Shown: positions 1 through 64,000 of the stretch, piece after piece
Numbering within the stretch: position 1 is the first letter of the stretch
Layout of the letters: every line of letters begins with the position of its first letter
Source: Thiomargarita sp.
Lineage (GTDB): Bacteria; Pseudomonadota; Gammaproteobacteria; Beggiatoales; Beggiatoaceae
Direction: 5' to 3'
DNA length: 64,000 nucleotides
NCBI GenBank assembly: GCA_020718845.1
Contig: DYRG01000001.1
Coordinates: 1 to 64,000, forward strand
Position numbers and translations under genes: made by a program
Notes under the pieces: model-generated
The model's database searches: none
Told to the model about the DNA's origin: nothing
Seen by the model: the letters and a program-made list of their open reading frames with translations, nothing else

Positions 1-414
1 TGTTTATTATGCTTTTTTCCCACAAAACTCCATAGTTCATCGACTTCTACTTCTAATTTTCCACGGCTTTTTTTTGAACATGAAGTTCTTCTGGTTGTTC
101 TTGATATTTTTCCTTAACATATTTTTGCAACCAAACGCCCGAAACACCAACACTTCTTGCAATACCTCTCAACGAGATTTTCTCTAATAATAATTTATCT
201 ATTATCGCTTTCTTTTCTTCGCTTATGTGTTTTTCTGGATTTAACACAAACTGTTTATTACATTCCCTACATTTGTATTTCTGTTTATTTGATAAACTTA
301 TTCCATTTCTCACTATATAACTTGAACCACATCTTGGACAAATCATCTCTTTTATTTCCTCTATTCTTTTCTTAATATCACATTATACCATATCATCCTA
401 AATTATGCACTACC
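1..414 (-). mobile_element. IS1-family insertion sequence, truncated by the window edge
   Basis: The region reads on the minus strand as the start of an IS1-type element. An InsA-like ORF is followed, in the -1 frame, by the beginning of an InsB-like transposase whose visible residues include VDELWSFVG, matching the first catalytic Asp region of IS1 DDE transposases. The likely terminal inverted repeat lies at about 388-414 and begins GGTAGTGCATAA on the minus strand, like the GGT-starting ends of this family. A TATAAT-like box lies just inside this end, upstream of the ORF. The other end is outside the window, so completeness cannot be judged. Confidence 0.8.
53..346 (-). CDS. IS1-family transposase, InsA-like N-terminal zinc-finger/HTH protein
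   Basis: This 97-residue protein opens with a C-x2-C ... C-x2-C zinc finger (CPRCG near residue 3, KCREC near residue 25) and then a helix-turn-helix-like segment (SLRGIARSVGVSGVWL), the usual layout of InsA. It ends at a TAG just downstream of a run of eight A residues (68-75 on the plus strand). A -1 slip on this run joins the frame to the downstream InsB-like frame, which continues without a stop to position 1. InsA alone normally binds the ends and represses, and the frameshift fusion is the transposase. The fusion is inferred from frame and motif, not shown. Confidence 0.82.
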   Translation of the reverse strand: MICPRCGSSYIVRNGISLSNKQKYKCRECNKQFVLNPEKHISEEKKAIIDKLLLEKISLRGIARSVGVSGVWLQKYVKEKYQEQPEELHVQKKAVEN

Positions 415-893
415 TAAAAATCATCTCTCATTTTTGATCATTACCCGCTTTTTATTAGCTTTGAACATTAGTTACGGGTGTGGTACTTGTTCCTCGACAA
501 TGATTGGGGAAGTTGACCAGTTGATGTGCTCTGCATTTGAGTTAACTCCTACGAATAGCCTAGCACAGCGGTCACCACCATGTCAGGGAATTAAAGACGG
601 ATTTTGTATTTCGCGGCGATGATCTACTAACGACGGGAGGCAGTACCAACAACGCTTTTTTTGCAGTACATATAGTGTAATTTCTCTAAAATGATGAATA
701 GGAATATTTTTATTGCGTTGATTTTCAATAAATTTTCATAATTCATCTTCACACAAATCCACTCATCACACTATATACAAAACTACTTATCGCATAATAA
801 CGACCTTTTGTCAGTTTATTTATTATTTATTTTGGGAAGCGTGTTGTAATGTTGTTGCTCGCGTTTGAGCATTAACCCATAAAGGTAATTATC
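415..893. other. Intergenic stretch with no gene identified
   Basis: About 480 bases between the IS1 end and the DUF1566 gene. Positions 470-650 are visibly richer in G and C than the surroundings. A 62-codon open frame at 434-622 has no recognisable family. No tRNA, tmRNA or RNase P signature was found. The part from 650 to 880 is AT-rich and presumably holds the promoter of the next gene, but no convincing -35/-10 pair stands out. Confidence 0.5.
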
Positions 894-2483
894 ATGTCTA
901 AACATATCTTTTTTAAGCACACTTGTTTGAGCATTTTGTTATGCGCATCTTATGGTGCATACGCTGATTGCAGTAGTTCACCTTGTTCAAATCCTAGTTT
1001 GAGCCAATCTGAAACATTATTTGGGAAAATAACCCAATCATATCCTCAATTATTTTCTTCACCCACCTCAATGCAAACCACTGTTTTAAATGATAATGTT
1101 GCGAATTATCGTATGTACGGAAATTCAACTGGTTTAGCGACTTATATGGGTGGTTTGTGGTACACATTGGATGGAAACTGGATTCGTTTTAGTTCTTTAG
1201 ATGAAGGCAATCAACTATTTTGTAATAATGCTTGCTGGAGTTCTTCTAGTTCTACTAATACGAATGCTTTAATTTATCCTATAGTCGATACGGCTCAAAT
1301 CAAATGTTATGATGCTTCGACAGAAATAACTTGTCCCGCTTCAAATGCGGCACTTTATGGGCAGGACGCGCAACAAACTGGCAATCAACCTAATTACACG
1401 TTAAGCAGCGACGGCAAAACCGTTTTAGATAACGTGACAAAACTCACTTGGATGCGCGGTCCGAACACGACCTTGGCTGCACCTGTTGCGTCGGATAAGA
1501 AAACTTATAGTGGTCTTCAAGAGTGGGTAAATACAGTTAATTCAATGAGTTACGGAGGATTTAACGATTGGCGATTGCCGTCGATTAAAGAATTGTATTC
1601 ATTGATTAAATTTAACGGACTTGATGTAGGCAGCTACAACGGCACAGATACTTCATCGGTAACTCCTTTTATTGACAAGACTTATTTCAATTTTGGTTAC
1701 GGACAAACCAGCGCGGGCGAACGGCTCATCGATTCTCAATACGCGTCGAGCAATGTGTATGTTTCAACGCTTGCAGACACAGGTATTCCGCTGCTATTTG
1801 GAGTAAATTTTGCCGACGGACGTATCAAAGGTTACGCTGTGCAAATGCCCATCGATGGAACATATAAAACCTTTTTTGTTCAATTGGTTAGAGGAAGTTC
1901 CAATTACGGCGTAAATAGTTTCACCGATAATGGCAATCAAACCGTCACCGACGCAACAACTGGTTTAACATGGTCAAAATCAGACAGCGGAACGGCAATG
2001 ACTTGGCAGGAAGCGTTGGCGTGGGTGCAAACCAAAAATGCCGCAAATTATTTGGGACATAACGATTGGCGTCTACCAAATACTAAGGAATTACAAAGCA
2101 TTGTAAATTATGCCAACTCGCCCGACTATAACGGCAAACCCGCCATTGATACGTCGTTTTTCAACACTACCGCGATTATCAACGAAAACGGCGACTCGGA
2201 TTATCCTTATTTTTGGACTTCCACAAGCCATGTGGGCTATTCTGGAATGGTGTCGGCGGTGTATATTTCTTTTGGGAGAGTGTTGGGCTACACGACCCTC
2301 TTAAACAAATGGGTTGATGTGCACGGCGCGGGCTGTCAACGTACCGACCCCAAAGCTGGACCTCCTTTCTCATGGGCAGACACTTACACCGTCACCAAAA
2401 ACGGCATAACTTACACGGGTTATTCGTTCGGTCCTCAAGGCGACGCGCTGCGCGGTAAAAACTTCGTGCGTTTAGTTAGATAA
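894..2483 (+). CDS. Secreted protein with two DUF1566 (Lcl C-terminal) domains
   Basis: A 529-residue protein with a clear signal peptide (residues 1-24, hydrophobic core ending in YGAYA). Two DUF1566 units follow. The first has a LTWMRG segment and GGFNDWRLPSIKELYSL. The second has GLTWSKS, GHNDWRLPNTKELQSIV and ends in FVRLVR, the family's typical terminus. These domains are frequent in exported proteins of gliding sulfur bacteria and some proteobacteria; their biochemical role is not firmly known. An AAAGGTAA ribosome site precedes the ATG. The first 430 bases are AT-rich and the remainder distinctly GC-richer. Several Cys residues in the N-terminal part could form disulfides after export. 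Family assignment is firm, function open. Confidence 0.85.
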   Translation: MSKHIFFKHTCLSILLCASYGAYADCSSSPCSNPSLSQSETLFGKITQSYPQLFSSPTSMQTTVLNDNVANYRMYGNSTGLATYMGGLWYTLDGNWIRFSSLDEGNQLFCNNACWSSSSSTNTNALIYPIVDTAQIKCYDASTEITCPASNAALYGQDAQQTGNQPNYTLSSDGKTVLDNVTKLTWMRGPNTTLAAPVASDKKTYSGLQEWVNTVNSMSYGGFNDWRLPSIKELYSLIKFNGLDVGSYNGTDTSSVTPFIDKTYFNFGYGQTSAGERLIDSQYASSNVYVSTLADTGIPLLFGVNFADGRIKGYAVQMPIDGTYKTFFVQLVRGSSNYGVNSFTDNGNQTVTDATTGLTWSKSDSGTAMTWQEALAWVQTKNAANYLGHNDWRLPNTKELQSIVNYANSPDYNGKPAIDTSFFNTTAIINENGDSDYPYFWTSTSHVGYSGMVSAVYISFGRVLGYTTLLNKWVDVHGAGCQRTDPKAGPPFSWADTYTVTKNGITYTGYSFGPQGDALRGKNFVRLVR

Positions 2484-2493
2484 TTCGTCAATC

Positions 2494-2574
2494 GGTAGTG
2501 GTATAATCATGAATGAAGGCTTTTTCCAACCCATTGAAATATAAAGCTAATTACTCACTAATTATACCACTACC
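2494..2574. repeat. MITE-like element with perfect 14-bp terminal inverted repeats
   Basis: GGTAGTGGTATAAT at 2494-2507 is matched by its exact reverse complement at 2561-2574, giving an 81-bp unit. The ends share the GGTAGTG start with the IS1-family end near 414, so this may be a non-autonomous relative. The 53-base interior is too long for a typical terminator loop. No clear target duplication was seen. Confidence 0.55.
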
Positions 2575-2589
2575 AAATTTACTTAGCCC

Positions 2590-2612
2590 GTAGGGTGCAA
2601 TGCAATTGCACC
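2590..2612. repeat. REP-like palindromic repeat, copy 1
   Basis: GTAGGGTGCAATGCAATTGC followed by ACC. The core GGTGCAAT/ATTGCACC is palindromic. Near-identical copies occur at 47191-47214 and, inverted, at 47288-47311, so this is a dispersed short repeat of the genome rather than a local feature. Confidence 0.65.
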
Positions 2613-2659
2613 GTTCTAATTCTTTATCGACAAATATAACAAACGGAAAACAGATTGCT

Positions 2660-2896
2660 GAAATACGGAACAAGATAAAGAAGATTTTGTTAGACTTTTT
2701 GCACGAACTGAAATCTATCCTGTGACTAAAACTATCATTGCTTTAAGCATTACTCTTTGACAACAAAAAAATGTTAGTAGGAGATGCTATCATCGCAGCT
2801 ACTGCTTTGAAATACCGTGAAACTTTAGCAATACAAAATACCGCAGATTTTAATTGGATAAACGGATTAGAAATAATTGATCCCATGAATTCGTAA
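2660..2896 (+). pseudogene. Degenerate VapC-type PIN-domain toxin, C-terminal remnant
   Basis: Translation gives DFVRLFARTEIYPVTKTII in one frame, an in-frame TGA, and then after a frame change MLVGDAIIAATALKYRETL, NTADFNWINGLEIIDP and a TAA stop. This matches the C-terminal half of VapC-like PIN ribonucleases, including the conserved GDAIIAATA stretch with its acidic residue and the TADF segment. The N-terminal half with the first catalytic Asp is missing, and no intact antitoxin gene adjoins. The copy is therefore broken by truncation, a stop and a frameshift. Confidence 0.7.
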
Positions 2897-3085
2897 AATA
2901 CTGAATTACAAAAAAGTGAGTGGATAGATATTTCTGTGATTAGTCAATTATGATTTTTGGCTTTTCAGTTACTTTCAGAACAAGATCGCCAATTATTTAA
3001 AACATTTTGTCAATGTGTAGAAATCATCAATTTGCATGGTAATGATTCTGATTTTAAAAAAATTATCGAAAACATCTTCTCGTAA
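2897..3085 (+). pseudogene. Short degenerate ORF fragment of unknown family
   Basis: One frame reads SEWIDISVISQL, a stop, then LLSEQDRQLFKTFCQCVEII and a few more residues to the TAA at 3083-3085. The even codon pattern across the stop suggests a decayed coding sequence, but I do not recognise the family. It lies directly behind the vapC remnant and is convergent with nasA. Confidence 0.35.
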
Positions 3086-3102
3086 AATGGTAAAATAACC
3101 TG

Positions 3103-5736
3103 CTAACTAGAAATCAATGCTCTGATTTCTGGAAGACAAGAACCGCAATTTGTTCCTGCTTTTAAATGCTCACCAATTTGTTCTACGGTTGTTAAATGAT
3201 GTTGTTTAATCGCTTGTTGCAATGTTTTTCGCCCCACATTAAAACAAGTACACACCGTTTCTCCCACATCTGGCATTTCAGAAGAAGGTTGTCCCGTTAA
3301 TAAAGTCATACGTTCTGGAATCGTTAAATTTTCTTTATTAAATAGAGATTTAATCGCATTTCTGGGTGGTAATGTATTTCCCAGATCATTAATAAATAAC
3401 GTCATGATTAATCTAGCATTTTCGAGAAACGCATAACGATAATGCCCGTTCTTCTTATCTTGATAAATTAACCAATCTTTTTTTCCAAACCATTTCAAAA
3501 GTTGAGCATCCCAATCTTCAATTTGGGTTTCTCCTGCGATTTCAAACTGCCATCCAAAATCTTGACGAATCCTTACCCACCAATCACATTCTTTTGGTAT
3601 TTTCCAATCGTTTTTTATTAAAATAAAACCTTGCCAAATGGATTTATAAGGTTCGATTTGAACAGGGGTAAATTTGCTCTCAGGCTGTCCTGAAATATCA
3701 TCAGTAATTTGAGCAATCAAACTATTCACTGTTCCATGAGAAGAAAGTTGTTGATTCCAATGCATTGGGACAAATAAAGTTCCTCTCATCTGATCATTTG
3801 AATATTTTGCTCGAACAATGATTTCTCCACGTTGATTTTTAATTTTAACTAATGAATTATCAGGGATTTCTGCACGTTGAGCATCGCACGGACGAATCAT
3901 TACAAAAGGTTCAAACAAATGCTTGAGCAACCTCGCGGTTTTTCCCGTTCGCGTCATCGTATGCCATTGATCACGAATTCTCCCCGTATTTAAAATAAAA
4001 TTTTCTTTTAGATCAATAAATTGCTTCGGATATTGTGGCGTAATTGGGATAAATCGAGCTTTTTGATCGGGCGTAAAAAACTTTCCATCCTCAAAAAAAC
4101 GTTTTTTTCCTATCCCTTTTGAAATAGACCATTGAATAGGTTTAAATTGCGCATATTCTTCATTTAAAATAGAAGAAAGTTCACTAATATTAAAATCCCT
4201 TGTTCCTTGATTTTCAAATCCCGATAAAGCTGCATATTCTCTAAACACATCTGCGGTAGTCTGATAATTAAAAAATTTACCAAATCCTAAACGTTTTGCA
4301 ATCTCAGAAATGATCCACCAATCAGATTTTGCTTCACCAGCAGGCTCTAAGAAAATTTGTTGTTTTGAAATACAGCGTTCTGAATTTGTAACCGTTCCTT
4401 CTTTCTCTCCCCATGCTAATGCTGGTAATAAAACATTTGCATAAGCAGTTGTATCAGTATTTTTTACACAATCAGAAACGATCACACATTCACATTTTTC
4501 TAAGGCTTTTTTAATAAAGTTGCTATCGGGCAAACTTACTAATGGATTGGTTGCCATGATCCACAAAACTTTAATTTTTCCAGCTTCGACAGCTTGAAAC
4601 AAATTAACTGCTTTTAAACCCGCTTGTTTTGCAATAGTTGGGGATTTCCAAAAACGTTGCACCAAATCCGTATGTTGCTCTGTAAATTCTAAATGAACTG
4701 CTAATTGATTTGCTAATCCACCGACTTCTCTTCCTCCCATTGCGTTGGGTTGTCCTGTTACAGAGAAAGGCGTTGCACCAATTTTACCAATTTTACCCGT
4801 TGCTAAATGACAATTTATAATAGAATTTACTTTATCAGTTCCTATGCTTGATTGATTGACTCCTTGCGAGTAAATTGTTACTACTTTTTTAGTCTGTGCA
4901 AAACGACGATATAATTCAACAATGTGGTTTTCTTGCAAACCACAAATTTGAGCAACTTGTGGAATCGATGGTAAAGTTTCTTTAGCTATTTTCAAAGCCT
5001 CAGAGAAACCCGTTGTATGTTTCTCAATAAATTCAAAATCTAAATAATCATTGGTTCTTAAGAAATTTAATAACCCATTGAATAACCAAGTATCTGTGCC
5101 AGATTGAATGGGTAAATGCAAATCAGCAATATCACAAGTTGCGGTTTTACGCGGATCAATGACAATTACTTTTAAATTAGGGTTAGTTTGTTTTGCTGCA
5201 TTCAAGCGTTGAAATAAAACGGGGTGACACCACGCGAGATTTGAACCGACTAAAATAACTAAATCCGTTTGTTCTATATCTTCATAACAACCCGCAACGG
5301 TATCTGTTCCAAAGGCTCTCTTATGTCCAGCAACACTAGATGCCATACATAATCTTGAATTGGTATCTATATTGGCTGTTCCAATAAATCCTTTCATTAA
5401 TTTATTAGCAACATAATAGTCTTCGGTTAATAATTGTCCAGAAACATAGAAAGCAACAGATTCCTTTCCAAATTGGTCGATACTTTGTTGAATTTTTTGA
5501 GCAACTAAATCCAAAACTGTTTCCCAACTGGTGGTTTGTCCATTGATTTCAGGAGAAAGCAAACGTCCTTCTAAACTTAAAGTTTCTGCTAAAGCTGATC
5601 CTTTAGAGCATAAACGCCCAAAATTAGCAGGGTGTTCTTTATCACCTTGTATTTTAAGTTGTCCATTTTCCTCACGAGTAACTATAACTCCACAACCCGT
5701 TCCACAATAAGGACAAATAGTTTTAAAATGACGCAT
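3103..5736 (-). CDS. nasA: Assimilatory nitrate reductase catalytic subunit with C-terminal BFD-type [2Fe-2S] domain
   Basis: This 877-residue molybdopterin oxidoreductase reduces nitrate to nitrite in the cytoplasm. The N-terminus carries the [4Fe-4S] ligands C8, C11, C15 and C43 (ICPYCGTGCG ... GRLCSKG) with no Tat signal, as expected for the assimilatory Nas type. The molybdopterin and dinucleotide-binding domains fill residues 50 to about 690. Residues 825-877 form a bacterioferritin-associated-ferredoxin-like domain with C829, C831, C864 and C867, the electron-entry module seen in many NasA proteins. It is the last gene of the nas operon, 20 bases after nirD. No separate NasC-type reductase lies in the window, so the electron donor is unclear. 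Confidence 0.93.
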   Translation of the reverse strand: MRHFKTICPYCGTGCGVIVTREENGQLKIQGDKEHPANFGRLCSKGSALAETLSLEGRLLSPEINGQTTSWETVLDLVAQKIQQSIDQFGKESVAFYVSGQLLTEDYYVANKLMKGFIGTANIDTNSRLCMASSVAGHKRAFGTDTVAGCYEDIEQTDLVILVGSNLAWCHPVLFQRLNAAKQTNPNLKVIVIDPRKTATCDIADLHLPIQSGTDTWLFNGLLNFLRTNDYLDFEFIEKHTTGFSEALKIAKETLPSIPQVAQICGLQENHIVELYRRFAQTKKVVTIYSQGVNQSSIGTDKVNSIINCHLATGKIGKIGATPFSVTGQPNAMGGREVGGLANQLAVHLEFTEQHTDLVQRFWKSPTIAKQAGLKAVNLFQAVEAGKIKVLWIMATNPLVSLPDSNFIKKALEKCECVIVSDCVKNTDTTAYANVLLPALAWGEKEGTVTNSERCISKQQIFLEPAGEAKSDWWIISEIAKRLGFGKFFNYQTTADVFREYAALSGFENQGTRDFNISELSSILNEEYAQFKPIQWSISKGIGKKRFFEDGKFFTPDQKARFIPITPQYPKQFIDLKENFILNTGRIRDQWHTMTRTGKTARLLKHLFEPFVMIRPCDAQRAEIPDNSLVKIKNQRGEIIVRAKYSNDQMRGTLFVPMHWNQQLSSHGTVNSLIAQITDDISGQPESKFTPVQIEPYKSIWQGFILIKNDWKIPKECDWWVRIRQDFGWQFEIAGETQIEDWDAQLLKWFGKKDWLIYQDKKNGHYRYAFLENARLIMTLFINDLGNTLPPRNAIKSLFNKENLTIPERMTLLTGQPSSEMPDVGETVCTCFNVGRKTLQQAIKQHHLTTVEQIGEHLKAGTNCGSCLPEIRALISS

Positions 5737-5756
5737 ACTTTCTCCAAGTTTCTAAA

Positions 5757-6068
5757 TTATAATGCTAACCACAAACGACCATTTTCACATTTGACTTCAT
5801 AACGACGTGTGCAACCTTTATCTGGCGCAGTTGCTTCACCCGTTTTCAAATCAATTTTCCAATTATGTAAAGGACAGGCAACTAATTCACCACTTACAAT
5901 ACCTTGTGACAAATGACCACCTTTGTGAGGACAACGATCTTTTAATGCAAAAACTTGATCATTAGCTGTTCTAAAAACGGCAATGTTTCCATCATCAGTT
6001 GTTACAATTCGTGAACCTAACTTTGGGATGTCCTCTAATTGACCAATTTCTACCCATGTTTCTTTCAT
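5757..6068 (-). CDS. nirD: Nitrite reductase (NADH) small subunit, Rieske type
   Basis: A 103-residue Rieske-fold protein with the ligand pattern C46-x-H48 (RCPHKGGHLSQG) and C65-x2-H68 (CPLHNWKID). It is the small partner of the siroheme nitrite reductase NirB, which reduces nitrite to ammonia with NADH. Its ATG overlaps the end of nirB by four bases, implying translational coupling. Length and motif are those of ordinary NirD. Confidence 0.93.
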   Translation of the reverse strand: MKETWVEIGQLEDIPKLGSRIVTTDDGNIAVFRTANDQVFALKDRCPHKGGHLSQGIVSGELVACPLHNWKIDLKTGEATAPDKGCTRRYEVKCENGRLWLAL

Positions 6069-8506
6069 GCTATTACCTCGCTCAAATTGGCTAAAGGTTT
6101 GAATTCATGCGCATCAACCCCATTGACCCGTTCTTCCCAAGGGTCTATTTGAGAAATCTTTTGTGATGCTAAGAAACGTTCATTTAATTCTTTACGTTGT
6201 TTCTCATCATTTAAAAGAATGTTCTTCACATATTCAAATCCTACTCTTTCTATCCAAGGCGCAGTGCGTTCTAAATAATGGGCTTCTTCACGATATAATT
6301 GCATAAATGCACCCGCATATTCTAATACTTCCTCACGCGATTTTACTTTACACAACAAATCAGTGACTCTCACTTTAATACCGCCATTTCCTCCAATGTG
6401 CAATTCCCACCCAGAATCCACACCAACCACCCCAAAATCTTTAATCGTTGCTTCCGCACAATTACGAGGACAACCAGAAACCGCCATTTTGAATTTGTGA
6501 GGTGTCCAAGAACCCCAAGTCATCTTTTCTAAATCCATGCCCATTTGGGTAGAATCTTGCGTTCCAAAACGACACCATTCAGAACCTACACAGGTTTTCA
6601 CCGTTCTCAATGCTTTTCCATACGCATGACCAGAAACTAAACCCGCTTTGTTCAAATCCGCCCAAATATTTGGCAAATCCTCTTTTTTAATCCCAAACAA
6701 ATCAATTCTTTGACCTCCTGTTACTTTCACAGTGGGCACTTGATATTTGTCAGAAACATCCGCAATTGCTCTCAATTCATTTGGCGTTGTAATCCCTCCC
6801 CACATTCTTGGGACTACTGAAAAAGTACCATTTTTTTGAATATTAGCGTGTACCCGTTCATTAATGAAACGTGATTGATAATCGTCTTTTGCTTCATTTG
6901 GATGTGTTGAAATCAAATAATAATTCAAAGCAGGACGACAACTTGAGCAACCATTTGGCGTTTTCCAACGTAATCTTTCCATTACTTGAGCAATAGAAGT
7001 CAAATGATCTTTCTTGATAGTTTCTCTAATTTCATCGTGACTTGCATCAGTGCAACTACAAATCGGTTTGTGTTTTGGTGCAGTTGAATAATCACCAACT
7101 ACAGAAGCTAAAATTTGTTCAACTAATCCAGTACAAGAACCACAAGAACTAGACGCTTTTGTATGTAATTTAACTTCTTCTAAAGTAAAGAGTTTTTTCT
7201 CTATAATCGCTTTAACAATGTGACCTTTTGTTACCCCATTACAACCACACACTTCGGTATCATCACTCATTAATGCAACGCGACTTTCTCCATGCCCAGC
7301 ATCACCTAAATGGGCTTGACCAAATAACATTTTATCGCGCATTGCACTAATATCAGTGTTATCACGCATTAATTCAAAATACCAAGTGCTATCAACGGTA
7401 TCACCATATAATACCGCTCCTTTAATTTGATTATCTTGGATAACCAATTTTTTATAGATACCAGCACCCGGGTCTTGAAAGATAATTTCCTCTGTTTGAT
7501 TATTTCCTAAAAAGTCACCTGCTGAAAATACATCAATGCCGGTTACTTTTAATTTCGTAGAAACTACTGATCCTTGATAGATTGAATAACCTAATCCCGC
7601 TAAATGATTTGCACAAACTTTTGCTTGTTCAAATAAAGGTGCAACTAAACCATACAAAGCGTTTCTATGTTGAACACATTCGCCCACTGCATAGATTTTT
7701 GGATCAAAGGTTTGCATCGTATCATTGACAACAATTCCTTTCTCACAATGAATTCTCGCTTTCTTTGCTAATTCAATATTTGGACGAATCCCCACTGCCA
7801 TAACAACTAAATCCGCTGGAATTTCATTTCCATCTTTGAAACGAATACCAGTAACTTTCTCTGTTCCTAAAATAGCTTCAGTTTGCGCACTCATTAAGAA
7901 TTTCAAACCACGTTCTTCTAAGGCTTTCTTTAAGAATTTAGCAGCGGTTTTATCTAACTGTCTTTCCATCAATGTATCAAGGACATGAACCACTGTTACT
8001 TCCATACCTTGCTTAGATAAACCATTTGCCGCTTCTAATCCCAACAAACCACCACCAATTACAATTGCGTGTTTGCCAGTTTGCGCTTTAGAAAGCATGG
8101 TTTCTACATCTTTAATATCTCTAAAACCCACAACGCCTTGCAAATGATGTCCGGGCACAGGAATAATGAACGCATTTGAACCCGTTGCAAATAACACCCG
8201 ATCATAAGGTTTGACAACCCCTTGATCAGTGGTAATCGTTTGTTTTAAACGATGAACTTCTGTAACGTGATGACCTTTATAAAGCGTAATGTGGTTCTTT
8301 TCGTACCATTCTTCACTATTTAAAACAATATCCTCAAATTTTTTCTCACCTGCTAATACTGGTGATAATAAAATCCGATTGTAATTAACGTGAGGTTCTG
8401 CACCAAACACCGTAATATCATATTTATCAGGATCGATTTTGAGCAATTCTTCGATGGTACGAATACCCGCCATGCCATTGCCAATGCAAACTAATTGTTC
8501 TCTCAT
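6065..8506 (-). CDS. nirB: Nitrite reductase (NADH) large subunit
   Basis: This 813-residue protein has an N-terminal FAD/NAD(P)-binding pyridine nucleotide-disulfide reductase region (GNGMAGIRT near residue 9, VIGGGLLGLEAA near residue 150). Two consecutive BFD-type [2Fe-2S] domains follow (CGCNGVTKG ... SSCGSC, and CSCTDASHD ... GCSSC). The C-terminal sulfite/nitrite reductase half has siroheme/[4Fe-4S] ligands around residues 637-643 (CVGSEWCRFG) and 679-683 (CPRNC). It makes ammonia from nitrite using NADH. The start follows an AGGA site at good spacing. Length is normal for the family. Confidence 0.95.
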   Translation of the reverse strand: MREQLVCIGNGMAGIRTIEELLKIDPDKYDITVFGAEPHVNYNRILLSPVLAGEKKFEDIVLNSEEWYEKNHITLYKGHHVTEVHRLKQTITTDQGVVKPYDRVLFATGSNAFIIPVPGHHLQGVVGFRDIKDVETMLSKAQTGKHAIVIGGGLLGLEAANGLSKQGMEVTVVHVLDTLMERQLDKTAAKFLKKALEERGLKFLMSAQTEAILGTEKVTGIRFKDGNEIPADLVVMAVGIRPNIELAKKARIHCEKGIVVNDTMQTFDPKIYAVGECVQHRNALYGLVAPLFEQAKVCANHLAGLGYSIYQGSVVSTKLKVTGIDVFSAGDFLGNNQTEEIIFQDPGAGIYKKLVIQDNQIKGAVLYGDTVDSTWYFELMRDNTDISAMRDKMLFGQAHLGDAGHGESRVALMSDDTEVCGCNGVTKGHIVKAIIEKKLFTLEEVKLHTKASSSCGSCTGLVEQILASVVGDYSTAPKHKPICSCTDASHDEIRETIKKDHLTSIAQVMERLRWKTPNGCSSCRPALNYYLISTHPNEAKDDYQSRFINERVHANIQKNGTFSVVPRMWGGITTPNELRAIADVSDKYQVPTVKVTGGQRIDLFGIKKEDLPNIWADLNKAGLVSGHAYGKALRTVKTCVGSEWCRFGTQDSTQMGMDLEKMTWGSWTPHKFKMAVSGCPRNCAEATIKDFGVVGVDSGWELHIGGNGGIKVRVTDLLCKVKSREEVLEYAGAFMQLYREEAHYLERTAPWIERVGFEYVKNILLNDEKQRKELNERFLASQKISQIDPWEERVNGVDAHEFKPLANLSEVIA

Positions 8507-8520
8507 GATGTCATTCCTTT

Positions 8521-9309
8521 TTACGCTGCTTTCTTATGTTTTTCGTATAAGAAACGTAATACTTCTGCACGATAATGATTGTAATCAGGTTTATCCGCTA
8601 ATTCTAAGCGTTTTCTCGGACGTTCTAACTTAACATCCAATATTTCTCCAACGGTTGCAGAAGGTCCATTTGTCATCATCACAATCTTATCGGATAATAG
8701 AACCGCTTCATCAACATCATGCGTAATCATCATCACAGTATTTCCTAAGTTTGCATGAATCTCCATGACTGAATCTTGTAAATGCGCTCTCGTTAAAGCA
8801 TCTAATGCCCCAAAAGGCTCGTCCATTAAAAGAATTTTGGGTTGCATTGCTAATGCTCTTGCAATGCCTACCCGTTGTTTCATTCCTCCTGAAATTTCAG
8901 CAGGTCTTTTCTCTAATGCGTGCTCCATATGCACTAAATGCAAAACTTCTAATGTCCATTGATGACGTTCTTCATTATCTTTTTGATTATAAAAGATTTT
9001 ATCAACTGCTAAACGCACATTTTCATACACTGTCAACCAAGGTAATAATGAATGGTTTTGAAATACCACTGCTCGATCTGGACCGGGGCTATTAACTTCA
9101 TGATTTTCTAAAAGAATTCCACCCGAAGTTGCTTGCAATAAACCCGCAACAATGTTTAACACTGTTGATTTACCACAACCAGAATGTCCAATCAAACTTA
9201 CAAACTCACCTTGATTCACTTTTAAATTCACATTGCTTAATGCTTTAAAAGTACCTTTTTGGGTTTGAAAGTTCATATCAACGCCTTCCAGACTTAAATA
9301 ATAATTCAT
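8521..9309 (-). CDS. Nitrate/nitrite ABC transporter ATP-binding protein
   Basis: A NrtC/NrtD-type ATPase of 262 residues energising nitrate uptake with NrtA and NrtB. Walker A GHSGCGKST (about 41-49), Q-loop VVFQNHSLLPW, signature SGGMKQRVGIARAL (140-153) and Walker B ILLMDEPFGALD are intact. I chose the ATG at 9309, not the longer frame opening upstream, because AAGAGGA sits eight bases before it and the permease stop lies at 9323. It has only the ATPase domain, without the NrtA-like C-terminal fusion of cyanobacterial NrtC, so it resembles NrtD or NasD. Confidence 0.9.
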   Translation of the reverse strand: MNYYLSLEGVDMNFQTQKGTFKALSNVNLKVNQGEFVSLIGHSGCGKSTVLNIVAGLLQATSGGILLENHEVNSPGPDRAVVFQNHSLLPWLTVYENVRLAVDKIFYNQKDNEERHQWTLEVLHLVHMEHALEKRPAEISGGMKQRVGIARALAMQPKILLMDEPFGALDALTRAHLQDSVMEIHANLGNTVMMITHDVDEAVLLSDKIVMMTNGPSATVGEILDVKLERPRKRLELADKPDYNHYRAEVLRFLYEKHKKAA

Positions 9310-9322
9310 CTGATTTTTCCTC

Positions 9323-10204
9323 TTAACGTGCGTTGTAATCAAAACGGCGATGTAATAACATCATCAGGCTTTCTAAACTAATGCCAACCAAACCAATTAC
9401 AAATATCGCTACAAATATCGATGCAACGTTTAAGTTATTCCACTCGTCCCACACAAAGAAACCAATTCCAACGCCACCTGTCAACATTTCTGCTGCAACA
9501 ATTACCATCCATGCCACACTTAAAGAAAGACGCATCCCTGTTAAAATGTGAGGCAAAGTTGCTGGAATTAAAATTTTATGCGTAATTTCAAATGAGTTTA
9601 AACGCAATATTTTCGCAACATTCATATAATCATCTGGAATGGCTTTGACACCCGAAGCCGTATTTAAAATTACTGGCCAAATGCTCGTGATAAAGATTAC
9701 AAAAATTGCCGACGGATTAACCGCTTTAAATAACAATAATCCAATCGGTAGCCATGCCAAGGGACTGACGGGTTTTAATATTTGAATTAAAGGTTGCCAT
9801 GCTTTCGCAAAAGTATTGCTCATTCCCATGAGAAACCCAATCGGAATTCCAATAATTACTGCCATAAAAAAGCCGCTTAAAACCCGACCTAATGAATAGA
9901 GCAACTGCCAACCAATTCCTTTATTATTAGGACCTGCATCATGAAATGGATCAGAAAACAAAGTTACCGCACGATGCCAAGTATCTAATGGCGTTGGCAA
10001 ATCAGTTGCAAACTTTTGTTGAACTATAATCCATACCCCAATGACAATTGCAAAAGTAAGCAACGGTAAAACCAATGTAGTGGTTAAATCACGCCATTGT
10101 TCTTTACGAACTTTCTTTTCGGGTAAAGCTGCTTTTGCTTGCATTGCCGCTAAGGTATAACGATCTGGACGAGAAAGCGGCATTTCATCTAATGAGTTAC
10201 TCAT
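9323..10204 (-). CDS. nrtB: Nitrate ABC transporter permease
   Basis: A 293-residue inner-membrane permease of the BPD_transp_1 family with several hydrophobic segments after a roughly 40-residue soluble N-terminus. The cytoplasmic EAA-like loop (AKILRLNSFEITHKILIPAT) that contacts the ATPase is present. It lies 15 bases after nrtA and 13 bases before the ATPase start, giving the order binding protein, permease, ATPase. NrtB-like proteins work as homodimers; the substrate is inferred from the operon. Confidence 0.9.
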   Translation of the reverse strand: MSNSLDEMPLSRPDRYTLAAMQAKAALPEKKVRKEQWRDLTTTLVLPLLTFAIVIGVWIIVQQKFATDLPTPLDTWHRAVTLFSDPFHDAGPNNKGIGWQLLYSLGRVLSGFFMAVIIGIPIGFLMGMSNTFAKAWQPLIQILKPVSPLAWLPIGLLLFKAVNPSAIFVIFITSIWPVILNTASGVKAIPDDYMNVAKILRLNSFEITHKILIPATLPHILTGMRLSLSVAWMVIVAAEMLTGGVGIGFFVWDEWNNLNVASIFVAIFVIGLVGISLESLMMLLHRRFDYNAR

Positions 10205-10219
10205 TATTTTCTCCTAGTT

Positions 10220-11596
10220 CTAACTATTTAATTTAGCAAGTTCTTCTAAACTAAATTTAGGGGATTTCACCTCAAAATTACTAATATATTCAACGATCTT
10301 TTTCGGATCAAATGTTTTACCATCAAAAAAGAGATCGCTACCCATTTGAATAGGGCTAGTTGCATCATTTAATGTCCAGATTTTGCTATTTGTTCCTTCG
10401 GTTTTTGAATCAATCGTTGGATAAGAAACACCTAGGGCTTTTGCCGCCTCACGATATAAATCTGGACGATAAATACTTTCTGCCGTTGCTTTAATGTTTA
10501 AGGGTTTCTCAATTTGACCCCAACGAATCATTTGACTAATAAACCATTCTGCATGAGAACGCCAAGGAAAAGTCGCTGCATACCGATTGAAAACATTAAA
10601 ATCTTCTAATGGTTTTGCTTTTTCATCTTTCTGATATTGAAATGTACCTGTCATCGACATTTTTACAACATCAATCGGTGCATTTACATAAGACTTATCA
10701 GAAATAATTTTTACTACTTCCATGCGATTTTCTGGCTTATCCATCCATTGAGAAGCTTCAATCATTGCCATTAATAAGGCTTTGTGTGTATTAGGGTTTT
10801 TATCAGCCCATTCTTGAGTTACGCCAAAAACTTTTTCTGGATTATTGTTCCAAATTTCATAGCTGGTAATTAGGATTTTTCCAATCCCCATTGTTACCGC
10901 ACGTTCATTCCAAGGTTCTCCAACACAATAACCCGCAATGTTTTTCGCATTTAAGTTTGAAACCATTTGAGGAGGGGGAATGACAATCATCCGCACATCA
11001 TTATCGGGATCAATACCTGCTGAAGCCATCCAATAACGTAATTGATAATTATGCGTAGAAACAGGAAAAACCATTGCAAACGTCAAAGGTTCTTTACCCA
11101 CTTTCTTTTCTTCATCAATGACTTTTTTCAAGGCTTTTGCAGAAATCGGCGATTGTTTCATAGATTCTGGATCAGCTTTCACCATTTTGTCATACAGTTC
11201 ATTGCTGACAGTAATCGCATTTCCATTTAAATCCATGCTATAGGCTGTAATAGTGGGTTTTGCAATCGCACCTACCCCTAACGTGGCAGCAATTGGCATT
11301 CCCGCTAACATATGCGCACCATCTAATGCACCTAAAGAAACTTTATCACGAATATTTGCCCAAGATGCTTCTTTTGAAATGATAGTTTCTAATCCATATT
11401 TCTTAAAATAGCCTTTCTCATGTGCAATAACGATAGGAGCGCAATCAGTTAGAGGAATAATACCCAAAGTTAATTTAGTTTTCTCTAATTTTTCTCCGCC
11501 TGCTGCGTACACTGAGTTTCTCAAACTAGGTAATACCATTGCTGCACCTCCCGCGATGCTCAAACGTAAAAAGTCACGACGCGAAAATTCTTTCAT
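10220..11596 (-). CDS. nrtA: Nitrate ABC transporter substrate-binding protein, Tat-exported
   Basis: A 458-residue NrtA/CmpA-family binding protein. The N-terminus (KEFSRRDFLRLSIAGGAAM) carries a twin-arginine motif, and cleavage is likely near residue 31. The mature part begins with the family's LGIIPLTDCAPIVIAHEKG stretch. It would capture nitrate in the periplasm for NrtB and the ATPase. It is the first structural gene after the leader terminator. Homology cannot by itself separate nitrate from nitrite or bicarbonate binding; the nir and nas neighbours favour nitrate. Because it is exported it is not the cytoplasmic sensor NasS, which is absent from the window. Confidence 0.9.
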   Translation of the reverse strand: MKEFSRRDFLRLSIAGGAAMVLPSLRNSVYAAGGEKLEKTKLTLGIIPLTDCAPIVIAHEKGYFKKYGLETIISKEASWANIRDKVSLGALDGAHMLAGMPIAATLGVGAIAKPTITAYSMDLNGNAITVSNELYDKMVKADPESMKQSPISAKALKKVIDEEKKVGKEPLTFAMVFPVSTHNYQLRYWMASAGIDPDNDVRMIVIPPPQMVSNLNAKNIAGYCVGEPWNERAVTMGIGKILITSYEIWNNNPEKVFGVTQEWADKNPNTHKALLMAMIEASQWMDKPENRMEVVKIISDKSYVNAPIDVVKMSMTGTFQYQKDEKAKPLEDFNVFNRYAATFPWRSHAEWFISQMIRWGQIEKPLNIKATAESIYRPDLYREAAKALGVSYPTIDSKTEGTNSKIWTLNDATSPIQMGSDLFFDGKTFDPKKIVEYISNFEVKSPKFSLEELAKLNS

Positions 11597-11630
11597 GTTA
11601 ATTTCCTCTCATAATTAAGTAAAATCCAAT

Positions 11631-11678
11631 AAAAAAAGCGTTCAAAATAAGTGAGAGTTTCTCACCTAATTTGAACGC
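11631..11678 (-). terminator. Leader terminator (attenuator) upstream of nrtA
   Basis: The minus strand forms a long hairpin between nasT and nrtA. GCGTTCAAA pairs exactly with TTTGAACGC, and an inner GTGAG/CTCAC adds more pairs (about 17 with one mismatch), followed directly by seven U residues at 11637-11631. It stands 34 bases before the nrtA start, so it would stop transcription of nrt-nir-nas unless relieved. Confidence 0.85.
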
Positions 11679-11692
11679 CTTTGTTCGTTTGT

Positions 11693-11708
11693 AAATCGCC
11701 GTTGATTT
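11693..11708 (-). promoter_or_regulatory. Candidate ANTAR-binding hexaloop hairpin in the nas leader
   Basis: On the minus strand AAATC pairs with GATTT around the six-base loop AACGGC, which has A at position 1 and G at position 4 as in ANTAR RNA targets. A second weak stem at 11674-11689 (AACG/CGTT) uses the first bases of the terminator arm, so forming it would compete with the terminator. That second loop has eight bases and is not canonical. The preceding gene, nasT, encodes the ANTAR protein. Confidence 0.55.
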
Positions 11709-11716
11709 GCGGTTGT

Positions 11717-12289
11717 TTAAGCCAGTAATTCTGCTACATTGATAATTTGTTCAGCAACGTCAATCATTTTCAAATGTTTATCCATTGCCATTCTTCTCAA
11801 GGTTTGATAAGCGGTTTCCTCATCAAAACCTTTGTGTTTCATCAAAATACCTTTTGCTTTTTCGATACTTTTTCTTTCTGCAAGTTTGTGTTTAGTGCTT
11901 TCAAGTTCTTTACACATCGCGTTATATTCACGAAAACGTGCAATTGCAACCTCTAAAATGGCTTTCAAACGTTTCTGACTAAAACCATCCACAACATAAG
12001 CACTAACACCAGCTTTTACAGCAGATTCAATGAGTTGTCGATCATCATTTTCTGCAAGAATTACCACCGGTTTAGCTTGTTCTTTCTTCAAGCTCGTTAG
12101 ATATTCTAACGTGTCCCGATTAGGCGATTCCATATCAATTAAAATAACATCGCACTCGATTTCAAATGTTTTTTTTAATAAATCTTCATTGGTATGAATT
12201 ACCGCAGAAATTTGATAACCCGAATCTAATAAAGCCTGTTTCAATAATGCAGCGCGTCCTCGGTCTTCATCTATCAACATTACTTTCAT
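11717..12289 (-). CDS. nasT: NasT-type ANTAR antiterminator, response-regulator fold
   Basis: A 190-residue protein with an N-terminal receiver domain (VMLIDEDRG, candidate acceptor D52 in ILIDMESPNRD) and a C-terminal ANTAR RNA-binding domain (about 128-187; SIEKAKGILMKHKGFDEETA). NasT-family proteins bind leader hairpins and prevent termination ahead of nitrate assimilation genes, usually controlled by the nitrate-binding NasS. Here nasT heads the operon and its likely target lies in the 120-base gap to nrtA. I start it at the ATG at 12289, after CTGGGG, instead of the in-frame ATG 33 bases upstream, because alignable NasT sequence begins there. No nasS is adjacent. Confidence 0.88.
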   Translation of the reverse strand: MKVMLIDEDRGRAALLKQALLDSGYQISAVIHTNEDLLKKTFEIECDVILIDMESPNRDTLEYLTSLKKEQAKPVVILAENDDRQLIESAVKAGVSAYVVDGFSQKRLKAILEVAIARFREYNAMCKELESTKHKLAERKSIEKAKGILMKHKGFDEETAYQTLRRMAMDKHLKMIDVAEQIINVAELLA

Positions 12290-12353
12290 GATTGACCCCA
12301 GATTTGCAATCCTTTTATCCAATCACTACATTGCAATTAGATTCTTTTAAATC

Positions 12354-12400
12354 GTCACTTCTTTGTGACTTAAATAATTATAAGCAAAGAATCGTGCCAA
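12354..12400 (-). promoter_or_regulatory. Candidate promoter/operator of the nas operon
   Basis: The minus strand has TTGGCACG (12400-12393), a TATAAT box (12382-12377) and an inverted repeat GTCAC-N6-GTGAC (12354-12369) just downstream. The TTGGCACG...TTTGC arrangement resembles a sigma-54 site, but the GG to GC spacing is 11 instead of 10, so a sigma-70 promoter with a weak -35 is preferred. The inverted repeat could be an operator or the first hairpin of the transcript. Confidence 0.35.
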
Positions 12401-12451
12401 TTATCTAATCTATTGATTTTATTTAATTTTTAAAATATACAATAATTCTAA

Positions 12452-12500
12452 TTGCACTAAAAGAATGCATTATATTGGGCAAAATGATTTTTTAGTGCAA
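12452..12500. repeat. 11-bp perfect inverted repeat after the methyltransferase-SDR gene
   Basis: TTGCACTAAAA at 12452-12462 matches TTTTAGTGCAA at 12490-12500, with a 27-base loop. It lies eight bases beyond the stop of the minus-strand gene ending at 12508. It could act as a terminator (U-rich arm) or be a small mobile repeat. Confidence 0.5.
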
Positions 12501-12507
12501 GGGTTAA

Positions 12508-14025
12508 TTATTGGTCACGGGGTTCGATGAGGATTTCGTTGAGGGCGATGTGGGGTTTTGCCGTCACCGCGCCCACAATGCAATCTGCCACATCGAACGG
12601 GCTGAGGAGTTGTGAATCTGATGCCCAGCCGTGTCCGACTTTGAACTGGGGATTTAAGCCAAGCGCGTTGAGGGCTTGAGTGTCGGTATTGTTGTGGATC
12701 AGATCGGTGCGAACATCCCCGGGTTGTATGTCGGTGATTCGAATGCCTTTTCCACGACATTCGTTGCGCAGATTTTGCGATAAGGTGGTGACAAAGGCTT
12801 TCGACGCGCAATACACCGCCAATCCTGCAAACGGCGTTTTAGCGGCATCGCTGCTGATGTTGATGATGTGACCCGATTTTTGTTGCATAAAAGTTGGAAT
12901 CACCGCGCCGATGCAATTCACCACGCCAGAAATGTTGACATCGATGATGTTCGCCCATTCTTCAAAAACGCCGTTTTCCATAAAAGTGTAAAACATGACC
13001 CCCGCCGCGTTGATTAATACGTCGATCCGCCCGAAACGTTCGAGGGTTATTTTAATCAAATCAAGGACTTGTTCACGCAGTGAAACATCGGTCGGCGCGA
13101 CGATACAAATCCCGCCTTGTTCATCGATGAGTTTTTTTAAATCGTTGAGTTTATTGATATTTCTCGCAGCTAAAACGACACTTGCACCTTGGGCAGCCAA
13201 CGCAATCGCCGTCGCTCGACCAATCCCCGACGACGCGCCCGTACAAATCATCACTCGACCTTTCAACTTTTGCGATTGAACGCCATATTTTTGTGCTTGA
13301 ATTACCCAGTAGGTTTTAATACCTGCTTGAATTTCTTGAAGTTTTTGCTTGAACGATGACGCGGTTGAGTCAGATTCAGTGGAAGAAGCGGCGGTTAAAC
13401 GATCAAATTCGGCTTGGGTGTGGCGGGCGTAACGATCCGTATCATTGGACACTTGAACTCGCACAAAAGCATGATTTTCCAGCAGATCGTAATACTCTGA
13501 TTGCATTAATAAATGATAACCTTTGCGTTCGTGTGTGGATTGTTGTTGTTGAGTCAAAGGTTGGGTTGAAATGCCGTAATCAGTGGCGAAAAATTTACCG
13601 TTTGGTTTTAACCATGCTCTAATTCTTTGAAATAATTGATTTTTTTGATCGGCATTGAAATGCAGCAACGCATCTCGACAAATAACATAATCAAAGGAAT
13701 TTTCTTCAAAATCAGCAGCGATCACATCGCCGTGAATGAATTCACATTGGGATGCCGTTTTTTCAGCGACTTGTTTGGCGTGGGCGATCAACGCTGCTTC
13801 GCGGTCGATGCCAATGACTTTAACCCCATGTTTATGCTCAAGATAAAACGCACTGCCGCCCAAACCACAACAAACATCTAAAATGCGCATTCCTGATCCG
13901 AGTGTTTCGTCGGCAAAAAATACGTCGAGATACGCCGCGCCGCCGCAAGACATGAATCCTTCACCAAAGGCTAATTCAAATAATTTTACATTTCCCATGC
14001 TGTATTGTTTTTCAGCGATTGCCAT
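12508..14025 (-). CDS. Fusion of SAM-dependent methyltransferase and short-chain dehydrogenase/reductase
   Basis: A 505-residue two-domain protein. Residues 1 to about 245 form a class I methyltransferase: FGEGFMSCGG resembles the substrate segment of phosphoethanolamine N-methyltransferases, and motif I is ILDVCCGLGG (about 49-58). From about 255 a classical SDR follows, with TGASSGIG (near 262-269), NAAG, a Ser in NISSDAAK and catalytic YCASK (Y near 405, K near 409). An AGGAG site precedes the ATG, which overlaps the aldolase stop (TGATG). The fusion suggests methylation and carbonyl reduction or alcohol oxidation on one intermediate. Substrate unknown. The gene is GC-richer than the nitrate genes beside it. 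Confidence 0.85.
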   Translation of the reverse strand: MAIAEKQYSMGNVKLFELAFGEGFMSCGGAAYLDVFFADETLGSGMRILDVCCGLGGSAFYLEHKHGVKVIGIDREAALIAHAKQVAEKTASQCEFIHGDVIAADFEENSFDYVICRDALLHFNADQKNQLFQRIRAWLKPNGKFFATDYGISTQPLTQQQQSTHERKGYHLLMQSEYYDLLENHAFVRVQVSNDTDRYARHTQAEFDRLTAASSTESDSTASSFKQKLQEIQAGIKTYWVIQAQKYGVQSQKLKGRVMICTGASSGIGRATAIALAAQGASVVLAARNINKLNDLKKLIDEQGGICIVAPTDVSLREQVLDLIKITLERFGRIDVLINAAGVMFYTFMENGVFEEWANIIDVNISGVVNCIGAVIPTFMQQKSGHIINISSDAAKTPFAGLAVYCASKAFVTTLSQNLRNECRGKGIRITDIQPGDVRTDLIHNNTDTQALNALGLNPQFKVGHGWASDSQLLSPFDVADCIVGAVTAKPHIALNEILIEPRDQ

Positions 14026-14648
14026 CACACAACTCCTGATTGTTTAAGATTGTCGAGATACGAACTGGGGCATTCGGGTAATTGAATGTCATTGCCGAGC
14101 ATTTTGGTCATTTTGGCAGCCTGTTCGAGGTTCAATGCGGTGTACAACGCCCATTCCATCGAGTCGCTGCCCAACAAACACCCATGATGCGCCAACAATA
14201 AAACATCAAAACCTTGAGTGAATTGTTCTGCGCAGGCGGCGGCGAGTTGTTGCGTACCCGGTTGAATAAACGGCAATCGAGCGACTTTGCCCGCAAGATA
14301 ATAAGTATGATCAACCGTGATGTTTTTGATAGCGATATTCGCGGTGGCGAGCAAAATCGCGTGTTGAGGGTGAAAATGCAGCAAACATAAAAAATCAGGT
14401 CTGGCTCGATAACCCGCAAGGTGCATAGCAGTTTCAGAAGACGCGCCCGCAGGAACTTCGTCGTCTAATTTAAAAGAAACAAACGAATCCACCTCAAGTT
14501 CATCAAGACACACACCCGACCGCGTAATGGTGATCTCGTTGGTTTGTGCGTCGTAAGTGGAAAGATTGCCCCCATCGGCGATGGTTAACTCTGAGCTGAC
14601 CAGTTTTTTTCCCAATGCGATCAGCTTGTGGAGATTTTTTTTTATCAT
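14025..14648 (-). CDS. Class II aldolase/adducin family protein
   Basis: A 207-residue protein of the zinc-dependent class II aldolase fold (fuculose-/ribulose-phosphate aldolase relatives). The metal ligands are visible as the HFHPQH pair (near residues 93-95) and a later His in LAHHGCL (near 155), with ASSETAMH in the phosphate/active-site region. It would cleave or form a carbon-carbon bond of a hydroxy-carbonyl compound, or decarboxylate or dehydrate one. It sits between the Rieske oxygenase (20 bases upstream) and the fusion enzyme (one-base overlap), so all three probably form one transcript. Specificity cannot be told from sequence. Confidence 0.8.
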   Translation of the reverse strand: MIKKNLHKLIALGKKLVSSELTIADGGNLSTYDAQTNEITITRSGVCLDELEVDSFVSFKLDDEVPAGASSETAMHLAGYRARPDFLCLLHFHPQHAILLATANIAIKNITVDHTYYLAGKVARLPFIQPGTQQLAAACAEQFTQGFDVLLLAHHGCLLGSDSMEWALYTALNLEQAAKMTKMLGNDIQLPECPSSYLDNLKQSGVV

Positions 14649-14668
14649 GATGTGTGCTCGGTTTTTAA

Positions 14669-15823
14669 CTAATCTTGCGATTTGGTTTGAAGATATTGGT
14701 CGATGGCTTTCAAATATAACCCATGAAAATGATGAACGCCGTGTTCAGACGAGCCTTGATCTTTTCCGCTGCACACCACGAAACGTCCGCCTTTTTCGCA
14801 GACAGGCGTTTTCAAACCTCGATGCACGCTTTCAACGATGTCGATGTCTTCTTTTTGTAAAACTTTATCAACATATTCAATGGCTTCCATTTGACCAGCA
14901 TTCGGTGGCGAATTGGGAAAAAAGAAATCAAAAGTTTCGAGGGTCGTTTCTTCATCGACTGGAATGAAATGCCACACCATCCAATTGGGTCCTCCTGGGT
15001 AGCGCAATAATCCCGTGTTGGGCCACAACCACCACAAAAGATGTTCTTGAACAGTCGCCCCTTCAACGTTATAAGCTGAATTGCTGGTCGTGCCAGCGGG
15101 AGAAATTTGGCTGGAATAAATGTCGTAAGTGGTGACTTTGTAATTTTGTATATCAATCAATGACATAAGGTCTTTGTGAGTCGACGCGCAGTGATAACAT
15201 TCCAAGAAATTATCGACGACGATTTTCCAATTGGCTTTCACGCGATAAGTGAGTCGATGCGCGTGGGTTAACGATCCTAAATCAGGGGCACGTTGTTGAA
15301 TTTCTTGAGCTAAATCGCCCGATTGAACGGCTAACGATGCGGCTTCGGGATTAAGATTGACAAACACCATGCTGCAAAATTCTTCAACTTGAACCGGCAT
15401 CATCCCGAAATTGTCGAAATGAAAATCTTCCATCGTATTTGAATGGCGCGCCCCACGCAGTGTTCCGTCTAAATTATAACCCCAAGCATGATAAGGGCAA
15501 ACAAAGACTTTGATATTGCCTTCCCCTTGAACCAGCTCGTGACCCCGATGGCGGCAAACGTTGTAAAAAGCCCGCAACACGCCTTCACGATCCCGAACGG
15601 CAACCATCGATTGCCCTTGAAGATCAAAGGTGACATAATCCCCTGCGTGGCGAAGTTTCTCGATATGACAAACATACTGCCAACTGTTGTAAAACATCGC
15701 TTGTCGCTCGACCTCGAGGAAATCGGGCGCAACATAAGCGCGAGCTGGCAATGAATGCGAACGTTTGGGATCGTCATCAAAATACTCGGCAAGAGTTTGT
15801 AATTCATGCGTTGAAATAGTCAT
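14669..15823 (-). CDS. Rieske non-heme iron oxygenase, choline/carnitine monooxygenase-like
   Basis: A 384-residue ring-hydroxylating-type oxygenase alpha subunit. The Rieske [2Fe-2S] ligands are C90-x-H92 (NVCRHRGHELVQG) and C109-x2-H112 (VCPYHAWGY). The catalytic iron site has D204, H211 and H216 in VDNFLECYHCASTHKDL, plus a later Asp in EDIDIVE. The pattern is close to the choline, glycine-betaine and carnitine monooxygenase group, which oxidise N-methyl or trimethylammonium compounds, but aromatic substrates are not excluded. No reductase or ferredoxin partner is encoded nearby. It heads the three-gene operon with the aldolase and the methyltransferase-SDR fusion. Confidence 0.85.
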   Translation of the reverse strand: MTISTHELQTLAEYFDDDPKRSHSLPARAYVAPDFLEVERQAMFYNSWQYVCHIEKLRHAGDYVTFDLQGQSMVAVRDREGVLRAFYNVCRHRGHELVQGEGNIKVFVCPYHAWGYNLDGTLRGARHSNTMEDFHFDNFGMMPVQVEEFCSMVFVNLNPEAASLAVQSGDLAQEIQQRAPDLGSLTHAHRLTYRVKANWKIVVDNFLECYHCASTHKDLMSLIDIQNYKVTTYDIYSSQISPAGTTSNSAYNVEGATVQEHLLWWLWPNTGLLRYPGGPNWMVWHFIPVDEETTLETFDFFFPNSPPNAGQMEAIEYVDKVLQKEDIDIVESVHRGLKTPVCEKGGRFVVCSGKDQGSSEHGVHHFHGLYLKAIDQYLQTKSQD

Positions 15824-16000
15824 GTTTTGGCTTCCAAAGTGTGAAAAATATTCAAGAGCATCATTTAGATATAAAAACCTGAATTTTATAATAGTTTATT
15901 TTTTTTATCAAATTGTTTTTATTTTTTTTAAGTTACTCTCCATAAAAAGAGATTACAATAGCTAAAACCCTTTTTTCTTTTTAAGAATGTGTGAAATCTA

Positions 16001-16783
16001 ATGTTACTCAATATTCAACACGAAACACGCTATCTGTATGAATATCCTGTTAATTATAGTTTGCAATATTTGCGTTTAACACCGCGTCAAGATTCAAATC
16101 AAAGAACGCTTGATTGGCAAATAATTGTTAATGGAAATAAACAGTTACAGATTGATGGACATGGAAATATCGGTCATTGGTTGACTTTGGATCAACCTCG
16201 CCAAGACATTTCAATTGTCGTGAAAGGTTTGGTAGAAACAAGTGAGCAATTTTGTTTTCAAGAAACTAATAAATTTGCGTCATTAATCTATTTGACAGAA
16301 ACCCCTTTAACGCATTTCAACGCGGATATTCAAGCCTTTACGCAAGAAAATACTAAAAATAGCAAAGATTTAGCAATTTTGGGCGATTTAATGAATGCCA
16401 TCGCCGATCGAATGCAATTTGAAACGGGTTCGAGCCAAGTTCACGACACCGCCTTGCAAGCCTTTGAAAGACAACGAGGTGTTTGCCAAGATTATGCGCA
16501 TTTATTTGTGGCGTGTTGCAAAAGTATAGGAATTTCAGCACGTTATGTTAGCGGTTATTTATTCACGGGCGACGACGGACACCTCGCCAGCCATGCGTGG
16601 GCGGATGCGTGGTTAGAACCTTACGGCTGGGTGAGTTGTGACGCGACTCATCGCATTTTTGCGGGCGAACCCTATTGTCGATTGGCGGTCGGACGCGATT
16701 ATTTAGAAGCCTGTCCCGTACGCGGTGTGCGACAAGGCGGTGGTTTCGAAAAAATGCACGTCCAAGTTCAGGTTCAACAATAA
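16001..16783 (+). CDS. Transglutaminase-like family protein
   Basis: A 260-residue protein with the bacterial transglutaminase N-terminal beta domain (about 1-85; LNIQHETRYLYEYPV) and a transglutaminase/cysteine protease-like core. The candidate triad is Cys in RGVCQDYAHL (near 167), His in ASHAWADAWL (near 204) and Asp in SCDATHR (near 220). There is no signal peptide. Such proteins are often near ATP-grasp or alpha-E partners, but none is present here. The divergent 177-base gap to the Rieske gene must hold promoters for both. The gene turns from AT-rich to GC-richer at about 16390. Confidence 0.82.
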   Translation: MLLNIQHETRYLYEYPVNYSLQYLRLTPRQDSNQRTLDWQIIVNGNKQLQIDGHGNIGHWLTLDQPRQDISIVVKGLVETSEQFCFQETNKFASLIYLTETPLTHFNADIQAFTQENTKNSKDLAILGDLMNAIADRMQFETGSSQVHDTALQAFERQRGVCQDYAHLFVACCKSIGISARYVSGYLFTGDDGHLASHAWADAWLEPYGWVSCDATHRIFAGEPYCRLAVGRDYLEACPVRGVRQGGGFEKMHVQVQVQQ

Positions 16784-16831
16784 AAAATGCAATCATGCAA
16801 AGTGGCGTAAAAGTGAGAGAACAACTGTGAG

Positions 16832-16873
16832 CATCGATAAAACTTATTTATGCACAGTGCGCATTTGTCGATG
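16832..16873. terminator. Hairpin after the transglutaminase gene
   Basis: CATCGATAAA (16832-16841) pairs with TTTGTCGATG (16864-16873) with one wobble, and a further small stem sits inside (TGCACAGTGCGCA). No strict U-tract follows on either strand, so terminator function is uncertain. It lies in the 235-base gap before the che genes. Confidence 0.3.
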
Positions 16874-17018
16874 TATTTTAAGTCTTTCATAAAAGGGCGT
16901 TCAATTGTATTGAAAAGAGAAAGAAAAACCTTGAATAACTTTACTCGTTTTTTCAAATTTTAATTAAGGTTGTAAATTAATTTATAATTCATGGACGTTC
17001 TAAGTGATATAATCAACG

Positions 17019-17954
17019 TTGATTCCTAAGCGTCAAAAGATTGTGTTCTTGAAACCTCAACCGAAACCCTATTTTGTGAAAAACACTAGCCAAATAACCC
17101 TTCATGATTTTAATTTGGATAATCCAGTAACGGATTCGCCGTTGATTTCTGATCGAGAATTTTCGTTATTTCAAAAGTTTATGTACGACACGGCGGGAAT
17201 TATGCTCACGCCCGTTAAAAAAGTGTTGGTGGCGGCGCGGTTAAATAAACGTTTGCGTCATTATCAATTTAAAAGTTATAACGAGTATTTTGAGTTTGCA
17301 ACTAATGGAACAAATCCAGATGAATTGCAAATGATGATTGATTTGTTGACCACCAATGAAACTTATTTCTTCCGTGAGCCAGAACATTTTGATATTCTTA
17401 AAAATCAAGTACTTCCAAAATGGAAAGACAGCGCGCCCTTTCGAGCATGGAGTGCGGCGTGTTCGTCGGGGGAAGAACCTTACAGCATTGCAATGGTTTT
17501 AATGGATTTTTTTGGTGAAACTATTGAGTGGGAAGTGTTAGGATCGGATATTAGTCGACGGGTCTTAAATATCGCCGAAGATGCGCATTATTCTTTGATC
17601 GAAGGGAAACAGCCTCCGAAACATTATTTAACCAAATATTGCTTAAAAGGCGTGCGGTCGCAGGAAGGAACATTGTTGGTCGATAAGAAAATCCGCAATC
17701 ATGTAAGGTTTGAACAACTCAATTTGAACACACATTTGCCCAATGTTGGATTATTCGACGTGATTTTTTTGAGAAATGTTTTAATATACTTCGATGTGGA
17801 AACCAAACGGCGACTGGTGCATCGTTTGTTGCCTGTGCTAAAAAGTGGCGGACATTGTTTTTTTGGACACGCCGAAAGTTTAGTCGGGATCATGGACGAT
17901 TACATTCATAGCCAAATTTATCCTGTTGCACCAACGGTTTATTGCAAGCGTTAA
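17019..17954 (+). CDS. cheR: Chemotaxis protein methyltransferase
   Basis: CheR methylates glutamates of chemoreceptors with SAM. This 311-residue version has the N-terminal helical domain (FMYDTAGIMLTPVKK), then LLTTNETYFFREPEHFD, the SAM motif AACSSGEEPYSIAMVL, LGSDIS and FDVIFLRNVLIYFD. The start is uncertain: no ATG precedes the conserved region and the frame opens with TTG at 17019 behind a TAA. GTG codons at 17043 and 17076 are alternatives, and no strong ribosome site marks any of them. It leads the che operon. Confidence 0.9.
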   Translation: MIPKRQKIVFLKPQPKPYFVKNTSQITLHDFNLDNPVTDSPLISDREFSLFQKFMYDTAGIMLTPVKKVLVAARLNKRLRHYQFKSYNEYFEFATNGTNPDELQMMIDLLTTNETYFFREPEHFDILKNQVLPKWKDSAPFRAWSAACSSGEEPYSIAMVLMDFFGETIEWEVLGSDISRRVLNIAEDAHYSLIEGKQPPKHYLTKYCLKGVRSQEGTLLVDKKIRNHVRFEQLNLNTHLPNVGLFDVIFLRNVLIYFDVETKRRLVHRLLPVLKSGGHCFFGHAESLVGIMDDYIHSQIYPVAPTVYCKR

Positions 17955-17958
17955 TCTC

Positions 17959-18453
17959 ATGCAAGATATTTTTTTACACCCCGGCGAATTTTATTTCGGG
18001 GATGAACACGTCAAAATTCGTACCTTGTTGGGGTCTTGCGTTGCCATCACCTTGTGGCATCCTCTACGCTTAATTGGCGGTATGTGCCATTATATGTTGC
18101 CTAATCCGAACAAAAGTGATCCACTTCATTTGAATGGTCGCTACGCTGAGGATGCTATCTTGATGTTTTTACAGGAAATTAAAAAATTTCAAACCGTGCC
18201 ATATGAATATCAAGTCAAAGTCTTTGGCGGCGGAAATATGTTTCCATCGTTGAGCAAACCACAAGAAAAAAATATCGGTCAACGCAATATGGATGTGGGA
18301 AAAAAATTACTACAAGAATGCGGGTTTCAAATTCATACCGCGCACATTGGCGGAATTGGGTATCGCCGAATTATTTTTGATATTAGCAACGGCGATGTGT
18401 CGGTTCACCATAACGTCGGCTTACTTCGGCAATTTTCGGACAACTCCGCGTGA
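17959..18453 (+). CDS. cheD: Chemoreceptor glutamine deamidase
   Basis: CheD deamidates glutamine side chains of chemoreceptors and can be a CheC or CheY partner. The 164-residue protein shows RTLLGSCVAITLW with the catalytic Cys and GGMCHYMLP with the catalytic His. I start it at the ATG at 17959, four bases after the cheR stop, because the frame upstream only overlaps cheR. Its TGA overlaps the cheB start. Confidence 0.9.
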   Translation: MQDIFLHPGEFYFGDEHVKIRTLLGSCVAITLWHPLRLIGGMCHYMLPNPNKSDPLHLNGRYAEDAILMFLQEIKKFQTVPYEYQVKVFGGGNMFPSLSKPQEKNIGQRNMDVGKKLLQECGFQIHTAHIGGIGYRRIIFDISNGDVSVHHNVGLLRQFSDNSA

Positions 18454-19544
18454 TGACTTCTAAGAAAATTAAAACGCTTATCGTCGACGATTCGGCTGTC
18501 GTTCGACAAGTTCTCTCAGAGATTTTGCGCTCTGATCGAGAAATAGAAATTATCGCCGCCGCGTCTGATCCGTTGATCGCTATGCAATATATGCAGCGTC
18601 AATGGCCCGATGTGATCGTCCTCGATTTAGAAATGCCGCGCATGGACGGGCTGACTTTCTTGAAAAAACTCATGAGCGAACATCCAACCCCCGTCGTGGT
18701 GTGTTCATCGTTGGCGGAAAAAGGCGCGGCGATCACCGTTCAAGTTCTCGCGGCGGGCGCAGTCGATGTCGTCACGAAACCCAAATTGGGCGTGCACGGC
18801 TTTTTGTATGATAATAAAAACAATTTAATCGATGTGGTCAAAGCGGCTTCGCGGGCAAATATTCGGATTCTCAAACGCCACGCCGACGTTGCCAACCTTC
18901 TGTCGCCCGCGCCCAAATTAAGCGTCGATGCGATGATCGACCCACCAAAAATGCTCGGATCGTTAAAATTCAACACCGAACGGGTGATCGGGATCGGCGC
19001 ATCGACTGGCGGAACGCAAGCCATCGAACATATTTTGCGAAGTTTGCCCTTACAATGCCCGGGGGTTGTGATTGTCCAACATATGCCAGCGGGATTTACC
19101 AAAGCGTTTGCGGATCGCCTAAATACAGTGTGCCAAATCGAGGTCAAAGAAGCCGAACAAGGGGATCGAGTTCAACAAGGTCGAGCGATTATTTCTCCAG
19201 GTGATAAACATATGTTGTTGAAAAGACAGGGAAATCAATATTCAGTTGAATTAAAAGATGGACCCTTAATTAATCGGCATCGTCCGTCGGTGGATGTGTT
19301 ATTTAGATCGATGGCACAAAGCGCAGGCAAAAATGCGGTCGGCGTGATTTTGACAGGCATGGGTGACGATGGCGCACGCGGACTCGGCGAAATGCACCAA
19401 GCGGGCGCGTTTTGCATTGCCCAAAACGAAGAAACCTGCGTAGTCTACGGAATGCCCAAAGAAGCCGTCAAACGCGGCGCGGCTGATGCTATTTTGCCCA
19501 TCGAAGCCATTGCGCAACATTTATTAAAGGCAGAACTCCCATGA
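18453..19544 (+). CDS. cheB: Protein-glutamate methylesterase/glutaminase
   Basis: CheB removes receptor methyl groups and opposes CheR. The 363-residue protein has a receiver domain (LIVDDSAVVRQVL, acceptor Asp in VIVLDLEMPRMDGL near residue 56) and a C-terminal esterase domain with catalytic Ser in GIGASTGGTQA, His in VQHMPAGF and Asp in LTGMGDDGARG. It overlaps cheD and the STAS gene by a few bases at each end, so the genes are translationally coupled. The gene is GC-rich for this window. Confidence 0.93.
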   Translation: MTSKKIKTLIVDDSAVVRQVLSEILRSDREIEIIAAASDPLIAMQYMQRQWPDVIVLDLEMPRMDGLTFLKKLMSEHPTPVVVCSSLAEKGAAITVQVLAAGAVDVVTKPKLGVHGFLYDNKNNLIDVVKAASRANIRILKRHADVANLLSPAPKLSVDAMIDPPKMLGSLKFNTERVIGIGASTGGTQAIEHILRSLPLQCPGVVIVQHMPAGFTKAFADRLNTVCQIEVKEAEQGDRVQQGRAIISPGDKHMLLKRQGNQYSVELKDGPLINRHRPSVDVLFRSMAQSAGKNAVGVILTGMGDDGARGLGEMHQAGAFCIAQNEETCVVYGMPKEAVKRGAADAILPIEAIAQHLLKAELP

Positions 19545-19873
19545 TGCACGTCGATATTGAAGAATTAAATAATTTTTGTATAGTTGAGGTTAAAGGAGGC
19601 GTAACTTTATCGTATGCCTCTGAATTAAAAGAAGTATTATTAGAATCTATTGCAAATCACCCCGACATCGAAGTCCGTTTGCATGATATTAATGAAATCG
19701 ACACTGCTGCGATTCAAACTTTATGGCTCGCCAAACGTGAAGCGCGTCAAGCTAATAAAACCTTGCGTTACGTTGATCATAGTCCAGCCGTGATAGAATT
19801 GTTACAAATATATAATTTAATTGAAGAATTTGCCGATCCGCTTCCCGACAATTCCAATAGTGAGGAAGGCTAA
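19541..19873 (+). CDS. STAS-domain protein in the che operon
   Basis: A 110-residue single STAS domain (anti-anti-sigma/SpoIIAA fold). The loop that normally holds the phosphorylatable Ser reads INEIDTAAIQTL, so a Thr stands there. Its start overlaps the cheB stop (ATGATG) and cheA begins three bases after its end, so it is cotranslated with both. Possible roles are a phospho-switch coupled to CheA or an adaptor; neither can be decided. MlaB-like or anti-sigma factor function is less likely because no such partner genes are near. Confidence 0.75.
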   Translation: MMHVDIEELNNFCIVEVKGGVTLSYASELKEVLLESIANHPDIEVRLHDINEIDTAAIQTLWLAKREARQANKTLRYVDHSPAVIELLQIYNLIEEFADPLPDNSNSEEG

Positions 19874-19876
19874 ACC

Positions 19877-22144
19877 ATGAGCGTTCAACAATTGCGCAAA
19901 ATCTTTGCAATGGAAAGCGAAGATACTCTCCAACAAATGGAAGATGCCCTCTTAAATCTCGAAAAAAGCGCCGATGATCGTGAAGCCGTGAACGTGGTGT
20001 TTCGGGTTGCGCACACTTTAAAAGGCTCGGCGGCAATCGTGGGATTAGACAACATCTCGGCGTTCACGCATCTCATGGAAAACATCCTTGATCGAGTTCG
20101 AAGTGGCGATTTGGCGGTCAATCCCGATATAATTCAAGTCATGTTGGCGTGTCACGATCATTTGGTGGTGTGGATCGAGCACGACATCGAACAGCCCGAC
20201 ACCGAACAGCCTGAATTACAAAGCATTACGCAAGATTTAAAAGTCCGTTTGCAAGGTTTAATTAGCGCGCCCAAACCTAAAGTCGAACCGCCACAACCTG
20301 TTGTTATTCAAGAAGAAATTATTACCCCCGTTATTGAAAGCACCGCATTAGTTGTGGCGACCGCGCCGCCGATCCCAACTATTGAAATCACCGCCGATAC
20401 GCTCGCACAAACTGCTCATTGGCAAATTTCTTTACGTTTTCATGAAGATGCGTTAAGAAATGGGGTTGAACCGCTGGCGGTGTTGCGCTATTTAAACGAA
20501 CAAGGTCAAGTTTTACAAATACATACGTTATTCGATGCCATGCCCGACGCGGCGATCATGAATCCCGAACATTGTTACATGGGATTGGAAATTGCCTATC
20601 AAATCAACGTTGATCCGTCGGCGGTTGAGGGAATGTTTGATTTGGTGCGCGATTATTGTGAAGTGCGAATTTTACCGCCACACAGTCCGATCAGCGCATA
20701 TTTTCGGATGCTTCGCCGTTTGCCCGAACCCCTTGATCGAATTGGAAAAATTTGGATCGATCAACATACTTTGACGAAAGAAGAATGGACGGCGGGTTCA
20801 CAATTACATTTCCCTGTTGACGACGTGGTTACGATCACGCCTCCGCCACAACCTTCAGAAAACATTACGCCACCACCTCAAACAACGCATAAAAATCCGC
20901 CCGTTTCTTCTGTTAAAGATATTAAAACAAAAACGCAAAAAAACTTACAAGTCGATGCAGAGAAACTCGATCAATTAATTAATTTGGTCGGCGAATTGGT
21001 GATTGCAAATGCGAGCATTAGTTTGTTAATGCAAAAAGGCAAATATGATCGGTTAGGTGAATCTATTTCAACGATGTCGCGTTTGGTTGAGGAAATTCGT
21101 AATAGTACATTAAGAATGCGAATGGTGCATATTGGAAACACTTTTAATCGTTTTCAACGCATGGTGCATGATTTAAGTCGTGATTTAGGAAAAGATATTG
21201 ACTTCGTCATTAATGGCGCAGAAACCGAACTCGATAAAAGCATGGTTGAAAAAATCAATGATCCATTAATGCACTTGGTAAGAAACTCCATTGATCACGG
21301 CATAGAAACACCTGATATTCGGATTTCTCACGGCAAACCAGCGCACGGAACATTACAACTAAATGCGTATCATGATTCTGGCATGGTTGTGATTGAAGTG
21401 AGCGATGATGGAAAAGGATTAGATCGTCAAAAGATTTTACGCAAAGCAACGCAGAAAGGAATTATCCGTCCCGATCAAGAATTAACCGAGCAAGAAGTTG
21501 ATTTGTTAATGTTTGAAGCAGGTATTTCTACGTCGGAAGCAGTCACGGAATTATCAGGGCGCGGCGTTGGATTAGATGTTGTGAAAAGAAATGTCAATGC
21601 GCTAAATGGAACAATCGACGTTTTCAGCCAAGAAAATGAAGGCACACAAGTTCGCATTTGTCTTCCTTTAACTTTAGCAATTATTGATGGCTTTTTATTT
21701 AATGTTGGAAAATCCTCTTTTGTTGTTCCTTTAGATCGGGTTGTGGAATGTGTAGAATTTCCTCCTGAAACACTTGAAAATAAAGAAAACAACTATTTGA
21801 ATTTGCGTGGAAGAATGTTGCCATTAGTTTATTTGCATCAGCTCTTTCAACTTGAAGCAAATCAACCTGAAGAAGAAGTTGCTTGTAACAATATTGTGGT
21901 TGTACGTTATGGTGATCGAGAAGCGGGTTTAGTGGTAAGTTCATTATTTGGGGAATTTCAAGCGGTAATAAAACCGTTAGGAAAACTATTTGAACGCTTA
22001 CACGGAATTTCTGGTGCAACCATTTTAGGAAGTGGAGAAGTTGCTTTAATTTTAGACGTTCCCGCCTTAGTTCGCCATTATGCAAATTTAGATAACAGCG
22101 ATAGTTCTGCACGTCGTTATTATGCTCAACATTATCAAGTGTAA
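19877..22144 (+). CDS. cheA: Chemotaxis histidine kinase
   Basis: This 755-residue kinase has an N-terminal Hpt domain with phospho-acceptor H46 (FRVAHTLKGSAAIVGL), a region of about 165-310 that looks like two related alpha/beta modules in the P2 position, and a Pro-rich linker. Then come the dimerisation helices (LDQLINLVGELVIAN), the ATPase domain (LVRNSIDHGIE, VSDDGKGLD, GRGVGLDVV) and a CheW-like C-terminal domain. It phosphorylates response regulators after receptor input. No CheY-like single receiver is encoded nearby, so CheB or an unlinked regulator must accept the phosphate. Composition drops from GC-rich to AT-rich near position 20900, at the linker. Confidence 0.93.
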   Translation: MSVQQLRKIFAMESEDTLQQMEDALLNLEKSADDREAVNVVFRVAHTLKGSAAIVGLDNISAFTHLMENILDRVRSGDLAVNPDIIQVMLACHDHLVVWIEHDIEQPDTEQPELQSITQDLKVRLQGLISAPKPKVEPPQPVVIQEEIITPVIESTALVVATAPPIPTIEITADTLAQTAHWQISLRFHEDALRNGVEPLAVLRYLNEQGQVLQIHTLFDAMPDAAIMNPEHCYMGLEIAYQINVDPSAVEGMFDLVRDYCEVRILPPHSPISAYFRMLRRLPEPLDRIGKIWIDQHTLTKEEWTAGSQLHFPVDDVVTITPPPQPSENITPPPQTTHKNPPVSSVKDIKTKTQKNLQVDAEKLDQLINLVGELVIANASISLLMQKGKYDRLGESISTMSRLVEEIRNSTLRMRMVHIGNTFNRFQRMVHDLSRDLGKDIDFVINGAETELDKSMVEKINDPLMHLVRNSIDHGIETPDIRISHGKPAHGTLQLNAYHDSGMVVIEVSDDGKGLDRQKILRKATQKGIIRPDQELTEQEVDLLMFEAGISTSEAVTELSGRGVGLDVVKRNVNALNGTIDVFSQENEGTQVRICLPLTLAIIDGFLFNVGKSSFVVPLDRVVECVEFPPETLENKENNYLNLRGRMLPLVYLHQLFQLEANQPEEEVACNNIVVVRYGDREAGLVVSSLFGEFQAVIKPLGKLFERLHGISGATILGSGEVALILDVPALVRHYANLDNSDSSARRYYAQHYQV

Positions 22145-22161
22145 AATTTGGAGAATTTTTT

Positions 22162-22398
22162 ATGCAAATTGCTATAGAACTTCCAAATGATTTTGTTAAA
22201 TTACAATCAATTCAAGAAATTGAGCATGAGATACGCCTTAGTTATGCCTTATGGTTATTTAAAAATGGAAAAATCACGATTTCTAAAGCAGCAAAACTTG
22301 CAAATGTGGATATTTATAGTTTCATTTCTGAATGCAAAAGAAATGAAGTTCCCATTATCAACATAACTAAAGAAGAGTTATTAGAAGACTCGACCTAA
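22162..22398 (+). CDS. UPF0175 family protein, antitoxin-like
   Basis: A 78-residue protein matching UPF0175 (LSYALWLFKNGKITISKAAKLANVD is the predicted HTH-like part). The family is usually found as an antitoxin-like partner of PIN/DUF3368 genes. No intact toxin follows: the 96 bases to cheW hold only a short in-frame stretch reading QVINAVLELAEET. It interrupts the cheA-cheW order, suggesting insertion of a small module whose second gene decayed. It may also be transcribed as part of the che operon. Confidence 0.7.
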   Translation: MQIAIELPNDFVKLQSIQEIEHEIRLSYALWLFKNGKITISKAAKLANVDIYSFISECKRNEVPIINITKEELLEDST

Positions 22399-22494
22399 TA
22401 AAAAACAAGCATTTGAGCAAACAAGTGATTAATGCTGTATTAGAACTTGCAGAAGAAACTATCAATCAATGAGAAATAAAAAAGGAGTTTGTCC

Positions 22495-23037
22495 ATGAAA
22501 CCTTTAACATCCCATCGCCACGCAGTAGAAGTTGAAGAACGCACGGTCAAATACCTTTCTTTTACGCTTGGCAAAGATCATTATGCGGTTGATGTGATGC
22601 ACATTCGCAAAATCGTTGAATATATTGAACCTTTGCACGTTCCATTAGTGCCATCTTTTGTAAAAGGTGTTTTGCATTTGTTAGGCATTGTTGTTCCCGT
22701 AATTGATTTGTCGGTGTATTTTGGCAGCGCTCCCACAGAAATCACTCGTCAAACCTGTATTATCATCGTTGAAATCCATGATAATGGTCGACATTTAGAC
22801 ATTGGAATTGTAGTTGACACAGTGAGCAATGTGGTTGAATTTAGTGCAAAAGATATTTTACCCGCCCCCGATTTTAGTAATCGTTTGAGAAATCATTTTG
22901 TTCAAGGCATGAGCAAAGTCGGTGAACGTTTTATTTTATTATTAGAATTAAACGGTATTTTCTCTCGTGACGAACTCCAATTAGTTCAATCCCTCAAATC
23001 TGAAACCGATGTTAAAGATACTTCTGAGAAAATATAG
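22495..23037 (+). CDS. cheW: Chemotaxis coupling protein
   Basis: A 180-residue CheW linking receptors to CheA. The family core is visible: YLSFTLGKDHYAVDVMHIRK, VPLVPSFVKGVLHLLG, VPVIDLSVYFG and IGIVVDTVSNVVE. A strong AAAAAAGGAG site precedes the ATG at 22495. It ends the che operon, and a repeat element starts within its last codons. Confidence 0.92.
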   Translation: MKPLTSHRHAVEVEERTVKYLSFTLGKDHYAVDVMHIRKIVEYIEPLHVPLVPSFVKGVLHLLGIVVPVIDLSVYFGSAPTEITRQTCIIIVEIHDNGRHLDIGIVVDTVSNVVEFSAKDILPAPDFSNRLRNHFVQGMSKVGERFILLLELNGIFSRDELQLVQSLKSETDVKDTSEKI

Positions 23038-23164
23038 CATTATTACATCGCGTATTCTAAATAAAAATCAATAATCAATTTCTACTAACTTTCAAGGAAG
23101 AGTCCAAGATAGTTTATATTGATGAAAGTTCAATTTAATCCATATATGATGTAATACTGCTATG
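23033..23164. repeat. Short inverted-repeat element, 132 bp, after cheW
   Basis: TATAGCATTATTACATC (23033-23049) and GATGTAATACTGCTATG (23148-23164) are inverted repeats with two mismatches in 17. The left end overlaps the cheW stop codon. The same sequence, ATAGCATTATTACATC, reappears right after the antiporter stop near 47155, so this is a dispersed family. The interior has no gene. Confidence 0.55.
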
Positions 23165-23191
23165 TGAGATTAAAATTAAGAAAGAATGTTT

Positions 23192-25249
23192 CTACACTTT
23201 GGTGAGTTTGGTACGTTGATAAGGAGTTTCAGCGAGAGGTAAAACAGATTTTCCATTCAAATAATTTAGAGAAACCCGAATCGTATCTGCGATAATTAAC
23301 CATAGCACGATCACAAAGAAAATAATTAACCAACCGTCTAATTGTTGATTAAAGATTAATTGAGGAGCAACTTTCGCTTTTTCAGGCGATAAAACACCCG
23401 CCGCGAGTTTCGTCGCCAAATCATTTGCTGCGGCAAAGAAACCAATTCTCACATCAGAACTCATAATCTTTTCATACGACGCAAAAGTTGTAATAGTTAC
23501 TAACCACGCCAATGGAATGCCAGTTACCCATGCGTATTTCAATTTTCCAGACTTAATTAAAATACCCGTTGCAACACATAATGCAATCGCTGCCAGCATT
23601 TGATTTACAATCCCAAAAAGAGGCCACAACAAATTCACTCCTCCATTCGGATCAATAACCCCGATGTATAAAAAATAACCCCAAGCACCTACCACTAATG
23701 CACTACTAAATACAACCGAAGGATACCAAGAAGTTTCTCCCAAAGGTTTCCAAATATTTCCTAATAAATCTTGCAACATGAAACGACCAACTCTTGTTCC
23801 CGCATCAACTGTCGTTAAAATAAACACCGCTTCAAACATAATGGCGAAATGATACCAAACACCCATTAACGATTGCCCAAAAACACTATTAAAAATACTC
23901 GCCATTCCTACCGCTAATGAAGGTGCTCCTCCCGTTCTTGCAAATAAAGTTTTCTCACCCATTTCGTGAGCAAGTTGATTCATTTGTTCAACGGTGACGG
24001 GATAACCCCAAGAGCTAATTGTTGCAACCGCAACCGCTGGATCAGCTCCAACCACTCCCGCCGCACTATTTATTGCAAAATAAACCCCCGGGTCTAATAT
24101 CGTGGCTGCAATCATTGCCATAATTGCGACAAATGATTCTAAAACCATTCCACCATATCCAATCATTCTAATATGTGTTTCATTTGAAATGAGTTTTGGG
24201 GTTGTACCTGAAGAAATTAATGAATGAAATCCAGAAATTGCACCACACGCAATTGTAATAAATACAAATGGAAAAACTTTACCGCCAAAAATCGGTCCCG
24301 TTCCATCGACAAATTGTGTAAAAGCGGGCATTTTGATTTCAGGTTGTAATAACACAATTGCAATTGCTAATAAAACAACTGTGCCGAGTTTCATAAAGGT
24401 CGACAAATAATCACGCGGAGCTAACAATAACCACACAGGTAAAATCGCCGCTGCAAATCCATATGCAATCACTACCCAAGCTAAAGTTAAACCGTCATGA
24501 TCAAATAATTTGCTCAAAGTTGGATGAGCATCGATCCAACCGCCTCCAGCTACTGATAATAATAATAATGCAACCCCTAGAATTGAACCTTCTAATACTT
24601 TACCCGGGCGAATGTTTCTCATGTACAAACCGATTAAAATTGCAATCGGAATAGTGGCTGCAACCGTAGAAGTTGCCCATGCGCTATGTTTCATTGCATT
24701 AACGACTACTAATCCTAAAACGGCAATTAAAATAATCATGATCATAAAGGTTGCAATTAACACTGCAAAGCCGCCAATTGTTCCGAGTTCCTCTCGTGCC
24801 ATTTGACCTAAACTTCTCCCATTTCTTCTCGTGGATAGAAATAAAATGATCATATCTTGAACGCATCCGCCAATTACCGATCCAATTAAAATCCATAATG
24901 TACCGGGTAAGAAACCAAATTGAGCAGCTAAGGTAGGACCGACTAAAGGACCAGGACCTGCAATGGCGGCGAAATGATGACCGAAAACAACCCATTTGTT
25001 GGTCGGAATGAAATCTCGCCCGTTTTCTAATCGTTCGCTAGGAGTGGCGCGGGTTTCGTCGAGGGTAAGAACTTTTGCAGCAATCCACGCGCTATAGAAA
25101 CGGTACATAATTGCGTAAATGCAAATACCTGCAACAATTAACCAAATTGCATTGACGGTTTCTCCGCGATTTAGAGCAATTCCGCCCATCGCCGATGCCC
25201 CAATCAATGATAATATCAATAAAATCAATGCTTTTTTCCATAAGTACAT
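23192..25249 (-). CDS. cstA: CstA family carbon starvation protein, peptide/pyruvate transporter
   Basis: A 685-residue integral membrane protein with well over a dozen hydrophobic segments. The family signatures are visible: NRGETVNAIWLIVAG, NKWVVFGHHFAAIAGPGPLV, GCVQDMIILFLSTRRNGRS, ISGFHSLISSGTTPK. CstA relatives import peptides or pyruvate during carbon limitation, and the exact substrate here cannot be read. Length fits. It is a lone minus-strand gene convergent with cheW. Confidence 0.92.
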   Translation of the reverse strand: MYLWKKALILLILSLIGASAMGGIALNRGETVNAIWLIVAGICIYAIMYRFYSAWIAAKVLTLDETRATPSERLENGRDFIPTNKWVVFGHHFAAIAGPGPLVGPTLAAQFGFLPGTLWILIGSVIGGCVQDMIILFLSTRRNGRSLGQMAREELGTIGGFAVLIATFMIMIILIAVLGLVVVNAMKHSAWATSTVAATIPIAILIGLYMRNIRPGKVLEGSILGVALLLLSVAGGGWIDAHPTLSKLFDHDGLTLAWVVIAYGFAAAILPVWLLLAPRDYLSTFMKLGTVVLLAIAIVLLQPEIKMPAFTQFVDGTGPIFGGKVFPFVFITIACGAISGFHSLISSGTTPKLISNETHIRMIGYGGMVLESFVAIMAMIAATILDPGVYFAINSAAGVVGADPAVAVATISSWGYPVTVEQMNQLAHEMGEKTLFARTGGAPSLAVGMASIFNSVFGQSLMGVWYHFAIMFEAVFILTTVDAGTRVGRFMLQDLLGNIWKPLGETSWYPSVVFSSALVVGAWGYFLYIGVIDPNGGVNLLWPLFGIVNQMLAAIALCVATGILIKSGKLKYAWVTGIPLAWLVTITTFASYEKIMSSDVRIGFFAAANDLATKLAAGVLSPEKAKVAPQLIFNQQLDGWLIIFFVIVLWLIIADTIRVSLNYLNGKSVLPLAETPYQRTKLTKV

Positions 25250-25325
25250 TGCAAAATCTCCTTTGGTAAAATAGAGGAAAGTTTATTTTAACGTGAAAAT
25301 CAAAAAATATATATGTATCTACATA

Positions 25326-28300
25326 TTAATTAATTAAAGAAAAATGTTGGCGTTCTCCCAAATTATTAATGAAATACAAATGATTATTTTCATCAATAAC
25401 TTGGAAATCAAATATTTCCAAATAATCAATTATATCAATAAGATAGCTTGGTTGCAAAAACCAAATTTGTTTATCATTTGTTTCAATTCTCATTGTCCCA
25501 TTCATTTGACTCATTTGAATATTAATGATATTAGGATAACTGCGTTTTGCAAGATTAAAAATTTCCTCATAATTTTGAAATGCGGGCACTAAACGCTGTA
25601 TTTGAGAATTTGGATAAATAATTCTCCAATTTTCATTAGTATTTGTTGATATTAAACCTGCTGTTTCATTATTTGTATTTTGTTCTAAAAATGGATGTGC
25701 TAAAACGCTGTAAATGTTTTCTCTTAAACTGCGTAAATCTATTTCAATTTCTCCATTACTTCGCATACATAATTTTCCCATTCCACCCCACATATTTAAT
25801 AGCATTTCTGGGTCAGATAAAGTAGGTATAAAAGCATAATGACCTTTGATAGTTTGTAAAACGTATTGTTCCTTAGAATTTATATCTAATTGTGGCATTG
25901 CAATTTTAAGAAACATCTCATTAATATCAGGTAAAAAACCACCGCTTAAAATGTTATTTGTATATAATTGAACAACACCTAAAGTATTTTGTTGCAACCG
26001 ATATTGAATTTGTGGTGTATCGAGTGTTTTCAATACTTCATTTAATTCATTTAAAACGTTGGTTTGTAAATCACCATCATCTCCTCCAAATGCAAAATCT
26101 TTAGATAAATCAGGTATTTCTGGAAAACAAGATAATCCTTCTGGCAATGTAACTCGTTGAATTAATGGATAAAATAATGCACTGTTTTGTGGTGCATTAA
26201 TATTTCCTTTACTATCTAAAGACCAGCCGATAGGTAATCTTGATTGAATTTCTTCAACTAGAAATAAATCTTTCTTTAAATTAACTAACCATTTTCCGAT
26301 TACATTATTGGGAAGAAGTGCGAGTAAATTACTGTTAGCAAAAAACAATTCTCTGTTCATTGCTTGAATGGTTTGAGCAGGAAAGTTTGCAAGCGCGTCT
26401 GCACTTAATTTTGTAAAGCCTTCTGTACTAATTTCAATTAACCGTGATGGACTTAATCCGCGCATTGCATTGCCAGAGAAAGCACTTATTTGATCTGCGC
26501 TTAATGAACCTAATAAATTTGCTGGAAAAATAGCCATTTGTTCTTTAGTTAAGCCATTTAAAGTACTTGCATTTAATAACTTAAACTGATCGACACTAAT
26601 TGCTTTTAATGTTTCAGGTTGAATTTGAGTTAGTTTTTCTGCCGTTAAAACGCTTAATACTTCTTTTGGAATTTGAGCTAATTGCTCGGCTGTTAAACCT
26701 TTTAAACTTTCTTTTGATAAAGTTTGCAAATGAGGAATTGTCATACCTCGAAAAGCCGTTGGAATAATCTTATTTAATAAAGAAGCATTTACCTTTTCTA
26801 ATTTAGTTAAAACTTTGAATTGAGAAGCAGTTAAAATTTCCTTGCTAAGTTGTAAGAAAATAGCTGTTTTTATGCTATCTAAATTGCTTAGATTAATAGG
26901 TAATACCATTGCTGTTTGTTCACTCGTTAAAGCATTTAAATTATCTAATAAATAAAGTGGTAATACATTGATTGCAGAAGCATTTACAGCACTAACTTGC
27001 GGAGATAATAATTTTTCAAGCCCTTTAATTCTTTGTAATTGTGTAAAAGAAAATGCAGCAATAATTTCAGAGGAAAGCGCTTGTAATTGTGCTATTGTTA
27101 ATCCTGCTAATGTAGCAGGAGAAAGTAGTGCTGCTTGTTCAGTTGAAATATTGCTTAATACTAAGAGAGGAATTGTTGCAAGTTGATTAGCATTTAAATC
27201 ACTTAATGTTGCTGGCGAAAGCGCTTTTAGTTGTGGAATAGTTAAACCCGCAAAAATTGATGCTGATAATTTTTCTAAATTAATTTCATTTAATGTTTCT
27301 ATCGGCAAAGTTGCTAATTGTGCAGCGGTTAAATTTGATAAAAAATTATCATTTAAAATAGATGCTTGATCAGGTGTTAATTTAGAAATATTTAAACCAT
27401 TTGGTTGTGTGATATTTTCTAAAGCAAGTAAAGCTACTTGTTCGGATTTTAAAATATTAAAATGAGGAAATACTGCTAATTGTTCTGGTGTTAAATATTG
27501 TAAAAAAGTGTTTAATTGAGTAATTTGATCTACTGTTAATCCATTAATTGCAGAAGGAGAAAGTGCTGCGATTTGCTCTTGCGTTAATTGATTAAGCAAA
27601 TTTCCATTTAAAGTTGCTAATTGTGCATTTGTCAAACCACTTAAATTTGTGGGTAAAATAGAGCTTAAAGCATTAGGATTTTTATTTAATTCTTTAATTA
27701 CATTTGGTGGAATTTGTGCCAATTGTTTGTTAGTTATTGCACTCAAATTTGGTAGTAATTTATTGAATTGATCGACATTTAAACTTTCTATTGCAAATGG
27801 ATTAATTGCAGCGATTTGTTTTCCATTTAAAACACCAAAGATTGCTGCGGGGATTTTCGCTAATTGATCTTTAGTTAATCCTTTCAATGCAGAAACCGCT
27901 AAATTCTTTGCTTGTTCTACAGTTAAACTTGCAAAAGCATTTGAAGGAATTTGAGCTAATTGAGTGGCATTTATAACTGATAAGGCTTGATTTGATAAAC
28001 TCGCAATACTTTGTAATTGTCCTAAGGTATTATTCGTTTCAAATGCGGGTGGTTTTAAAGCTGCTAAATTAGGATTTGAACTTGTTTGTTCAGCAGTTTG
28101 TGCAGCTAAGGTTTCTGGAGAAATCGCCGATAATTGAGCAACGCTTAAACCTGATAACGCATTTGGCGTTAATGCTGCCATTTGTTCTGGCGTTAAACCA
28201 CTCAATCCTTCTAACGATATATTTTTTATCTGTTCTACACTTAATCCAGACATTGCAGCGGGCGGTATTTGAGCTATTTGTATAGCAGTTAATTCACTTA

Positions 28301-30650
28301 ATGCGTTTGAACTTAATGATTGCATAAACAACGCATTTAATGCTTCAAGTATTTCTGGAGTTAAATTAGCAATTTGTTTGGGGGTTAATTTAGCGATTGT
28401 TTCGGGTGTTAATTTTAATAATTGAGGAACGGTTAAACCCGCAAAAGTAATTGGTAAGATTCTCTCTAATTGTTCAGCCGTTAATGTTCCAATTGCAATG
28501 GGTAAAATTTGTTTTAATTGTTTTGCATTTAAGGCACTTATTGTTTCAGGCAGAATTTCACTAATATTTTGTAATTCACTCAATGCAATGGGTCTTAAAT
28601 TTTTAAGATGAGGAAACGTTAATCCAGCTAAAGCAGATATATCTAAAGCTGCTAATTGTTTAGCATTTAAAACTCTAATTGATTCAATCGGTAATTTATT
28701 GATTTGTTTATCTATTAAGACACTTAAAATATTAGGAGAAATTTCTTTTATTTGGGCAGGTCTAATTCCTTCCATTGCAGAAATAGAGATTTGTCCAATT
28801 TGCTCAGCGGTCATTTGAGAAATAGTATTTGGTTTTAATGCTGATATTTGTAATTTTGAGAATGCACTAAAGGAAAGTGGAGGAATTAAAGCTAATTGTT
28901 GAGCCTTTAAAACTGCTATATTGTGGAGAGGTAATTTTTCAAGTTGAGCAAGGGTTAAAGCACTTAATGCAGAAGGCGCTAAATTTGCGAATTGTGCGGG
29001 GGTGAATGCCGCAAATGCGTCGGAAGAAAACATTGCTAATTGATTTGCATTTAAACTGGTAAGACATTCACGAGAGAAAAAAGGTATTTGTGGGATTTGA
29101 AAACCAGCAAATGCTTCAGTTGATAATTTTTGAATTTGTACGGGTTGAAAACCTCTCATTGCATTTGGAGAAAGTTTAGAAATTTGTATTGCATTAAAAC
29201 CACTGACTGTAAAATCAGATAATTTACTTATTTGTGGCGTATTAAAAGCAGCGATTGCTCCTAACGTTAAATAAGGGATTTGAGCAGCATTAAAACCAAT
29301 GCAAACATCAGGCGAAAGACTTTTGATTTGTTCTGCGGTTAATTTTGCGATTTCATCAGGTAACATTTTAGCGATTTGTTCAGCGGTTAATAATTTAGCG
29401 GCTTGATTAGCAAGATTTTGATCTGTACCCACTAAGACAGCCATTGGATCAAGTTTAGCAATTTGTTCTTTTGTTAAGGCAGCTTTGGTTTCTTTATCCA
29501 TGGCTTCTAATTGTTCTTTTGTGAAACCAGAAACGGCTTCTGGACTTAATACTTTTGCTTGAGCAGGAGTTATTTTAGCAACGGTTTCTGGATGAAGATT
29601 TGCTATTTGATCTTTGCTCATACAAGCGATTGTTTTTGGTTCAATTTCAGCAATTTGTTTGGGTTGCAAACCTTTGGTTGGGGTGATTTTAGGTGAAGCT
29701 GGTTTTTCAGTTGAACTGCTTGAATTTTCAGTTGAACCACTTGAAGATGATTCGCTTGTTTTTGAAGAAGTTGATGAAGAAGTAGCACTTTGAGTTAAAT
29801 CATCGTTGCTAGATAAAGAAAAAGCGTTAATTTTCTTTAATTGTTCACAAGTTAAACCACCAATGGCATCAGGTTTAAGAAGAGGGATTTCTCCTTGAAG
29901 AAAACCAGAGAAAAATCTCGGATCAAGATCGGTTAATTCTTCTTTTGTTAAGGCTTGCAAACCAGAAGAAGGTTTTTTAGGTTGGGTTTGTAAAATCTTT
30001 GCTGGAATAGGTGGATCAATGGGATCAGTGGGCTTGCGAATATATGGAGTTTCTTCTAAGAAAAGTTGCACGCCTAAAGATTGAAAATAGGTTAATTTAT
30101 TTAATAAAGTTTGATCAACTTTGCAACGAACAAATTTAGTATTTCCAAAGATTGCGCTGGTAAAATCCGCCCCGCGTAAATCAACATTTTGAAAGGTAAC
30201 ACCTTGTAAAATGGCATTATTAAAAGAAACGCCGCGTAAATTAATAAATTCCTCTAATTGATCCAAAGAAGTACCGCGTCCAGGTCCAATGAATTTAGCG
30301 TTTTCTAAATCGCTTTTGTAGAAATTAGTTTGCTCAACTTTTGCACCTTGAAAATTAACGCCTTTTAAACTCGAATAAGAAAAATTACTTCGAGATAAAT
30401 CGGCATAACTAAAATCAGATTGAGAAATATTTGCCGCAATAAAATAAGAATTATTGAGATTTGAACCTTTGGCATTTACATTTTGAAAATCTTTCCAAAT
30501 CATAAAGATACCGCCCAAATCATCGCAATTAACGCAGGCTTTTAAAGTGAGCAAACGATACCAAGGAATCGCAAGGAAAAAATCAGTAATAAAGGCTGAG
30601 GTTGTAATAGGAGTCAGCATTAAGCAGCCTAAAAGTAACCACTTTTTCAT
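25326..30650 (-). CDS. Giant exported protein: pentapeptide repeats plus about 70 repeats of 16 residues
   Basis: A 1774-residue protein starting at the ATG at 30650, which has AAGGTG seven bases ahead. A signal peptide (MKKWLLLGCLMLTPITTSAF) is followed by pentapeptide repeats at about 55-110 and 140-190 (SQSDFSYADLSRSNFSYSSL). After a repeat start near 235 and a Ser/Thr-rich linker (about 290-325), a 16-residue unit recurs to about residue 1450. Its pattern is L-T-x-x-Q-I-x-x-L-S-P-x-A-I-x-G, for example LTAEQIKSLSPDVCIG. The last 320 residues are not repetitive. The unit looks like a short helical solenoid. I do not recognise its family; a surface or periplasmic binding role is only a guess. 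Confidence 0.8.
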   Translation of the reverse strand: MKKWLLLGCLMLTPITTSAFITDFFLAIPWYRLLTLKACVNCDDLGGIFMIWKDFQNVNAKGSNLNNSYFIAANISQSDFSYADLSRSNFSYSSLKGVNFQGAKVEQTNFYKSDLENAKFIGPGRGTSLDQLEEFINLRGVSFNNAILQGVTFQNVDLRGADFTSAIFGNTKFVRCKVDQTLLNKLTYFQSLGVQLFLEETPYIRKPTDPIDPPIPAKILQTQPKKPSSGLQALTKEELTDLDPRFFSGFLQGEIPLLKPDAIGGLTCEQLKKINAFSLSSNDDLTQSATSSSTSSKTSESSSSGSTENSSSSTEKPASPKITPTKGLQPKQIAEIEPKTIACMSKDQIANLHPETVAKITPAQAKVLSPEAVSGFTKEQLEAMDKETKAALTKEQIAKLDPMAVLVGTDQNLANQAAKLLTAEQIAKMLPDEIAKLTAEQIKSLSPDVCIGFNAAQIPYLTLGAIAAFNTPQISKLSDFTVSGFNAIQISKLSPNAMRGFQPVQIQKLSTEAFAGFQIPQIPFFSRECLTSLNANQLAMFSSDAFAAFTPAQFANLAPSALSALTLAQLEKLPLHNIAVLKAQQLALIPPLSFSAFSKLQISALKPNTISQMTAEQIGQISISAMEGIRPAQIKEISPNILSVLIDKQINKLPIESIRVLNAKQLAALDISALAGLTFPHLKNLRPIALSELQNISEILPETISALNAKQLKQILPIAIGTLTAEQLERILPITFAGLTVPQLLKLTPETIAKLTPKQIANLTPEILEALNALFMQSLSSNALSELTAIQIAQIPPAAMSGLSVEQIKNISLEGLSGLTPEQMAALTPNALSGLSVAQLSAISPETLAAQTAEQTSSNPNLAALKPPAFETNNTLGQLQSIASLSNQALSVINATQLAQIPSNAFASLTVEQAKNLAVSALKGLTKDQLAKIPAAIFGVLNGKQIAAINPFAIESLNVDQFNKLLPNLSAITNKQLAQIPPNVIKELNKNPNALSSILPTNLSGLTNAQLATLNGNLLNQLTQEQIAALSPSAINGLTVDQITQLNTFLQYLTPEQLAVFPHFNILKSEQVALLALENITQPNGLNISKLTPDQASILNDNFLSNLTAAQLATLPIETLNEINLEKLSASIFAGLTIPQLKALSPATLSDLNANQLATIPLLVLSNISTEQAALLSPATLAGLTIAQLQALSSEIIAAFSFTQLQRIKGLEKLLSPQVSAVNASAINVLPLYLLDNLNALTSEQTAMVLPINLSNLDSIKTAIFLQLSKEILTASQFKVLTKLEKVNASLLNKIIPTAFRGMTIPHLQTLSKESLKGLTAEQLAQIPKEVLSVLTAEKLTQIQPETLKAISVDQFKLLNASTLNGLTKEQMAIFPANLLGSLSADQISAFSGNAMRGLSPSRLIEISTEGFTKLSADALANFPAQTIQAMNRELFFANSNLLALLPNNVIGKWLVNLKKDLFLVEEIQSRLPIGWSLDSKGNINAPQNSALFYPLIQRVTLPEGLSCFPEIPDLSKDFAFGGDDGDLQTNVLNELNEVLKTLDTPQIQYRLQQNTLGVVQLYTNNILSGGFLPDINEMFLKIAMPQLDINSKEQYVLQTIKGHYAFIPTLSDPEMLLNMWGGMGKLCMRSNGEIEIDLRSLRENIYSVLAHPFLEQNTNNETAGLISTNTNENWRIIYPNSQIQRLVPAFQNYEEIFNLAKRSYPNIINIQMSQMNGTMRIETNDKQIWFLQPSYLIDIIDYLEIFDFQVIDENNHLYFINNLGERQHFSLIN

Positions 30651-30737
30651 AATTAACACCTTAGTCAAGTTTAATATTTTTCATAGATTTGAATTATGTA
30701 TAACATAACTCTTAAAAATTAGCAAAATTTTGAGCGC

Positions 30738-30765
30738 AAAAAAAGGGCACATAATTTATGCACCC
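30738..30765 (-). terminator. Rho-independent terminator of the SIR2-like operon
   Basis: The minus strand reads GGGTGCATAAATTATGTGCCC followed by seven T residues; the stem is complete if two G-U pairs are allowed. It lies 27 bases beyond the stop of the small Cys/His-rich gene. The plus-strand reading has two mismatches. Confidence 0.8.
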
Positions 30766-30792
30766 TTTAAATTTTTGTTTTAAAAAATGATT

Positions 30793-31041
30793 TTAAGCCA
30801 TCAATTGAGAATTATGACGGACACGGTTAATCATTTCTTGAGCAATGTAGTGAGCAAACTCTTCGACATTTGCGTAATTTTTTACTAAAGCAAGCTCGGC
30901 TAATTCTGAAATCAAATCATCGACTTCTACTAATTCTCCGCAATGACAATTTCCTCCGCATTCACACTCATGTTCTTCTTCGTGTTGGCAGGCGGATCGG
31001 CGAGGAACAAATACCAAAGATTCGGTTTCTAGCAATAACAT
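30793..31041 (-). CDS. Small Cys/His-rich protein, probable metal binding
   Basis: An 82-residue protein with an acidic Cys/His cluster near residues 18-34 (CQHEEEHECECGGNCHCG), five Cys and three His within 17 residues, followed by an amphipathic helical C-terminus. I start it at the second of two nearby ATGs (31041), since AAGGAG then lies nine bases upstream instead of three. It follows the SIR2-like gene by a short gap and shares its terminator. The cluster suggests zinc, copper or an Fe-S centre. Family not recognised. Confidence 0.65.
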   Translation of the reverse strand: MLLLETESLVFVPRRSACQHEEEHECECGGNCHCGELVEVDDLISELAELALVKNYANVEEFAHYIAQEMINRVRHNSQLMA

Positions 31042-31065
31042 AAACATCTTCTCCTTGAAATAATT

Positions 31066-31893
31066 TTAGGGTGTTTTATAAGTGAGGAAATCATGAAGGG
31101 AAGCCTCGACAATTTCAATCTTTTTCAACGCACAAAAACGACGTTCTTTTGGGGTAGGTTCTGAAATCAACGCCCAGCCCGCTGGTTCAGCCGAATCATA
31201 AATAATATCGGATAACACCATGCGTTCAGTATCGCGGTTTAAACGCAGCCCTAGAAACAAATATTGACGTTGTTTTCGGTAAGTTTTCAGAAAATTTGGA
31301 ATCGCAAAACCACCCATTAACTCGGTAATATAATCCACATAATCCGCGTCAGATGCAATATAAACCGCATCGGGCAAAGGGCTTCCCATCGGTTTAAACA
31401 AAATCGGGATATTTTCTGGCGCGTTTTCTTGCGTAACCTCTTGATATTGCTGACCATTAAAATAATCCAATTTAAAACGATATTGCGTTCCAGAAATCCT
31501 CGCCACGCCTCGAATTAAAATGTGGGGCGTATCGATGTAACTCATTTGTAATTGTAAATCACGATTAATATCAATCACATACGGCGATTTAATTTCAGCG
31601 ATCCACTCATGCAAAGCACCGCGAGTCCATTCTTTTTGAGCATACACTGCGTTGAGGGCTTTGTTGACCGCCGATCGACCGCGTTTAAGTTCTTGATCCA
31701 TCGCGGCTCTTGGAAATTCATACATTAAACGTGCGGACAAAGGCTTTCCGCCTGTGATCGCCAAAATTAAACTGTCACTTTCTGCGGGAATGGGGTTTTG
31801 CGTCCCGACTTCCACCACATCCGCTAATGCACCTGCGCCCAAATACGGCACAATCTCGTGATTAATCAATTTGTTAGCTAATTCATGAAGCAT
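31066..31893 (-). CDS. SIR2-like domain protein
   Basis: A 275-residue protein whose pattern fits the SIR2_2 group: an N-terminal HEIVPYLGAGAL resembles the nucleotide-binding start, PILFKPMGSPL parallels the LHG segment, and YLFLGLRLNRDTERMVLSD parallels the typical FLGYSLxDW region. Such domains bind or hydrolyse NAD and many belong to defence or signalling proteins. There is no attached effector domain. AAGGAA lies before the ATG. The gene pairs with the small Cys/His-rich protein downstream. NAD use is inferred from fold similarity only. Confidence 0.65.
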   Translation of the reverse strand: MLHELANKLINHEIVPYLGAGALADVVEVGTQNPIPAESDSLILAITGGKPLSARLMYEFPRAAMDQELKRGRSAVNKALNAVYAQKEWTRGALHEWIAEIKSPYVIDINRDLQLQMSYIDTPHILIRGVARISGTQYRFKLDYFNGQQYQEVTQENAPENIPILFKPMGSPLPDAVYIASDADYVDYITELMGGFAIPNFLKTYRKQRQYLFLGLRLNRDTERMVLSDIIYDSAEPAGWALISEPTPKERRFCALKKIEIVEASLHDFLTYKTP

Positions 31894-32133
31894 TGTTCTT
31901 TTCCTTCCATAAAGGATATTTTATAATACTCAAGCGAAAATTAAGCCAATTAATAACACTTTGATTTTAATCATATTTTTAATTAAACTTTATGAAGTAA
32001 ATCTTACAAATCTGTAACAATGCTTACTCAACACTAATTTAAATCATTGACATTGTTTAAATATACGGCTGAATGTTTTATATGTTATAGTGATCAATTC
32101 AAATAAAAGTGTTATGTTGTTATCATTTTGTTT

Positions 32134-34902
32134 ATGACCAAGAAGAAAATATTACATTGCATTTTGCACAGAGTTTCTACCGCGTGGGCGGTTTTTATTA
32201 TCGCGCTGGTTGCAACGATTTGGGGTTCATTAATTGTTAATCAAGTTGAGCAACAACAAATCAAACAAAACGTTTTTGACTATCGAGTCGAACGTATTAA
32301 AACGCTTATCAAAAACCGCATTACAGCCTATCAACAAATATTACATAGCGGGATTGGATTATTTGCTGCTTCTGAAACCGTTAATCGTCAAGAATGGCAT
32401 CGATTTGTAAAGAATTTAAATATTGATAAACACTACCCTGGAATTCAAGGTGTGGGCTTTTCTAAATTGATTTCTCCTCAAGATAAAGAAACCCATATCA
32501 AAGAAATCCAATCAGAAGGCGGTTTCTTTCTGGATTATCATATTAGACCCGAATAAAATCGTGAACAATATACCTCAATTATTTATTTAGAACCGATGGA
32601 TAAAAGAAATCAGCAAGCCATTGGTTATGATATGTTTTCTGAACCTGTTCGCCGTCTTGCAATGGAGCGTGCTCGAGATACTGGCGAAGCTGCATTATCG
32701 GGTAAAGTAACTTTAGTTCAAGAAATCGATGAACAGAAACAAGCTGGATTTCTAATTTATGTTCCAACATATCGTAAAAATGTTCCTCTCAATACGATTG
32801 AAGAAAAACGTGCTGCACTTTTAGGTTATGTATATAGTCCTTTCCGAATGAATGATTTTATGAAAGGATTATTTGGTGACAAACCTTCTGGCATTGATAT
32901 TCACATCTACGATGGTGATTTCAAAAAAAGTCCAAGTTCCTCTCAATTAATGTATGATGAAATGCCTGATCATCATGCGGAAGATAATAGTTTCTATCAT
33001 CCTCAATTTGATAGCGTTGAGAAACTAGAAATCGCGGGTCATGTTTGGACGATTTATTTTTATTCATTACCTGCGTTTGAAATCTCAACAAAAACATATA
33101 CTTCTAAAATTATTTTGTTAGGTGGTATTTTAGTAAGTTTTTTATTATTTGGTTTCACACGCTCTTTTGAAACTGCACATCTATTAGAAACCGAGCATAA
33201 ATTAACTAAACGATTACAAACCGAAATTGCCGAAAGAAAACAAATCGAACAAGCCTTGCGAGAAAGTGAGGAAAGATTTGATCTTGCAATGCGGGGTTCA
33301 AATGATGGTTTGTGGGATTGGAATATTGAAACAAATGAAGTGTATTTTTCACCGCGTTGGAAAGAAATGTTGGGTTATGAAATTAATGAAATTTCTCATC
33401 ATTTGGAAGAGTGGCGCAGCCGTATTCATCCAGATGATCTTGCTCAAACAATGTTGGATGCTGAAAAATATTTGAATCAACAAACGCTTATTTATCAAAA
33501 TACCCATCGTGCTAAACATAAAAATGGTCATTATGTTTGGATTTTAGCGAGAGGAATAGCTATTTGGAATCAGCAAGGAAAAGCAATTCGAATGGTGGGT
33601 ACGCACACTGATTTAACCCAATTAAAACAAGTGGAAGATGAACTTAAAGAACTCAATCGTGATTTTGTGACTTTATTAGATAATACGACTGATTTTATTT
33701 ATTTCAAAGATCAAGAAAGTAGAATCCATTTTTGCAGTCAAACCTTAGCAAAAATTACAGGTCATCAACATTGGAAAGAAATGAGAGGAAAGCATGATTT
33801 TGAAATCTTTTCAAAAGACACTGCGCAAGTTTATTATGAGGAAGAACTACCTATTTTCAAAGGAGAAAAAAATTTCATCGATACCATAACTCCTTATTAT
33901 GATACAGAGGGTAAGATCGGGTGGGTTCATACCAATAAATGGGCTGTATTTGGTGATAATGGTGATATTGTTGGAATATTTGGTATTAGTCGAGATATTA
34001 CTGATCGAAAACGCATGGAATTAGAATTAAATGACGCGAAACAACTTTCCGACAAAATAATCAACAGCTTACCTGGTATTTTTTATATGTTAGATCGCCA
34101 AGGAAATTTTATTCGTTGGAATTCGAATTTTAAGGAAATCGCAAATTATTCTGATGAAGAAATGCTTGGAAAATATGTTTTAGATTTTATTGCAGAAAAA
34201 GATCGAGATTTGATTATAACAAGAATTAAAGAAACCTTTGAAAAAGGAGAGTCTTTTGCGGAAGCACATTTATTAACAAAACAAGGAAAATCAATTCCTT
34301 ATTATTTTACTGGATGTAGAATCTTGTTACAAGATCAATTCTTTTTAATTGGATTAGGACAAGATATTTCTGAACGCAAACAAATGGAAGAAGAATTGTG
34401 GCGATTAGCAAATACGGATTTCTTAACAGGTTTGATGAGCCGTCGTTATTTTATGAAAAAAATAGAAGAAGAATTTATTTCATTGCGTAATCATGATATT
34501 AATTGTTGCAGTGTTTTAATGCTCGATTTAGATCATTTCAAACATATCAATGATACTTATGGTCATGCGGTAGGAGATACGGTTTTAAAACATTTCTCGG
34601 CATTATTACAAAGTAATTTACGACAAATGGATGTGGCGGGACGTTTGGGTGGTGAGGAATTTGCGATTATTTTACCTTACGCAGATATTTATGAAGCAAA
34701 ACAATGTGCAGAACGTTTGCGAAATATCGTTGCTAATTCACCGATTATAGAAAATAATGATGTGATTTCAATTACGGTGAGCATTGGGATTTCAATGTTG
34801 AGAGAAAATGATCGTTATGCAGATACCGCATTAATTAGAGCAGATAACGCTTTGTTTGCTGCGAAAAATAAAGGACGTAACTCAGTTCAAATCGCCGCTT
34901 AA
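32134..34902 (+). pseudogene. CHASE-PAS-PAS-PAS-GGDEF diguanylate cyclase interrupted by one in-frame TAA
   Basis: The reading frame runs from ATG 32134 to 34902 (about 922 residues) except for a TAA at 32554-32556, with no frame change across it. An N-terminal membrane segment, a CHASE sensor domain (HYPGIQGVGFSKLI before the stop; IIYLEPMDKRNQQAIGYDMF after it) and a second membrane segment are followed by three PAS domains. The GGDEF domain has an intact RLGGEEFAI motif and an RxxD inhibitory site five residues before it (RQMD). It would make c-di-GMP from GTP. The stop falls where CHASE proteins normally read PEG. Readthrough, a recent mutation or a base error are all possible. A shorter product from 32596 would lack half the sensor. 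Confidence 0.85.
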
Positions 34903-34945
34903 AAACGCTTTTAATGAGAAGAACAACTACCAAAATAAGCGTTTT
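34902..34945. terminator. Bidirectional terminator between the GGDEF gene and SRP RNA gene
   Basis: AAAACGCTT (34902-34910) pairs with AAGCGTTTT (34937-34945), with U-rich ends in both directions. It starts at the last base of the GGDEF stop codon and faces the 3' end of the convergent SRP RNA gene. Confidence 0.6.
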
Positions 34946-34965
34946 AAAACAATTAAGAGGGCGAT

Positions 34966-35069
34966 GGCTGTGTCGGCTGAACCTCGGCACCCGTATCCGT
35001 TGCTGCCGTTGCTTTCTTCCGAATCTGGCGGGGTTCACAATTTCACGTCGCGAGGAACCGACACAGACC
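34966..35069 (-). ncRNA. ffs: Signal recognition particle RNA, small bacterial type (4.5S)
   Basis: The minus strand holds the conserved SRP RNA core: TGAACCCCGCCAGATTCGG, then AAGAAAGCAACGGCAGCA and GGGTGCCGAGG, as in the GCCAGGCCCGGAAG...GCAACGGTAGC domain bound by Ffh. The ends GGTCTGTGTCGG and CCGACACAGCC pair to close the rod-like hairpin. Length is about 104 bases. It lies 21 bases after tRNA-Ser on the same strand and may share its promoter. Exact ends are set by the outer stem. Confidence 0.88.
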
Positions 35070-35090
35070 ATCATAACACGTTGATTTTCT

Positions 35091-35180
35091 TGGCGGAGAA
35101 AGAGGGATTCGAACCCTCGGTACGGATTAACGTACACACACTTTCCAGGCGTGCGCCTTAAACCACTCGGCCATCTCTCC
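35091..35180 (-). tRNA. tRNA-Ser (GGA anticodon)
   Basis: A 90-base tRNA with a long variable arm. The acceptor stem GGAGAGA pairs with TTTCTCC, followed by discriminator G and an encoded CCA (35091-35093 on the plus strand). The anticodon loop contains CTGGAAA, giving GGA for UCC/UCU. The T arm GAGGGTTCGAATCCCTC is perfect. Confidence 0.96.
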
Positions 35181-35191
35181 ACAAAAAAGCA

Positions 35192-35220
35192 ATTATAACC
35201 ACCTAAACCCTAACAGGCAA
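35192..35220 (-). promoter_or_regulatory. Sigma-70 promoter of tRNA-Ser/ffs
   Basis: On the minus strand TTGCCT (35220-35215) and TATAAT (35197-35192) are exactly 17 bases apart, and the tRNA begins 11 bases after the -10 box. This is the best sigma-70 match seen in the window. Confidence 0.8.
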
Positions 35221-35237
35221 CCGTTTTTTCTTATTAT

Positions 35238-35265
35238 CTTGAAAAATCGCTCTTTTGCCTCATAT
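35238..35265 (+). promoter_or_regulatory. Heat-shock (sigma-32 type) promoter of htpG
   Basis: CTTGAAA (35238-35244) and CCTCATAT (35258-35265) are 13 bases apart, close to the sigma-32 consensus CTTGAAA and CCCCATNT. The htpG start lies 44 bases beyond. It is divergent from the tRNA-Ser promoter. Confidence 0.7.
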
Positions 35266-35309
35266 CTTTTGCACTTTAATTTTTATCCAACGTCGAGGAA
35301 ACCCCTTTT

Positions 35310-37238
35310 ATGAGTACACAACAAGAAACTTTTAGTTTTCAAGCCGAAATTAAACAATTATTAGATTTAATGATTCATTCTTTGTACAGCAACAAAGAAA
35401 TTTTTTTAAGAGAATTGATTTCAAATGCTTCCGATGCGGTCGATAAATTGCGCTTTAATGCATTGTCGGACGGTGCTTTATATGAAGGCGATGGCGAATT
35501 AAAAATTTTAGTGAGCATTGATAAAGAAAATAAAACTTTCTCAATTCGTGATAATGGGATTGGAATGACTCGTGAAGAAGTTATTTCAAATATCGGAACA
35601 ATTGCGAAATCTGGCACAAAAGAATTTTTTAAAGCCTTAACGGGTGATCAAGCAAAAGATAGCCAATTAATTGGTCAATTTGGGGTCGGTTTCTATTCTT
35701 CTTTTATTGTGGCGGATAAAGTCACTTTAATTACCCGTAAAGCGGGCATGACTTCAGAGCACGGCGTAAAATGGGAATCAATCGGTGATGGTTCTTATAA
35801 ACTTGAAACCATCGATTGCCCTCAACGCGGCACTGAAGTTATTTTACATTTTAAAGAAGGCGAAGAAACCTTTTTAGAAGATTTTAAAGTTCGCAGCGTC
35901 ATTAAAAAATACTCTGATCACATCATGTTACCCGTGATGATGCAAAAACCTGTTTTCAATGACGAGGAAAATGAAGAAGAAAACGCTGAAGAAAAATCCG
36001 TCATCGAAGCAAAAGAAGTTTGGGAAACTGTGAATAGTACGGATGCTTTGTGGCATCGTTCAAAATCTGACATCAAAGATGAAGAATATAATGAGTTCTA
36101 CAAAAACATGGGTCATGATTATGAAGACCCTTTATTACATCTTCACACCAAAGTTGAAGGAAACTTAGAATATACTGCATTAGTATTTGTTCCTACTCGT
36201 GCGCCGTTTGATTTATGGGATCGCCATAGCCGTCACGGAGTAAAACTCTATGTAAGACGGGTATTTATTATGGATGATGCGGAACATTTATTACCGCCTT
36301 ATTTGCGTTTCATGCGTGGCGTAATTGATAGCAATGATTTACCATTAAATGTTTCTCGTGAACTCCTTCAAGACAATAAACAAATTGAATCTATTCGTAA
36401 TGGCGTTGTGAAGAAAATCCTTGCCTCATTGGAAGGAATGGCGAAGAATGAAGCAGAGAAATATGCAACATTTTGGAAACAGTTTGGTCGAGTTTTAAAA
36501 GAAGGTGTTTTGGATGATCAAGGCAATAAAGAAAAAATTGCAAAATTGTTAAGATATTCAAGCACTTTTGATGATAATCCTGAACAAGCGATTTCGTTAG
36601 ATGATTATATTTCTCGGATGAAAGAAGGTCAGGAGAAAATCTATTACATCACGGCAGAAACTTTCGCGGGTGCAAAAAATAGTCCTCACTTAGAAATCTT
36701 CCGTAAAAAAGGCATTGAAGTTATTTTAATGGCAGAGCAAGTCGATGAATGGGTTGTTAATCATTTAACTGAATACAACGGTAAGCATTTGCAATCCATT
36801 ACCAAAGGTGAATTAGATTTAGGCGGCTTAGAAACTGAGGAAGAAAAAGAAGCCGTTAAACAAGAAAATGAAGCCGCAAAAGATTTCGTTGAGCGCATTA
36901 AAACTGCGTTAGGTGATAAAATCAAAGATGTTAAAATTAGTAATCGTTTAACGAATTCTCCCGCGTGTTTGGTGAATGATCAATATGCAATGGATGCGAG
37001 CTTAGAACGTTTATTGAAAGCGGCGGGTCAAGCGATTCCTTCCAGCAAACCTATTTTTGAAATCAATACGCATCATCAATTAGTGCAAACTGTTCGTGAA
37101 GAAAGCAATGATGAATTGTTTAAAGATTGGATGAGCATTTTATTTGATCAAGCCTTATTAAGCGAAGGTGCGCAATTAGAAGACCCAGCGGGTTTTGTGA
37201 ACCGTTTGAATGCATTGATTTTGAAGATGAAATCTTAG
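35310..37238 (+). CDS. htpG: Molecular chaperone HtpG (bacterial Hsp90)
   Basis: A 642-residue Hsp90 with all three domains. The N-terminal ATPase shows [25 protein letters not shown] and [11 protein letters not shown]. The middle domain has [14 protein letters not shown] and VSRELLQ; the C-terminal dimerisation part ends normally. HtpG helps fold and remodel client proteins in the cytoplasm using ATP. A GAGGAAA site precedes the ATG. The heat-shock type promoter upstream fits its expected regulation. Confidence 0.97.
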
Positions 37239-37248
37239 CAATATGACA

Positions 37249-37309
37249 AGAAAGTGACAAAAGAAAATTTGTTACTTTCTCATTTTACCGTTAAAATAAC
37301 GGCATTTTT
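37249..37309 (+). terminator. Tandem hairpins after htpG, second with U-tract
   Basis: AGAAAGTGACAAA (37249-37261) pairs with TTTGTTACTTTCT (37268-37280), 13 pairs with one G-U. A small hairpin CCGTTA-AAA-TAACGG follows (37288-37302) with T residues at 37305-37309. Together they probably end the htpG transcript. Confidence 0.65.
37269..37297 (+). promoter_or_regulatory. Possible typA promoter overlapping the htpG terminator
   Basis: TTGTTA (37269-37274) and TAAAAT (37292-37297) are 17 bases apart, 34 bases upstream of the typA start. The overlap with the terminator arms makes this tentative. Confidence 0.35.
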
Positions 37310-37330
37310 AAAAAACTAGGAAAAAACTTT

Positions 37331-39148
37331 GTGATAAGTAAGTTACGCAATATTGCGATCATTGCCCACGTTGATCATGGGAAAACCACGTTAGTTGATA
37401 AGTTGTTGCAACAGTCTGGGACTTTTGGCGAACGCACGGAAGTCACTGAAAGAATGATGGATTCCAATGATTTGGAAAAAGAACGCGGCATTACTATTTT
37501 GGCGAAAAACACCGCGCTACGTTGGCAGGATTATCGGATTAACATTGTGGATACTCCAGGGCACGCGGATTTTGGTGGCGAAGTCGAACGGGTTTTATCG
37601 ATGGTTGATTCGGTGTTGTTGCTGGTCGATGCGGTTGACGGACCGATGCCACAAACGCGCTTCGTGACGCAAAAAGCGTTATCTTATGGTTTGCATCCTA
37701 TTGTTGTTATTAACAAAATTGACCGTGACGGTGCTCGCCCTGATTGGGTACTCGATCAAACTTTCGAATTATTCGACCGTTTAGACGCAACCGAGAAACA
37801 GCTTGATTTTCCAGTGGTTTATGCGTCGGCGTTGCGTGGTTATGCGAGCATTCACAACGACGTGCGCGAAGGCGACATGACCCCATTGTTCGAAACCATT
37901 GTAAATCATGTACCTGCGCCAAATGTTGATCCAGACGCGCCTTTTCAATTACAAGTGAGCGCATTAGATTATTCGAGTTATGTTGGCGTAATTGGAATTG
38001 GTAAAATTAAACGCGGTCGAGTTAAAACAAATACCCCGATTGTGGTAGTGAACAACCAAGGTGAGAAACGTCAAGGTCGGATATTACAAATCTTAGGTTT
38101 TCACGGATTAGAAAGAGTAGAAATTACTGAAGCTGCGGCAGGTGATATTATTGCTTTCACGGGGGTTGCACCGCTCTTTATTTCTGACACGCTTTGTGAT
38201 CCAAGCAATCCAGAAGCCTTACCCGCATTGAAAGTCGACGAACCCACGGTGAGCATGACCTTTCAAGTGAACAATTCTCCGTTTGCTGGAAAAGAAGGTA
38301 AATATGTCACTTCTCGACAAATTCGTGGACGTTTAGATCGTGAATTAATTCATAACGTTGCATTAAAGGTAGAAGAAACCGAAGACCCCGATAAATTTCT
38401 TGTTTCTGGACGCGGCGAATTACATTTAGGTATTTTAATTGAAAATATGCGTCGTGAAGGCTATGAATTAGCGGTTTCTCGTCCTCGCGTCATCATTAAA
38501 GAAATCGATGGCGAAAAACAAGAACCTTTCGAGCAATTAACCGTTGATGTTGAAGAAATTCATCAAGGTTCTGTGATGGAACAACTCGGCGAAAGAAAAG
38601 GTGAATTATCTAACATGGTTCCTGATGGAAAAGGTCGTGTTCGTTTAGAGTATTCAATTCCTTCACGTGGTTTGATTGGATTTAGAACTGACTTTTTAAC
38701 AATGACGACTGGAACAGGTTTAATGTATCATGTATTTGATCGTTACGCACCAATGAAACCCGGACAAATTGGAAATCGCAATAATGGTGTGTTGATTTCA
38801 AATGGGGTAGGAAAAGCCTTAGGTTATTCGTTATTTAATTTACAAGAACGCGGTAGATTATTTATTGGACACGGTGAGGAAGTCTATGAAGGAATGGTGA
38901 TTGGCATTCATTCTCGTGACAATGATTTAACGGTTAACCCATTGAAAGGTAAGCAATTAAATAACATTAGATCGGCGGGTAATGATGAAAATATTATTTT
39001 AACGCCACCGATTCGTTATAGTTTAGAACAAGCCTTAGAATTCATTGATGAAGATGAATTAGTCGAAGTCACGCCAAAAGCGGTTCGGATTCGTAAGAAA
39101 TTCTTACAAGAAAATGACCGCAAACGTGCGGCGCGTTCTGGCGAGTAA
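37331..39148 (+). CDS. typA: Ribosome-binding GTPase TypA/BipA
   Basis: A 605-residue translational GTPase. The G motifs are HVDHGKTT (G1), RGITI (G3 region), DTPGHADF and NKIDRDGA, followed by EF-G-like domains and the TypA-specific C-terminal domain. It associates with ribosomes and supports growth in cold or stress. The start is a GTG at 37331 with TAGGA upstream; the next Met is inside the conserved region. The first 600 bases are GC-richer than the rest. Confidence 0.97.
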
Positions 39149-39154
39149 TGTGTG

Positions 39155-40135
39155 ATGAAAGGGTTACATTTAATCTTTATTTTAGCATTAAGTGTAACCG
39201 TTTTAGGTGCAAAGAAACCTGAACACAAAACTGAATTTAAAATTGATGATAAAGCATTTGAAGGTCAGAAGAAAACCATTTTAAAAATACCGAATGCAAA
39301 AGGTTTAGAAATCCATATTTCTGGAGAAATTCACAGTTCTGAAACGTTAAGAATTTATGAATACAATCAACAAAAACAAGGTCAAGAAATTTTTAAAGAA
39401 CAAGGTATTTTAAAAGCTAAAAATCCTTTAATTGTGATTGGTAATGAAGTTTTGGTAACTTTAAATACAAAAGATGAAGCAACTCGCAAAGGTGCGACTG
39501 TTACAATTAGCGAGTTAAAAACCGAAAAATTTTTAGAATATGTGAGAAAAGATATTTTAGAAATTTTTAATAAATTAGAAACAAATGAATATCTTGAAAA
39601 GATTGGTAAGAGTATTCAAGAAAGTCAAGCAATTTTAGAGCAACTTCCTTCACAAAATAATCAACAAATAAGTGAATCTTTGCGGATTTTAGTTGAAAAA
39701 TCCCGTTTTATTTCCTCTCATAAAAAAGCCATTTCTCAAGCACATCAATCTTTTCAAAAAACATTGCAAAATCTTGCTAAAAAAGGTAAAAAATGGAGCA
39801 AGCATTTAAGTGCAACCACGAAAAATAAATCTGAAATTGAAAAAGATTTGATCGATCAACAAAGTTTGCGATGGCTAGAAGGTGCGAATGATTTTCTTAG
39901 TTTGTCTAAACAAATTGAAATTTATAATACAACTTTAATAGAGTTGTTTAAAAAATCAGATGAAAATGCCCAAATCTTTTATGAAACAGCAAATACCATC
40001 GATTTGAATATGAATCCTCTCTCAAAGGTGTTAGGAAAAATTGTCGATTTGAAAGAAACTTTGCAAACATTAGATCAGCATTGGCAAACCCTTCATAAAC
40101 TCAAAGCAAATCTTAACAACAATGGATTTCTATAA
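39155..40135 (+). CDS. Hypothetical exported protein, helical
   Basis: A 326-residue protein with a short signal peptide (MKGLHLIFILALSVTVLGA). A beta-rich N-terminal third (to about 125) is followed by a long Lys/Glu/Gln-rich helical, probably coiled-coil region. I use the ATG at 39155, six bases after the typA stop, in preference to a GTG one codon earlier. The gene lies just ahead of the methyltransferase at 40139 and is probably cotranscribed. No family recognised; location is presumably periplasmic. Confidence 0.6.
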   Translation: MKGLHLIFILALSVTVLGAKKPEHKTEFKIDDKAFEGQKKTILKIPNAKGLEIHISGEIHSSETLRIYEYNQQKQGQEIFKEQGILKAKNPLIVIGNEVLVTLNTKDEATRKGATVTISELKTEKFLEYVRKDILEIFNKLETNEYLEKIGKSIQESQAILEQLPSQNNQQISESLRILVEKSRFISSHKKAISQAHQSFQKTLQNLAKKGKKWSKHLSATTKNKSEIEKDLIDQQSLRWLEGANDFLSLSKQIEIYNTTLIELFKKSDENAQIFYETANTIDLNMNPLSKVLGKIVDLKETLQTLDQHWQTLHKLKANLNNNGFL

Positions 40136-40138
40136 ATT

Positions 40139-41719
40139 ATGTCAACTGTAACAAATTATGATGAATTACCCTATTTCTGCATGGCGCGTCCTTCAACGCA
40201 TCCGTTGCGATTAGCAGGTATTTTACATTTATTAGGAATTAAAGCGCCGCCCGTTAATCAATGTCGAGTATTAGAACTTGGATGCGGAGATGGAACAAAT
40301 CTTTTTAGCATGGCGATTGGTTTTCCAGAAAGCAAATTTATTGGAATGGATTTGTCGATTGAACAAATTAATATTGGAAAAAAACGGTTAGAAAAATTAA
40401 ATTTAACTAATGTTGAACTTTATCAAGCGGATATTCTAACTATCGGAAAAGAAATAGGTTTTTTTGATTATATTATTGCACATGGTGTTTATTCGTGGGT
40501 TTCTGATACAGTGCAAGAACGGCTTTTAAACCTTTGCTCAGAACATTTGACCGATAATGGTGCAGCTTACCTTAGTTATAATACGCGCCCGGGTTGGAAT
40601 ATGCGCATGACAGTTCGTGATATGTTGCTTTATCATACGAAAGGATTTAACACCATTCCAGAAAAAATTAAACACATGAAATCTTGGTTGCAATTTGTTG
40701 AAAATCACGTTTCAGATAAAATGGCAAAGATTTTACCCACGCAAATCAATTATGGTTATTATCGGTATTTGAAAAATGAATTGCCTGAATTTCTCGAATT
40801 ACCTGAAAGTTATTTATTTCATGAGTTTTTAGAAGATAACAATTCTCCCATCTATTTTCATCAATTTATGGAGAAAGCAACCCAGCATAATTTAGTATAT
40901 GCGGGCGATGCGGATGTTAGATTTATGTTTAGAGAATTTCAAACCCCAGAAATGTTGGAAATGTTTGGAAATTTAGATACGATTAGCAAAGAACAATATG
41001 TGGATTTTTTAGAAAATCGTCAATTTCGAATGAGCATTGTATGTAAAAAAGGGATTCATGTTGATCCAGAATTGCCTGAGAAAAAATTAGAAGATTTTTA
41101 TTTTAGCTGTGCAGCAACCGCTCGAACAAAAAATATCACTTTTGAAGAAGGAAAAGCGATTGAATTTGAAAGTGCAGAAATCGTATTTCTTGAGCATTCG
41201 ACGTTGGGAAAAGCAGCGTTAATTTGTTTATCAGAACATTATCCAGAAACCATTTCTTTTGAAATGTTGCTTCAAAAAATTCAAACTTTATTATCTTTAC
41301 AAACCATTGATAAATATGAAGTTATTAAATTATTGCTTCATTTTGCAGTGAAAGGATTAATTGAGGCTTTACCTTTACCCTTACCAATCACTGTTGAAAT
41401 AGAAGAATATCCAATAATTAGTCCCTTAGCACGATTAGAATTATCAGAGAAAAAAGCTGAAATTACCTCTTTAAGACAAGACACCACTATGTTGAATAAT
41501 CCGATTTTGATTCATTTCATGCCGTATTTAGATGGGGCGCATTCCAGAAATGATTTAATCGATATTTTAGAAGAATGGGCGGGTGAAGGAAAAATTACTC
41601 CACCTTCAAAAGAACTAGAAATCACCAGAGAGCTTTTAGAACAATTGCTGGATAATTTATTAAGAGCGATAGCAAAAATGGGCTATCTTATTAAATCAAA
41701 AGCATTTTTAAGCCCATAA
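40139..41719 (+). CDS. Class I SAM-dependent methyltransferase with regulatory domain
   Basis: A 526-residue protein with NYDELPYFCMARPSTHP at the start, SAM motif I VLELGCGDGTN (near 45), IGMDLS and IIAHGVYSWV. The downstream part (about 220-330) fits the methyltransferase regulatory domain described as MethyTransf_Reg, followed by a C-terminal alpha-helical region. Such proteins are common in free-living proteobacteria, with unknown acceptors. It follows the exported hypothetical gene by three bases. Its last 29 bases overlap the convergent TSUP gene. Confidence 0.8.
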   Translation: MSTVTNYDELPYFCMARPSTHPLRLAGILHLLGIKAPPVNQCRVLELGCGDGTNLFSMAIGFPESKFIGMDLSIEQINIGKKRLEKLNLTNVELYQADILTIGKEIGFFDYIIAHGVYSWVSDTVQERLLNLCSEHLTDNGAAYLSYNTRPGWNMRMTVRDMLLYHTKGFNTIPEKIKHMKSWLQFVENHVSDKMAKILPTQINYGYYRYLKNELPEFLELPESYLFHEFLEDNNSPIYFHQFMEKATQHNLVYAGDADVRFMFREFQTPEMLEMFGNLDTISKEQYVDFLENRQFRMSIVCKKGIHVDPELPEKKLEDFYFSCAATARTKNITFEEGKAIEFESAEIVFLEHSTLGKAALICLSEHYPETISFEMLLQKIQTLLSLQTIDKYEVIKLLLHFAVKGLIEALPLPLPITVEIEEYPIISPLARLELSEKKAEITSLRQDTTMLNNPILIHFMPYLDGAHSRNDLIDILEEWAGEGKITPPSKELEITRELLEQLLDNLLRAIAKMGYLIKSKAFLSP

Positions 41720-42494
41720 GCATTAAGAAAATCGAGAAAAATCGCCGTAATTGCAAATCTTTCAAACGATGCGCTAATGCCGCGCCAAATGGGGCGGTTA
41801 ATAAACTAAATAACGCCATTCCTAAAAATGCGGGTAAATATAAATATCCCATACTTCCTTCGGGTAAATGTGTAACATCTTGACCTATAAGGATAAATCC
41901 CACCGCGCCCGCCAACGCAATTGGCAAACCACACACCGATGCCGTTGCAACTGCACGTTGCATACTTAAATGTCGATGGGTTAAAAATGGAACGGTTAAA
42001 CTTCCGCCACCAATTCCCAAAATTGAAGATAATCCGCCAATTAATGTTCCAATGCCAAACATTTCAAAAAGGTTTGTAGAAACTATTTCTCCGTCATTTG
42101 TGAGAAGGGGTTTGGTGTATTGGAAAGCCATTTGTAATGCAACTAATAACGTAAAAATCCCAAAAGCGCGCCCTAACCATGCGCTGGGTAATTGTTTGGC
42201 GACGAACGCCCCGATTAATGAGCCAATTAATAACCCAGGCGCGAGTTTTTGCACGATTGACCACAACACCGCCCCTTTGCGTTGGTGGGCGACAATCGAC
42301 GATAACGACGTGACCACAATAATCGCCAACGACGTGCCGACTGCTAAGTGCATTGATATTTCAGGAGAAAATTGGTTGGCTTGAAAACTCCACACCAATA
42401 CCGGCACCATTAACAAACCGCCGCCGACCCCAAACAATCCTGCAATTACGCCCGCGCCCGCGCCTGCGAATGCGTACAAAATAAACGCGCTCAT
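41691..42494 (-). CDS. TauE/SafE (TSUP) family sulfite/organosulfonate exporter
   Basis: A 267-residue membrane protein with eight or so hydrophobic segments and the family's two Gly-rich repeats (GVIAGLFGVGGGLLMVPVL and LSSILGIGGGSLTVPFL). Members move sulfite, sulfoacetate or other organosulfur anions across the inner membrane. The ATG at 42494 is preferred over the upstream TTG at 42509. Its 3' end overlaps the convergent methyltransferase gene. Substrate unproven. Confidence 0.85.
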   Translation of the reverse strand: MSAFILYAFAGAGAGVIAGLFGVGGGLLMVPVLVWSFQANQFSPEISMHLAVGTSLAIIVVTSLSSIVAHQRKGAVLWSIVQKLAPGLLIGSLIGAFVAKQLPSAWLGRAFGIFTLLVALQMAFQYTKPLLTNDGEIVSTNLFEMFGIGTLIGGLSSILGIGGGSLTVPFLTHRHLSMQRAVATASVCGLPIALAGAVGFILIGQDVTHLPEGSMGYLYLPAFLGMALFSLLTAPFGAALAHRLKDLQLRRFFSIFLMLMGLKMLLI

Positions 42495-42659
42495 TATTAA
42501 CAATCTCAATGATAGTAACCTTCTATTATTGTACTCTAAATTATACAGCGCACAGTAGCACTTATTTGAAGATAGTTAGGCAAAGATCGCTATACAGACC
42601 AAAGTTGAGGAAAATAAGAATGGAATTAAAAATAGAGGAAATTGAACTGATTTGAAATA

Positions 42660-42701
42660 ACTGATGTTATGAATTTATAAAAGAAGTTACATAACATCAG
42701 T
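42660..42701. terminator. 12-bp perfect inverted repeat next to thioredoxin gene
   Basis: ACTGATGTTATG (42660-42671) pairs exactly with CATAACATCAGT (42690-42701). It starts eight bases after the thioredoxin stop on the minus strand. Six T residues follow on the plus strand (42706-42711), none on the minus strand, so it may be a terminator or a small mobile repeat. Confidence 0.5.
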
Positions 42702-42709
42702 GAAGTTTT

Positions 42710-43081
42710 TTAAGCGTTGTTGGATTCTTGTTTGGCGATTTCAGCGCGCACGATATCCATATCTAAGGCTTTGGCTTTGCCGACGATGTCATCCAAAGCA
42801 GCGGCGGGAAGTGCGCCCGCTTGCGAGAAAATGATGATTTGATCGCGGAAAATCATCAACGTAGGAATCGACCGAATGCCAAAATGACCCGCTAAGGCTT
42901 GTTGTTTTTCGGTGTTGACTTTGGCGAAGACGACGTCTGAATGTTTAGCGGCGGCAGCTTCAAAAACGGGTGCAAATGATTTGCATGGTCCGCACCAATC
43001 TGCCCAAAAATCCACTAAAACCATCGCGTTATTCTGAACAATATCGTTAAAATTATCTTCGGTCAATTCAATGGTTGCCAT
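42710..43081 (-). CDS. Thioredoxin
   Basis: A 123-residue thioredoxin-fold protein with the active site FWADWCGPCKSFAP (Cys near 31 and 34) and the cis-Pro in IRSIPTLMIF. It reduces protein disulfides in the cytoplasm. The start is set at 43081, where AGGAG lies eight to nine bases upstream, and not at the ATG 21 bases earlier. Slightly longer C-terminus than E. coli TrxA. The gene is GC-richer than folC upstream. Confidence 0.9.
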   Translation of the reverse strand: MATIELTEDNFNDIVQNNAMVLVDFWADWCGPCKSFAPVFEAAAAKHSDVVFAKVNTEKQQALAGHFGIRSIPTLMIFRDQIIIFSQAGALPAAALDDIVGKAKALDMDIVRAEIAKQESNNA

Positions 43082-43123
43082 GCTGATTGCTCCTATTTGC
43101 ATAAATTTGGCGAGAAAAATTCA

Positions 43124-44332
43124 TTATAAACCAATTTGTTCTAAAATCGCTGCAACCGTGAAAAAAGAACCAAAAATAATCAATCTATCCAATGGGTTAA
43201 GTTTTAATAAAAGATTTTGATAACCTTCCCAAACTGTTGAATATGTTTGAATATTTGTAATCCCTAAATCACGCAAATGTTTCTCTAAAACGATGGCTTT
43301 TTCTCCGCGTTCTCCCTTCAAATCTGCAACGTTCCAATGATCAATAATAGGTAACATTTCTTTTAAAGTGTTCAAAATATCTTTATCATTTAACATTCCT
43401 ACCAATGCAAAAGTTTCTCCCTGACAAGGTTGATTTTGTAATGCTTCTTTTAAGACTTTTGCTCCCTGAGGATTATGCGCAACATCTACAATACATTCAA
43501 ACGGCGCAGCAATTTTTTGAAATCGCCCAGCCCATTTAAAATTTTGCAATCCTTTTTTTATTTCATTTTCATTGGTGGGAATTATTTTATTAAATAAATC
43601 AACAAGTTGCAAAACTCCAGCGGCATTTTGTAATTGGTACTTTGGCAAATGAGAAAGTTGCTTTTTATATTCTTTATTTAATTCAAAACCGTATTTTAAA
43701 GAAACGCCTAATTGTTTTGCATATTCTAATAAACTTTGCGGTGGATTTGGATCAGAACACACTGCAATTTGATTGGGTCTTAAAATCCCCGCTTTTTCTT
43801 TCGCAATGGTTTCTCGATCATTTCCTAAAAACGCCGCGTGATCAATATCAATGGCGGTAATTAATGCCGCATCCGCATCCCAAATATTGACCGCATCTAA
43901 ACGCCCACCCATTCCCACTTCTAATATTGCAACATCAACCTTATATTTCTCAAATAACCAAACCGCTGCTAATGTGCCGTATTCAAAAGAAGTTAAAGAA
44001 ACTTCCCCGCGTTTTTCTTCAATATGTTCAAATGCTTCACAGATTTCTTGATCTTCAATCATTTTGCCGTTAATCACAATCCGTTCATTGTATTTTAATA
44101 AATGCGGCGTGGTATAACGTCCGACCATATATCCATTTGATTTATATATATTTTCTAACATTACAACGCTTGATCCTTTACCATTTGTTCCCGCGACGGT
44201 AATAATTTTAAAATCGGGTTTTAATAAATCCAAACGCTCGGCAATTATTTGACAACGTTCTAATCCTAAATCAACCGATTGCCAATGTAATTGTTCTTGC
44301 CAACTTAACCATTGTTGCAATGTTTTTTTCAT
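43124..44332 (-). CDS. folC: Bifunctional folylpolyglutamate synthase/dihydrofolate synthase
   Basis: A 402-residue Mur-ligase-type enzyme that adds glutamate to dihydropteroate and to folates with ATP. Visible motifs: P-loop VAGTNGKGSSVVML, YTTPHLLKYNERI, EVGMGGRLDAVN and VDVAHNPQGAK. It lies 42 bases ahead of thioredoxin on the same strand. Length is slightly short but within the family range. Confidence 0.94.
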   Translation of the reverse strand: MKKTLQQWLSWQEQLHWQSVDLGLERCQIIAERLDLLKPDFKIITVAGTNGKGSSVVMLENIYKSNGYMVGRYTTPHLLKYNERIVINGKMIEDQEICEAFEHIEEKRGEVSLTSFEYGTLAAVWLFEKYKVDVAILEVGMGGRLDAVNIWDADAALITAIDIDHAAFLGNDRETIAKEKAGILRPNQIAVCSDPNPPQSLLEYAKQLGVSLKYGFELNKEYKKQLSHLPKYQLQNAAGVLQLVDLFNKIIPTNENEIKKGLQNFKWAGRFQKIAAPFECIVDVAHNPQGAKVLKEALQNQPCQGETFALVGMLNDKDILNTLKEMLPIIDHWNVADLKGERGEKAIVLEKHLRDLGITNIQTYSTVWEGYQNLLLKLNPLDRLIIFGSFFTVAAILEQIGL

Positions 44333-44348
44333 TATTATTGCTCTCTTT

Positions 44349-44867
44349 TTAGTCGGGTGTTTTAGCTTTGCAATTTAATTGATATTTATTGCAGAGTTTT
44401 ATTTCAACTTGTTCCAAATGAACAATTAGTTTTGTATATTTGTCAATGAGATGTTTTTGTTCTTCATTATGCTGTTTGAAAAATTCAGAAACTGTTGTTT
44501 TTTCTGTATCTTTAGAATTAAAAAGATTTGCTGTAAGTGTAAAAGAATTTGCTACATGAGCTGCTAAATTAATAAGATTTTCACCTGAAAGCTCATTCTT
44601 TTTCCCAAAATTGTAAGTTTCCTCAAAAATATCCTTTGCTTCTTTTGCTACTTCAATAGCTTCTGGATCGGCTTTTTTATATCTTTCAAGAGAAATATTT
44701 AAAGTTATGTAAGCAGTTTGCCAATAAGCCACATTTTTCTTCTTCTCCTTACTTTCTATGACATTCTTAACCTCTTTGATTAACAAATCAGTTTCTTTGA
44801 CTGTTTCTTCATTATGTCCGCAAGAGACTAATAAAACAAATGAAATCAAATAGATAGCCTTTTTCAT
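44349..44867 (-). CDS. Hypothetical lipoprotein
   Basis: A 172-residue protein with a lipoprotein signal (MKKAIYLISFVLLVSCGHN; lipobox LLVSC, Cys16). The mature part is charged and mostly helical with KEKKK and EEQKHLID stretches. It precedes folC by 16 bases on the same strand. No family recognised; probably anchored to the inner or outer membrane. Confidence 0.6.
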   Translation of the reverse strand: MKKAIYLISFVLLVSCGHNEETVKETDLLIKEVKNVIESKEKKKNVAYWQTAYITLNISLERYKKADPEAIEVAKEAKDIFEETYNFGKKNELSGENLINLAAHVANSFTLTANLFNSKDTEKTTVSEFFKQHNEEQKHLIDKYTKLIVHLEQVEIKLCNKYQLNCKAKTPD

Positions 44868-44991
44868 ATTTCCCCCTAAATTTTATAAAAAAATGATTTA
44901 TCACGTCATGAAGGCATTAAAAAATTGTCTTCATAACGATTGTAAATCATAATATGTAGACTAAGCAAACCTACACATTTATTATTCGACT

Positions 44992-45150
44992 ATGACTATT
45001 TATTCTAAAGAACTTAAAGAAATTACTGATTTTACACATGATTTTTTTGTTTGCGAGAAAAATCCCCTAAATTTTAATAAAAGTGATTATTGTATGATCT
45101 TTAATCGGCAAGATATAGTGAGAACTGTATCATTTAATTTTTTTAAATAG
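44992..45150 (+). CDS. Possible small ORF, 52 residues
   Basis: An open frame starting ATGACTATTTATTC and ending at TAG 45148-45150, just ahead of the phosphatase gene. There is no clear ribosome site and no recognised family; the composition is as AT-rich as the intergenic DNA. It could be a leader peptide or chance. Confidence 0.2.
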   Translation: MTIYSKELKEITDFTHDFFVCEKNPLNFNKSDYCMIFNRQDIVRTVSFNFFK

Positions 45151-45155
45151 AGCAA

Positions 45156-45797
45156 ATGGAAATGTCAGAAACACGGATTTTTTTAGTACGTCATGGAGAA
45201 ACGGCGTGGAATTTGGAAGGACGAATGCAGGGACATTTGGATGTGCCTTTGACGGAAATGGGAATAGAACAAGCGAAATCTGCTGCGGAGGAATTACAAG
45301 GTATTTCTTTTGGAGGATTTTATAGCAGTGATTCTCAACGTGCTTATCGCACTGCTTTAGAAATTGCTAATAAAATCAAACGACAACCACAACCTTTGTT
45401 TGATTTAAGAGAGAGAAACTTAGGTGTTTTACAAGGTTTCACTCGCGCCGAAGCAAAAGAAAAATATCCCGAAGTGGTTGATGCATATTTGACAAATCCA
45501 GATTACATTATTCCCGATGGAGAAAGTTCAAATAAATTTATGCAACGTTGCAATAATATTATTGAGAAACTTGCAAAACAACATTTGAATCAAAATATTT
45601 TAATTGTAACGCATGGTGGATTTATTGGAAATTTTTTGAAATACGTTTTAGAAATCCCTATTTCTGCACCCCGACGTTTCAAAGTTATAAACACATCCAT
45701 TAATATATTTCTTTACGATGAAGAAAATGGTTGGATATTAGAAAGTTGGGGCACATTGAAACATTTAGCACGATGTGGTGATGTTGATGATATGTAA
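45156..45797 (+). CDS. Histidine phosphatase family protein (phosphoglycerate mutase-like)
   Basis: A 213-residue enzyme of the histidine phosphatase superfamily with the catalytic VRHGETAWN near residue 12, DVPLTEMG, the acid-base region LRERNLGVLQGF and a second catalytic His in IVTHGGFIGNFL. It could be a GpmB-type mutase, alpha-ribazole phosphatase (CobC) or a sugar phosphatase; no cobalamin gene is near. An in-frame second ATG at 45162 is an alternative start. Confidence 0.85.
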   Translation: MEMSETRIFLVRHGETAWNLEGRMQGHLDVPLTEMGIEQAKSAAEELQGISFGGFYSSDSQRAYRTALEIANKIKRQPQPLFDLRERNLGVLQGFTRAEAKEKYPEVVDAYLTNPDYIIPDGESSNKFMQRCNNIIEKLAKQHLNQNILIVTHGGFIGNFLKYVLEIPISAPRRFKVINTSINIFLYDEENGWILESWGTLKHLARCGDVDDM

Positions 45798-45960
45798 TTA
45801 TTTTTAATACCACCTGTTAAGTTCTTAGAATGGCAAGTAATTTTACAAATTTTTCTTTCATTTTTATATAGTTATAAAAAGCTAGCTTCTCTTTTGAGTT
45901 ACTAGCTAATGTTTTTGGGTAAAATAGTTCCTCGTAATTCAATTAAGGACATACTTTCAA

Positions 45961-47154
45961 ATGGCAGCAGAAACAACTCATGCTTCATCCTCTGTTTTTT
46001 TCTTAATGTTTGTAATTTTTTCTGGCGCAGCGATTACTGCAACCTTGGCTTTGTACGCTCGTCAAGCGATGTTGATTGGTTACATTGTGTTAGGAATTGT
46101 ATTAGGTCCTTGGGGATTTCAACTGATTACTGAACAAGACGCACCGCGCATTAAAGATATTGCTCACATCGGGATTGTATTTTTATTGTTTTTATTGGGT
46201 TTGAATTTGAAACCTGAAAGCCTATTAAGAACTTTAGGGCAAACGACCTTTGTGACGATTGCAAGTTCTTTAATTTTTGGAATTGTTGGTGTAGCGATTG
46301 GGGTAGGATTTGGTTATGATTTAAAAGAAAGCATTATTATTGGTGTGTCGATGATTTTTTCAAGCACCATTTTGGGATTGAAACTCTTACCCACCACTGT
46401 TTTACATCATAAAAGAACTGGCGGGATTTTAATTAGTATTCTTTTATTCCAAGATTTAATTGCAATTTTGATGTTATTGATTCTTAAAGGCTTGAATCAA
46501 GGCGGAATTCCCTTAGTTGACATTGCCTTATCGATGCTTTCTTTGCCTTTGTTAGCGGGGTTTGCGTGGGCGTTTGGAAGATATGTATTATTAAACGTCA
46601 TTATGCAGTTTAGCAAAATCCAAGAATACATCTTTTTAACCGCAATTGGTTGGTGTTTAGGAATGGCGGAATTAGCCGAGCATTTTAAACTCTCTCATGA
46701 AATCGGTGCTTTTTTAGCGGGGATTGTGTTAGCAACCAGTCCAATTGCATTATTTATTGCAGAGAGTTTGAAACCATTGCGCGATTTCTTTTTGGTGATG
46801 TTTTTCTTTTCATTGGGTGCGGGTTTAAATTTAAATATTCTTCCCGATGTAATGTTACCTGCGATTATTTTAGCGGCGTTAATGTTGGCAATTAAAGCAC
46901 CCACGTTTAGCTTTTTATTTCGTAAATCAGGTGAACCCGAGAAACATACTTTAGAAATGGGTTGGCGATTAGGGCAAATTAGCGAATTTTCCTTATTAAT
47001 CGCGGTATTAGCCCAAGACATGAAAGCCATTAGTCCAAATGCTTCTTATCTCATTCAGGTTGCAACGTTGCTCACTTTTATGTTTTCTTCGTATTTCATT
47101 GTGATGAATTATCCGTCGCCAATTGCAGTTTCAGATAAATTACGCCGCGATTGA
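45961..47154 (+). CDS. Kef-type cation:proton antiporter, CPA2 family
   Basis: A 397-residue membrane protein of about 12 segments with the CPA2 pattern (LIGYIVLGIVLGPWG, AHIGIVFLLFLLGLN, SMIFSSTILGLKLL, ELAEHFKLSHEIGAFLAGIVL). It should exchange K+ or Na+ for protons. It lacks the C-terminal TrkA-N/RCK domain of KefB and KefC, so no nucleotide or glutathione gating is evident. The start follows a GGACATAC segment without a strong ribosome site. A repeat element abuts its stop. Confidence 0.88.
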   Translation: MAAETTHASSSVFFLMFVIFSGAAITATLALYARQAMLIGYIVLGIVLGPWGFQLITEQDAPRIKDIAHIGIVFLLFLLGLNLKPESLLRTLGQTTFVTIASSLIFGIVGVAIGVGFGYDLKESIIIGVSMIFSSTILGLKLLPTTVLHHKRTGGILISILLFQDLIAILMLLILKGLNQGGIPLVDIALSMLSLPLLAGFAWAFGRYVLLNVIMQFSKIQEYIFLTAIGWCLGMAELAEHFKLSHEIGAFLAGIVLATSPIALFIAESLKPLRDFFLVMFFFSLGAGLNLNILPDVMLPAIILAALMLAIKAPTFSFLFRKSGEPEKHTLEMGWRLGQISEFSLLIAVLAQDMKAISPNASYLIQVATLLTFMFSSYFIVMNYPSPIAVSDKLRRD

Positions 47155-47157
47155 TAT

Positions 47158-47182
47158 AGCATTATTACATCTGATGTAATAT
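47158..47182. repeat. Second copy of the ATAGCATTATTACATC repeat
   Basis: Directly after the antiporter stop the sequence ATAGCATTATTACATC is followed by TGATGTAAT, making a short palindrome. The first 16 bases equal the left end of the element after cheW (23033). Confidence 0.5.
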
Positions 47183-47190
47183 GTACAGTT

Positions 47191-47311
47191 GTAGGGTGCA
47201 ATGTAATTGCACCAGAAATTTCTGAGAAATGAAATAATAAAAAACCAGCTAGGTTTTCAAGACGTAGCTGGTTTTTACATCATTTGTTGGTGCAATTACA
47301 TTGCACCCTAC
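47191..47311. repeat. Inverted pair of REP-like palindromes enclosing a terminator
   Basis: GTAGGGTGCAATGTAATTGC plus ACCA (47191-47214) and its exact 24-base reverse complement (47288-47311) enclose 73 bases. The unit matches the copy at 2590 with one base change. The right arm ends three bases before the stop of the Nmad2-like gene, whose 3' end therefore touches the repeat. Confidence 0.75.
47241..47275. terminator. Bidirectional rho-independent terminator
   Basis: AAAACCAGCTA (47241-47251) pairs perfectly with TAGCTGGTTTT (47265-47275), with T-rich tails on both strands. It separates the convergent antiporter and Nmad-like genes. Confidence 0.85.
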
Positions 47312-47314
47312 GGG

Positions 47315-48016
47315 TTAGATCATTAGTGCAAATGCTCCCCCAAGGGTAAGCTTTTTACGTCTAACACTTTTTGTGCCTTTCCAAACGATTGTTGGTTTTT
47401 CCCAAACGAAAGACTTTTTGATTTCACCAAGAAGCAGTGGAGTAGATACAGGACTCGCACTTAATGGATTAAGTGAAACATCATGAATCCAAGCAGTCCC
47501 ATGATTATGTATTTTACTGGCATCAATGTAGGAGATTGGATTTAATTCAGTTACTCCATCAATAACTATTCCTGTCTTCGGTTCAAAAATATCACCTAGC
47601 TCATTTCTTGAACCATTTTTTGGAATTATTGCCTTAGGGTGATTTAGGTGTAGGTAATCATAAAATTCTTTATGATTTGTAAATTCTTTCTCTACCCTTG
47701 TTATATAAAAAATATAATTTTTTTCTCCATCAAATCCCTTGTTTTTCACAATAGGAGTTAAACCAATAATCCAAACACCCTTCCATTTTCCTTTGTTGCC
47801 TTGCCTCATATAATGCTTGCAAGTACAAAGTGTAACAATCCCATCTTCAACATTGGGAGCACTACCATTTTGTTGAATAATTCCACTCGCATCTCTCGTT
47901 AATGAAGTGAGTGTATAAATATAAGCCGTATCATCCAAAAATGCACTCAATTGTTTTCTCAAACTATTTAGATTGAGAGCGTTACTCTTCCAAGTAGATA
48001 AATTTTGTGTTGCCAT
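47315..48016 (-). CDS. Nmad2-like (nucleotide modification associated) protein, tentative
   Basis: A 233-residue protein. The middle part (TLCTCKHYMRQGNKGKW, VWIIGLTPIV, NYIFYITRVEKEF, HKEFYDYL) follows the order seen in nucleotide modification associated domain 2 proteins: a CxCK-like segment, a W-x-IG strand and a Y-x-x-x-VxEK strand. Such proteins were proposed to take part in synthesis of hypermodified DNA bases. I start it at 48016, where TAGGAGT lies upstream, and not 36 bases earlier. It lies 19 bases after the Nmad3-like gene. The assignment is from pattern memory only. Confidence 0.5.
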   Translation of the reverse strand: MATQNLSTWKSNALNLNSLRKQLSAFLDDTAYIYTLTSLTRDASGIIQQNGSAPNVEDGIVTLCTCKHYMRQGNKGKWKGVWIIGLTPIVKNKGFDGEKNYIFYITRVEKEFTNHKEFYDYLHLNHPKAIIPKNGSRNELGDIFEPKTGIVIDGVTELNPISYIDASKIHNHGTAWIHDVSLNPLSASPVSTPLLLGEIKKSFVWEKPTIVWKGTKSVRRKKLTLGGAFALMI

Positions 48017-48035
48017 AATTGTGACTCCTATTCTA

Positions 48036-48779
48036 TTACCAATTATTTGCAATCAACTGATTACCTGTTTTTTTCATCTCCACATTAAGCCAAGAAAGGA
48101 ATTTCCCTGAATCATTGAACCATGGTGGATTCACACTACGTTGAATAAATCCATTTTTAACATCCAAACCACCCCAATCCTTTAACATATCATGAGTAAC
48201 TCGGTACGATTTATCACGATATTCACCAATTGGAATTGCATACTTTAATCGACCAGATTTTTCTTTGTCGGCAAAAATTACAATATGATCTTTATTACGA
48301 TCTGTAATCCTTGTATGTGCATTTAAGTGAAAATCCTTTGGTTGAATATCTCCTACCAGAATAACTTTATCAACCACCATAAAACCAAAAATAGCGTAAA
48401 TCAATCTATGGCTACAAGGTGTAATGGGTTTAAAACTAGCAAAGAAAACTAAAAAATCTCCTTGTTTGAGTTTTTTTACACGATTTCCACGCCCTGTACC
48501 TTGGTCGCCATAGGTAAGGCAATCAAAATCAGGATCAAGATGGCAATTTCTATTTTTTAAATTATTTGGAAATACACCTGAAAAAGAATTATTCTTTGCC
48601 CATGTTCCAAAAAATGGCACAATTTGATTGTACCCAGTTGCCATACCTTTCAAAAAGGTATGATTATCTTGCGGAATTGGCATATACAAATAATCATTTG
48701 TCACAGGATTGATTGGCGCATTATATTTGCCATAAGTCTGGTCGATACCAACGCGCAGTAAGAGTCCTCTTCTAGTCAT
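48036..48779 (-). CDS. Nmad3-like (nucleotide modification associated domain 3) protein
   Basis: A 247-residue protein beginning RRGLLLRVGIDQTYGKYNAP with DYLYMPIPQ, then NCHLDPDFDCLTY, GDQGTGRGNRVKKLKQGDFLVFFASF and a beta-rich IFGFMVVDKVILVGDI. This is the order of motifs in Nmad3 proteins (SRKGFDxxYG, LPIPE, HLDPDL, GQxG..GDLFLFFGWF). The family is predicted, not proven, to act in DNA base hypermodification. An AAAAGGAAC site precedes the ATG. It is divergent from rpoD and forms a two-gene unit with the next gene. Confidence 0.65.
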   Translation of the reverse strand: MTRRGLLLRVGIDQTYGKYNAPINPVTNDYLYMPIPQDNHTFLKGMATGYNQIVPFFGTWAKNNSFSGVFPNNLKNRNCHLDPDFDCLTYGDQGTGRGNRVKKLKQGDFLVFFASFKPITPCSHRLIYAIFGFMVVDKVILVGDIQPKDFHLNAHTRITDRNKDHIVIFADKEKSGRLKYAIPIGEYRDKSYRVTHDMLKDWGGLDVKNGFIQRSVNPPWFNDSGKFLSWLNVEMKKTGNQLIANNW

Positions 48780-49044
48780 GGTAGTTCCTTTTGAAAATTG
48801 TATTTTTGAATCTCAATTATACCCAAAAAATCCCCCAAACCTTACCCCAACCATAGAATAAATTGCGCCGCGATTAATGTATATTTTGAGATAAATGCTT
48901 GAAAAAGTGTAAGCCATCCCACAATTAAGTGATTCTTTATTGGATCGTACGATGCTGAGAAAATTTTTCAGAGATGGTCGGCAAACTCGTGAACTATCAA
49001 CTACACTTAAAAACAAGTTTTAACTTTCGTGGGAATTGAGGCAA

Positions 49045-50904
49045 ATGAATCAAGAACAGCAAAAATCACAACTAAAACTTTTGATTGCCAAAGGTAAAGA
49101 GCAAGGCTATCTCACTTATCACGAGATTAATGATCATCTGCCAGATGAGATTGTCGATCCCGAACAAATTGACAGTATTATTTCTATGATCAATGACATG
49201 GGGATTACGGTGCATGAATTTGCACCCGATGTTGATGTGTTGTTGATTTCAGACGAAACCACCGTCGTCGCCGCCGACGATGATGCCGCCGAAGAAGCCG
49301 CCGCCGCCCTCGCCAATGTCGATAGCGAATTTGGGCGCACCACCGACCCCGTCCGAATGTATATGCGCGAAATGGGAACGGTCGATTTATTGACCCGCGA
49401 CGGCGAAATCAAAATCGCTAAACGTATCGAAGAAGGCATGACCCAAGCATTATCCGCATTAGCCAGCCATCCCGATATTATCGCAGAATTTCTTAAATTA
49501 TATCAAAAGGTTGAATCTGGCGAAATTAAATTAATTGAGCTCGTGAGTGGTTTCATTAATTCCAGCGTGAATGATGAAGACATTACCCCGATTGATGATG
49601 CGCAAGCAACCATCGAATTAAATGCACGAGCGATTACAAATACCCCCGTCGATGATGATGACGATGACGCAGCAATGATCATCGATGAAGGTGAAAACGT
49701 TGATATGGAAGAAGCCCGCGTTCGATTTGGTAAATTACGCGAAGTTTTTCAAGCCTGCGTCAAAGCAAAAGATAAACACGGCGCAGAACATCCAACCTAT
49801 ATCAAATTACGCCAAGAAGTCGCCCATTGTTTCTTAGAATTTAAAGTACTTCCTCGGGTAATTGAAGAACTTACGATACGATTGCGTGATGCTGTTTCTT
49901 TAATTCGTCAACGCGAAAACTTAATTCGTGAGATTTGTGTTAAAGATGTTGGCATGGATAAGAAAGAGTTTCTCGCATCCTTTAAAAATAACTTAACAAA
50001 TGCGCAATGGGTTTCAACTTTATTAAAAGCTGGAAAACCTTGGAAATCGCGTTTAGAAAAATTTGCGCCAGAAATCAAATCCGCACAGCAAGAATTATTA
50101 GATTTAGAGAAACATTGCCGTTTGAGTTTAATGGAAATCAAAGAAATAAACCGACGAATGTCGATTGGTGAAGCAAAAGCGCGTCGTGCAAAAAGAGAGA
50201 TGATCGAGGCAAATTTGCGGTTAGTTATCTCAATTGCTAAAAAATACACCAATCGCGGCTTGCAATTCCTTGATTTAATTCAAGAAGGTAATATCGGTTT
50301 AATGAAAGCCGTCGATAAATTTGAATATCGGCGCGGCTATAAATTTTCCACTTATGCAACGTGGTGGATTCGTCAAGCGATCACCCGTTCGATTGCCGAT
50401 CAAGCCCGCACGATTCGCATTCCCGTGCATATGATTGAAACCATTAACAAATTAAACCGCGTGCAACGTCAAATTCTCCAAGAAAAAGGGCGCGAAGCCA
50501 CCCCCGATGAACTCGCTGAACGCATGGATATGCCCGAAGATAAAGTGCGCAAAGTGCTCAAAATCGCCAAAGAACCCATTTCCATGGAAACCCCAATTGG
50601 TGACGATGATGATTCGCATCTTGGTGATTTTATTGAAGATGCGTCGATGCCATCGCCCGTCGAATCCGCCACTTTTGAAGGATTGCGTCGCGCCACTCAA
50701 GAAATGTTACACAGTTTAACCCCGCGAGAAGCCAAGGTTTTAAGAATGCGTTTTGGCATCGACATGACCACCGATCACACTTTGGAAGAAGTCGGCAAAC
50801 AATTTGATGTCACCCGCGAGCGAATTCGCCAAATAGAAGCAAAAGCCTTGCGCAAATTGCGTCATCCGAGCCGTTCCGAACAATTACGCAGCTTTTTGGA
50901 CTAA
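49045..50904 (+). CDS. rpoD: Primary RNA polymerase sigma factor, sigma-70
   Basis: A 619-residue housekeeping sigma factor. Region 1.1 ([22 protein letters not shown]), region 1.2 ([19 protein letters not shown]), the gammaproteobacterial non-conserved region with an acidic DDDDDD stretch, region 2 ([17 protein letters not shown]), region 3 and region 4 ([33 protein letters not shown]) are all intact. I use the ATG at 49045 preceded by GAGG. The neighbours rpsU and dnaG of E. coli are absent; a tRNA gene follows. Confidence 0.97.
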
Positions 50905-50924
50905 TCCCAAAAATATGCTAGAAT
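50896..50924 (+). promoter_or_regulatory. Promoter of the CAU tRNA inside the rpoD 3' end
   Basis: TTGGAC (50896-50901) and TAGAAT (50919-50924) are 17 bases apart; the tRNA starts 21 bases after the -10 box. The -35 box overlaps the last rpoD codons. Confidence 0.65.
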
Positions 50925-50945
50925 AGTCCTTTATCTCCCTTTTTA

Positions 50946-51018
50946 GGGTCTGTAGCTCAACGGTCAGAGCAGGGGACTCATAATCCCTTGGTTGTAGGTT
51001 CGAATCCTACCAGACCCA
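50946..51018 (+). tRNA. tRNA with CAU anticodon, probably tRNA-Ile2 (or elongator Met)
   Basis: A 73-base tRNA: acceptor GGGTCTG/CAGACCC, anticodon stem GGGGA/TCCC with loop CTCATAA, T arm GTAGGTTCGAATCCTAC, discriminator A; no CCA encoded. The TTGGT variable loop and G-rich anticodon stem resemble tRNA-Ile2 (lysidine-modified CAU), which also follows rpoD in some gammaproteobacteria. Met cannot be excluded from sequence alone. Confidence 0.9.
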
Positions 51019-51049
51019 TATTTTTATCGTTTAAAAACGTTAATTACTC

Positions 51050-52513
51050 ATGTCAACCCCTTCCCCCACCAGTAATAACGTCTTGATTGCACTCAAAACT
51101 TTGCGTGAGTTTATTGCAGTACAAGAAATTCGTATCGATGAGTTAGCCACTCAACTTCAACATCAGCCATCGCTTTCAAATGTTACCGATCAATTACATT
51201 CTCTTCAAACTCAACTTGAAGAAATTGTCCTTCAAAAATCTTTTGATATTGAGAAATTTGGTGTTTTAGAAGAAAGCATCTCCTCGTTAAAAAAATTAGT
51301 AGAAACACGCTTTGAAGAAATCAATCAACAGCTTCTCGAAACTCATCATGTCGATATAAAAGAAAACTCTCTAATTTCTCTTTCTAATTTAAATGAACAA
51401 TTGCAAAACATCCAAACCCATCTTGATGATTTGAATAAAATCGTTAACGATAATAATTTTTCTCAACAACTTCAAGAAGTTGAACATAATTTTCAATCTC
51501 GTTTTCTCAATTTAGAACAACAAGCTCATGAACAAGATAATAAACTTCAGCAAGTTACCCTCCAAACCGAATCACAAATGTCTACATTTCAACAAACTTT
51601 AGATGAACATCTATTAGAAATCTCCAAATTAGATCAAAACAAATGGGTTACATTAGAACAAGAGGCAATGGTAATCAATTTTGTGCAAAATAATGCCGCC
51701 AAAACCTATGCTGATTCTTCACATGAAAACCCTTCAAATAATTCTAATCAAACTCAAAAAAATAATACAAAGCCCACAAAACTTTCTTTATGGCATAAAA
51801 TAAAAAGTTATCGTCCTTTTTCTTTTAAAAGAAAGAAATCAACTGACAAACCAAAAAAAGATTATTTGAAAACAAAAAGTGATTTTGTTGAAGAGCAAAT
51901 GATTGGTTTGTATCGGAGTTTAAGTGCATTGCTTCCGAATAAAAGACATTGGGGAAGAAGTATCCAATTTATTGCATCGAGATCGGGAGAAGGTGCATCG
52001 GTCATTGGGAGAGAATTTGCAAAGGTTTTAGCTCGACGTTTAGATATGTCAGTTTTATTGATTGATGCTGATCCACAAGGTGAGCAACTCGCGCATTTTG
52101 ATATTCAACGATCAATGGGTTGGAATGAAGCTGTTTTTAATAGTGCACCGATTCACTATGCTTTAAAACAAATTGATGATTCTAAATTATTTGTCACGCA
52201 AATGGCAATGCCTGGCGAATCCATTACACGAATTGTCCATGCCCCTGAAATTGAAGCGATTTTAGAAGATTTAAAACGCCAATTTGATTTCATTGTGATT
52301 GATACTTTACCAGGCACTGTGTCAGTGGATGGTTTAACGCTTTCTCATAAAGTAGATGGCGTAATTTTAGTGGTCGAAGCGGAATGTACACGTTGGCAAA
52401 TTGTTCAACAAACGAAAGAAAATATTGAAATTCGGGGCGGAAATGTTTTAGGGGTTATTTTAAATAAACGACGTTTCTATATTCCTAAATTTATTTATGA
52501 TCGTTTGCTTTGA
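51050..52513 (+). CDS. Coiled-coil protein with CpsD/ParA-like ATPase domain
   Basis: A 487-residue protein. Residues 1-230 are Gln/Leu-rich coiled coil, 240-275 form a basic linker (KSYRPFSFKRKKS), and 285-487 match the BY-kinase/CpsD-CapB fold: P-loop-like SRSGEGASVIGREFAKVL (about 309-326), Walker A' VLLIDADPQG, Walker B FIVIDTLPG. The P-loop Lys expected in GEGKS is replaced by Ala, and the C-terminus lacks a Tyr cluster. It opens the polysaccharide cluster and may organise polymer export without kinase activity. No Wzz-type membrane segments are present. Confidence 0.78.
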   Translation: MSTPSPTSNNVLIALKTLREFIAVQEIRIDELATQLQHQPSLSNVTDQLHSLQTQLEEIVLQKSFDIEKFGVLEESISSLKKLVETRFEEINQQLLETHHVDIKENSLISLSNLNEQLQNIQTHLDDLNKIVNDNNFSQQLQEVEHNFQSRFLNLEQQAHEQDNKLQQVTLQTESQMSTFQQTLDEHLLEISKLDQNKWVTLEQEAMVINFVQNNAAKTYADSSHENPSNNSNQTQKNNTKPTKLSLWHKIKSYRPFSFKRKKSTDKPKKDYLKTKSDFVEEQMIGLYRSLSALLPNKRHWGRSIQFIASRSGEGASVIGREFAKVLARRLDMSVLLIDADPQGEQLAHFDIQRSMGWNEAVFNSAPIHYALKQIDDSKLFVTQMAMPGESITRIVHAPEIEAILEDLKRQFDFIVIDTLPGTVSVDGLTLSHKVDGVILVVEAECTRWQIVQQTKENIEIRGGNVLGVILNKRRFYIPKFIYDRLL

Positions 52514-52531
52514 TAATAAGGAGAAAAATCC

Positions 52532-52981
52532 ATGTCTATTTGGCAAAAATTTATCGGATTGTTTGATTGGAAAGGTCGAGAACTCTGTCAATCAGCGCAC
52601 CACATTGCATCAGAGAACAAATTTCATCAAGCATTACGCAGAGAAAGTGCGCGCTCGGATCGTAATGGACAGGGTTTTTCATTGGTAATATTTGAGGTAG
52701 AAAGCATCCATTCTTCCGCCGCGAAAGCCTTGATTGAAATTTTGAAATATCGTTTGCGGGGCACGGACGAGGCGGGCTGGTTGGGTGGGCAGCAATACAT
52801 CGGGGTGATTTTATTTGCAACACCCCAAAAACAAGGCGCAGAGCGGTTTGCACAAGATATTTTTCAAAAAATTTCTTCTAAAATCAATGTGTTACCTCCT
52901 TATCAAATTTATATTTATCCGAAAGATTGGCGATCACCCGATACGATCAACAATCCTCCTCATCAACTATCAGTGTCATAA
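52532..52981 (+). CDS. Stand-alone degenerate GGDEF-like domain protein
   Basis: A 149-residue protein with a good AAGGAG site. Residues 42-125 resemble a GGDEF fold: FSLVIFEVE, LKYRLRGTDEAGWLGGQQYI, then GVILFAT and a helix. GGQQY stands where GGDEF would be, so it cannot be a cyclase. The same domain forms the N-terminus of the sugar transferase encoded next (NFSLVTFKI, RRLRISDVAGWINHEFIGVLL). It could bind a nucleotide or c-di-GMP, or pair with the transferase. Confidence 0.6.
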   Translation: MSIWQKFIGLFDWKGRELCQSAHHIASENKFHQALRRESARSDRNGQGFSLVIFEVESIHSSAAKALIEILKYRLRGTDEAGWLGGQQYIGVILFATPQKQGAERFAQDIFQKISSKINVLPPYQIYIYPKDWRSPDTINNPPHQLSVS

Positions 52982-53023
52982 TTGCATCGCACAACGCCAT
53001 TTATTTTACATTTTGATACTAAT

Positions 53024-53060
53024 AATGCCATATTTAAAGAATTAAATATTGGCATTTTCT
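53024..53060 (+). terminator. Terminator-like hairpin before the sugar transferase gene
   Basis: AATGCCATATTTAA and TTAAATATTGGCATT pair with one bulge around AGAA, followed by a T-rich tail (TTTTCTTTATTT). It lies 43 bases after the preceding gene, so transcription into the sugar transferase is either reduced or restarted. Confidence 0.6.
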
Positions 53061-53160
53061 TTATTTAAAAGAAATAGTTACCTTATAAAAACGGTTATTG
53101 GCAATAGAATTGCTTTTTATAGACTTCAAAAAAAAGCCCTAATATTGGTAGGAAGAATTT

Positions 53161-54342
53161 ATGTCTAACTCATTTGTTGTGCATCCAAAAGAATTTAAAG
53201 ATTTTAGTGAAAATTTGCCTTGGTTTGATTTAAATCTTCATGATTATCAACTCTTTATGGGTACTGAAGATTTTGAGGAAATCATTAATCGTGAATGTTC
53301 ACGCAGCAATCGTTTTCAACAAAACTTTTCTTTAGTTACTTTTAAAATTAAAGAAAATGATCCAAGCTCTGATCATTTATTACAAGTCTTAGCAAGACGT
53401 TTAAGAATCAGTGATGTCGCTGGTTGGATTAATCATGAATTTATTGGCGTATTATTGTCAAACACTTCCTCTCGCCAAGATGCAAGTTGTTTTATAGAAA
53501 GTATTCACAAAATGGTTTCATTACGAGAAGTTGCTTTACCAGAACATCATATTCATATCTATCCTCATGAATGGCATGGCGAAGGGTATGATTTAAAACA
53601 AAATAAACCTGATAATTATCAAGCACATGATGATAATTATAAAAAAGTAGATACCTTAGAATTATCCAATATGGAAATTACAACCGTACCAAATTTAAGT
53701 AAGTTATTTCCAATGGGGATGCCTTGGTGGAAACGAACTGTCGATGTTATTGGTGGAGCAGTGGGTTTATTAATCTTACTTCCTTTGTTAATTGTGGTTG
53801 CAATTTATATTAAAATGGTTTCTCCCGGTCCACTCTTTTTTCGTCAACCGAGAGCGGGTTATTTAGGTAAGAGTTTTACGATTTGGAAATTTCGTACCAT
53901 GAAAGTAAATGCTAATGTTGCAGAACATCAAAAATACATTAGCGAATTGCTTAAAAATGGAAAACCCATGTATAAATTGGAAGATTCTGACCCACAAATT
54001 ATCCCGCACGGAAATGCGTTGAGAAAAACTGGAATTGATGAATTACCTCAATTAATCAATGTGTTGCGTGGCGAAATGAGTTTAGTCGGACCGCGCCCTG
54101 ATGTGTTTTATGCGATAAAAAACTACAAATCTTGGTATCATGCCCGCAGCGATGCTTATCCGGGGTTGACGGGTTTGTGGCAAGTAAGCGGTAAAAATAG
54201 CATTAGTTATGAAGAAATGATGCGCTTAGATATTAAATATGCTCACAATATTTCTTTTTGGTTAGATGTAAAGATTTTGTTATTAACCCCAATTACCATT
54301 ATTCAACAGGTTTTAGAACGCTTAAAACGTCGCAAAAAATAA
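53161..54342 (+). CDS. Undecaprenyl-phosphate sugar transferase with degenerate GGDEF-like N-terminus
   Basis: A 393-residue initiating glycosyl-1-phosphate transferase. The C-terminal bacterial sugar transferase domain (about 190-393) has a membrane segment and the PGPLFFRQPRAGYLG, IWKFRTM, LRKTGIDELPQLINVL and LVGPRPD motifs. It moves a sugar phosphate onto undecaprenyl phosphate to begin the repeat unit. Residues 35-150 replace the usual PssY/WcaJ membrane part by a degenerate GGDEF-like domain related to the preceding protein. A TAGGAAG site precedes the ATG. Confidence 0.9.
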   Translation: MSNSFVVHPKEFKDFSENLPWFDLNLHDYQLFMGTEDFEEIINRECSRSNRFQQNFSLVTFKIKENDPSSDHLLQVLARRLRISDVAGWINHEFIGVLLSNTSSRQDASCFIESIHKMVSLREVALPEHHIHIYPHEWHGEGYDLKQNKPDNYQAHDDNYKKVDTLELSNMEITTVPNLSKLFPMGMPWWKRTVDVIGGAVGLLILLPLLIVVAIYIKMVSPGPLFFRQPRAGYLGKSFTIWKFRTMKVNANVAEHQKYISELLKNGKPMYKLEDSDPQIIPHGNALRKTGIDELPQLINVLRGEMSLVGPRPDVFYAIKNYKSWYHARSDAYPGLTGLWQVSGKNSISYEEMMRLDIKYAHNISFWLDVKILLLTPITIIQQVLERLKRRKK

Positions 54343-54373
54343 ACCTAAGTTGAAAAACCTTCTTCTCCTCCCT

Positions 54374-54412
54374 GCGGAGGCATGGTAAATAAAAACCTGC
54401 CTCTGCTTTTTT
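54374..54412 (+). terminator. Terminator between sugar transferase and epimerase genes
   Basis: GCGGAGGCA (54374-54382) pairs with TGCCTCTGC (54398-54406), one G-U, followed by six T residues. It would split the cluster into two transcripts or attenuate the downstream genes. Confidence 0.75.
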
Positions 54413-54444
54413 CTTTCTAATTTCAACCCGAGAGAAATAAAATT

Positions 54445-55443
54445 ATGCAAAATCAACGAGTTGCTGTGACAGGCGGTGCGGGTTTTTTAGGTTCGCACGT
54501 TGTCGCTAAATTATTAGAATTAAATAACGAAGTTGTTGTTTTAGATGACTTTTCAAATGGAAAAATGGTTCACCTTGCTCAAGTGCGTGAACATCCTAAA
54601 TTAAGCATTATTCGCGGTGATATTACGCATCGAAATGACGTGGTTCAAGCATTTGAAAATTGTAATACGGTCATTCATTTGGCGGTATTAGATTTGCGCC
54701 AATCAATTAAAGAACCAAAACGAGTAAATACGGTAATTGTTGATGGAACAATGAATTGTTTAGAAATCGCAAAAGAAAATAATGTTGAATTATTTCTCAA
54801 TTGTTCTTCTTCAGAAGTGTATGGAACGGCGAATTATGTTCCAATGGATGAGAAACATCCGTTGCACCCCGAAACCCCGTATGCAGCCGCGAAAGTTGCT
54901 CAAGATATGTACACTTTTAGTTATGGAAGAACTTATGGTTTGCCTTGGACAACGATTCGTCCTTTCAATATGTACGGTCCAAATTCGCACTGGCAAGGCT
55001 ATCGTGGTGAATTAATTCCCAAAATGATCGTCCGAGCCATGAATAAGCAACCTTTAGTTTTATTTGGATCGGGAGAGCAAACGCGTGATTTTCTTTATGT
55101 AGAAGAAGCAGCAAAAGCTGTGATTGATGTCGCAAATAATCCGCTTTCTCGTGGAAGAACTTTAAATTTCTGCACAGGTAAAGAAACTTCTGTTAAAAGA
55201 ATTGCAGAATTGATTTGTCAAGCCTTTAATCTTGATCCCGCAGAGTTCATTCAAAGTCAACCGCCAAGACCAGGGGATGTGATGCGTCATTTAGGAGATC
55301 AAACTGCCTTTTCTGAAATCGTGGGTTATTCTCCAAAAGTTGAAATAGAAGAAGGCATTACAAAAACGATTGAATGGTTTAAACATTTGCCTTACAAACC
55401 CGCCGAATTGCTCGCACAAGAAGTATTGCGGAGTTGGGAATAA
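54445..55443 (+). CDS. NAD-dependent nucleotide-sugar epimerase/dehydratase
   Basis: A 332-residue extended SDR with GGAGFLGSHV at the N-terminus and the catalytic YAAAKVAQD (Tyr near 151) plus the Ser-rich NCSSSEVYG region, and a sugar-binding PRPGDV segment. It modifies a nucleotide sugar, probably by C4 epimerisation, dehydration or decarboxylation. The next gene begins immediately after its stop. Substrate not determined. Confidence 0.85.
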   Translation: MQNQRVAVTGGAGFLGSHVVAKLLELNNEVVVLDDFSNGKMVHLAQVREHPKLSIIRGDITHRNDVVQAFENCNTVIHLAVLDLRQSIKEPKRVNTVIVDGTMNCLEIAKENNVELFLNCSSSEVYGTANYVPMDEKHPLHPETPYAAAKVAQDMYTFSYGRTYGLPWTTIRPFNMYGPNSHWQGYRGELIPKMIVRAMNKQPLVLFGSGEQTRDFLYVEEAAKAVIDVANNPLSRGRTLNFCTGKETSVKRIAELICQAFNLDPAEFIQSQPPRPGDVMRHLGDQTAFSEIVGYSPKVEIEEGITKTIEWFKHLPYKPAELLAQEVLRSWE

Positions 55444-56322
55444 ATGGAAACCTTTTGGATAACTGGCGCGACGGGACGTTTAGGTTGCGAAATTACCGCA
55501 CGTTTAGAGCAACTTGGACAGCAAGTTGTTCCGTTGGTGTTTGCTGGTTATCCATTACAACCCAAACGTTTGAAATGGTATGCCCAAACTCAGCCCATTG
55601 AGATCAAAAAAAACAATGATTTCAAAGAGTTAAAAAAACCAGATTATGTAATTCATTTACATTGGCAAGTCAAAAGAGATTTATCTTTTACCGAACAACT
55701 GTTATATGAAATGGATTGGAATATTCATCGTTTAGGATTTCTGTGGGATGAATTAAAAGAACATTCAATTAAAAAAATTGTTAATCTTTCTTCAATTAAA
55801 GTTTTTAGTCGTTTTAATTCAAATCCGATTTCTACGCATTCTCAACCTTTCCCAAATTCACCGTATGGCATTGCTAAAATTGCTGCTGAACAGTTTTTAA
55901 ATATTCAATTTAATCAAAAAGTTACGCATTTAAGATTAAGTTCAGTTGCATCAGTCGGCGAGCATCCTTCGCAATTATTAAGTCAATTATATGCGAGCGC
56001 ATTTGAAGAAAAGAAAATTCGCGTTAATGTTCCACATAGCACAGCTTTGTTGTATATTGAGGAAGCGGCGGATTTGATTATTAATGCGGCATGGCAAGGA
56101 TTAGAAAATTATTATATATTAAGCGGCAAAGAAATTGCGAATGAAAAAATAGCTCAAACTTTTGAAGAAATTGCTCAAAGAAAACTTCATGCAGAATATA
56201 TTGATTTAGCACCTAATATAATCGATTCAACTTTTATTTCTGATGCTAATAAATTACAAACCACTTGGACACGCACTTATTCTTTAGATGAGATGATAAG
56301 AACTTTCATTGAATCTCATTGA
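55444..56322 (+). CDS. NAD-dependent epimerase/dehydratase family protein
   Basis: A 292-residue extended SDR with ITGATGRLGCEI, a Ser region LSSIKVF and the SPYGIAKIAAE catalytic Tyr/Lys (near 141-145). Divergent from the preceding enzyme and about 40 residues shorter. It is fused head to tail in the operon with no gap. Likely another nucleotide-sugar modifying or reducing step. Confidence 0.8.
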   Translation: METFWITGATGRLGCEITARLEQLGQQVVPLVFAGYPLQPKRLKWYAQTQPIEIKKNNDFKELKKPDYVIHLHWQVKRDLSFTEQLLYEMDWNIHRLGFLWDELKEHSIKKIVNLSSIKVFSRFNSNPISTHSQPFPNSPYGIAKIAAEQFLNIQFNQKVTHLRLSSVASVGEHPSQLLSQLYASAFEEKKIRVNVPHSTALLYIEEAADLIINAAWQGLENYYILSGKEIANEKIAQTFEEIAQRKLHAEYIDLAPNIIDSTFISDANKLQTTWTRTYSLDEMIRTFIESH

Positions 56323-56351
56323 TTTACTTTTACTTTTGAGGAGCAAAGATC

Positions 56352-57377
56352 ATGTCAACAAATTTGAATGTCGCAGTGATTGGATGTGGATATTGGGGAC
56401 CTAATTTAATTCGTAACTTTAATAGTGCGCCAAATTGCACTTTAAAAACTCTTTGTGATGCAAATCAAAAGCGTTTGGATGTTATGAAAGGACTTTATCC
56501 AAATGTTCAAACTACAACCGATTACAACGAAGTTATAAATGATCCAGAAATTCAAGCAATTGTCATTGCATTGCCCGTTCATTTGCATCATCCAGTTGCT
56601 AAAGCAGCTTTAGAAAATGGTAAGCACGTTTTAATTGAAAAACCTATGACTTCTTCCGTTGAGCAAAGTAAAGAATTAGTTGCTTTAGCAAAACAAAAGA
56701 ACTTGACGTTAATGGTTGGGCATACTTTTATTTATTCTGCACCCGTAAGAAAAATTAAAGAAATCATCGATTCTGGCGAATTGGGCGATATTATTTATAT
56801 GAGTTCTCGCCGCTTAAATCTTGGTTTATTTCAAAAGGATATTAACGTCACATGGGATTTAGCGCCGCATGATTTAGCGATTATGTTGTATATTTTAGGA
56901 AGCGAAGCAGATTCGGTGAATTGTACGGGTGTTGATGCTTTGAATATTTCTGAAAATATTGAAGCAATTACAAATCTATCTGTGCATTTCAAAAATGGCG
57001 TATTTGCTAACATTCAAAGCAGTTGGTTAGACCCCAATAAAGTGAGAGATATGACATTTGTGGGCACTAAAAAAATGTTAGTCTTTAACGATATTGAACA
57101 GTTTGAAAAAATTAAAATTTACGACAAAGGAATTGATATGCCAGAAGCGGGTTATTCAACCTTTGCAGATTTTGTATTTGCATATCGTAATGGAGATATG
57201 TATTCGCCGGCGTTCAATATGGTAGAACCTTTGAAATTAGAAGCACAACATTTCTTAGATTGTATTCGTTCTGGTTCAACGCCTTTAACGAGTGGAGAAG
57301 ATGGTTTGAAAGTAGTGCAAATTTTAGAAGCATCTTCATTATCTTTGAAACAAAATGGCGCGCAAATTGTTTTATAA
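56352..57377 (+). CDS. Gfo/Idh/MocA family sugar oxidoreductase
   Basis: A 341-residue oxidoreductase with the Rossmann motif VIGCGYWGPNLIRNF and EKPMTSSVEQ near residue 96. The middle WDLAPHDLAIMLYIL and C-terminal GEDGLKVVQILEA fit WbpB/WlbA-like nucleotide-sugar 3-dehydrogenases. It would oxidise a UDP-sugar with NAD. A GAGGAGC site precedes the ATG. An aminotransferase partner is not in view. Confidence 0.85.
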   Translation: MSTNLNVAVIGCGYWGPNLIRNFNSAPNCTLKTLCDANQKRLDVMKGLYPNVQTTTDYNEVINDPEIQAIVIALPVHLHHPVAKAALENGKHVLIEKPMTSSVEQSKELVALAKQKNLTLMVGHTFIYSAPVRKIKEIIDSGELGDIIYMSSRRLNLGLFQKDINVTWDLAPHDLAIMLYILGSEADSVNCTGVDALNISENIEAITNLSVHFKNGVFANIQSSWLDPNKVRDMTFVGTKKMLVFNDIEQFEKIKIYDKGIDMPEAGYSTFADFVFAYRNGDMYSPAFNMVEPLKLEAQHFLDCIRSGSTPLTSGEDGLKVVQILEASSLSLKQNGAQIVL

Positions 57378-57386
57378 AATAGTCTT

Positions 57387-58898
57387 ATGATTCGATGGAT
57401 TAGAGCGGAATTTCGTGATAGTTTTTCCGTTCATTCAGTTGCTCAAACCATTACCACTTTATTTATTGCATTAGCGATTTCTCAGGTTGTAGTTGCATTA
57501 TTAAGTGGTGATGAAAAATATTTCAAAGTTGCTGCTATTTTAGCGGTTGCGCCGTTTTTCGTTGTTATTCCACATAAAGAAAAATTTTTAATTGGCTTAT
57601 TTTTGTTTTCGTTAAGTTTAGGAACAGGAAAAGCCATTTACGATGAAATTGGAGAAACTAATCCTCCATTACGGCATTTCTTTTTACTACCACTATCTGA
57701 TATATTGTTGCTCACTTTATTTGCTATTAGAGTCGCTGTTATTTATAAAGGAGAAAATACAAAGTTTTCGGTTTGGAATGACAAAATATTTTTATTTGTT
57801 TTCTTATGGGCGGTACAAACTTATTTGTCAATGTTTCCAGCGGTTGATAAGGTAGCAACTTTTATTGGTGCATGGGATATGGCGCGTGCTGTAATTACTT
57901 ATTTTGTTATATTTCATTATATTAAAAAAAGAGAAGATATGCATTGGTTAATGGTTGGTTTGTTTGCAACTTTAATATTTCAAACTTTATTAGTCGTTGC
58001 TCAACACGTTACTCAAGATATGTTAATTCAATTGCCCGGTTTAGAAGCTGAGAAAGATGATGTGGACGGCATTGGATTTAGACCATCTGGCACAATGGGA
58101 CATTCGAGCAACTACGCAAAACTAACTGGAGAGGTTTTACCCATTGCATTGGCGTACGGTTTCTTTGCACCTCGTTTCTATAAAATTGGAGGATTTGGGG
58201 TTTGGTTATTGGGAGCAGCAGCATTAGCATTAACGGTTTCAAGAGCAGGTCTAGGAAGTTGGTTAGTAACGGCTGCATTATTTCCTTTTGGTTTAATGTT
58301 TCTCAAAATTGTTCCAATTCGTCCAATGATTCCTCTATTTTCAGCATTTCTGCTGGTGATTGGAATCGCGGTAGGTTTAGTGGCAGCAACTGCGGGAGCA
58401 AAGATCGCTAGTCGAATGGAGAATGATCATGGTTCTGCAGATACTCGAGCACCCATGTGGCAAGTCGCAGATAATATAATTAAAGCAAATCCTATTTTAG
58501 GAATTGGTTGGACGAATTATGTTGCTGTACATAACAAATATGATAATACCGAGAAACAAATTTCCTATATTTTACCTTTGCCAGTCCATAATTTATATCG
58601 TTATTACGCTGCTGAAATTGGCATTCCAGGATTAGTTTTCTTTCTACTGATTTTATTTCTAACCATGTGGGTAAATTTAAAATGTGCAAGATCAGCTGAT
58701 TTAACAATGCTAGAACGATCGTTACACTTATCTATGTTATTGACTATTTTAACTATTTTTATGCAAGCCCATACTGGAAAAGGATTCGTCGATCATTTGA
58801 CGCATATTTCTACGGTAGTTATTTATGCAGCTTGTGCAACTAAACAACTTGCTTTACTTAAAGTGAGAAAAGAAAAAGAAGAAATGGGAGTCTCATGA
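57387..58898 (+). CDS. O-antigen ligase-like membrane protein (candidate polymerase)
   Basis: A 503-residue protein of about 10-12 membrane segments with the Wzy_C/O-antigen ligase-type core: a periplasmic loop carrying GFRPSGTMGHSSNYAKLTGE and, later, GIGWTNYVAVHNKY and LPVHNLYRYYAAEIGIPGL with the conserved His. It could be the repeat-unit polymerase or a ligase; the flippase that overlaps by four bases favours polymerase. Confidence 0.8.
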   Translation: MIRWIRAEFRDSFSVHSVAQTITTLFIALAISQVVVALLSGDEKYFKVAAILAVAPFFVVIPHKEKFLIGLFLFSLSLGTGKAIYDEIGETNPPLRHFFLLPLSDILLLTLFAIRVAVIYKGENTKFSVWNDKIFLFVFLWAVQTYLSMFPAVDKVATFIGAWDMARAVITYFVIFHYIKKREDMHWLMVGLFATLIFQTLLVVAQHVTQDMLIQLPGLEAEKDDVDGIGFRPSGTMGHSSNYAKLTGEVLPIALAYGFFAPRFYKIGGFGVWLLGAAALALTVSRAGLGSWLVTAALFPFGLMFLKIVPIRPMIPLFSAFLLVIGIAVGLVAATAGAKIASRMENDHGSADTRAPMWQVADNIIKANPILGIGWTNYVAVHNKYDNTEKQISYILPLPVHNLYRYYAAEIGIPGLVFFLLILFLTMWVNLKCARSADLTMLERSLHLSMLLTILTIFMQAHTGKGFVDHLTHISTVVIYAACATKQLALLKVRKEKEEMGVS

Positions 58899-60412
58899 AT
58901 TTGCAACGTAGTAATTTATTTTTAAATATGCTCAGTAATTGGGGCGCTTTATTAGTATCTGTTTTAGTTGGATTTTTTCTTACGTCTTATATTATTGGAC
59001 ATTTAGGAAAAACAGGATTTGGGATTTGGACGCTCATTAATGCAATTATTAGTTATTACAGTGTGTTAGATTTAGGTGTAAGTTCAGCATTAACCCGTTA
59101 TGTTGCTCGAGATGCGGGTAGAAAAGATTTCATTTCTCTTAATTTAACAATTAATACAACTTTGGTCTTTTTTTGTATTATTGGAGTAATGATTTTTCTG
59201 GGTTCTTTTTGGGTTGCAAATCCTTTAATTGACTTCTTTCATGTTGAGTTAGAATCTCAAGATGATTTTGGGTTTCTAATTTTTATGTTGGGAATGAGCA
59301 TGAGCTTGCTTTTTCCGGGTAATTTTTTTGGTTCAATTCTTAAAGCACATGAGCAATTTTTAGTTGCAAATCTTGTAAATATTGCAGTTACTTTGTTTAG
59401 AACAGCATTAGTCATTATCTTTTTAAATATGGATTTAGGATTAAAAGGATTAGGCTATGCAAATGTAGCGGGTGCAATTTTAAATTTAGTTTTATATTAT
59501 GTTTTATGTTTAAAGTTGTTTCCTTATTTGAAATTTAGTTTTTTTGGCGCACGATTTGAAACGTTTAAAATTCTAATGGGGTTTGGTGCTGCAACAATGG
59601 TAATGGAAGTTGCAAGCATTTTACGTTTTGATTTAGATAGTTTTGTGATTGGAAAATGGTTGAATTTAGAAGCCGTTGGGATATTTGCAGTTGCGGGTTT
59701 ATTGATGCGTTATTATGTCATGTTTCTCAATTCTGCAACGGTTACAACTTTCACGCCTCGTTTTGCACATTTAGAAGGTGAAGGCGATTATGATGGCTTA
59801 AAGAAACTGTATATGAAATCTTTGAGCATTGGTGCATTTCTAAGTTTTGCAATTGCAACACCGATTATTATGTACGGAGAGCAATTTGTTTTATTGTGGG
59901 CTGGAAAAGATTTTTTAGAAGCAGTTCCTGTTTTATGGTTAATGGCGGCGAGTTTTGCTTTAACAATGGCACAAAGTAGCAGCGTTGCAATGATGTACGC
60001 TTTGCATAAACATCAAACCTTTGCAGTGGTTTCTTTAATTGAAGGAATTGCTAATTTATTATTAAGCATTTATTTAGCCCCTAAATATGGTATTTTAGGC
60101 GTTGCATTAGGCACAGCTATCCCAATGATTTTTGTGAAGTTAATTTTACAACCGTTATATTTGACGCGAATTGTAGATGTTCCTTTAATTGCTTATGTTT
60201 CAACATTATTACCGCCTTTATTGTTAGCATTAATTTTAGGAGGAATTCCATTTTACGCACCGCATTGGATTCCAGATATACAAGGGTATATTTTATTGGT
60301 AATATGGAGTTTGCCAATATTATTATGTTTTGGATTATTTTATAGTATAATTCACCCTGAAGATGGTCAAAAAATCTGGGCAAAACTCACTCGCAAACCA
60401 CTTGAGGAATAA
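58895..60412 (+). CDS. Polysaccharide flippase (Wzx/MATE-like)
   Basis: A 505-residue membrane protein with about 14 segments of the oligosaccharide flippase family (SNWGALLVSVLVGFFLTSYI; LDLGVSSALTRYVARDAG). It would carry lipid-linked repeat units to the periplasmic face. The ATG overlaps the ligase-like gene (ATGA). Confidence 0.88.
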   Translation: MNLQRSNLFLNMLSNWGALLVSVLVGFFLTSYIIGHLGKTGFGIWTLINAIISYYSVLDLGVSSALTRYVARDAGRKDFISLNLTINTTLVFFCIIGVMIFLGSFWVANPLIDFFHVELESQDDFGFLIFMLGMSMSLLFPGNFFGSILKAHEQFLVANLVNIAVTLFRTALVIIFLNMDLGLKGLGYANVAGAILNLVLYYVLCLKLFPYLKFSFFGARFETFKILMGFGAATMVMEVASILRFDLDSFVIGKWLNLEAVGIFAVAGLLMRYYVMFLNSATVTTFTPRFAHLEGEGDYDGLKKLYMKSLSIGAFLSFAIATPIIMYGEQFVLLWAGKDFLEAVPVLWLMAASFALTMAQSSSVAMMYALHKHQTFAVVSLIEGIANLLLSIYLAPKYGILGVALGTAIPMIFVKLILQPLYLTRIVDVPLIAYVSTLLPPLLLALILGGIPFYAPHWIPDIQGYILLVIWSLPILLCFGLFYSIIHPEDGQKIWAKLTRKPLEE

Positions 60413-60414
60413 AC

Positions 60415-61626
60415 ATGAGCAAAGTTTTATTAGTAGGTCATAGCGGTTCTTTTAATAAAGGCTGTGAAGCATTGGTGCGTAGTACGGTTGATATTGTTCA
60501 ACGTCATCTTCATCCAGAAACGATTTCTTTGATGTCAGATGATCCTCAATCAGATATTAAAGCAATTGCGCATGATTTACCTCATATTTCAATTAATAAT
60601 GCGCTGCCTAAAATTGGAGGAAAGTTTTCTCCAAGTTGGATTTTAGAACGAGTAGAATCTCGTATTATTCGTAAAATTAAATTAGGATTACCTTCTTATG
60701 ATACATGGAAAAATCGTCATTTCTATAAAAATGTCGATATTGTCATTAGCATTGGAGGAGACACTTTCTCTGATGATTATGAAGGACCATCTGTTTATTT
60801 TGGAGAACTAGATTTAGCAAAAAGAAATGGTGCTTTTACCATGATTTGGGCGGCTTCTATTGGACCTTTTAAACATTTAGAGAAACAATGGGCTGATTTA
60901 TTAAAACAAGTTGATTTAATTACCGTTCGAGAAAAGAAAACTCAACAATATTTGCAATCATTAGGGGTTCAAGATAATTTAAAATTAGTTGCTGATCCTG
61001 CGTTTTTATTAGAAAAATATCCTGAAGGAACACCAAGCCTTCCTCAAGAGAAAATCATTATTGGTTTGGGAATGAGTGCCATTGTTGCAGAATATGGTTC
61101 AGATCATAACTTTTATCTCGATGCTTTTGCTCAATTTGTTCAAACTTTATCTAAAGAAGACAAATATCATTTTATTTTAATTCCTCATGTTGTTTCTCCC
61201 GATAATAATGATTTGACGGTTTGTGAAGCGTTAATGCAAAAGTTGCAACCCATTGAAAATATTCAAATAATTAGCCCTGAGTTAAATACTTGTCAAATGA
61301 AATATGTAATTAGCCAATGTCATTATTTTATTGGTGCTCGCACACATTCTACAATTGCAGGTTTGTCGACCTGTGTTCCTACCTTAAGTATTGGTTATAG
61401 TGCAAAAGCAATTGGTATTAATCAAGATATTTTTGGAAATACCGATTATGTTTTACCGATTAAAGATATTTCTTTTGAAAATTTAATGGCAAAATTCAAT
61501 TTAATGGTTGAGAAAAAAATAGAAATTGTTGAAACCCTTAAAAAACGCATTCCAGAAATCCAAAAGAAATCTAATTTAAGCGGTGTTTATTTGCAACAAG
61601 CCTTAGCTGAAAAGGGTTTGTTATGA
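60415..61626 (+). CDS. Polysaccharide pyruvyl transferase family protein
   Basis: A 403-residue protein of the CsaB-like pyruvyl transferase family: GHSGSFNKGCEALVRSTV, a donor-site ISIGGDTFSDDY, and FIGARTHSTIAGLSTCVPTL near the end. It would transfer pyruvate from PEP to a sugar, adding acidic ketals. A GAGGAATAAAC site precedes the ATG. Its stop overlaps the next start. Confidence 0.87.
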   Translation: MSKVLLVGHSGSFNKGCEALVRSTVDIVQRHLHPETISLMSDDPQSDIKAIAHDLPHISINNALPKIGGKFSPSWILERVESRIIRKIKLGLPSYDTWKNRHFYKNVDIVISIGGDTFSDDYEGPSVYFGELDLAKRNGAFTMIWAASIGPFKHLEKQWADLLKQVDLITVREKKTQQYLQSLGVQDNLKLVADPAFLLEKYPEGTPSLPQEKIIIGLGMSAIVAEYGSDHNFYLDAFAQFVQTLSKEDKYHFILIPHVVSPDNNDLTVCEALMQKLQPIENIQIISPELNTCQMKYVISQCHYFIGARTHSTIAGLSTCVPTLSIGYSAKAIGINQDIFGNTDYVLPIKDISFENLMAKFNLMVEKKIEIVETLKKRIPEIQKKSNLSGVYLQQALAEKGLL

Positions 61627-62630
61627 ATAATAAACTATCCGTTGTCATTATTGCAAAAAATGAAGAACGCAATATTGCAAGAGGAATTGAATCTATTTTA
61701 GAAGCGACGGTTTCTCTTGATGATGTAGAAATCGTTTTAGTTGATTCACTTTCAACTGATAAAACTATTGAAATTGCTCAAAATTATCCGATTAAAATTA
61801 TTCAACTTGATCCAAACTTTTTTATTTCTCCATCGGCGGGGCGTTTTATTGGTTTAAAATATACGTCTGGGGAATTTGTTTATTTCTTAGATGGGGATAT
61901 GCACTTAAATAAAAATTGGTTTGAAACTGCGTTACCTATTATTGAAAATAACTCAAATTTAGCAGGATTAGCTGGAAAATGTCATGAAATTACCTTTGAT
62001 GATAATTTTAAAGACATAAAAAGTGAAGATGAAGATCGTTTTAATGTAGCTAATCAAATTCATAAAGTTAGACATTTAGGACAATCGGTTTTATATAGAA
62101 GAAATGCATTAGAAAAAGTTGGAGGATTTAATCCTTATTTGGCAAATGAAGAAGAATTAGAATTAGGGTTAAGATTAAGTGCGGCAGGTTATGAATTACA
62201 ACGTATTCCAGTTCCAATGACCATTCATTACACCAAATACTATAGCAATGAAAACCCAAGCGGTTTAACTATGCGCCAAATTAAACGCGATTGGGCATTA
62301 GGACGCTACATTGCATTAGGACAAGTTTTAGCGTTATTATGGAAAAATCCATTTCGGTTAGAATATTTAAAACTATATTGGAAAGCATTATTATTTGTCT
62401 TTGTTTATTTCATTGGGATTTTAAGCCTTTTTAATATATCATTTTTTTTGATTTGGTTTATTTCATTAAGTATGTTTTTAGGATTAAGAACAATTGCAAA
62501 AAAAAATCTAATGGATACAATGTTATATATCTTTGATTATTCATTGTCAGCTTATGGTTTTGTCGTTGGTTTTTTTAAATCTCCTTCTAAAATTGAAACC
62601 TATCAACCACAACTTAAATTTATCAAATGA
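61623..62630 (+). CDS. Glycosyltransferase family 2 protein, membrane-anchored
   Basis: A 335-residue GT-A fold enzyme with VVIIAKNEERNIARGIES, the metal-binding FLDGDMHLN and a PYLANEEELELGLRL segment. Two membrane segments lie near residues 255-300. It adds a sugar to the growing repeat unit. ATGA overlaps both neighbours. Confidence 0.87.
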   Translation: MNNKLSVVIIAKNEERNIARGIESILEATVSLDDVEIVLVDSLSTDKTIEIAQNYPIKIIQLDPNFFISPSAGRFIGLKYTSGEFVYFLDGDMHLNKNWFETALPIIENNSNLAGLAGKCHEITFDDNFKDIKSEDEDRFNVANQIHKVRHLGQSVLYRRNALEKVGGFNPYLANEEELELGLRLSAAGYELQRIPVPMTIHYTKYYSNENPSGLTMRQIKRDWALGRYIALGQVLALLWKNPFRLEYLKLYWKALLFVFVYFIGILSLFNISFFLIWFISLSMFLGLRTIAKKNLMDTMLYIFDYSLSAYGFVVGFFKSPSKIETYQPQLKFIK

Positions 62631-63490
62631 AAGCGTTAAAAAATCTTTTTTGGAAATTGATTACATTTTCTGGCTTACCTTGGTTTATTCGAGAAGTTTT
62701 AACGAGAAATAAAGCTGGTATTTTGTTATATCACGAACCCACGCCTAAAAATTTAGAAAAACATTTAAAGTTTTTGAGCAAACGTTATAATTTTATTACG
62801 CTTGATTTATTAGTTGAAGCGATTTCAAACAAAGATTGGAGTAAAATTCCACCAAAAACATTAGTGATTACAATTGATGATGGCCATCAAAGTAATTATT
62901 TGTTATTGGAAGTTTTTAAAAAATATCAGGTAAAACCTACCATTTTTGCTTGTAGTCAAATTGTAAATACCCAGCGGCATTTTTGGTGGAAAAATAATTA
63001 TCCAAATCATTATGAACTTAAAATGCTTTCTCGTAAAGAAATGTTGAAAAAACTTAAAGAAAAGGTTGATTATTTTCCTGAAAGAAATTATAAAGATCGG
63101 CAAGCACTTAATTTAGACGAATTTGAGCAAATGAAACCTTTTATTGATTTTCAAGCACATACTTGTTTTCATCCTATTTTACCGTTATGTGAAAACCATG
63201 AAAGCAAACAAGAAATTCAAAAATGTAAAACGGATTTAGAACAATTATTAAAACAACCTATTAAGCATTTTGCTTATCCAAATGGTGATTATACTCAAAG
63301 AGAAATTACTTATTTAAAAGAGGCTGGATATTTATCTGCTCGAACAGTTAAATTTGGTTGGAACATGATAGAAACTGATCCATTTCAACTACCTATTTTA
63401 AGTAGTAATGATGACATTTCAACTGACAAATTATCAGCTCAAATAACGGGCATTTTTAATTTTATAGAAAAAATAGTGAGTTTAAAATAA
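62627..63490 (+). CDS. Polysaccharide deacetylase (NodB-like) family protein
   Basis: A 287-residue NodB-homology protein with GILLYHEPTP, the metal motif TIDDGHQSN (Asp-Asp) and FQAHTCFHPIL with two His, then HFAYPNGDY. It would remove N- or O-acetyl groups of the polymer. No signal peptide. Its stop overlaps the next start by one base. Confidence 0.85.
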   Translation: MKALKNLFWKLITFSGLPWFIREVLTRNKAGILLYHEPTPKNLEKHLKFLSKRYNFITLDLLVEAISNKDWSKIPPKTLVITIDDGHQSNYLLLEVFKKYQVKPTIFACSQIVNTQRHFWWKNNYPNHYELKMLSRKEMLKKLKEKVDYFPERNYKDRQALNLDEFEQMKPFIDFQAHTCFHPILPLCENHESKQEIQKCKTDLEQLLKQPIKHFAYPNGDYTQREITYLKEAGYLSARTVKFGWNMIETDPFQLPILSSNDDISTDKLSAQITGIFNFIEKIVSLK

Positions 63491-64000
63491 TGATAAAAAG
63501 TAAAATAGCTTATATCACGAGTGATTTTCCAGTGGTAAGCCATACGTTTATTTCTCGTGAAATCAAAGAATTACAAAAACTAGGTCTTAAGATTGCTTGT
63601 TTTGCGATTCATACGCCGTCAGACCATGAAATTGCAGAAGAAGATAATGATTTTCGAGGAAAAGTTTTCTATATTTTTCCATTAAATAAATGGCGTTTCA
63701 TAAGTGTTCATTTAAAGACCTTTTTTCAATCACCTTTGAAATATTTATATTGGTTTTGGTATTTGATTAGTCGTCCTAATACACAAATGCGAGATCGTTT
63801 GCGCTGCGTATTTCATTTCTTTGAAGGTGTTTATTTGGCAGATGAAATGAAAAAACAGCAAATTAATCATATCCATTCGCATTTTTTGCAAGGAAATACT
63901 TCTGTTGCAATGATTGTTTCAAAATTTCTAAATATTACTTATAGTGTTTCAGTACATAATAGTACGCTTCCAATGGATAAAGTATTACAAAAAGAGAAAA
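63490..64000 (+). CDS. Glycosyltransferase family 4-like protein, 3' end outside window
   Basis: An open frame from the ATG at 63490 to the window end, 170 codons. IAYITSDFPVVSHTFISREI and HIHSHFLQGNTSVAMIVSKFL resemble the N-terminal domain of GT4/GT1 glycosyltransferases of colanic-acid type (WcaL-like). The C-terminal nucleotide-sugar domain is not in the window. Confidence 0.8.
   Translation, partial: MIKSKIAYITSDFPVVSHTFISREIKELQKLGLKIACFAIHTPSDHEIAEEDNDFRGKVFYIFPLNKWRFISVHLKTFFQSPLKYLYWFWYLISRPNTQMRDRLRCVFHFFEGVYLADEMKKQQINHIHSHFLQGNTSVAMIVSKFLNITYSVSVHNSTLPMDKVLQKEK

Follow-up and report, generated by a model that had tools for sequence, protein, structure and literature searches.

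A three-gene operon linking a group V-type Rieske oxygenase to a class II aldolase and a methyltransferase–SDR fusion: a putative quaternary-ammonium pathway in Thiomargarita

A Rieske oxygenase related to CntA

Group V Rieske enzymes are known chiefly from the breakdown of choline, carnitine, and betaines. The present study places a putative member of this group in a different genetic setting: in the window, the 64,000-nucleotide stretch of contig DYRG01000001.1 from the giant sulfur bacterium Thiomargarita sp. analyzed here, the gene for a 384-aa Rieske nonheme iron oxygenase α-subunit (positions 14669–15823, minus strand; Pfam Rieske and Ring_hydroxyl_A) lies with genes for a class II aldolase and a methyltransferase–SDR fusion. 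CntA (PDB 6y8j and 6y9d; group Va), which shares its fold, is the best PDB match of the protein over its full length (E 5e-75) and also the best match of its predicted model (Z 39.6). Aligned to CntA, the Rieske center (C90/H92 and C109/H112), the mononuclear iron site (H211/H216/D326), and the bridging E208 are all invariant in 17 homologs. The cysteine pair beside the mononuclear iron, a group V feature (PMC10952381), is present as C209/C212, the equivalents of CntA C206/C209. The pi-cation aromatic is also kept, with F206 at the position of CntA Y203; the Y203F variant of CntA is active, and OxyBAC carries Phe at this position (PMC7948474). With all tested marks kept, the protein is, by its sequence, of the quaternary-ammonium group V type, with F206 as in subgroup Va, which bears out the choline/carnitine/betaine-type assignment made in an earlier note on this DNA.

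The protein nevertheless differs from CntA in having Phe rather than Tyr at position 203 and in most of its carnitine contacts. Among Y225, F258, N270, Y295, Y315, and F319 of CntA, Y225 alone is kept, the others being replaced by H261, L273, F298, V318, and L322, respectively. The genetic context differs from that of CntA as well, in that no CntB reductase gene adjoins and the partner genes are not the same. Ferredoxin-FNR-type reductases are present in the genome, unlinked to the operon. A ferredoxin-reductase gene 7.7 kb from the operon in Candidatus Albibeggiatoa was rejected as a specific partner, since homologs occur in 25 of the 43 genomes of the order to which Thiomargarita belongs, nearly all of which lack the operon.

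Cousin Rieske genes (~50% identical) reside on alphaproteobacterial and Pseudomonas plasmids, where their neighbors encode either ABC transporters for choline/betaine or a substrate-binding protein for choline, together with choline-sulfatase, BKACE, aminobutyraldehyde dehydrogenase, and SDRs, and these neighborhoods are, judging by their gene content, quaternary-amine clusters. In Mesorhizobium, Shinella, Roseovarius, Ruegeria, and the Pseudomonas plasmids they comprise a GlxA regulator, the Rieske gene, an SDR, BKACE, an aldehyde dehydrogenase, and a hydroxyacyl-CoA-dehydrogenase-like gene. They share with the operon the cousin oxygenase and at least one SDR gene, but carry BKACE, aldehyde dehydrogenase, and mostly importers, and lack the aldolase and the methyltransferase.

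Operon layout and partner enzymes

As the earlier note described, the three minus-strand genes are tightly packed and one encodes two catalytic domains. The Rieske gene is separated by 20 nt from the aldolase gene (14025–14648, minus strand; 207 aa), which in turn overlaps the fusion gene (12508–14028, minus strand; 506 aa, starting at GTG or the next ATG) by 4 nt, GTGA. A sigma-70-like sequence, TTGATA-17-TAAAAT (15883–15911, minus strand), lies 60–88 nt upstream of the Rieske start and is a candidate promoter only, because promoter and terminator match counts in the operon region are at chance level. No intrinsic terminator was found 3′ of the fusion gene, and no RNA families were found in positions 10000–18000. 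The earlier statement that no transporter, reductase, or regulator adjoins needs one amendment: a NasT-like ANTAR regulator gene begins 186 nt downstream, although it apparently belongs with the nitrate genes.

The aldolase (Pfam Aldolase_II; FucA/DrdA-type) has as its closest solved relative DrdA, a DHAP aldolase (PDB 6btd, E 6e-21); 4c24 was also matched. Like DrdA, the 5-deoxyribulose-1-phosphate aldolase, and FucA, the L-fuculose-1-phosphate aldolase, it retains the metal residues (Glu72, His91, His93, and His155) and residues of the DHAP-phosphate site (N28, S70, and S71). It is, however, distant from both, with the best FucA NCBIfam model scoring 88 bits against a cut-off of 264, and it has His114 where FucA has its catalytic Tyr113, in a gapped part of the alignment. 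Unlike DrdA clusters, which carry kinase or isomerase genes, the operon has neither. In cells, DrdA acts in the cleavage direction (PMC6079011).

The N-terminal half of the fusion (residues 1–245; 13294–14028, minus strand) is a putative phosphoethanolamine-N-methyltransferase (PMT)-like SAM methyltransferase. Pfam finds Methyltransf_25 at residues 49–144, and the half matches PMT structures with E about 1e-30. The PMT-like FGEGFxSxGG segment noted earlier is present as FGEGFMSCGG at residues 21–30. As in plant and Plasmodium PMTs, with which the whole domain aligns (5wp4/4iv8), the catalytic dyad Tyr9/His123 and the SAM-binding motifs D51 and D75 are kept; we take the roles of these four residues to be those of their PfPMT counterparts. 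The likeness is incomplete in a respect that the earlier note overlooked. In PfPMT numbering, three of the five phosphate ligands (Tyr160, Tyr181, and Lys247) are kept, but in all five fusions Arg179 is Lys and Tyr175 is lost, replaced by an aliphatic residue or Thr. Three bacterial PMT-like homologs retain Tyr175, Arg179, and Tyr181. In other gammaproteobacteria, methyltransferase homologs adjoin a choline/ethanolamine-kinase-like gene (the kinase being recognized by eye), and these kinase-linked homologs keep both of the ligands that the fusions have changed. None of the solved PMTs matched is fused to an SDR.

The C-terminal half (12508–13293, minus strand; Pfam adh_short at residues 259–450) is a predicted classical SDR, with a TGASSGIG motif at T263–G270 and the tetrad N365/S393/Y406/K410 invariant in five fusions. 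Arg289, after β2, is invariant in the same five, and we infer that this half uses NADP(H). An AlphaFold model of the fusion, built from five sequences, had a mean pLDDT of 49 and was set aside.

Recurrence in a second phylum

Among the matches listed, the same gene order, fusion included, recurs in Candidatus Albibeggiatoa and in the genomes of two Oscillatoria, which are filamentous cyanobacteria, so that the operon is intact outside Thiomargarita only in one sister lineage and these two cyanobacteria. The co-location proposed in the earlier note is thus upheld, its refuting case of homologs that are never co-located having not occurred. Albibeggiatoa has a second copy of the fusion gene. The flanks of the operon copies are unrelated, the operon sequences themselves are 66–84% identical, and within the order to which Thiomargarita belongs the oxygenase gene is present in 2 of 43 genomes. 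Silent sites are saturated between the phyla, yet gene order, overlaps or near-overlaps, and the fusion are retained, and pN/pS values of 0.11–0.26, lowest for the aldolase, indicate purifying selection on all three genes. By these comparisons the set is not a chance assembly, and the operon is a real and shared, if putative, small-molecule pathway.

A Rieske tree, built without GbcA, Stc2, and choline monooxygenase sequences, groups the Thiomargarita protein with Oscillatoria rather than with Albibeggiatoa, which implies that the operon was transferred between phyla. The methyltransferase half is nearest to Albibeggiatoa and the remaining parts to Oscillatoria; because these identities disagree, the histories of the parts may differ to some extent. 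The earlier note had suspected a foreign origin from base composition. The tree supports that origin, whereas GC content alone (45.5–47% in the operon vs. 36.6% in the whole window) is weak evidence, since cheB (49.8%) and rpoD (43.4%) are also GC-rich. A search of viral contigs gave no match, and the Rieske genes present in phage records, all on “Acinetobacter phage” contigs, were more distant. A plasmid search with the fusion, in which generic SDRs swamp the list, gave no full-length match.

The cyanobacterial copies and their neighbors did not figure in the earlier note. Directly upstream of all three cyanobacterial copies lies a SAM_HAT (DUF62) gene, a divergent paralog in which hydrolase-conserved residues are replaced (FHGRD to FQGRD and DxFGN to SRFGA). 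Among 386 cyanobacteria the divergent form is found only in the operon carrier, with no other match exceeding 41% identity. The operons of both sulfur bacteria lack a SAM_HAT gene. The one in the Thiomargarita genome was rejected as a hidden partner, being of the ordinary FHGRD type and unlinked, on another contig beside a metallo-β-lactamase-fold gene. A gene of the SMR exporter family follows the operon in one cyanobacterial copy, L025; the sole SMR gene of the Thiomargarita genome, which is SugE/Gdx-like and 80 kb away, was likewise dismissed as unlinked.

A tentative biosynthetic reading and its rivals

Enzyme families, catalytic residues, linkage, and transfer are read here from sequence; substrate, order, direction, and cofactor we infer. 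Our leading reading, possible though held at somewhat less than even confidence, is that the operon is a horizontally transferred module acting on a quaternary-ammonium (N-trimethyl) compound and most likely biosynthetic. The methyltransferase half would use SAM to N-methylate a small amino compound, probably an anionic one, and the Rieske enzyme, drawing electrons from an unlinked ferredoxin/flavin reductase, would hydroxylate the carbon beside the quaternary nitrogen to give an aldehyde, as in choline/carnitine monooxygenase. The aldolase would then couple this aldehyde to dihydroxyacetone phosphate, and the SDR half would reduce the ketone so formed, NADPH being the probable cofactor. The SMR pump offers a possible exit for the cationic product in Oscillatoria. 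Synthesis is favored over breakdown because a methyltransferase and a reductase are present and an importer is not. A hydroxy-carbonyl compound, as suggested earlier, is a candidate that would fit the residues of the aldolase and SDR.

Several observations sit uneasily with this reading. The loss of Tyr175 and the Arg179-to-Lys change leave the methyl acceptor of the PMT-like half putative, the aldolase has His in place of the catalytic Tyr of FucA, the direction of the SDR cannot be read from its sequence, and the SMR gene adjoins a single copy. Moreover, were the methyltransferase product the direct Rieske substrate, the oxygenase would need to accommodate a phosphate in a pocket for which the nearest known counterparts bind choline or carnitine.

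Four other explanations were weighed. In a catabolic module, the SDR would oxidize and the Rieske enzyme cleave a quaternary-ammonium polyol phosphate, the aldolase would release DHAP and an aldehyde from what remains, with the methyltransferase recycling or detoxifying an amine product. The catabolic-looking clusters of the cousin enzymes, with their ABC importers, and the cellular direction of DrdA speak for this; yet intact copies lack an importer, a dedicated regulator, and a downstream oxidizing enzyme, a SAM-consuming methyltransferase would be costly in catabolism, the SMR gene of L025 is of an exporter family, and the SDR looks NADP(H)-type, so we consider breakdown unlikely. Somewhat less probable again is a route to the osmoprotectant glycine betaine, in which the methyltransferase would make phosphocholine, choline would be released, the Rieske enzyme would act as choline monooxygenase to give betaine aldehyde, and unlinked enzymes would finish the pathway. 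The PMT-like half, the group Va-type oxygenase, the choline transport or choline-sulfatase genes beside its cousins, and the kinase-like neighbors of the gammaproteobacterial methyltransferases all suit such a route. Against it, every operon copy lacks an aldehyde dehydrogenase, two of the five phosphate ligands are changed here but kept in the kinase-linked homologs, and the aldolase and SDR, reduced to side activities, would leave the strict conservation of the former and the fusion of the latter unexplained.

The cyanobacterial neighborhoods recall the fluorinase/chlorinase pathways in that genes for a FucA-type aldolase and an SDR accompany one of the SAM_HAT family. By analogy with these or with 5-deoxyribose pathways, SAM_HAT would place a nucleophile on the 5′ carbon of the SAM ribose, and the aldolase would later split a 5-substituted ribulose phosphate into DHAP and a two-carbon aldehyde. 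The constant upstream position of the paralog, its restriction to an operon carrier, and the kinship of the aldolase to DrdA agree with this scheme, but no nucleosidase, phosphorylase, or sugar-phosphate isomerase lies nearby and SAM_HAT stands outside the operon in the sulfur bacteria, making it very unlikely. We give equally little credence to the view that the genes are linked by descent rather than by one pathway, as a loose collection carried by a mobile region: their rare and patchy occurrence and the discordant identities of their parts are what this would predict, whereas an arrangement kept past silent-site saturation under purifying selection, and the lack of any mobile-element genes seen adjoining the window copy, argue against it.

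The families are known, but their combination is undescribed; as the earlier note held, no pathway with this gene set was found in the literature searched. Within the biosynthetic reading, a more specific and decidedly speculative version is a quaternary-ammonium sugar or polyol pathway, joining a trimethylammonio-aldehyde to DHAP with subsequent reduction, common to filamentous sulfur bacteria and cyanobacteria, in which the cyanobacterial SAM_HAT, without its hydrolase residues, may carry out new SAM chemistry. With three soluble enzymes, and with the operon present in the culture-collection cyanobacterium Oscillatoria PCC 10802, the proposal is directly testable. Collectively, these analyses tie a group V-type Rieske oxygenase to a methyltransferase–reductase fusion and a sugar-phosphate aldolase, in a set that has crossed phyla. 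If biosynthetic, the operon would represent a new use of group V Rieske chemistry and would point to a methylated metabolite, so far undescribed, in mat-forming bacteria.

Enzyme families and active-site residues

The three minus-strand genes lie where the earlier note had placed them, and Pfam confirms the domains of each: in reading order, a Rieske oxygenase gene (15823-14669), a class II aldolase gene (14648-14025), and a methyltransferase-SDR fusion gene (14028-12508). A gap of 20 nt separates the first two genes, and the end of the aldolase gene shares the four bases GTGA with the start of the fusion gene, the spacing that a translationally coupled operon would show. The genes have a GC content of 45.5-47% versus 36.6% for the whole window. 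The earlier note took the operon's higher GC relative to the adjacent nitrate genes as a hint of a different origin, but composition alone is not proof, since cheB (49.8% GC) and rpoD (43.4% GC) of the same window are also GC-rich. Between the fusion gene and a NasT-like regulator sits a perfect 11-nt inverted repeat, TTGCACTAAAA / TTTTAGTGCAA (12452-12500, arms 27 nt apart). Elsewhere in the window, a predicted 1780-aa protein (25326-30668) displays, by eye, pentapeptide-like repeats and then dozens of ~22-residue LTAEQIAKLSPEAL-type repeats, and two neighboring minus-strand ORFs (47315-48779) appear, also by eye, nucleotide-modification-associated-domain-like.

Carnitine monooxygenase, CntA, is the best PDB match to the Rieske protein by sequence (E 5e-75, 362 residues) and to its predicted model (mean pLDDT 86; Z 37.0-39.6, with stachydrine demethylase at ~35). 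With residue roles taken from PMC7948474 and PMC10952381, both proteins contain the bridging glutamate (Glu205 in CntA numbering), the iron ligands, and Cys206/Cys209, whereas the pi-cation residue of CntA, Tyr203, is Phe206 in the window protein and the carnitine contacts F258, N270, Y295, Y315, and F319 are all replaced. The benzalkonium enzyme OxyBAC has Phe at the Tyr203 position, and CntA Y203F is active (PMC7948474). Arg274, the neighbor of the N270 position, is invariant in all 17 homologues aligned. Judged by these residues, the protein is predicted to work like a quaternary-ammonium oxygenase, in keeping with the choline/carnitine/betaine-type likeness first noticed; because the carnitine contacts are replaced, the label carnitine monooxygenase is withheld.

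Cousin Rieske genes at ~50% identity adjoin choline/betaine ABC transporters, choline-sulfatase, and BKACE, as well as aminobutyraldehyde dehydrogenase, a hydroxyacyl-CoA-dehydrogenase-like gene, and SDRs. By association, these neighbors support a quaternary-amine substrate. Plasmids from Rhizobiales, Roseobacter, and Pseudomonas repeatedly carry a cluster (loci L112, L113, L114, L131, and L132) of a GlxA-type regulator, a group Va-like Rieske gene, an SDR, BKACE, aminobutyraldehyde dehydrogenase, and a hydroxyacyl-CoA-dehydrogenase-like gene, usually accompanied by a choline/betaine ABC transporter or choline-sulfatase; no description of this cluster's substrate was found. In a marine Arenicellales locus (L034:1176-12297), a cousin Rieske gene is followed, by eye, by three SDRs and hydantoinase-like, dimethylglycine-dehydrogenase-like, and MttB-like genes.

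The aldolase matches DrdA (6btd) and FucA in a PDB search. Read with the residue roles of FucA, it shares with that enzyme the metal ligands and the residues holding the DHAP phosphate but has His114 at the position of FucA Tyr113. The DrdA reaction runs both ways, releasing DHAP and small aldehydes or combining them (PMC6079011).

Residues 7-213 of the fusion align to plant and Plasmodium phosphoethanolamine N-methyltransferase (PMT; E ~1e-30 to 1e-33), consistent with the PMT-like character noted earlier. In an alignment of all five fusions with three PMT-like proteins from bacteria, read with what we take to be the PfPMT residue roles, the fusions share with PMT its catalytic Tyr-His pair and three phosphate ligands (Tyr160, Tyr181, and Lys247), whereas Arg179 is replaced by Lys and Tyr175 is lost (PfPMT numbering). 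All three bacterial proteins retain Tyr175, Arg179, and Tyr181, and a choline/ethanolamine-kinase-like gene (by eye) adjoins two of their three genes. Because the fusions keep the catalytic dyad but, unlike these three proteins, are altered at Arg179 and Tyr175, the methyltransferase half is PMT-derived, with a methyl acceptor probably different from that of PMT. In the SDR half, the tetrad is intact, and Arg289 after beta-2, where Arg is usually a mark of NADP(H), suggests that it uses this cofactor.

Distribution and transfer between phyla

The Rieske protein was used as query against ~85,000 species genomes, a scan whose counts are lower bounds. The full neighborhood, in identical order and with the fusion, was found in at least three other genomes among the matches listed: Oscillatoria sp. 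PCC 10802 (L025), Oscillatoria sp. HE19RPO (L026), and Candidatus Albibeggiatoa (L028). Downstream of its fusion gene, Albibeggiatoa has a second one (L028:14607-16151; 77-79% identity between the two), and an unrelated minus-strand gene lies in the 1.1 kb that separates them. Microcoleus CAWBG506 (L096) contains a Rieske remnant of about the first 122 residues and no aldolase match; a TnpB-like (IS200/IS605-type) transposon gene (L096:10001-11326) follows the remnant. The Rieske gene occurs in 2 of the 43 genomes sampled from the window's order (the window genome and Albibeggiatoa only), a single family that is apparently Beggiatoaceae, given that Albibeggiatoa is among them. The aldolase was found in 1 of 386 cyanobacterial genomes, and the fusion in 2 of 293 genomes of PCC 10802's order and 1 of 398 Pseudomonadota (the window genome alone). 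Among 86 Rieske loci examined, the aldolase adjoins the Rieske gene only in the three intact operons.

The flanks differ among the window, Albibeggiatoa, and Oscillatoria copies, except for a SAM_HAT (DUF62) gene common to the cyanobacteria. It lies upstream of the Rieske gene and on its strand at L025:9036-9902 and L026:8797-9711, and likewise at L096:9029-9897 (broken), before the truncated Rieske gene. The operon-linked protein is a divergent paralogue (FHGRD to FQGRD, DxFGN to SRFGA), all other SAM_HAT matches in the 386 cyanobacterial genomes being at most 41% identical, and it possibly performs new SAM chemistry. An SMR exporter gene stands 23 nt after the fusion in L025 but does not follow it in L026; in the window genome, neither a SAM_HAT nor an SMR gene is linked to the operon.

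Between phyla, identity is 71-84% for the Rieske protein, aldolase, and SDR half and 66-69% for the methyltransferase half. Across the phyla, silent sites have come close to saturation or passed it, yet pN/pS is 0.11-0.26: the genes are old, functional, and selected. In the Rieske tree, the four operon sequences cluster together with full support; within this cluster, the window sequence groups with those of the two Oscillatoria genomes (96/82), leaving Albibeggiatoa outside, contrary to taxonomy; the idea of a different origin thus gains from phylogeny. Aldolase and SDR identities agree with this grouping. The window methyltransferase half, unlike the other parts, is closest to Albibeggiatoa (72% versus 66-67%), which points to either recombination or uneven rates in the fusion. 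The operon is real, conserved, rare, and transferred.

A proposed route and its rivals

The literature searched yielded no paper describing this gene set, as the earlier note had anticipated. Rivals to the scheme below, each a possible explanation, are a route to glycine betaine, a catabolic pathway, SAM-sugar chemistry resembling the fluorinase pathway, and three genes that are loose cargo. The combination is an undescribed one of known enzyme families, and on the sequence evidence it reads most simply as N-methylation, oxidation, aldol addition, and ketone reduction, a scheme whose substrate, step order, direction, and cofactor we infer, beyond the enzyme families, residues, gene linkage, and transfer that the sequences show. 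N-methylation would yield a quaternary nitrogen compound, the carbon beside that nitrogen would be oxidized to an aldehyde, the aldehyde would be joined to DHAP by aldol addition, and the resulting ketone would be reduced.
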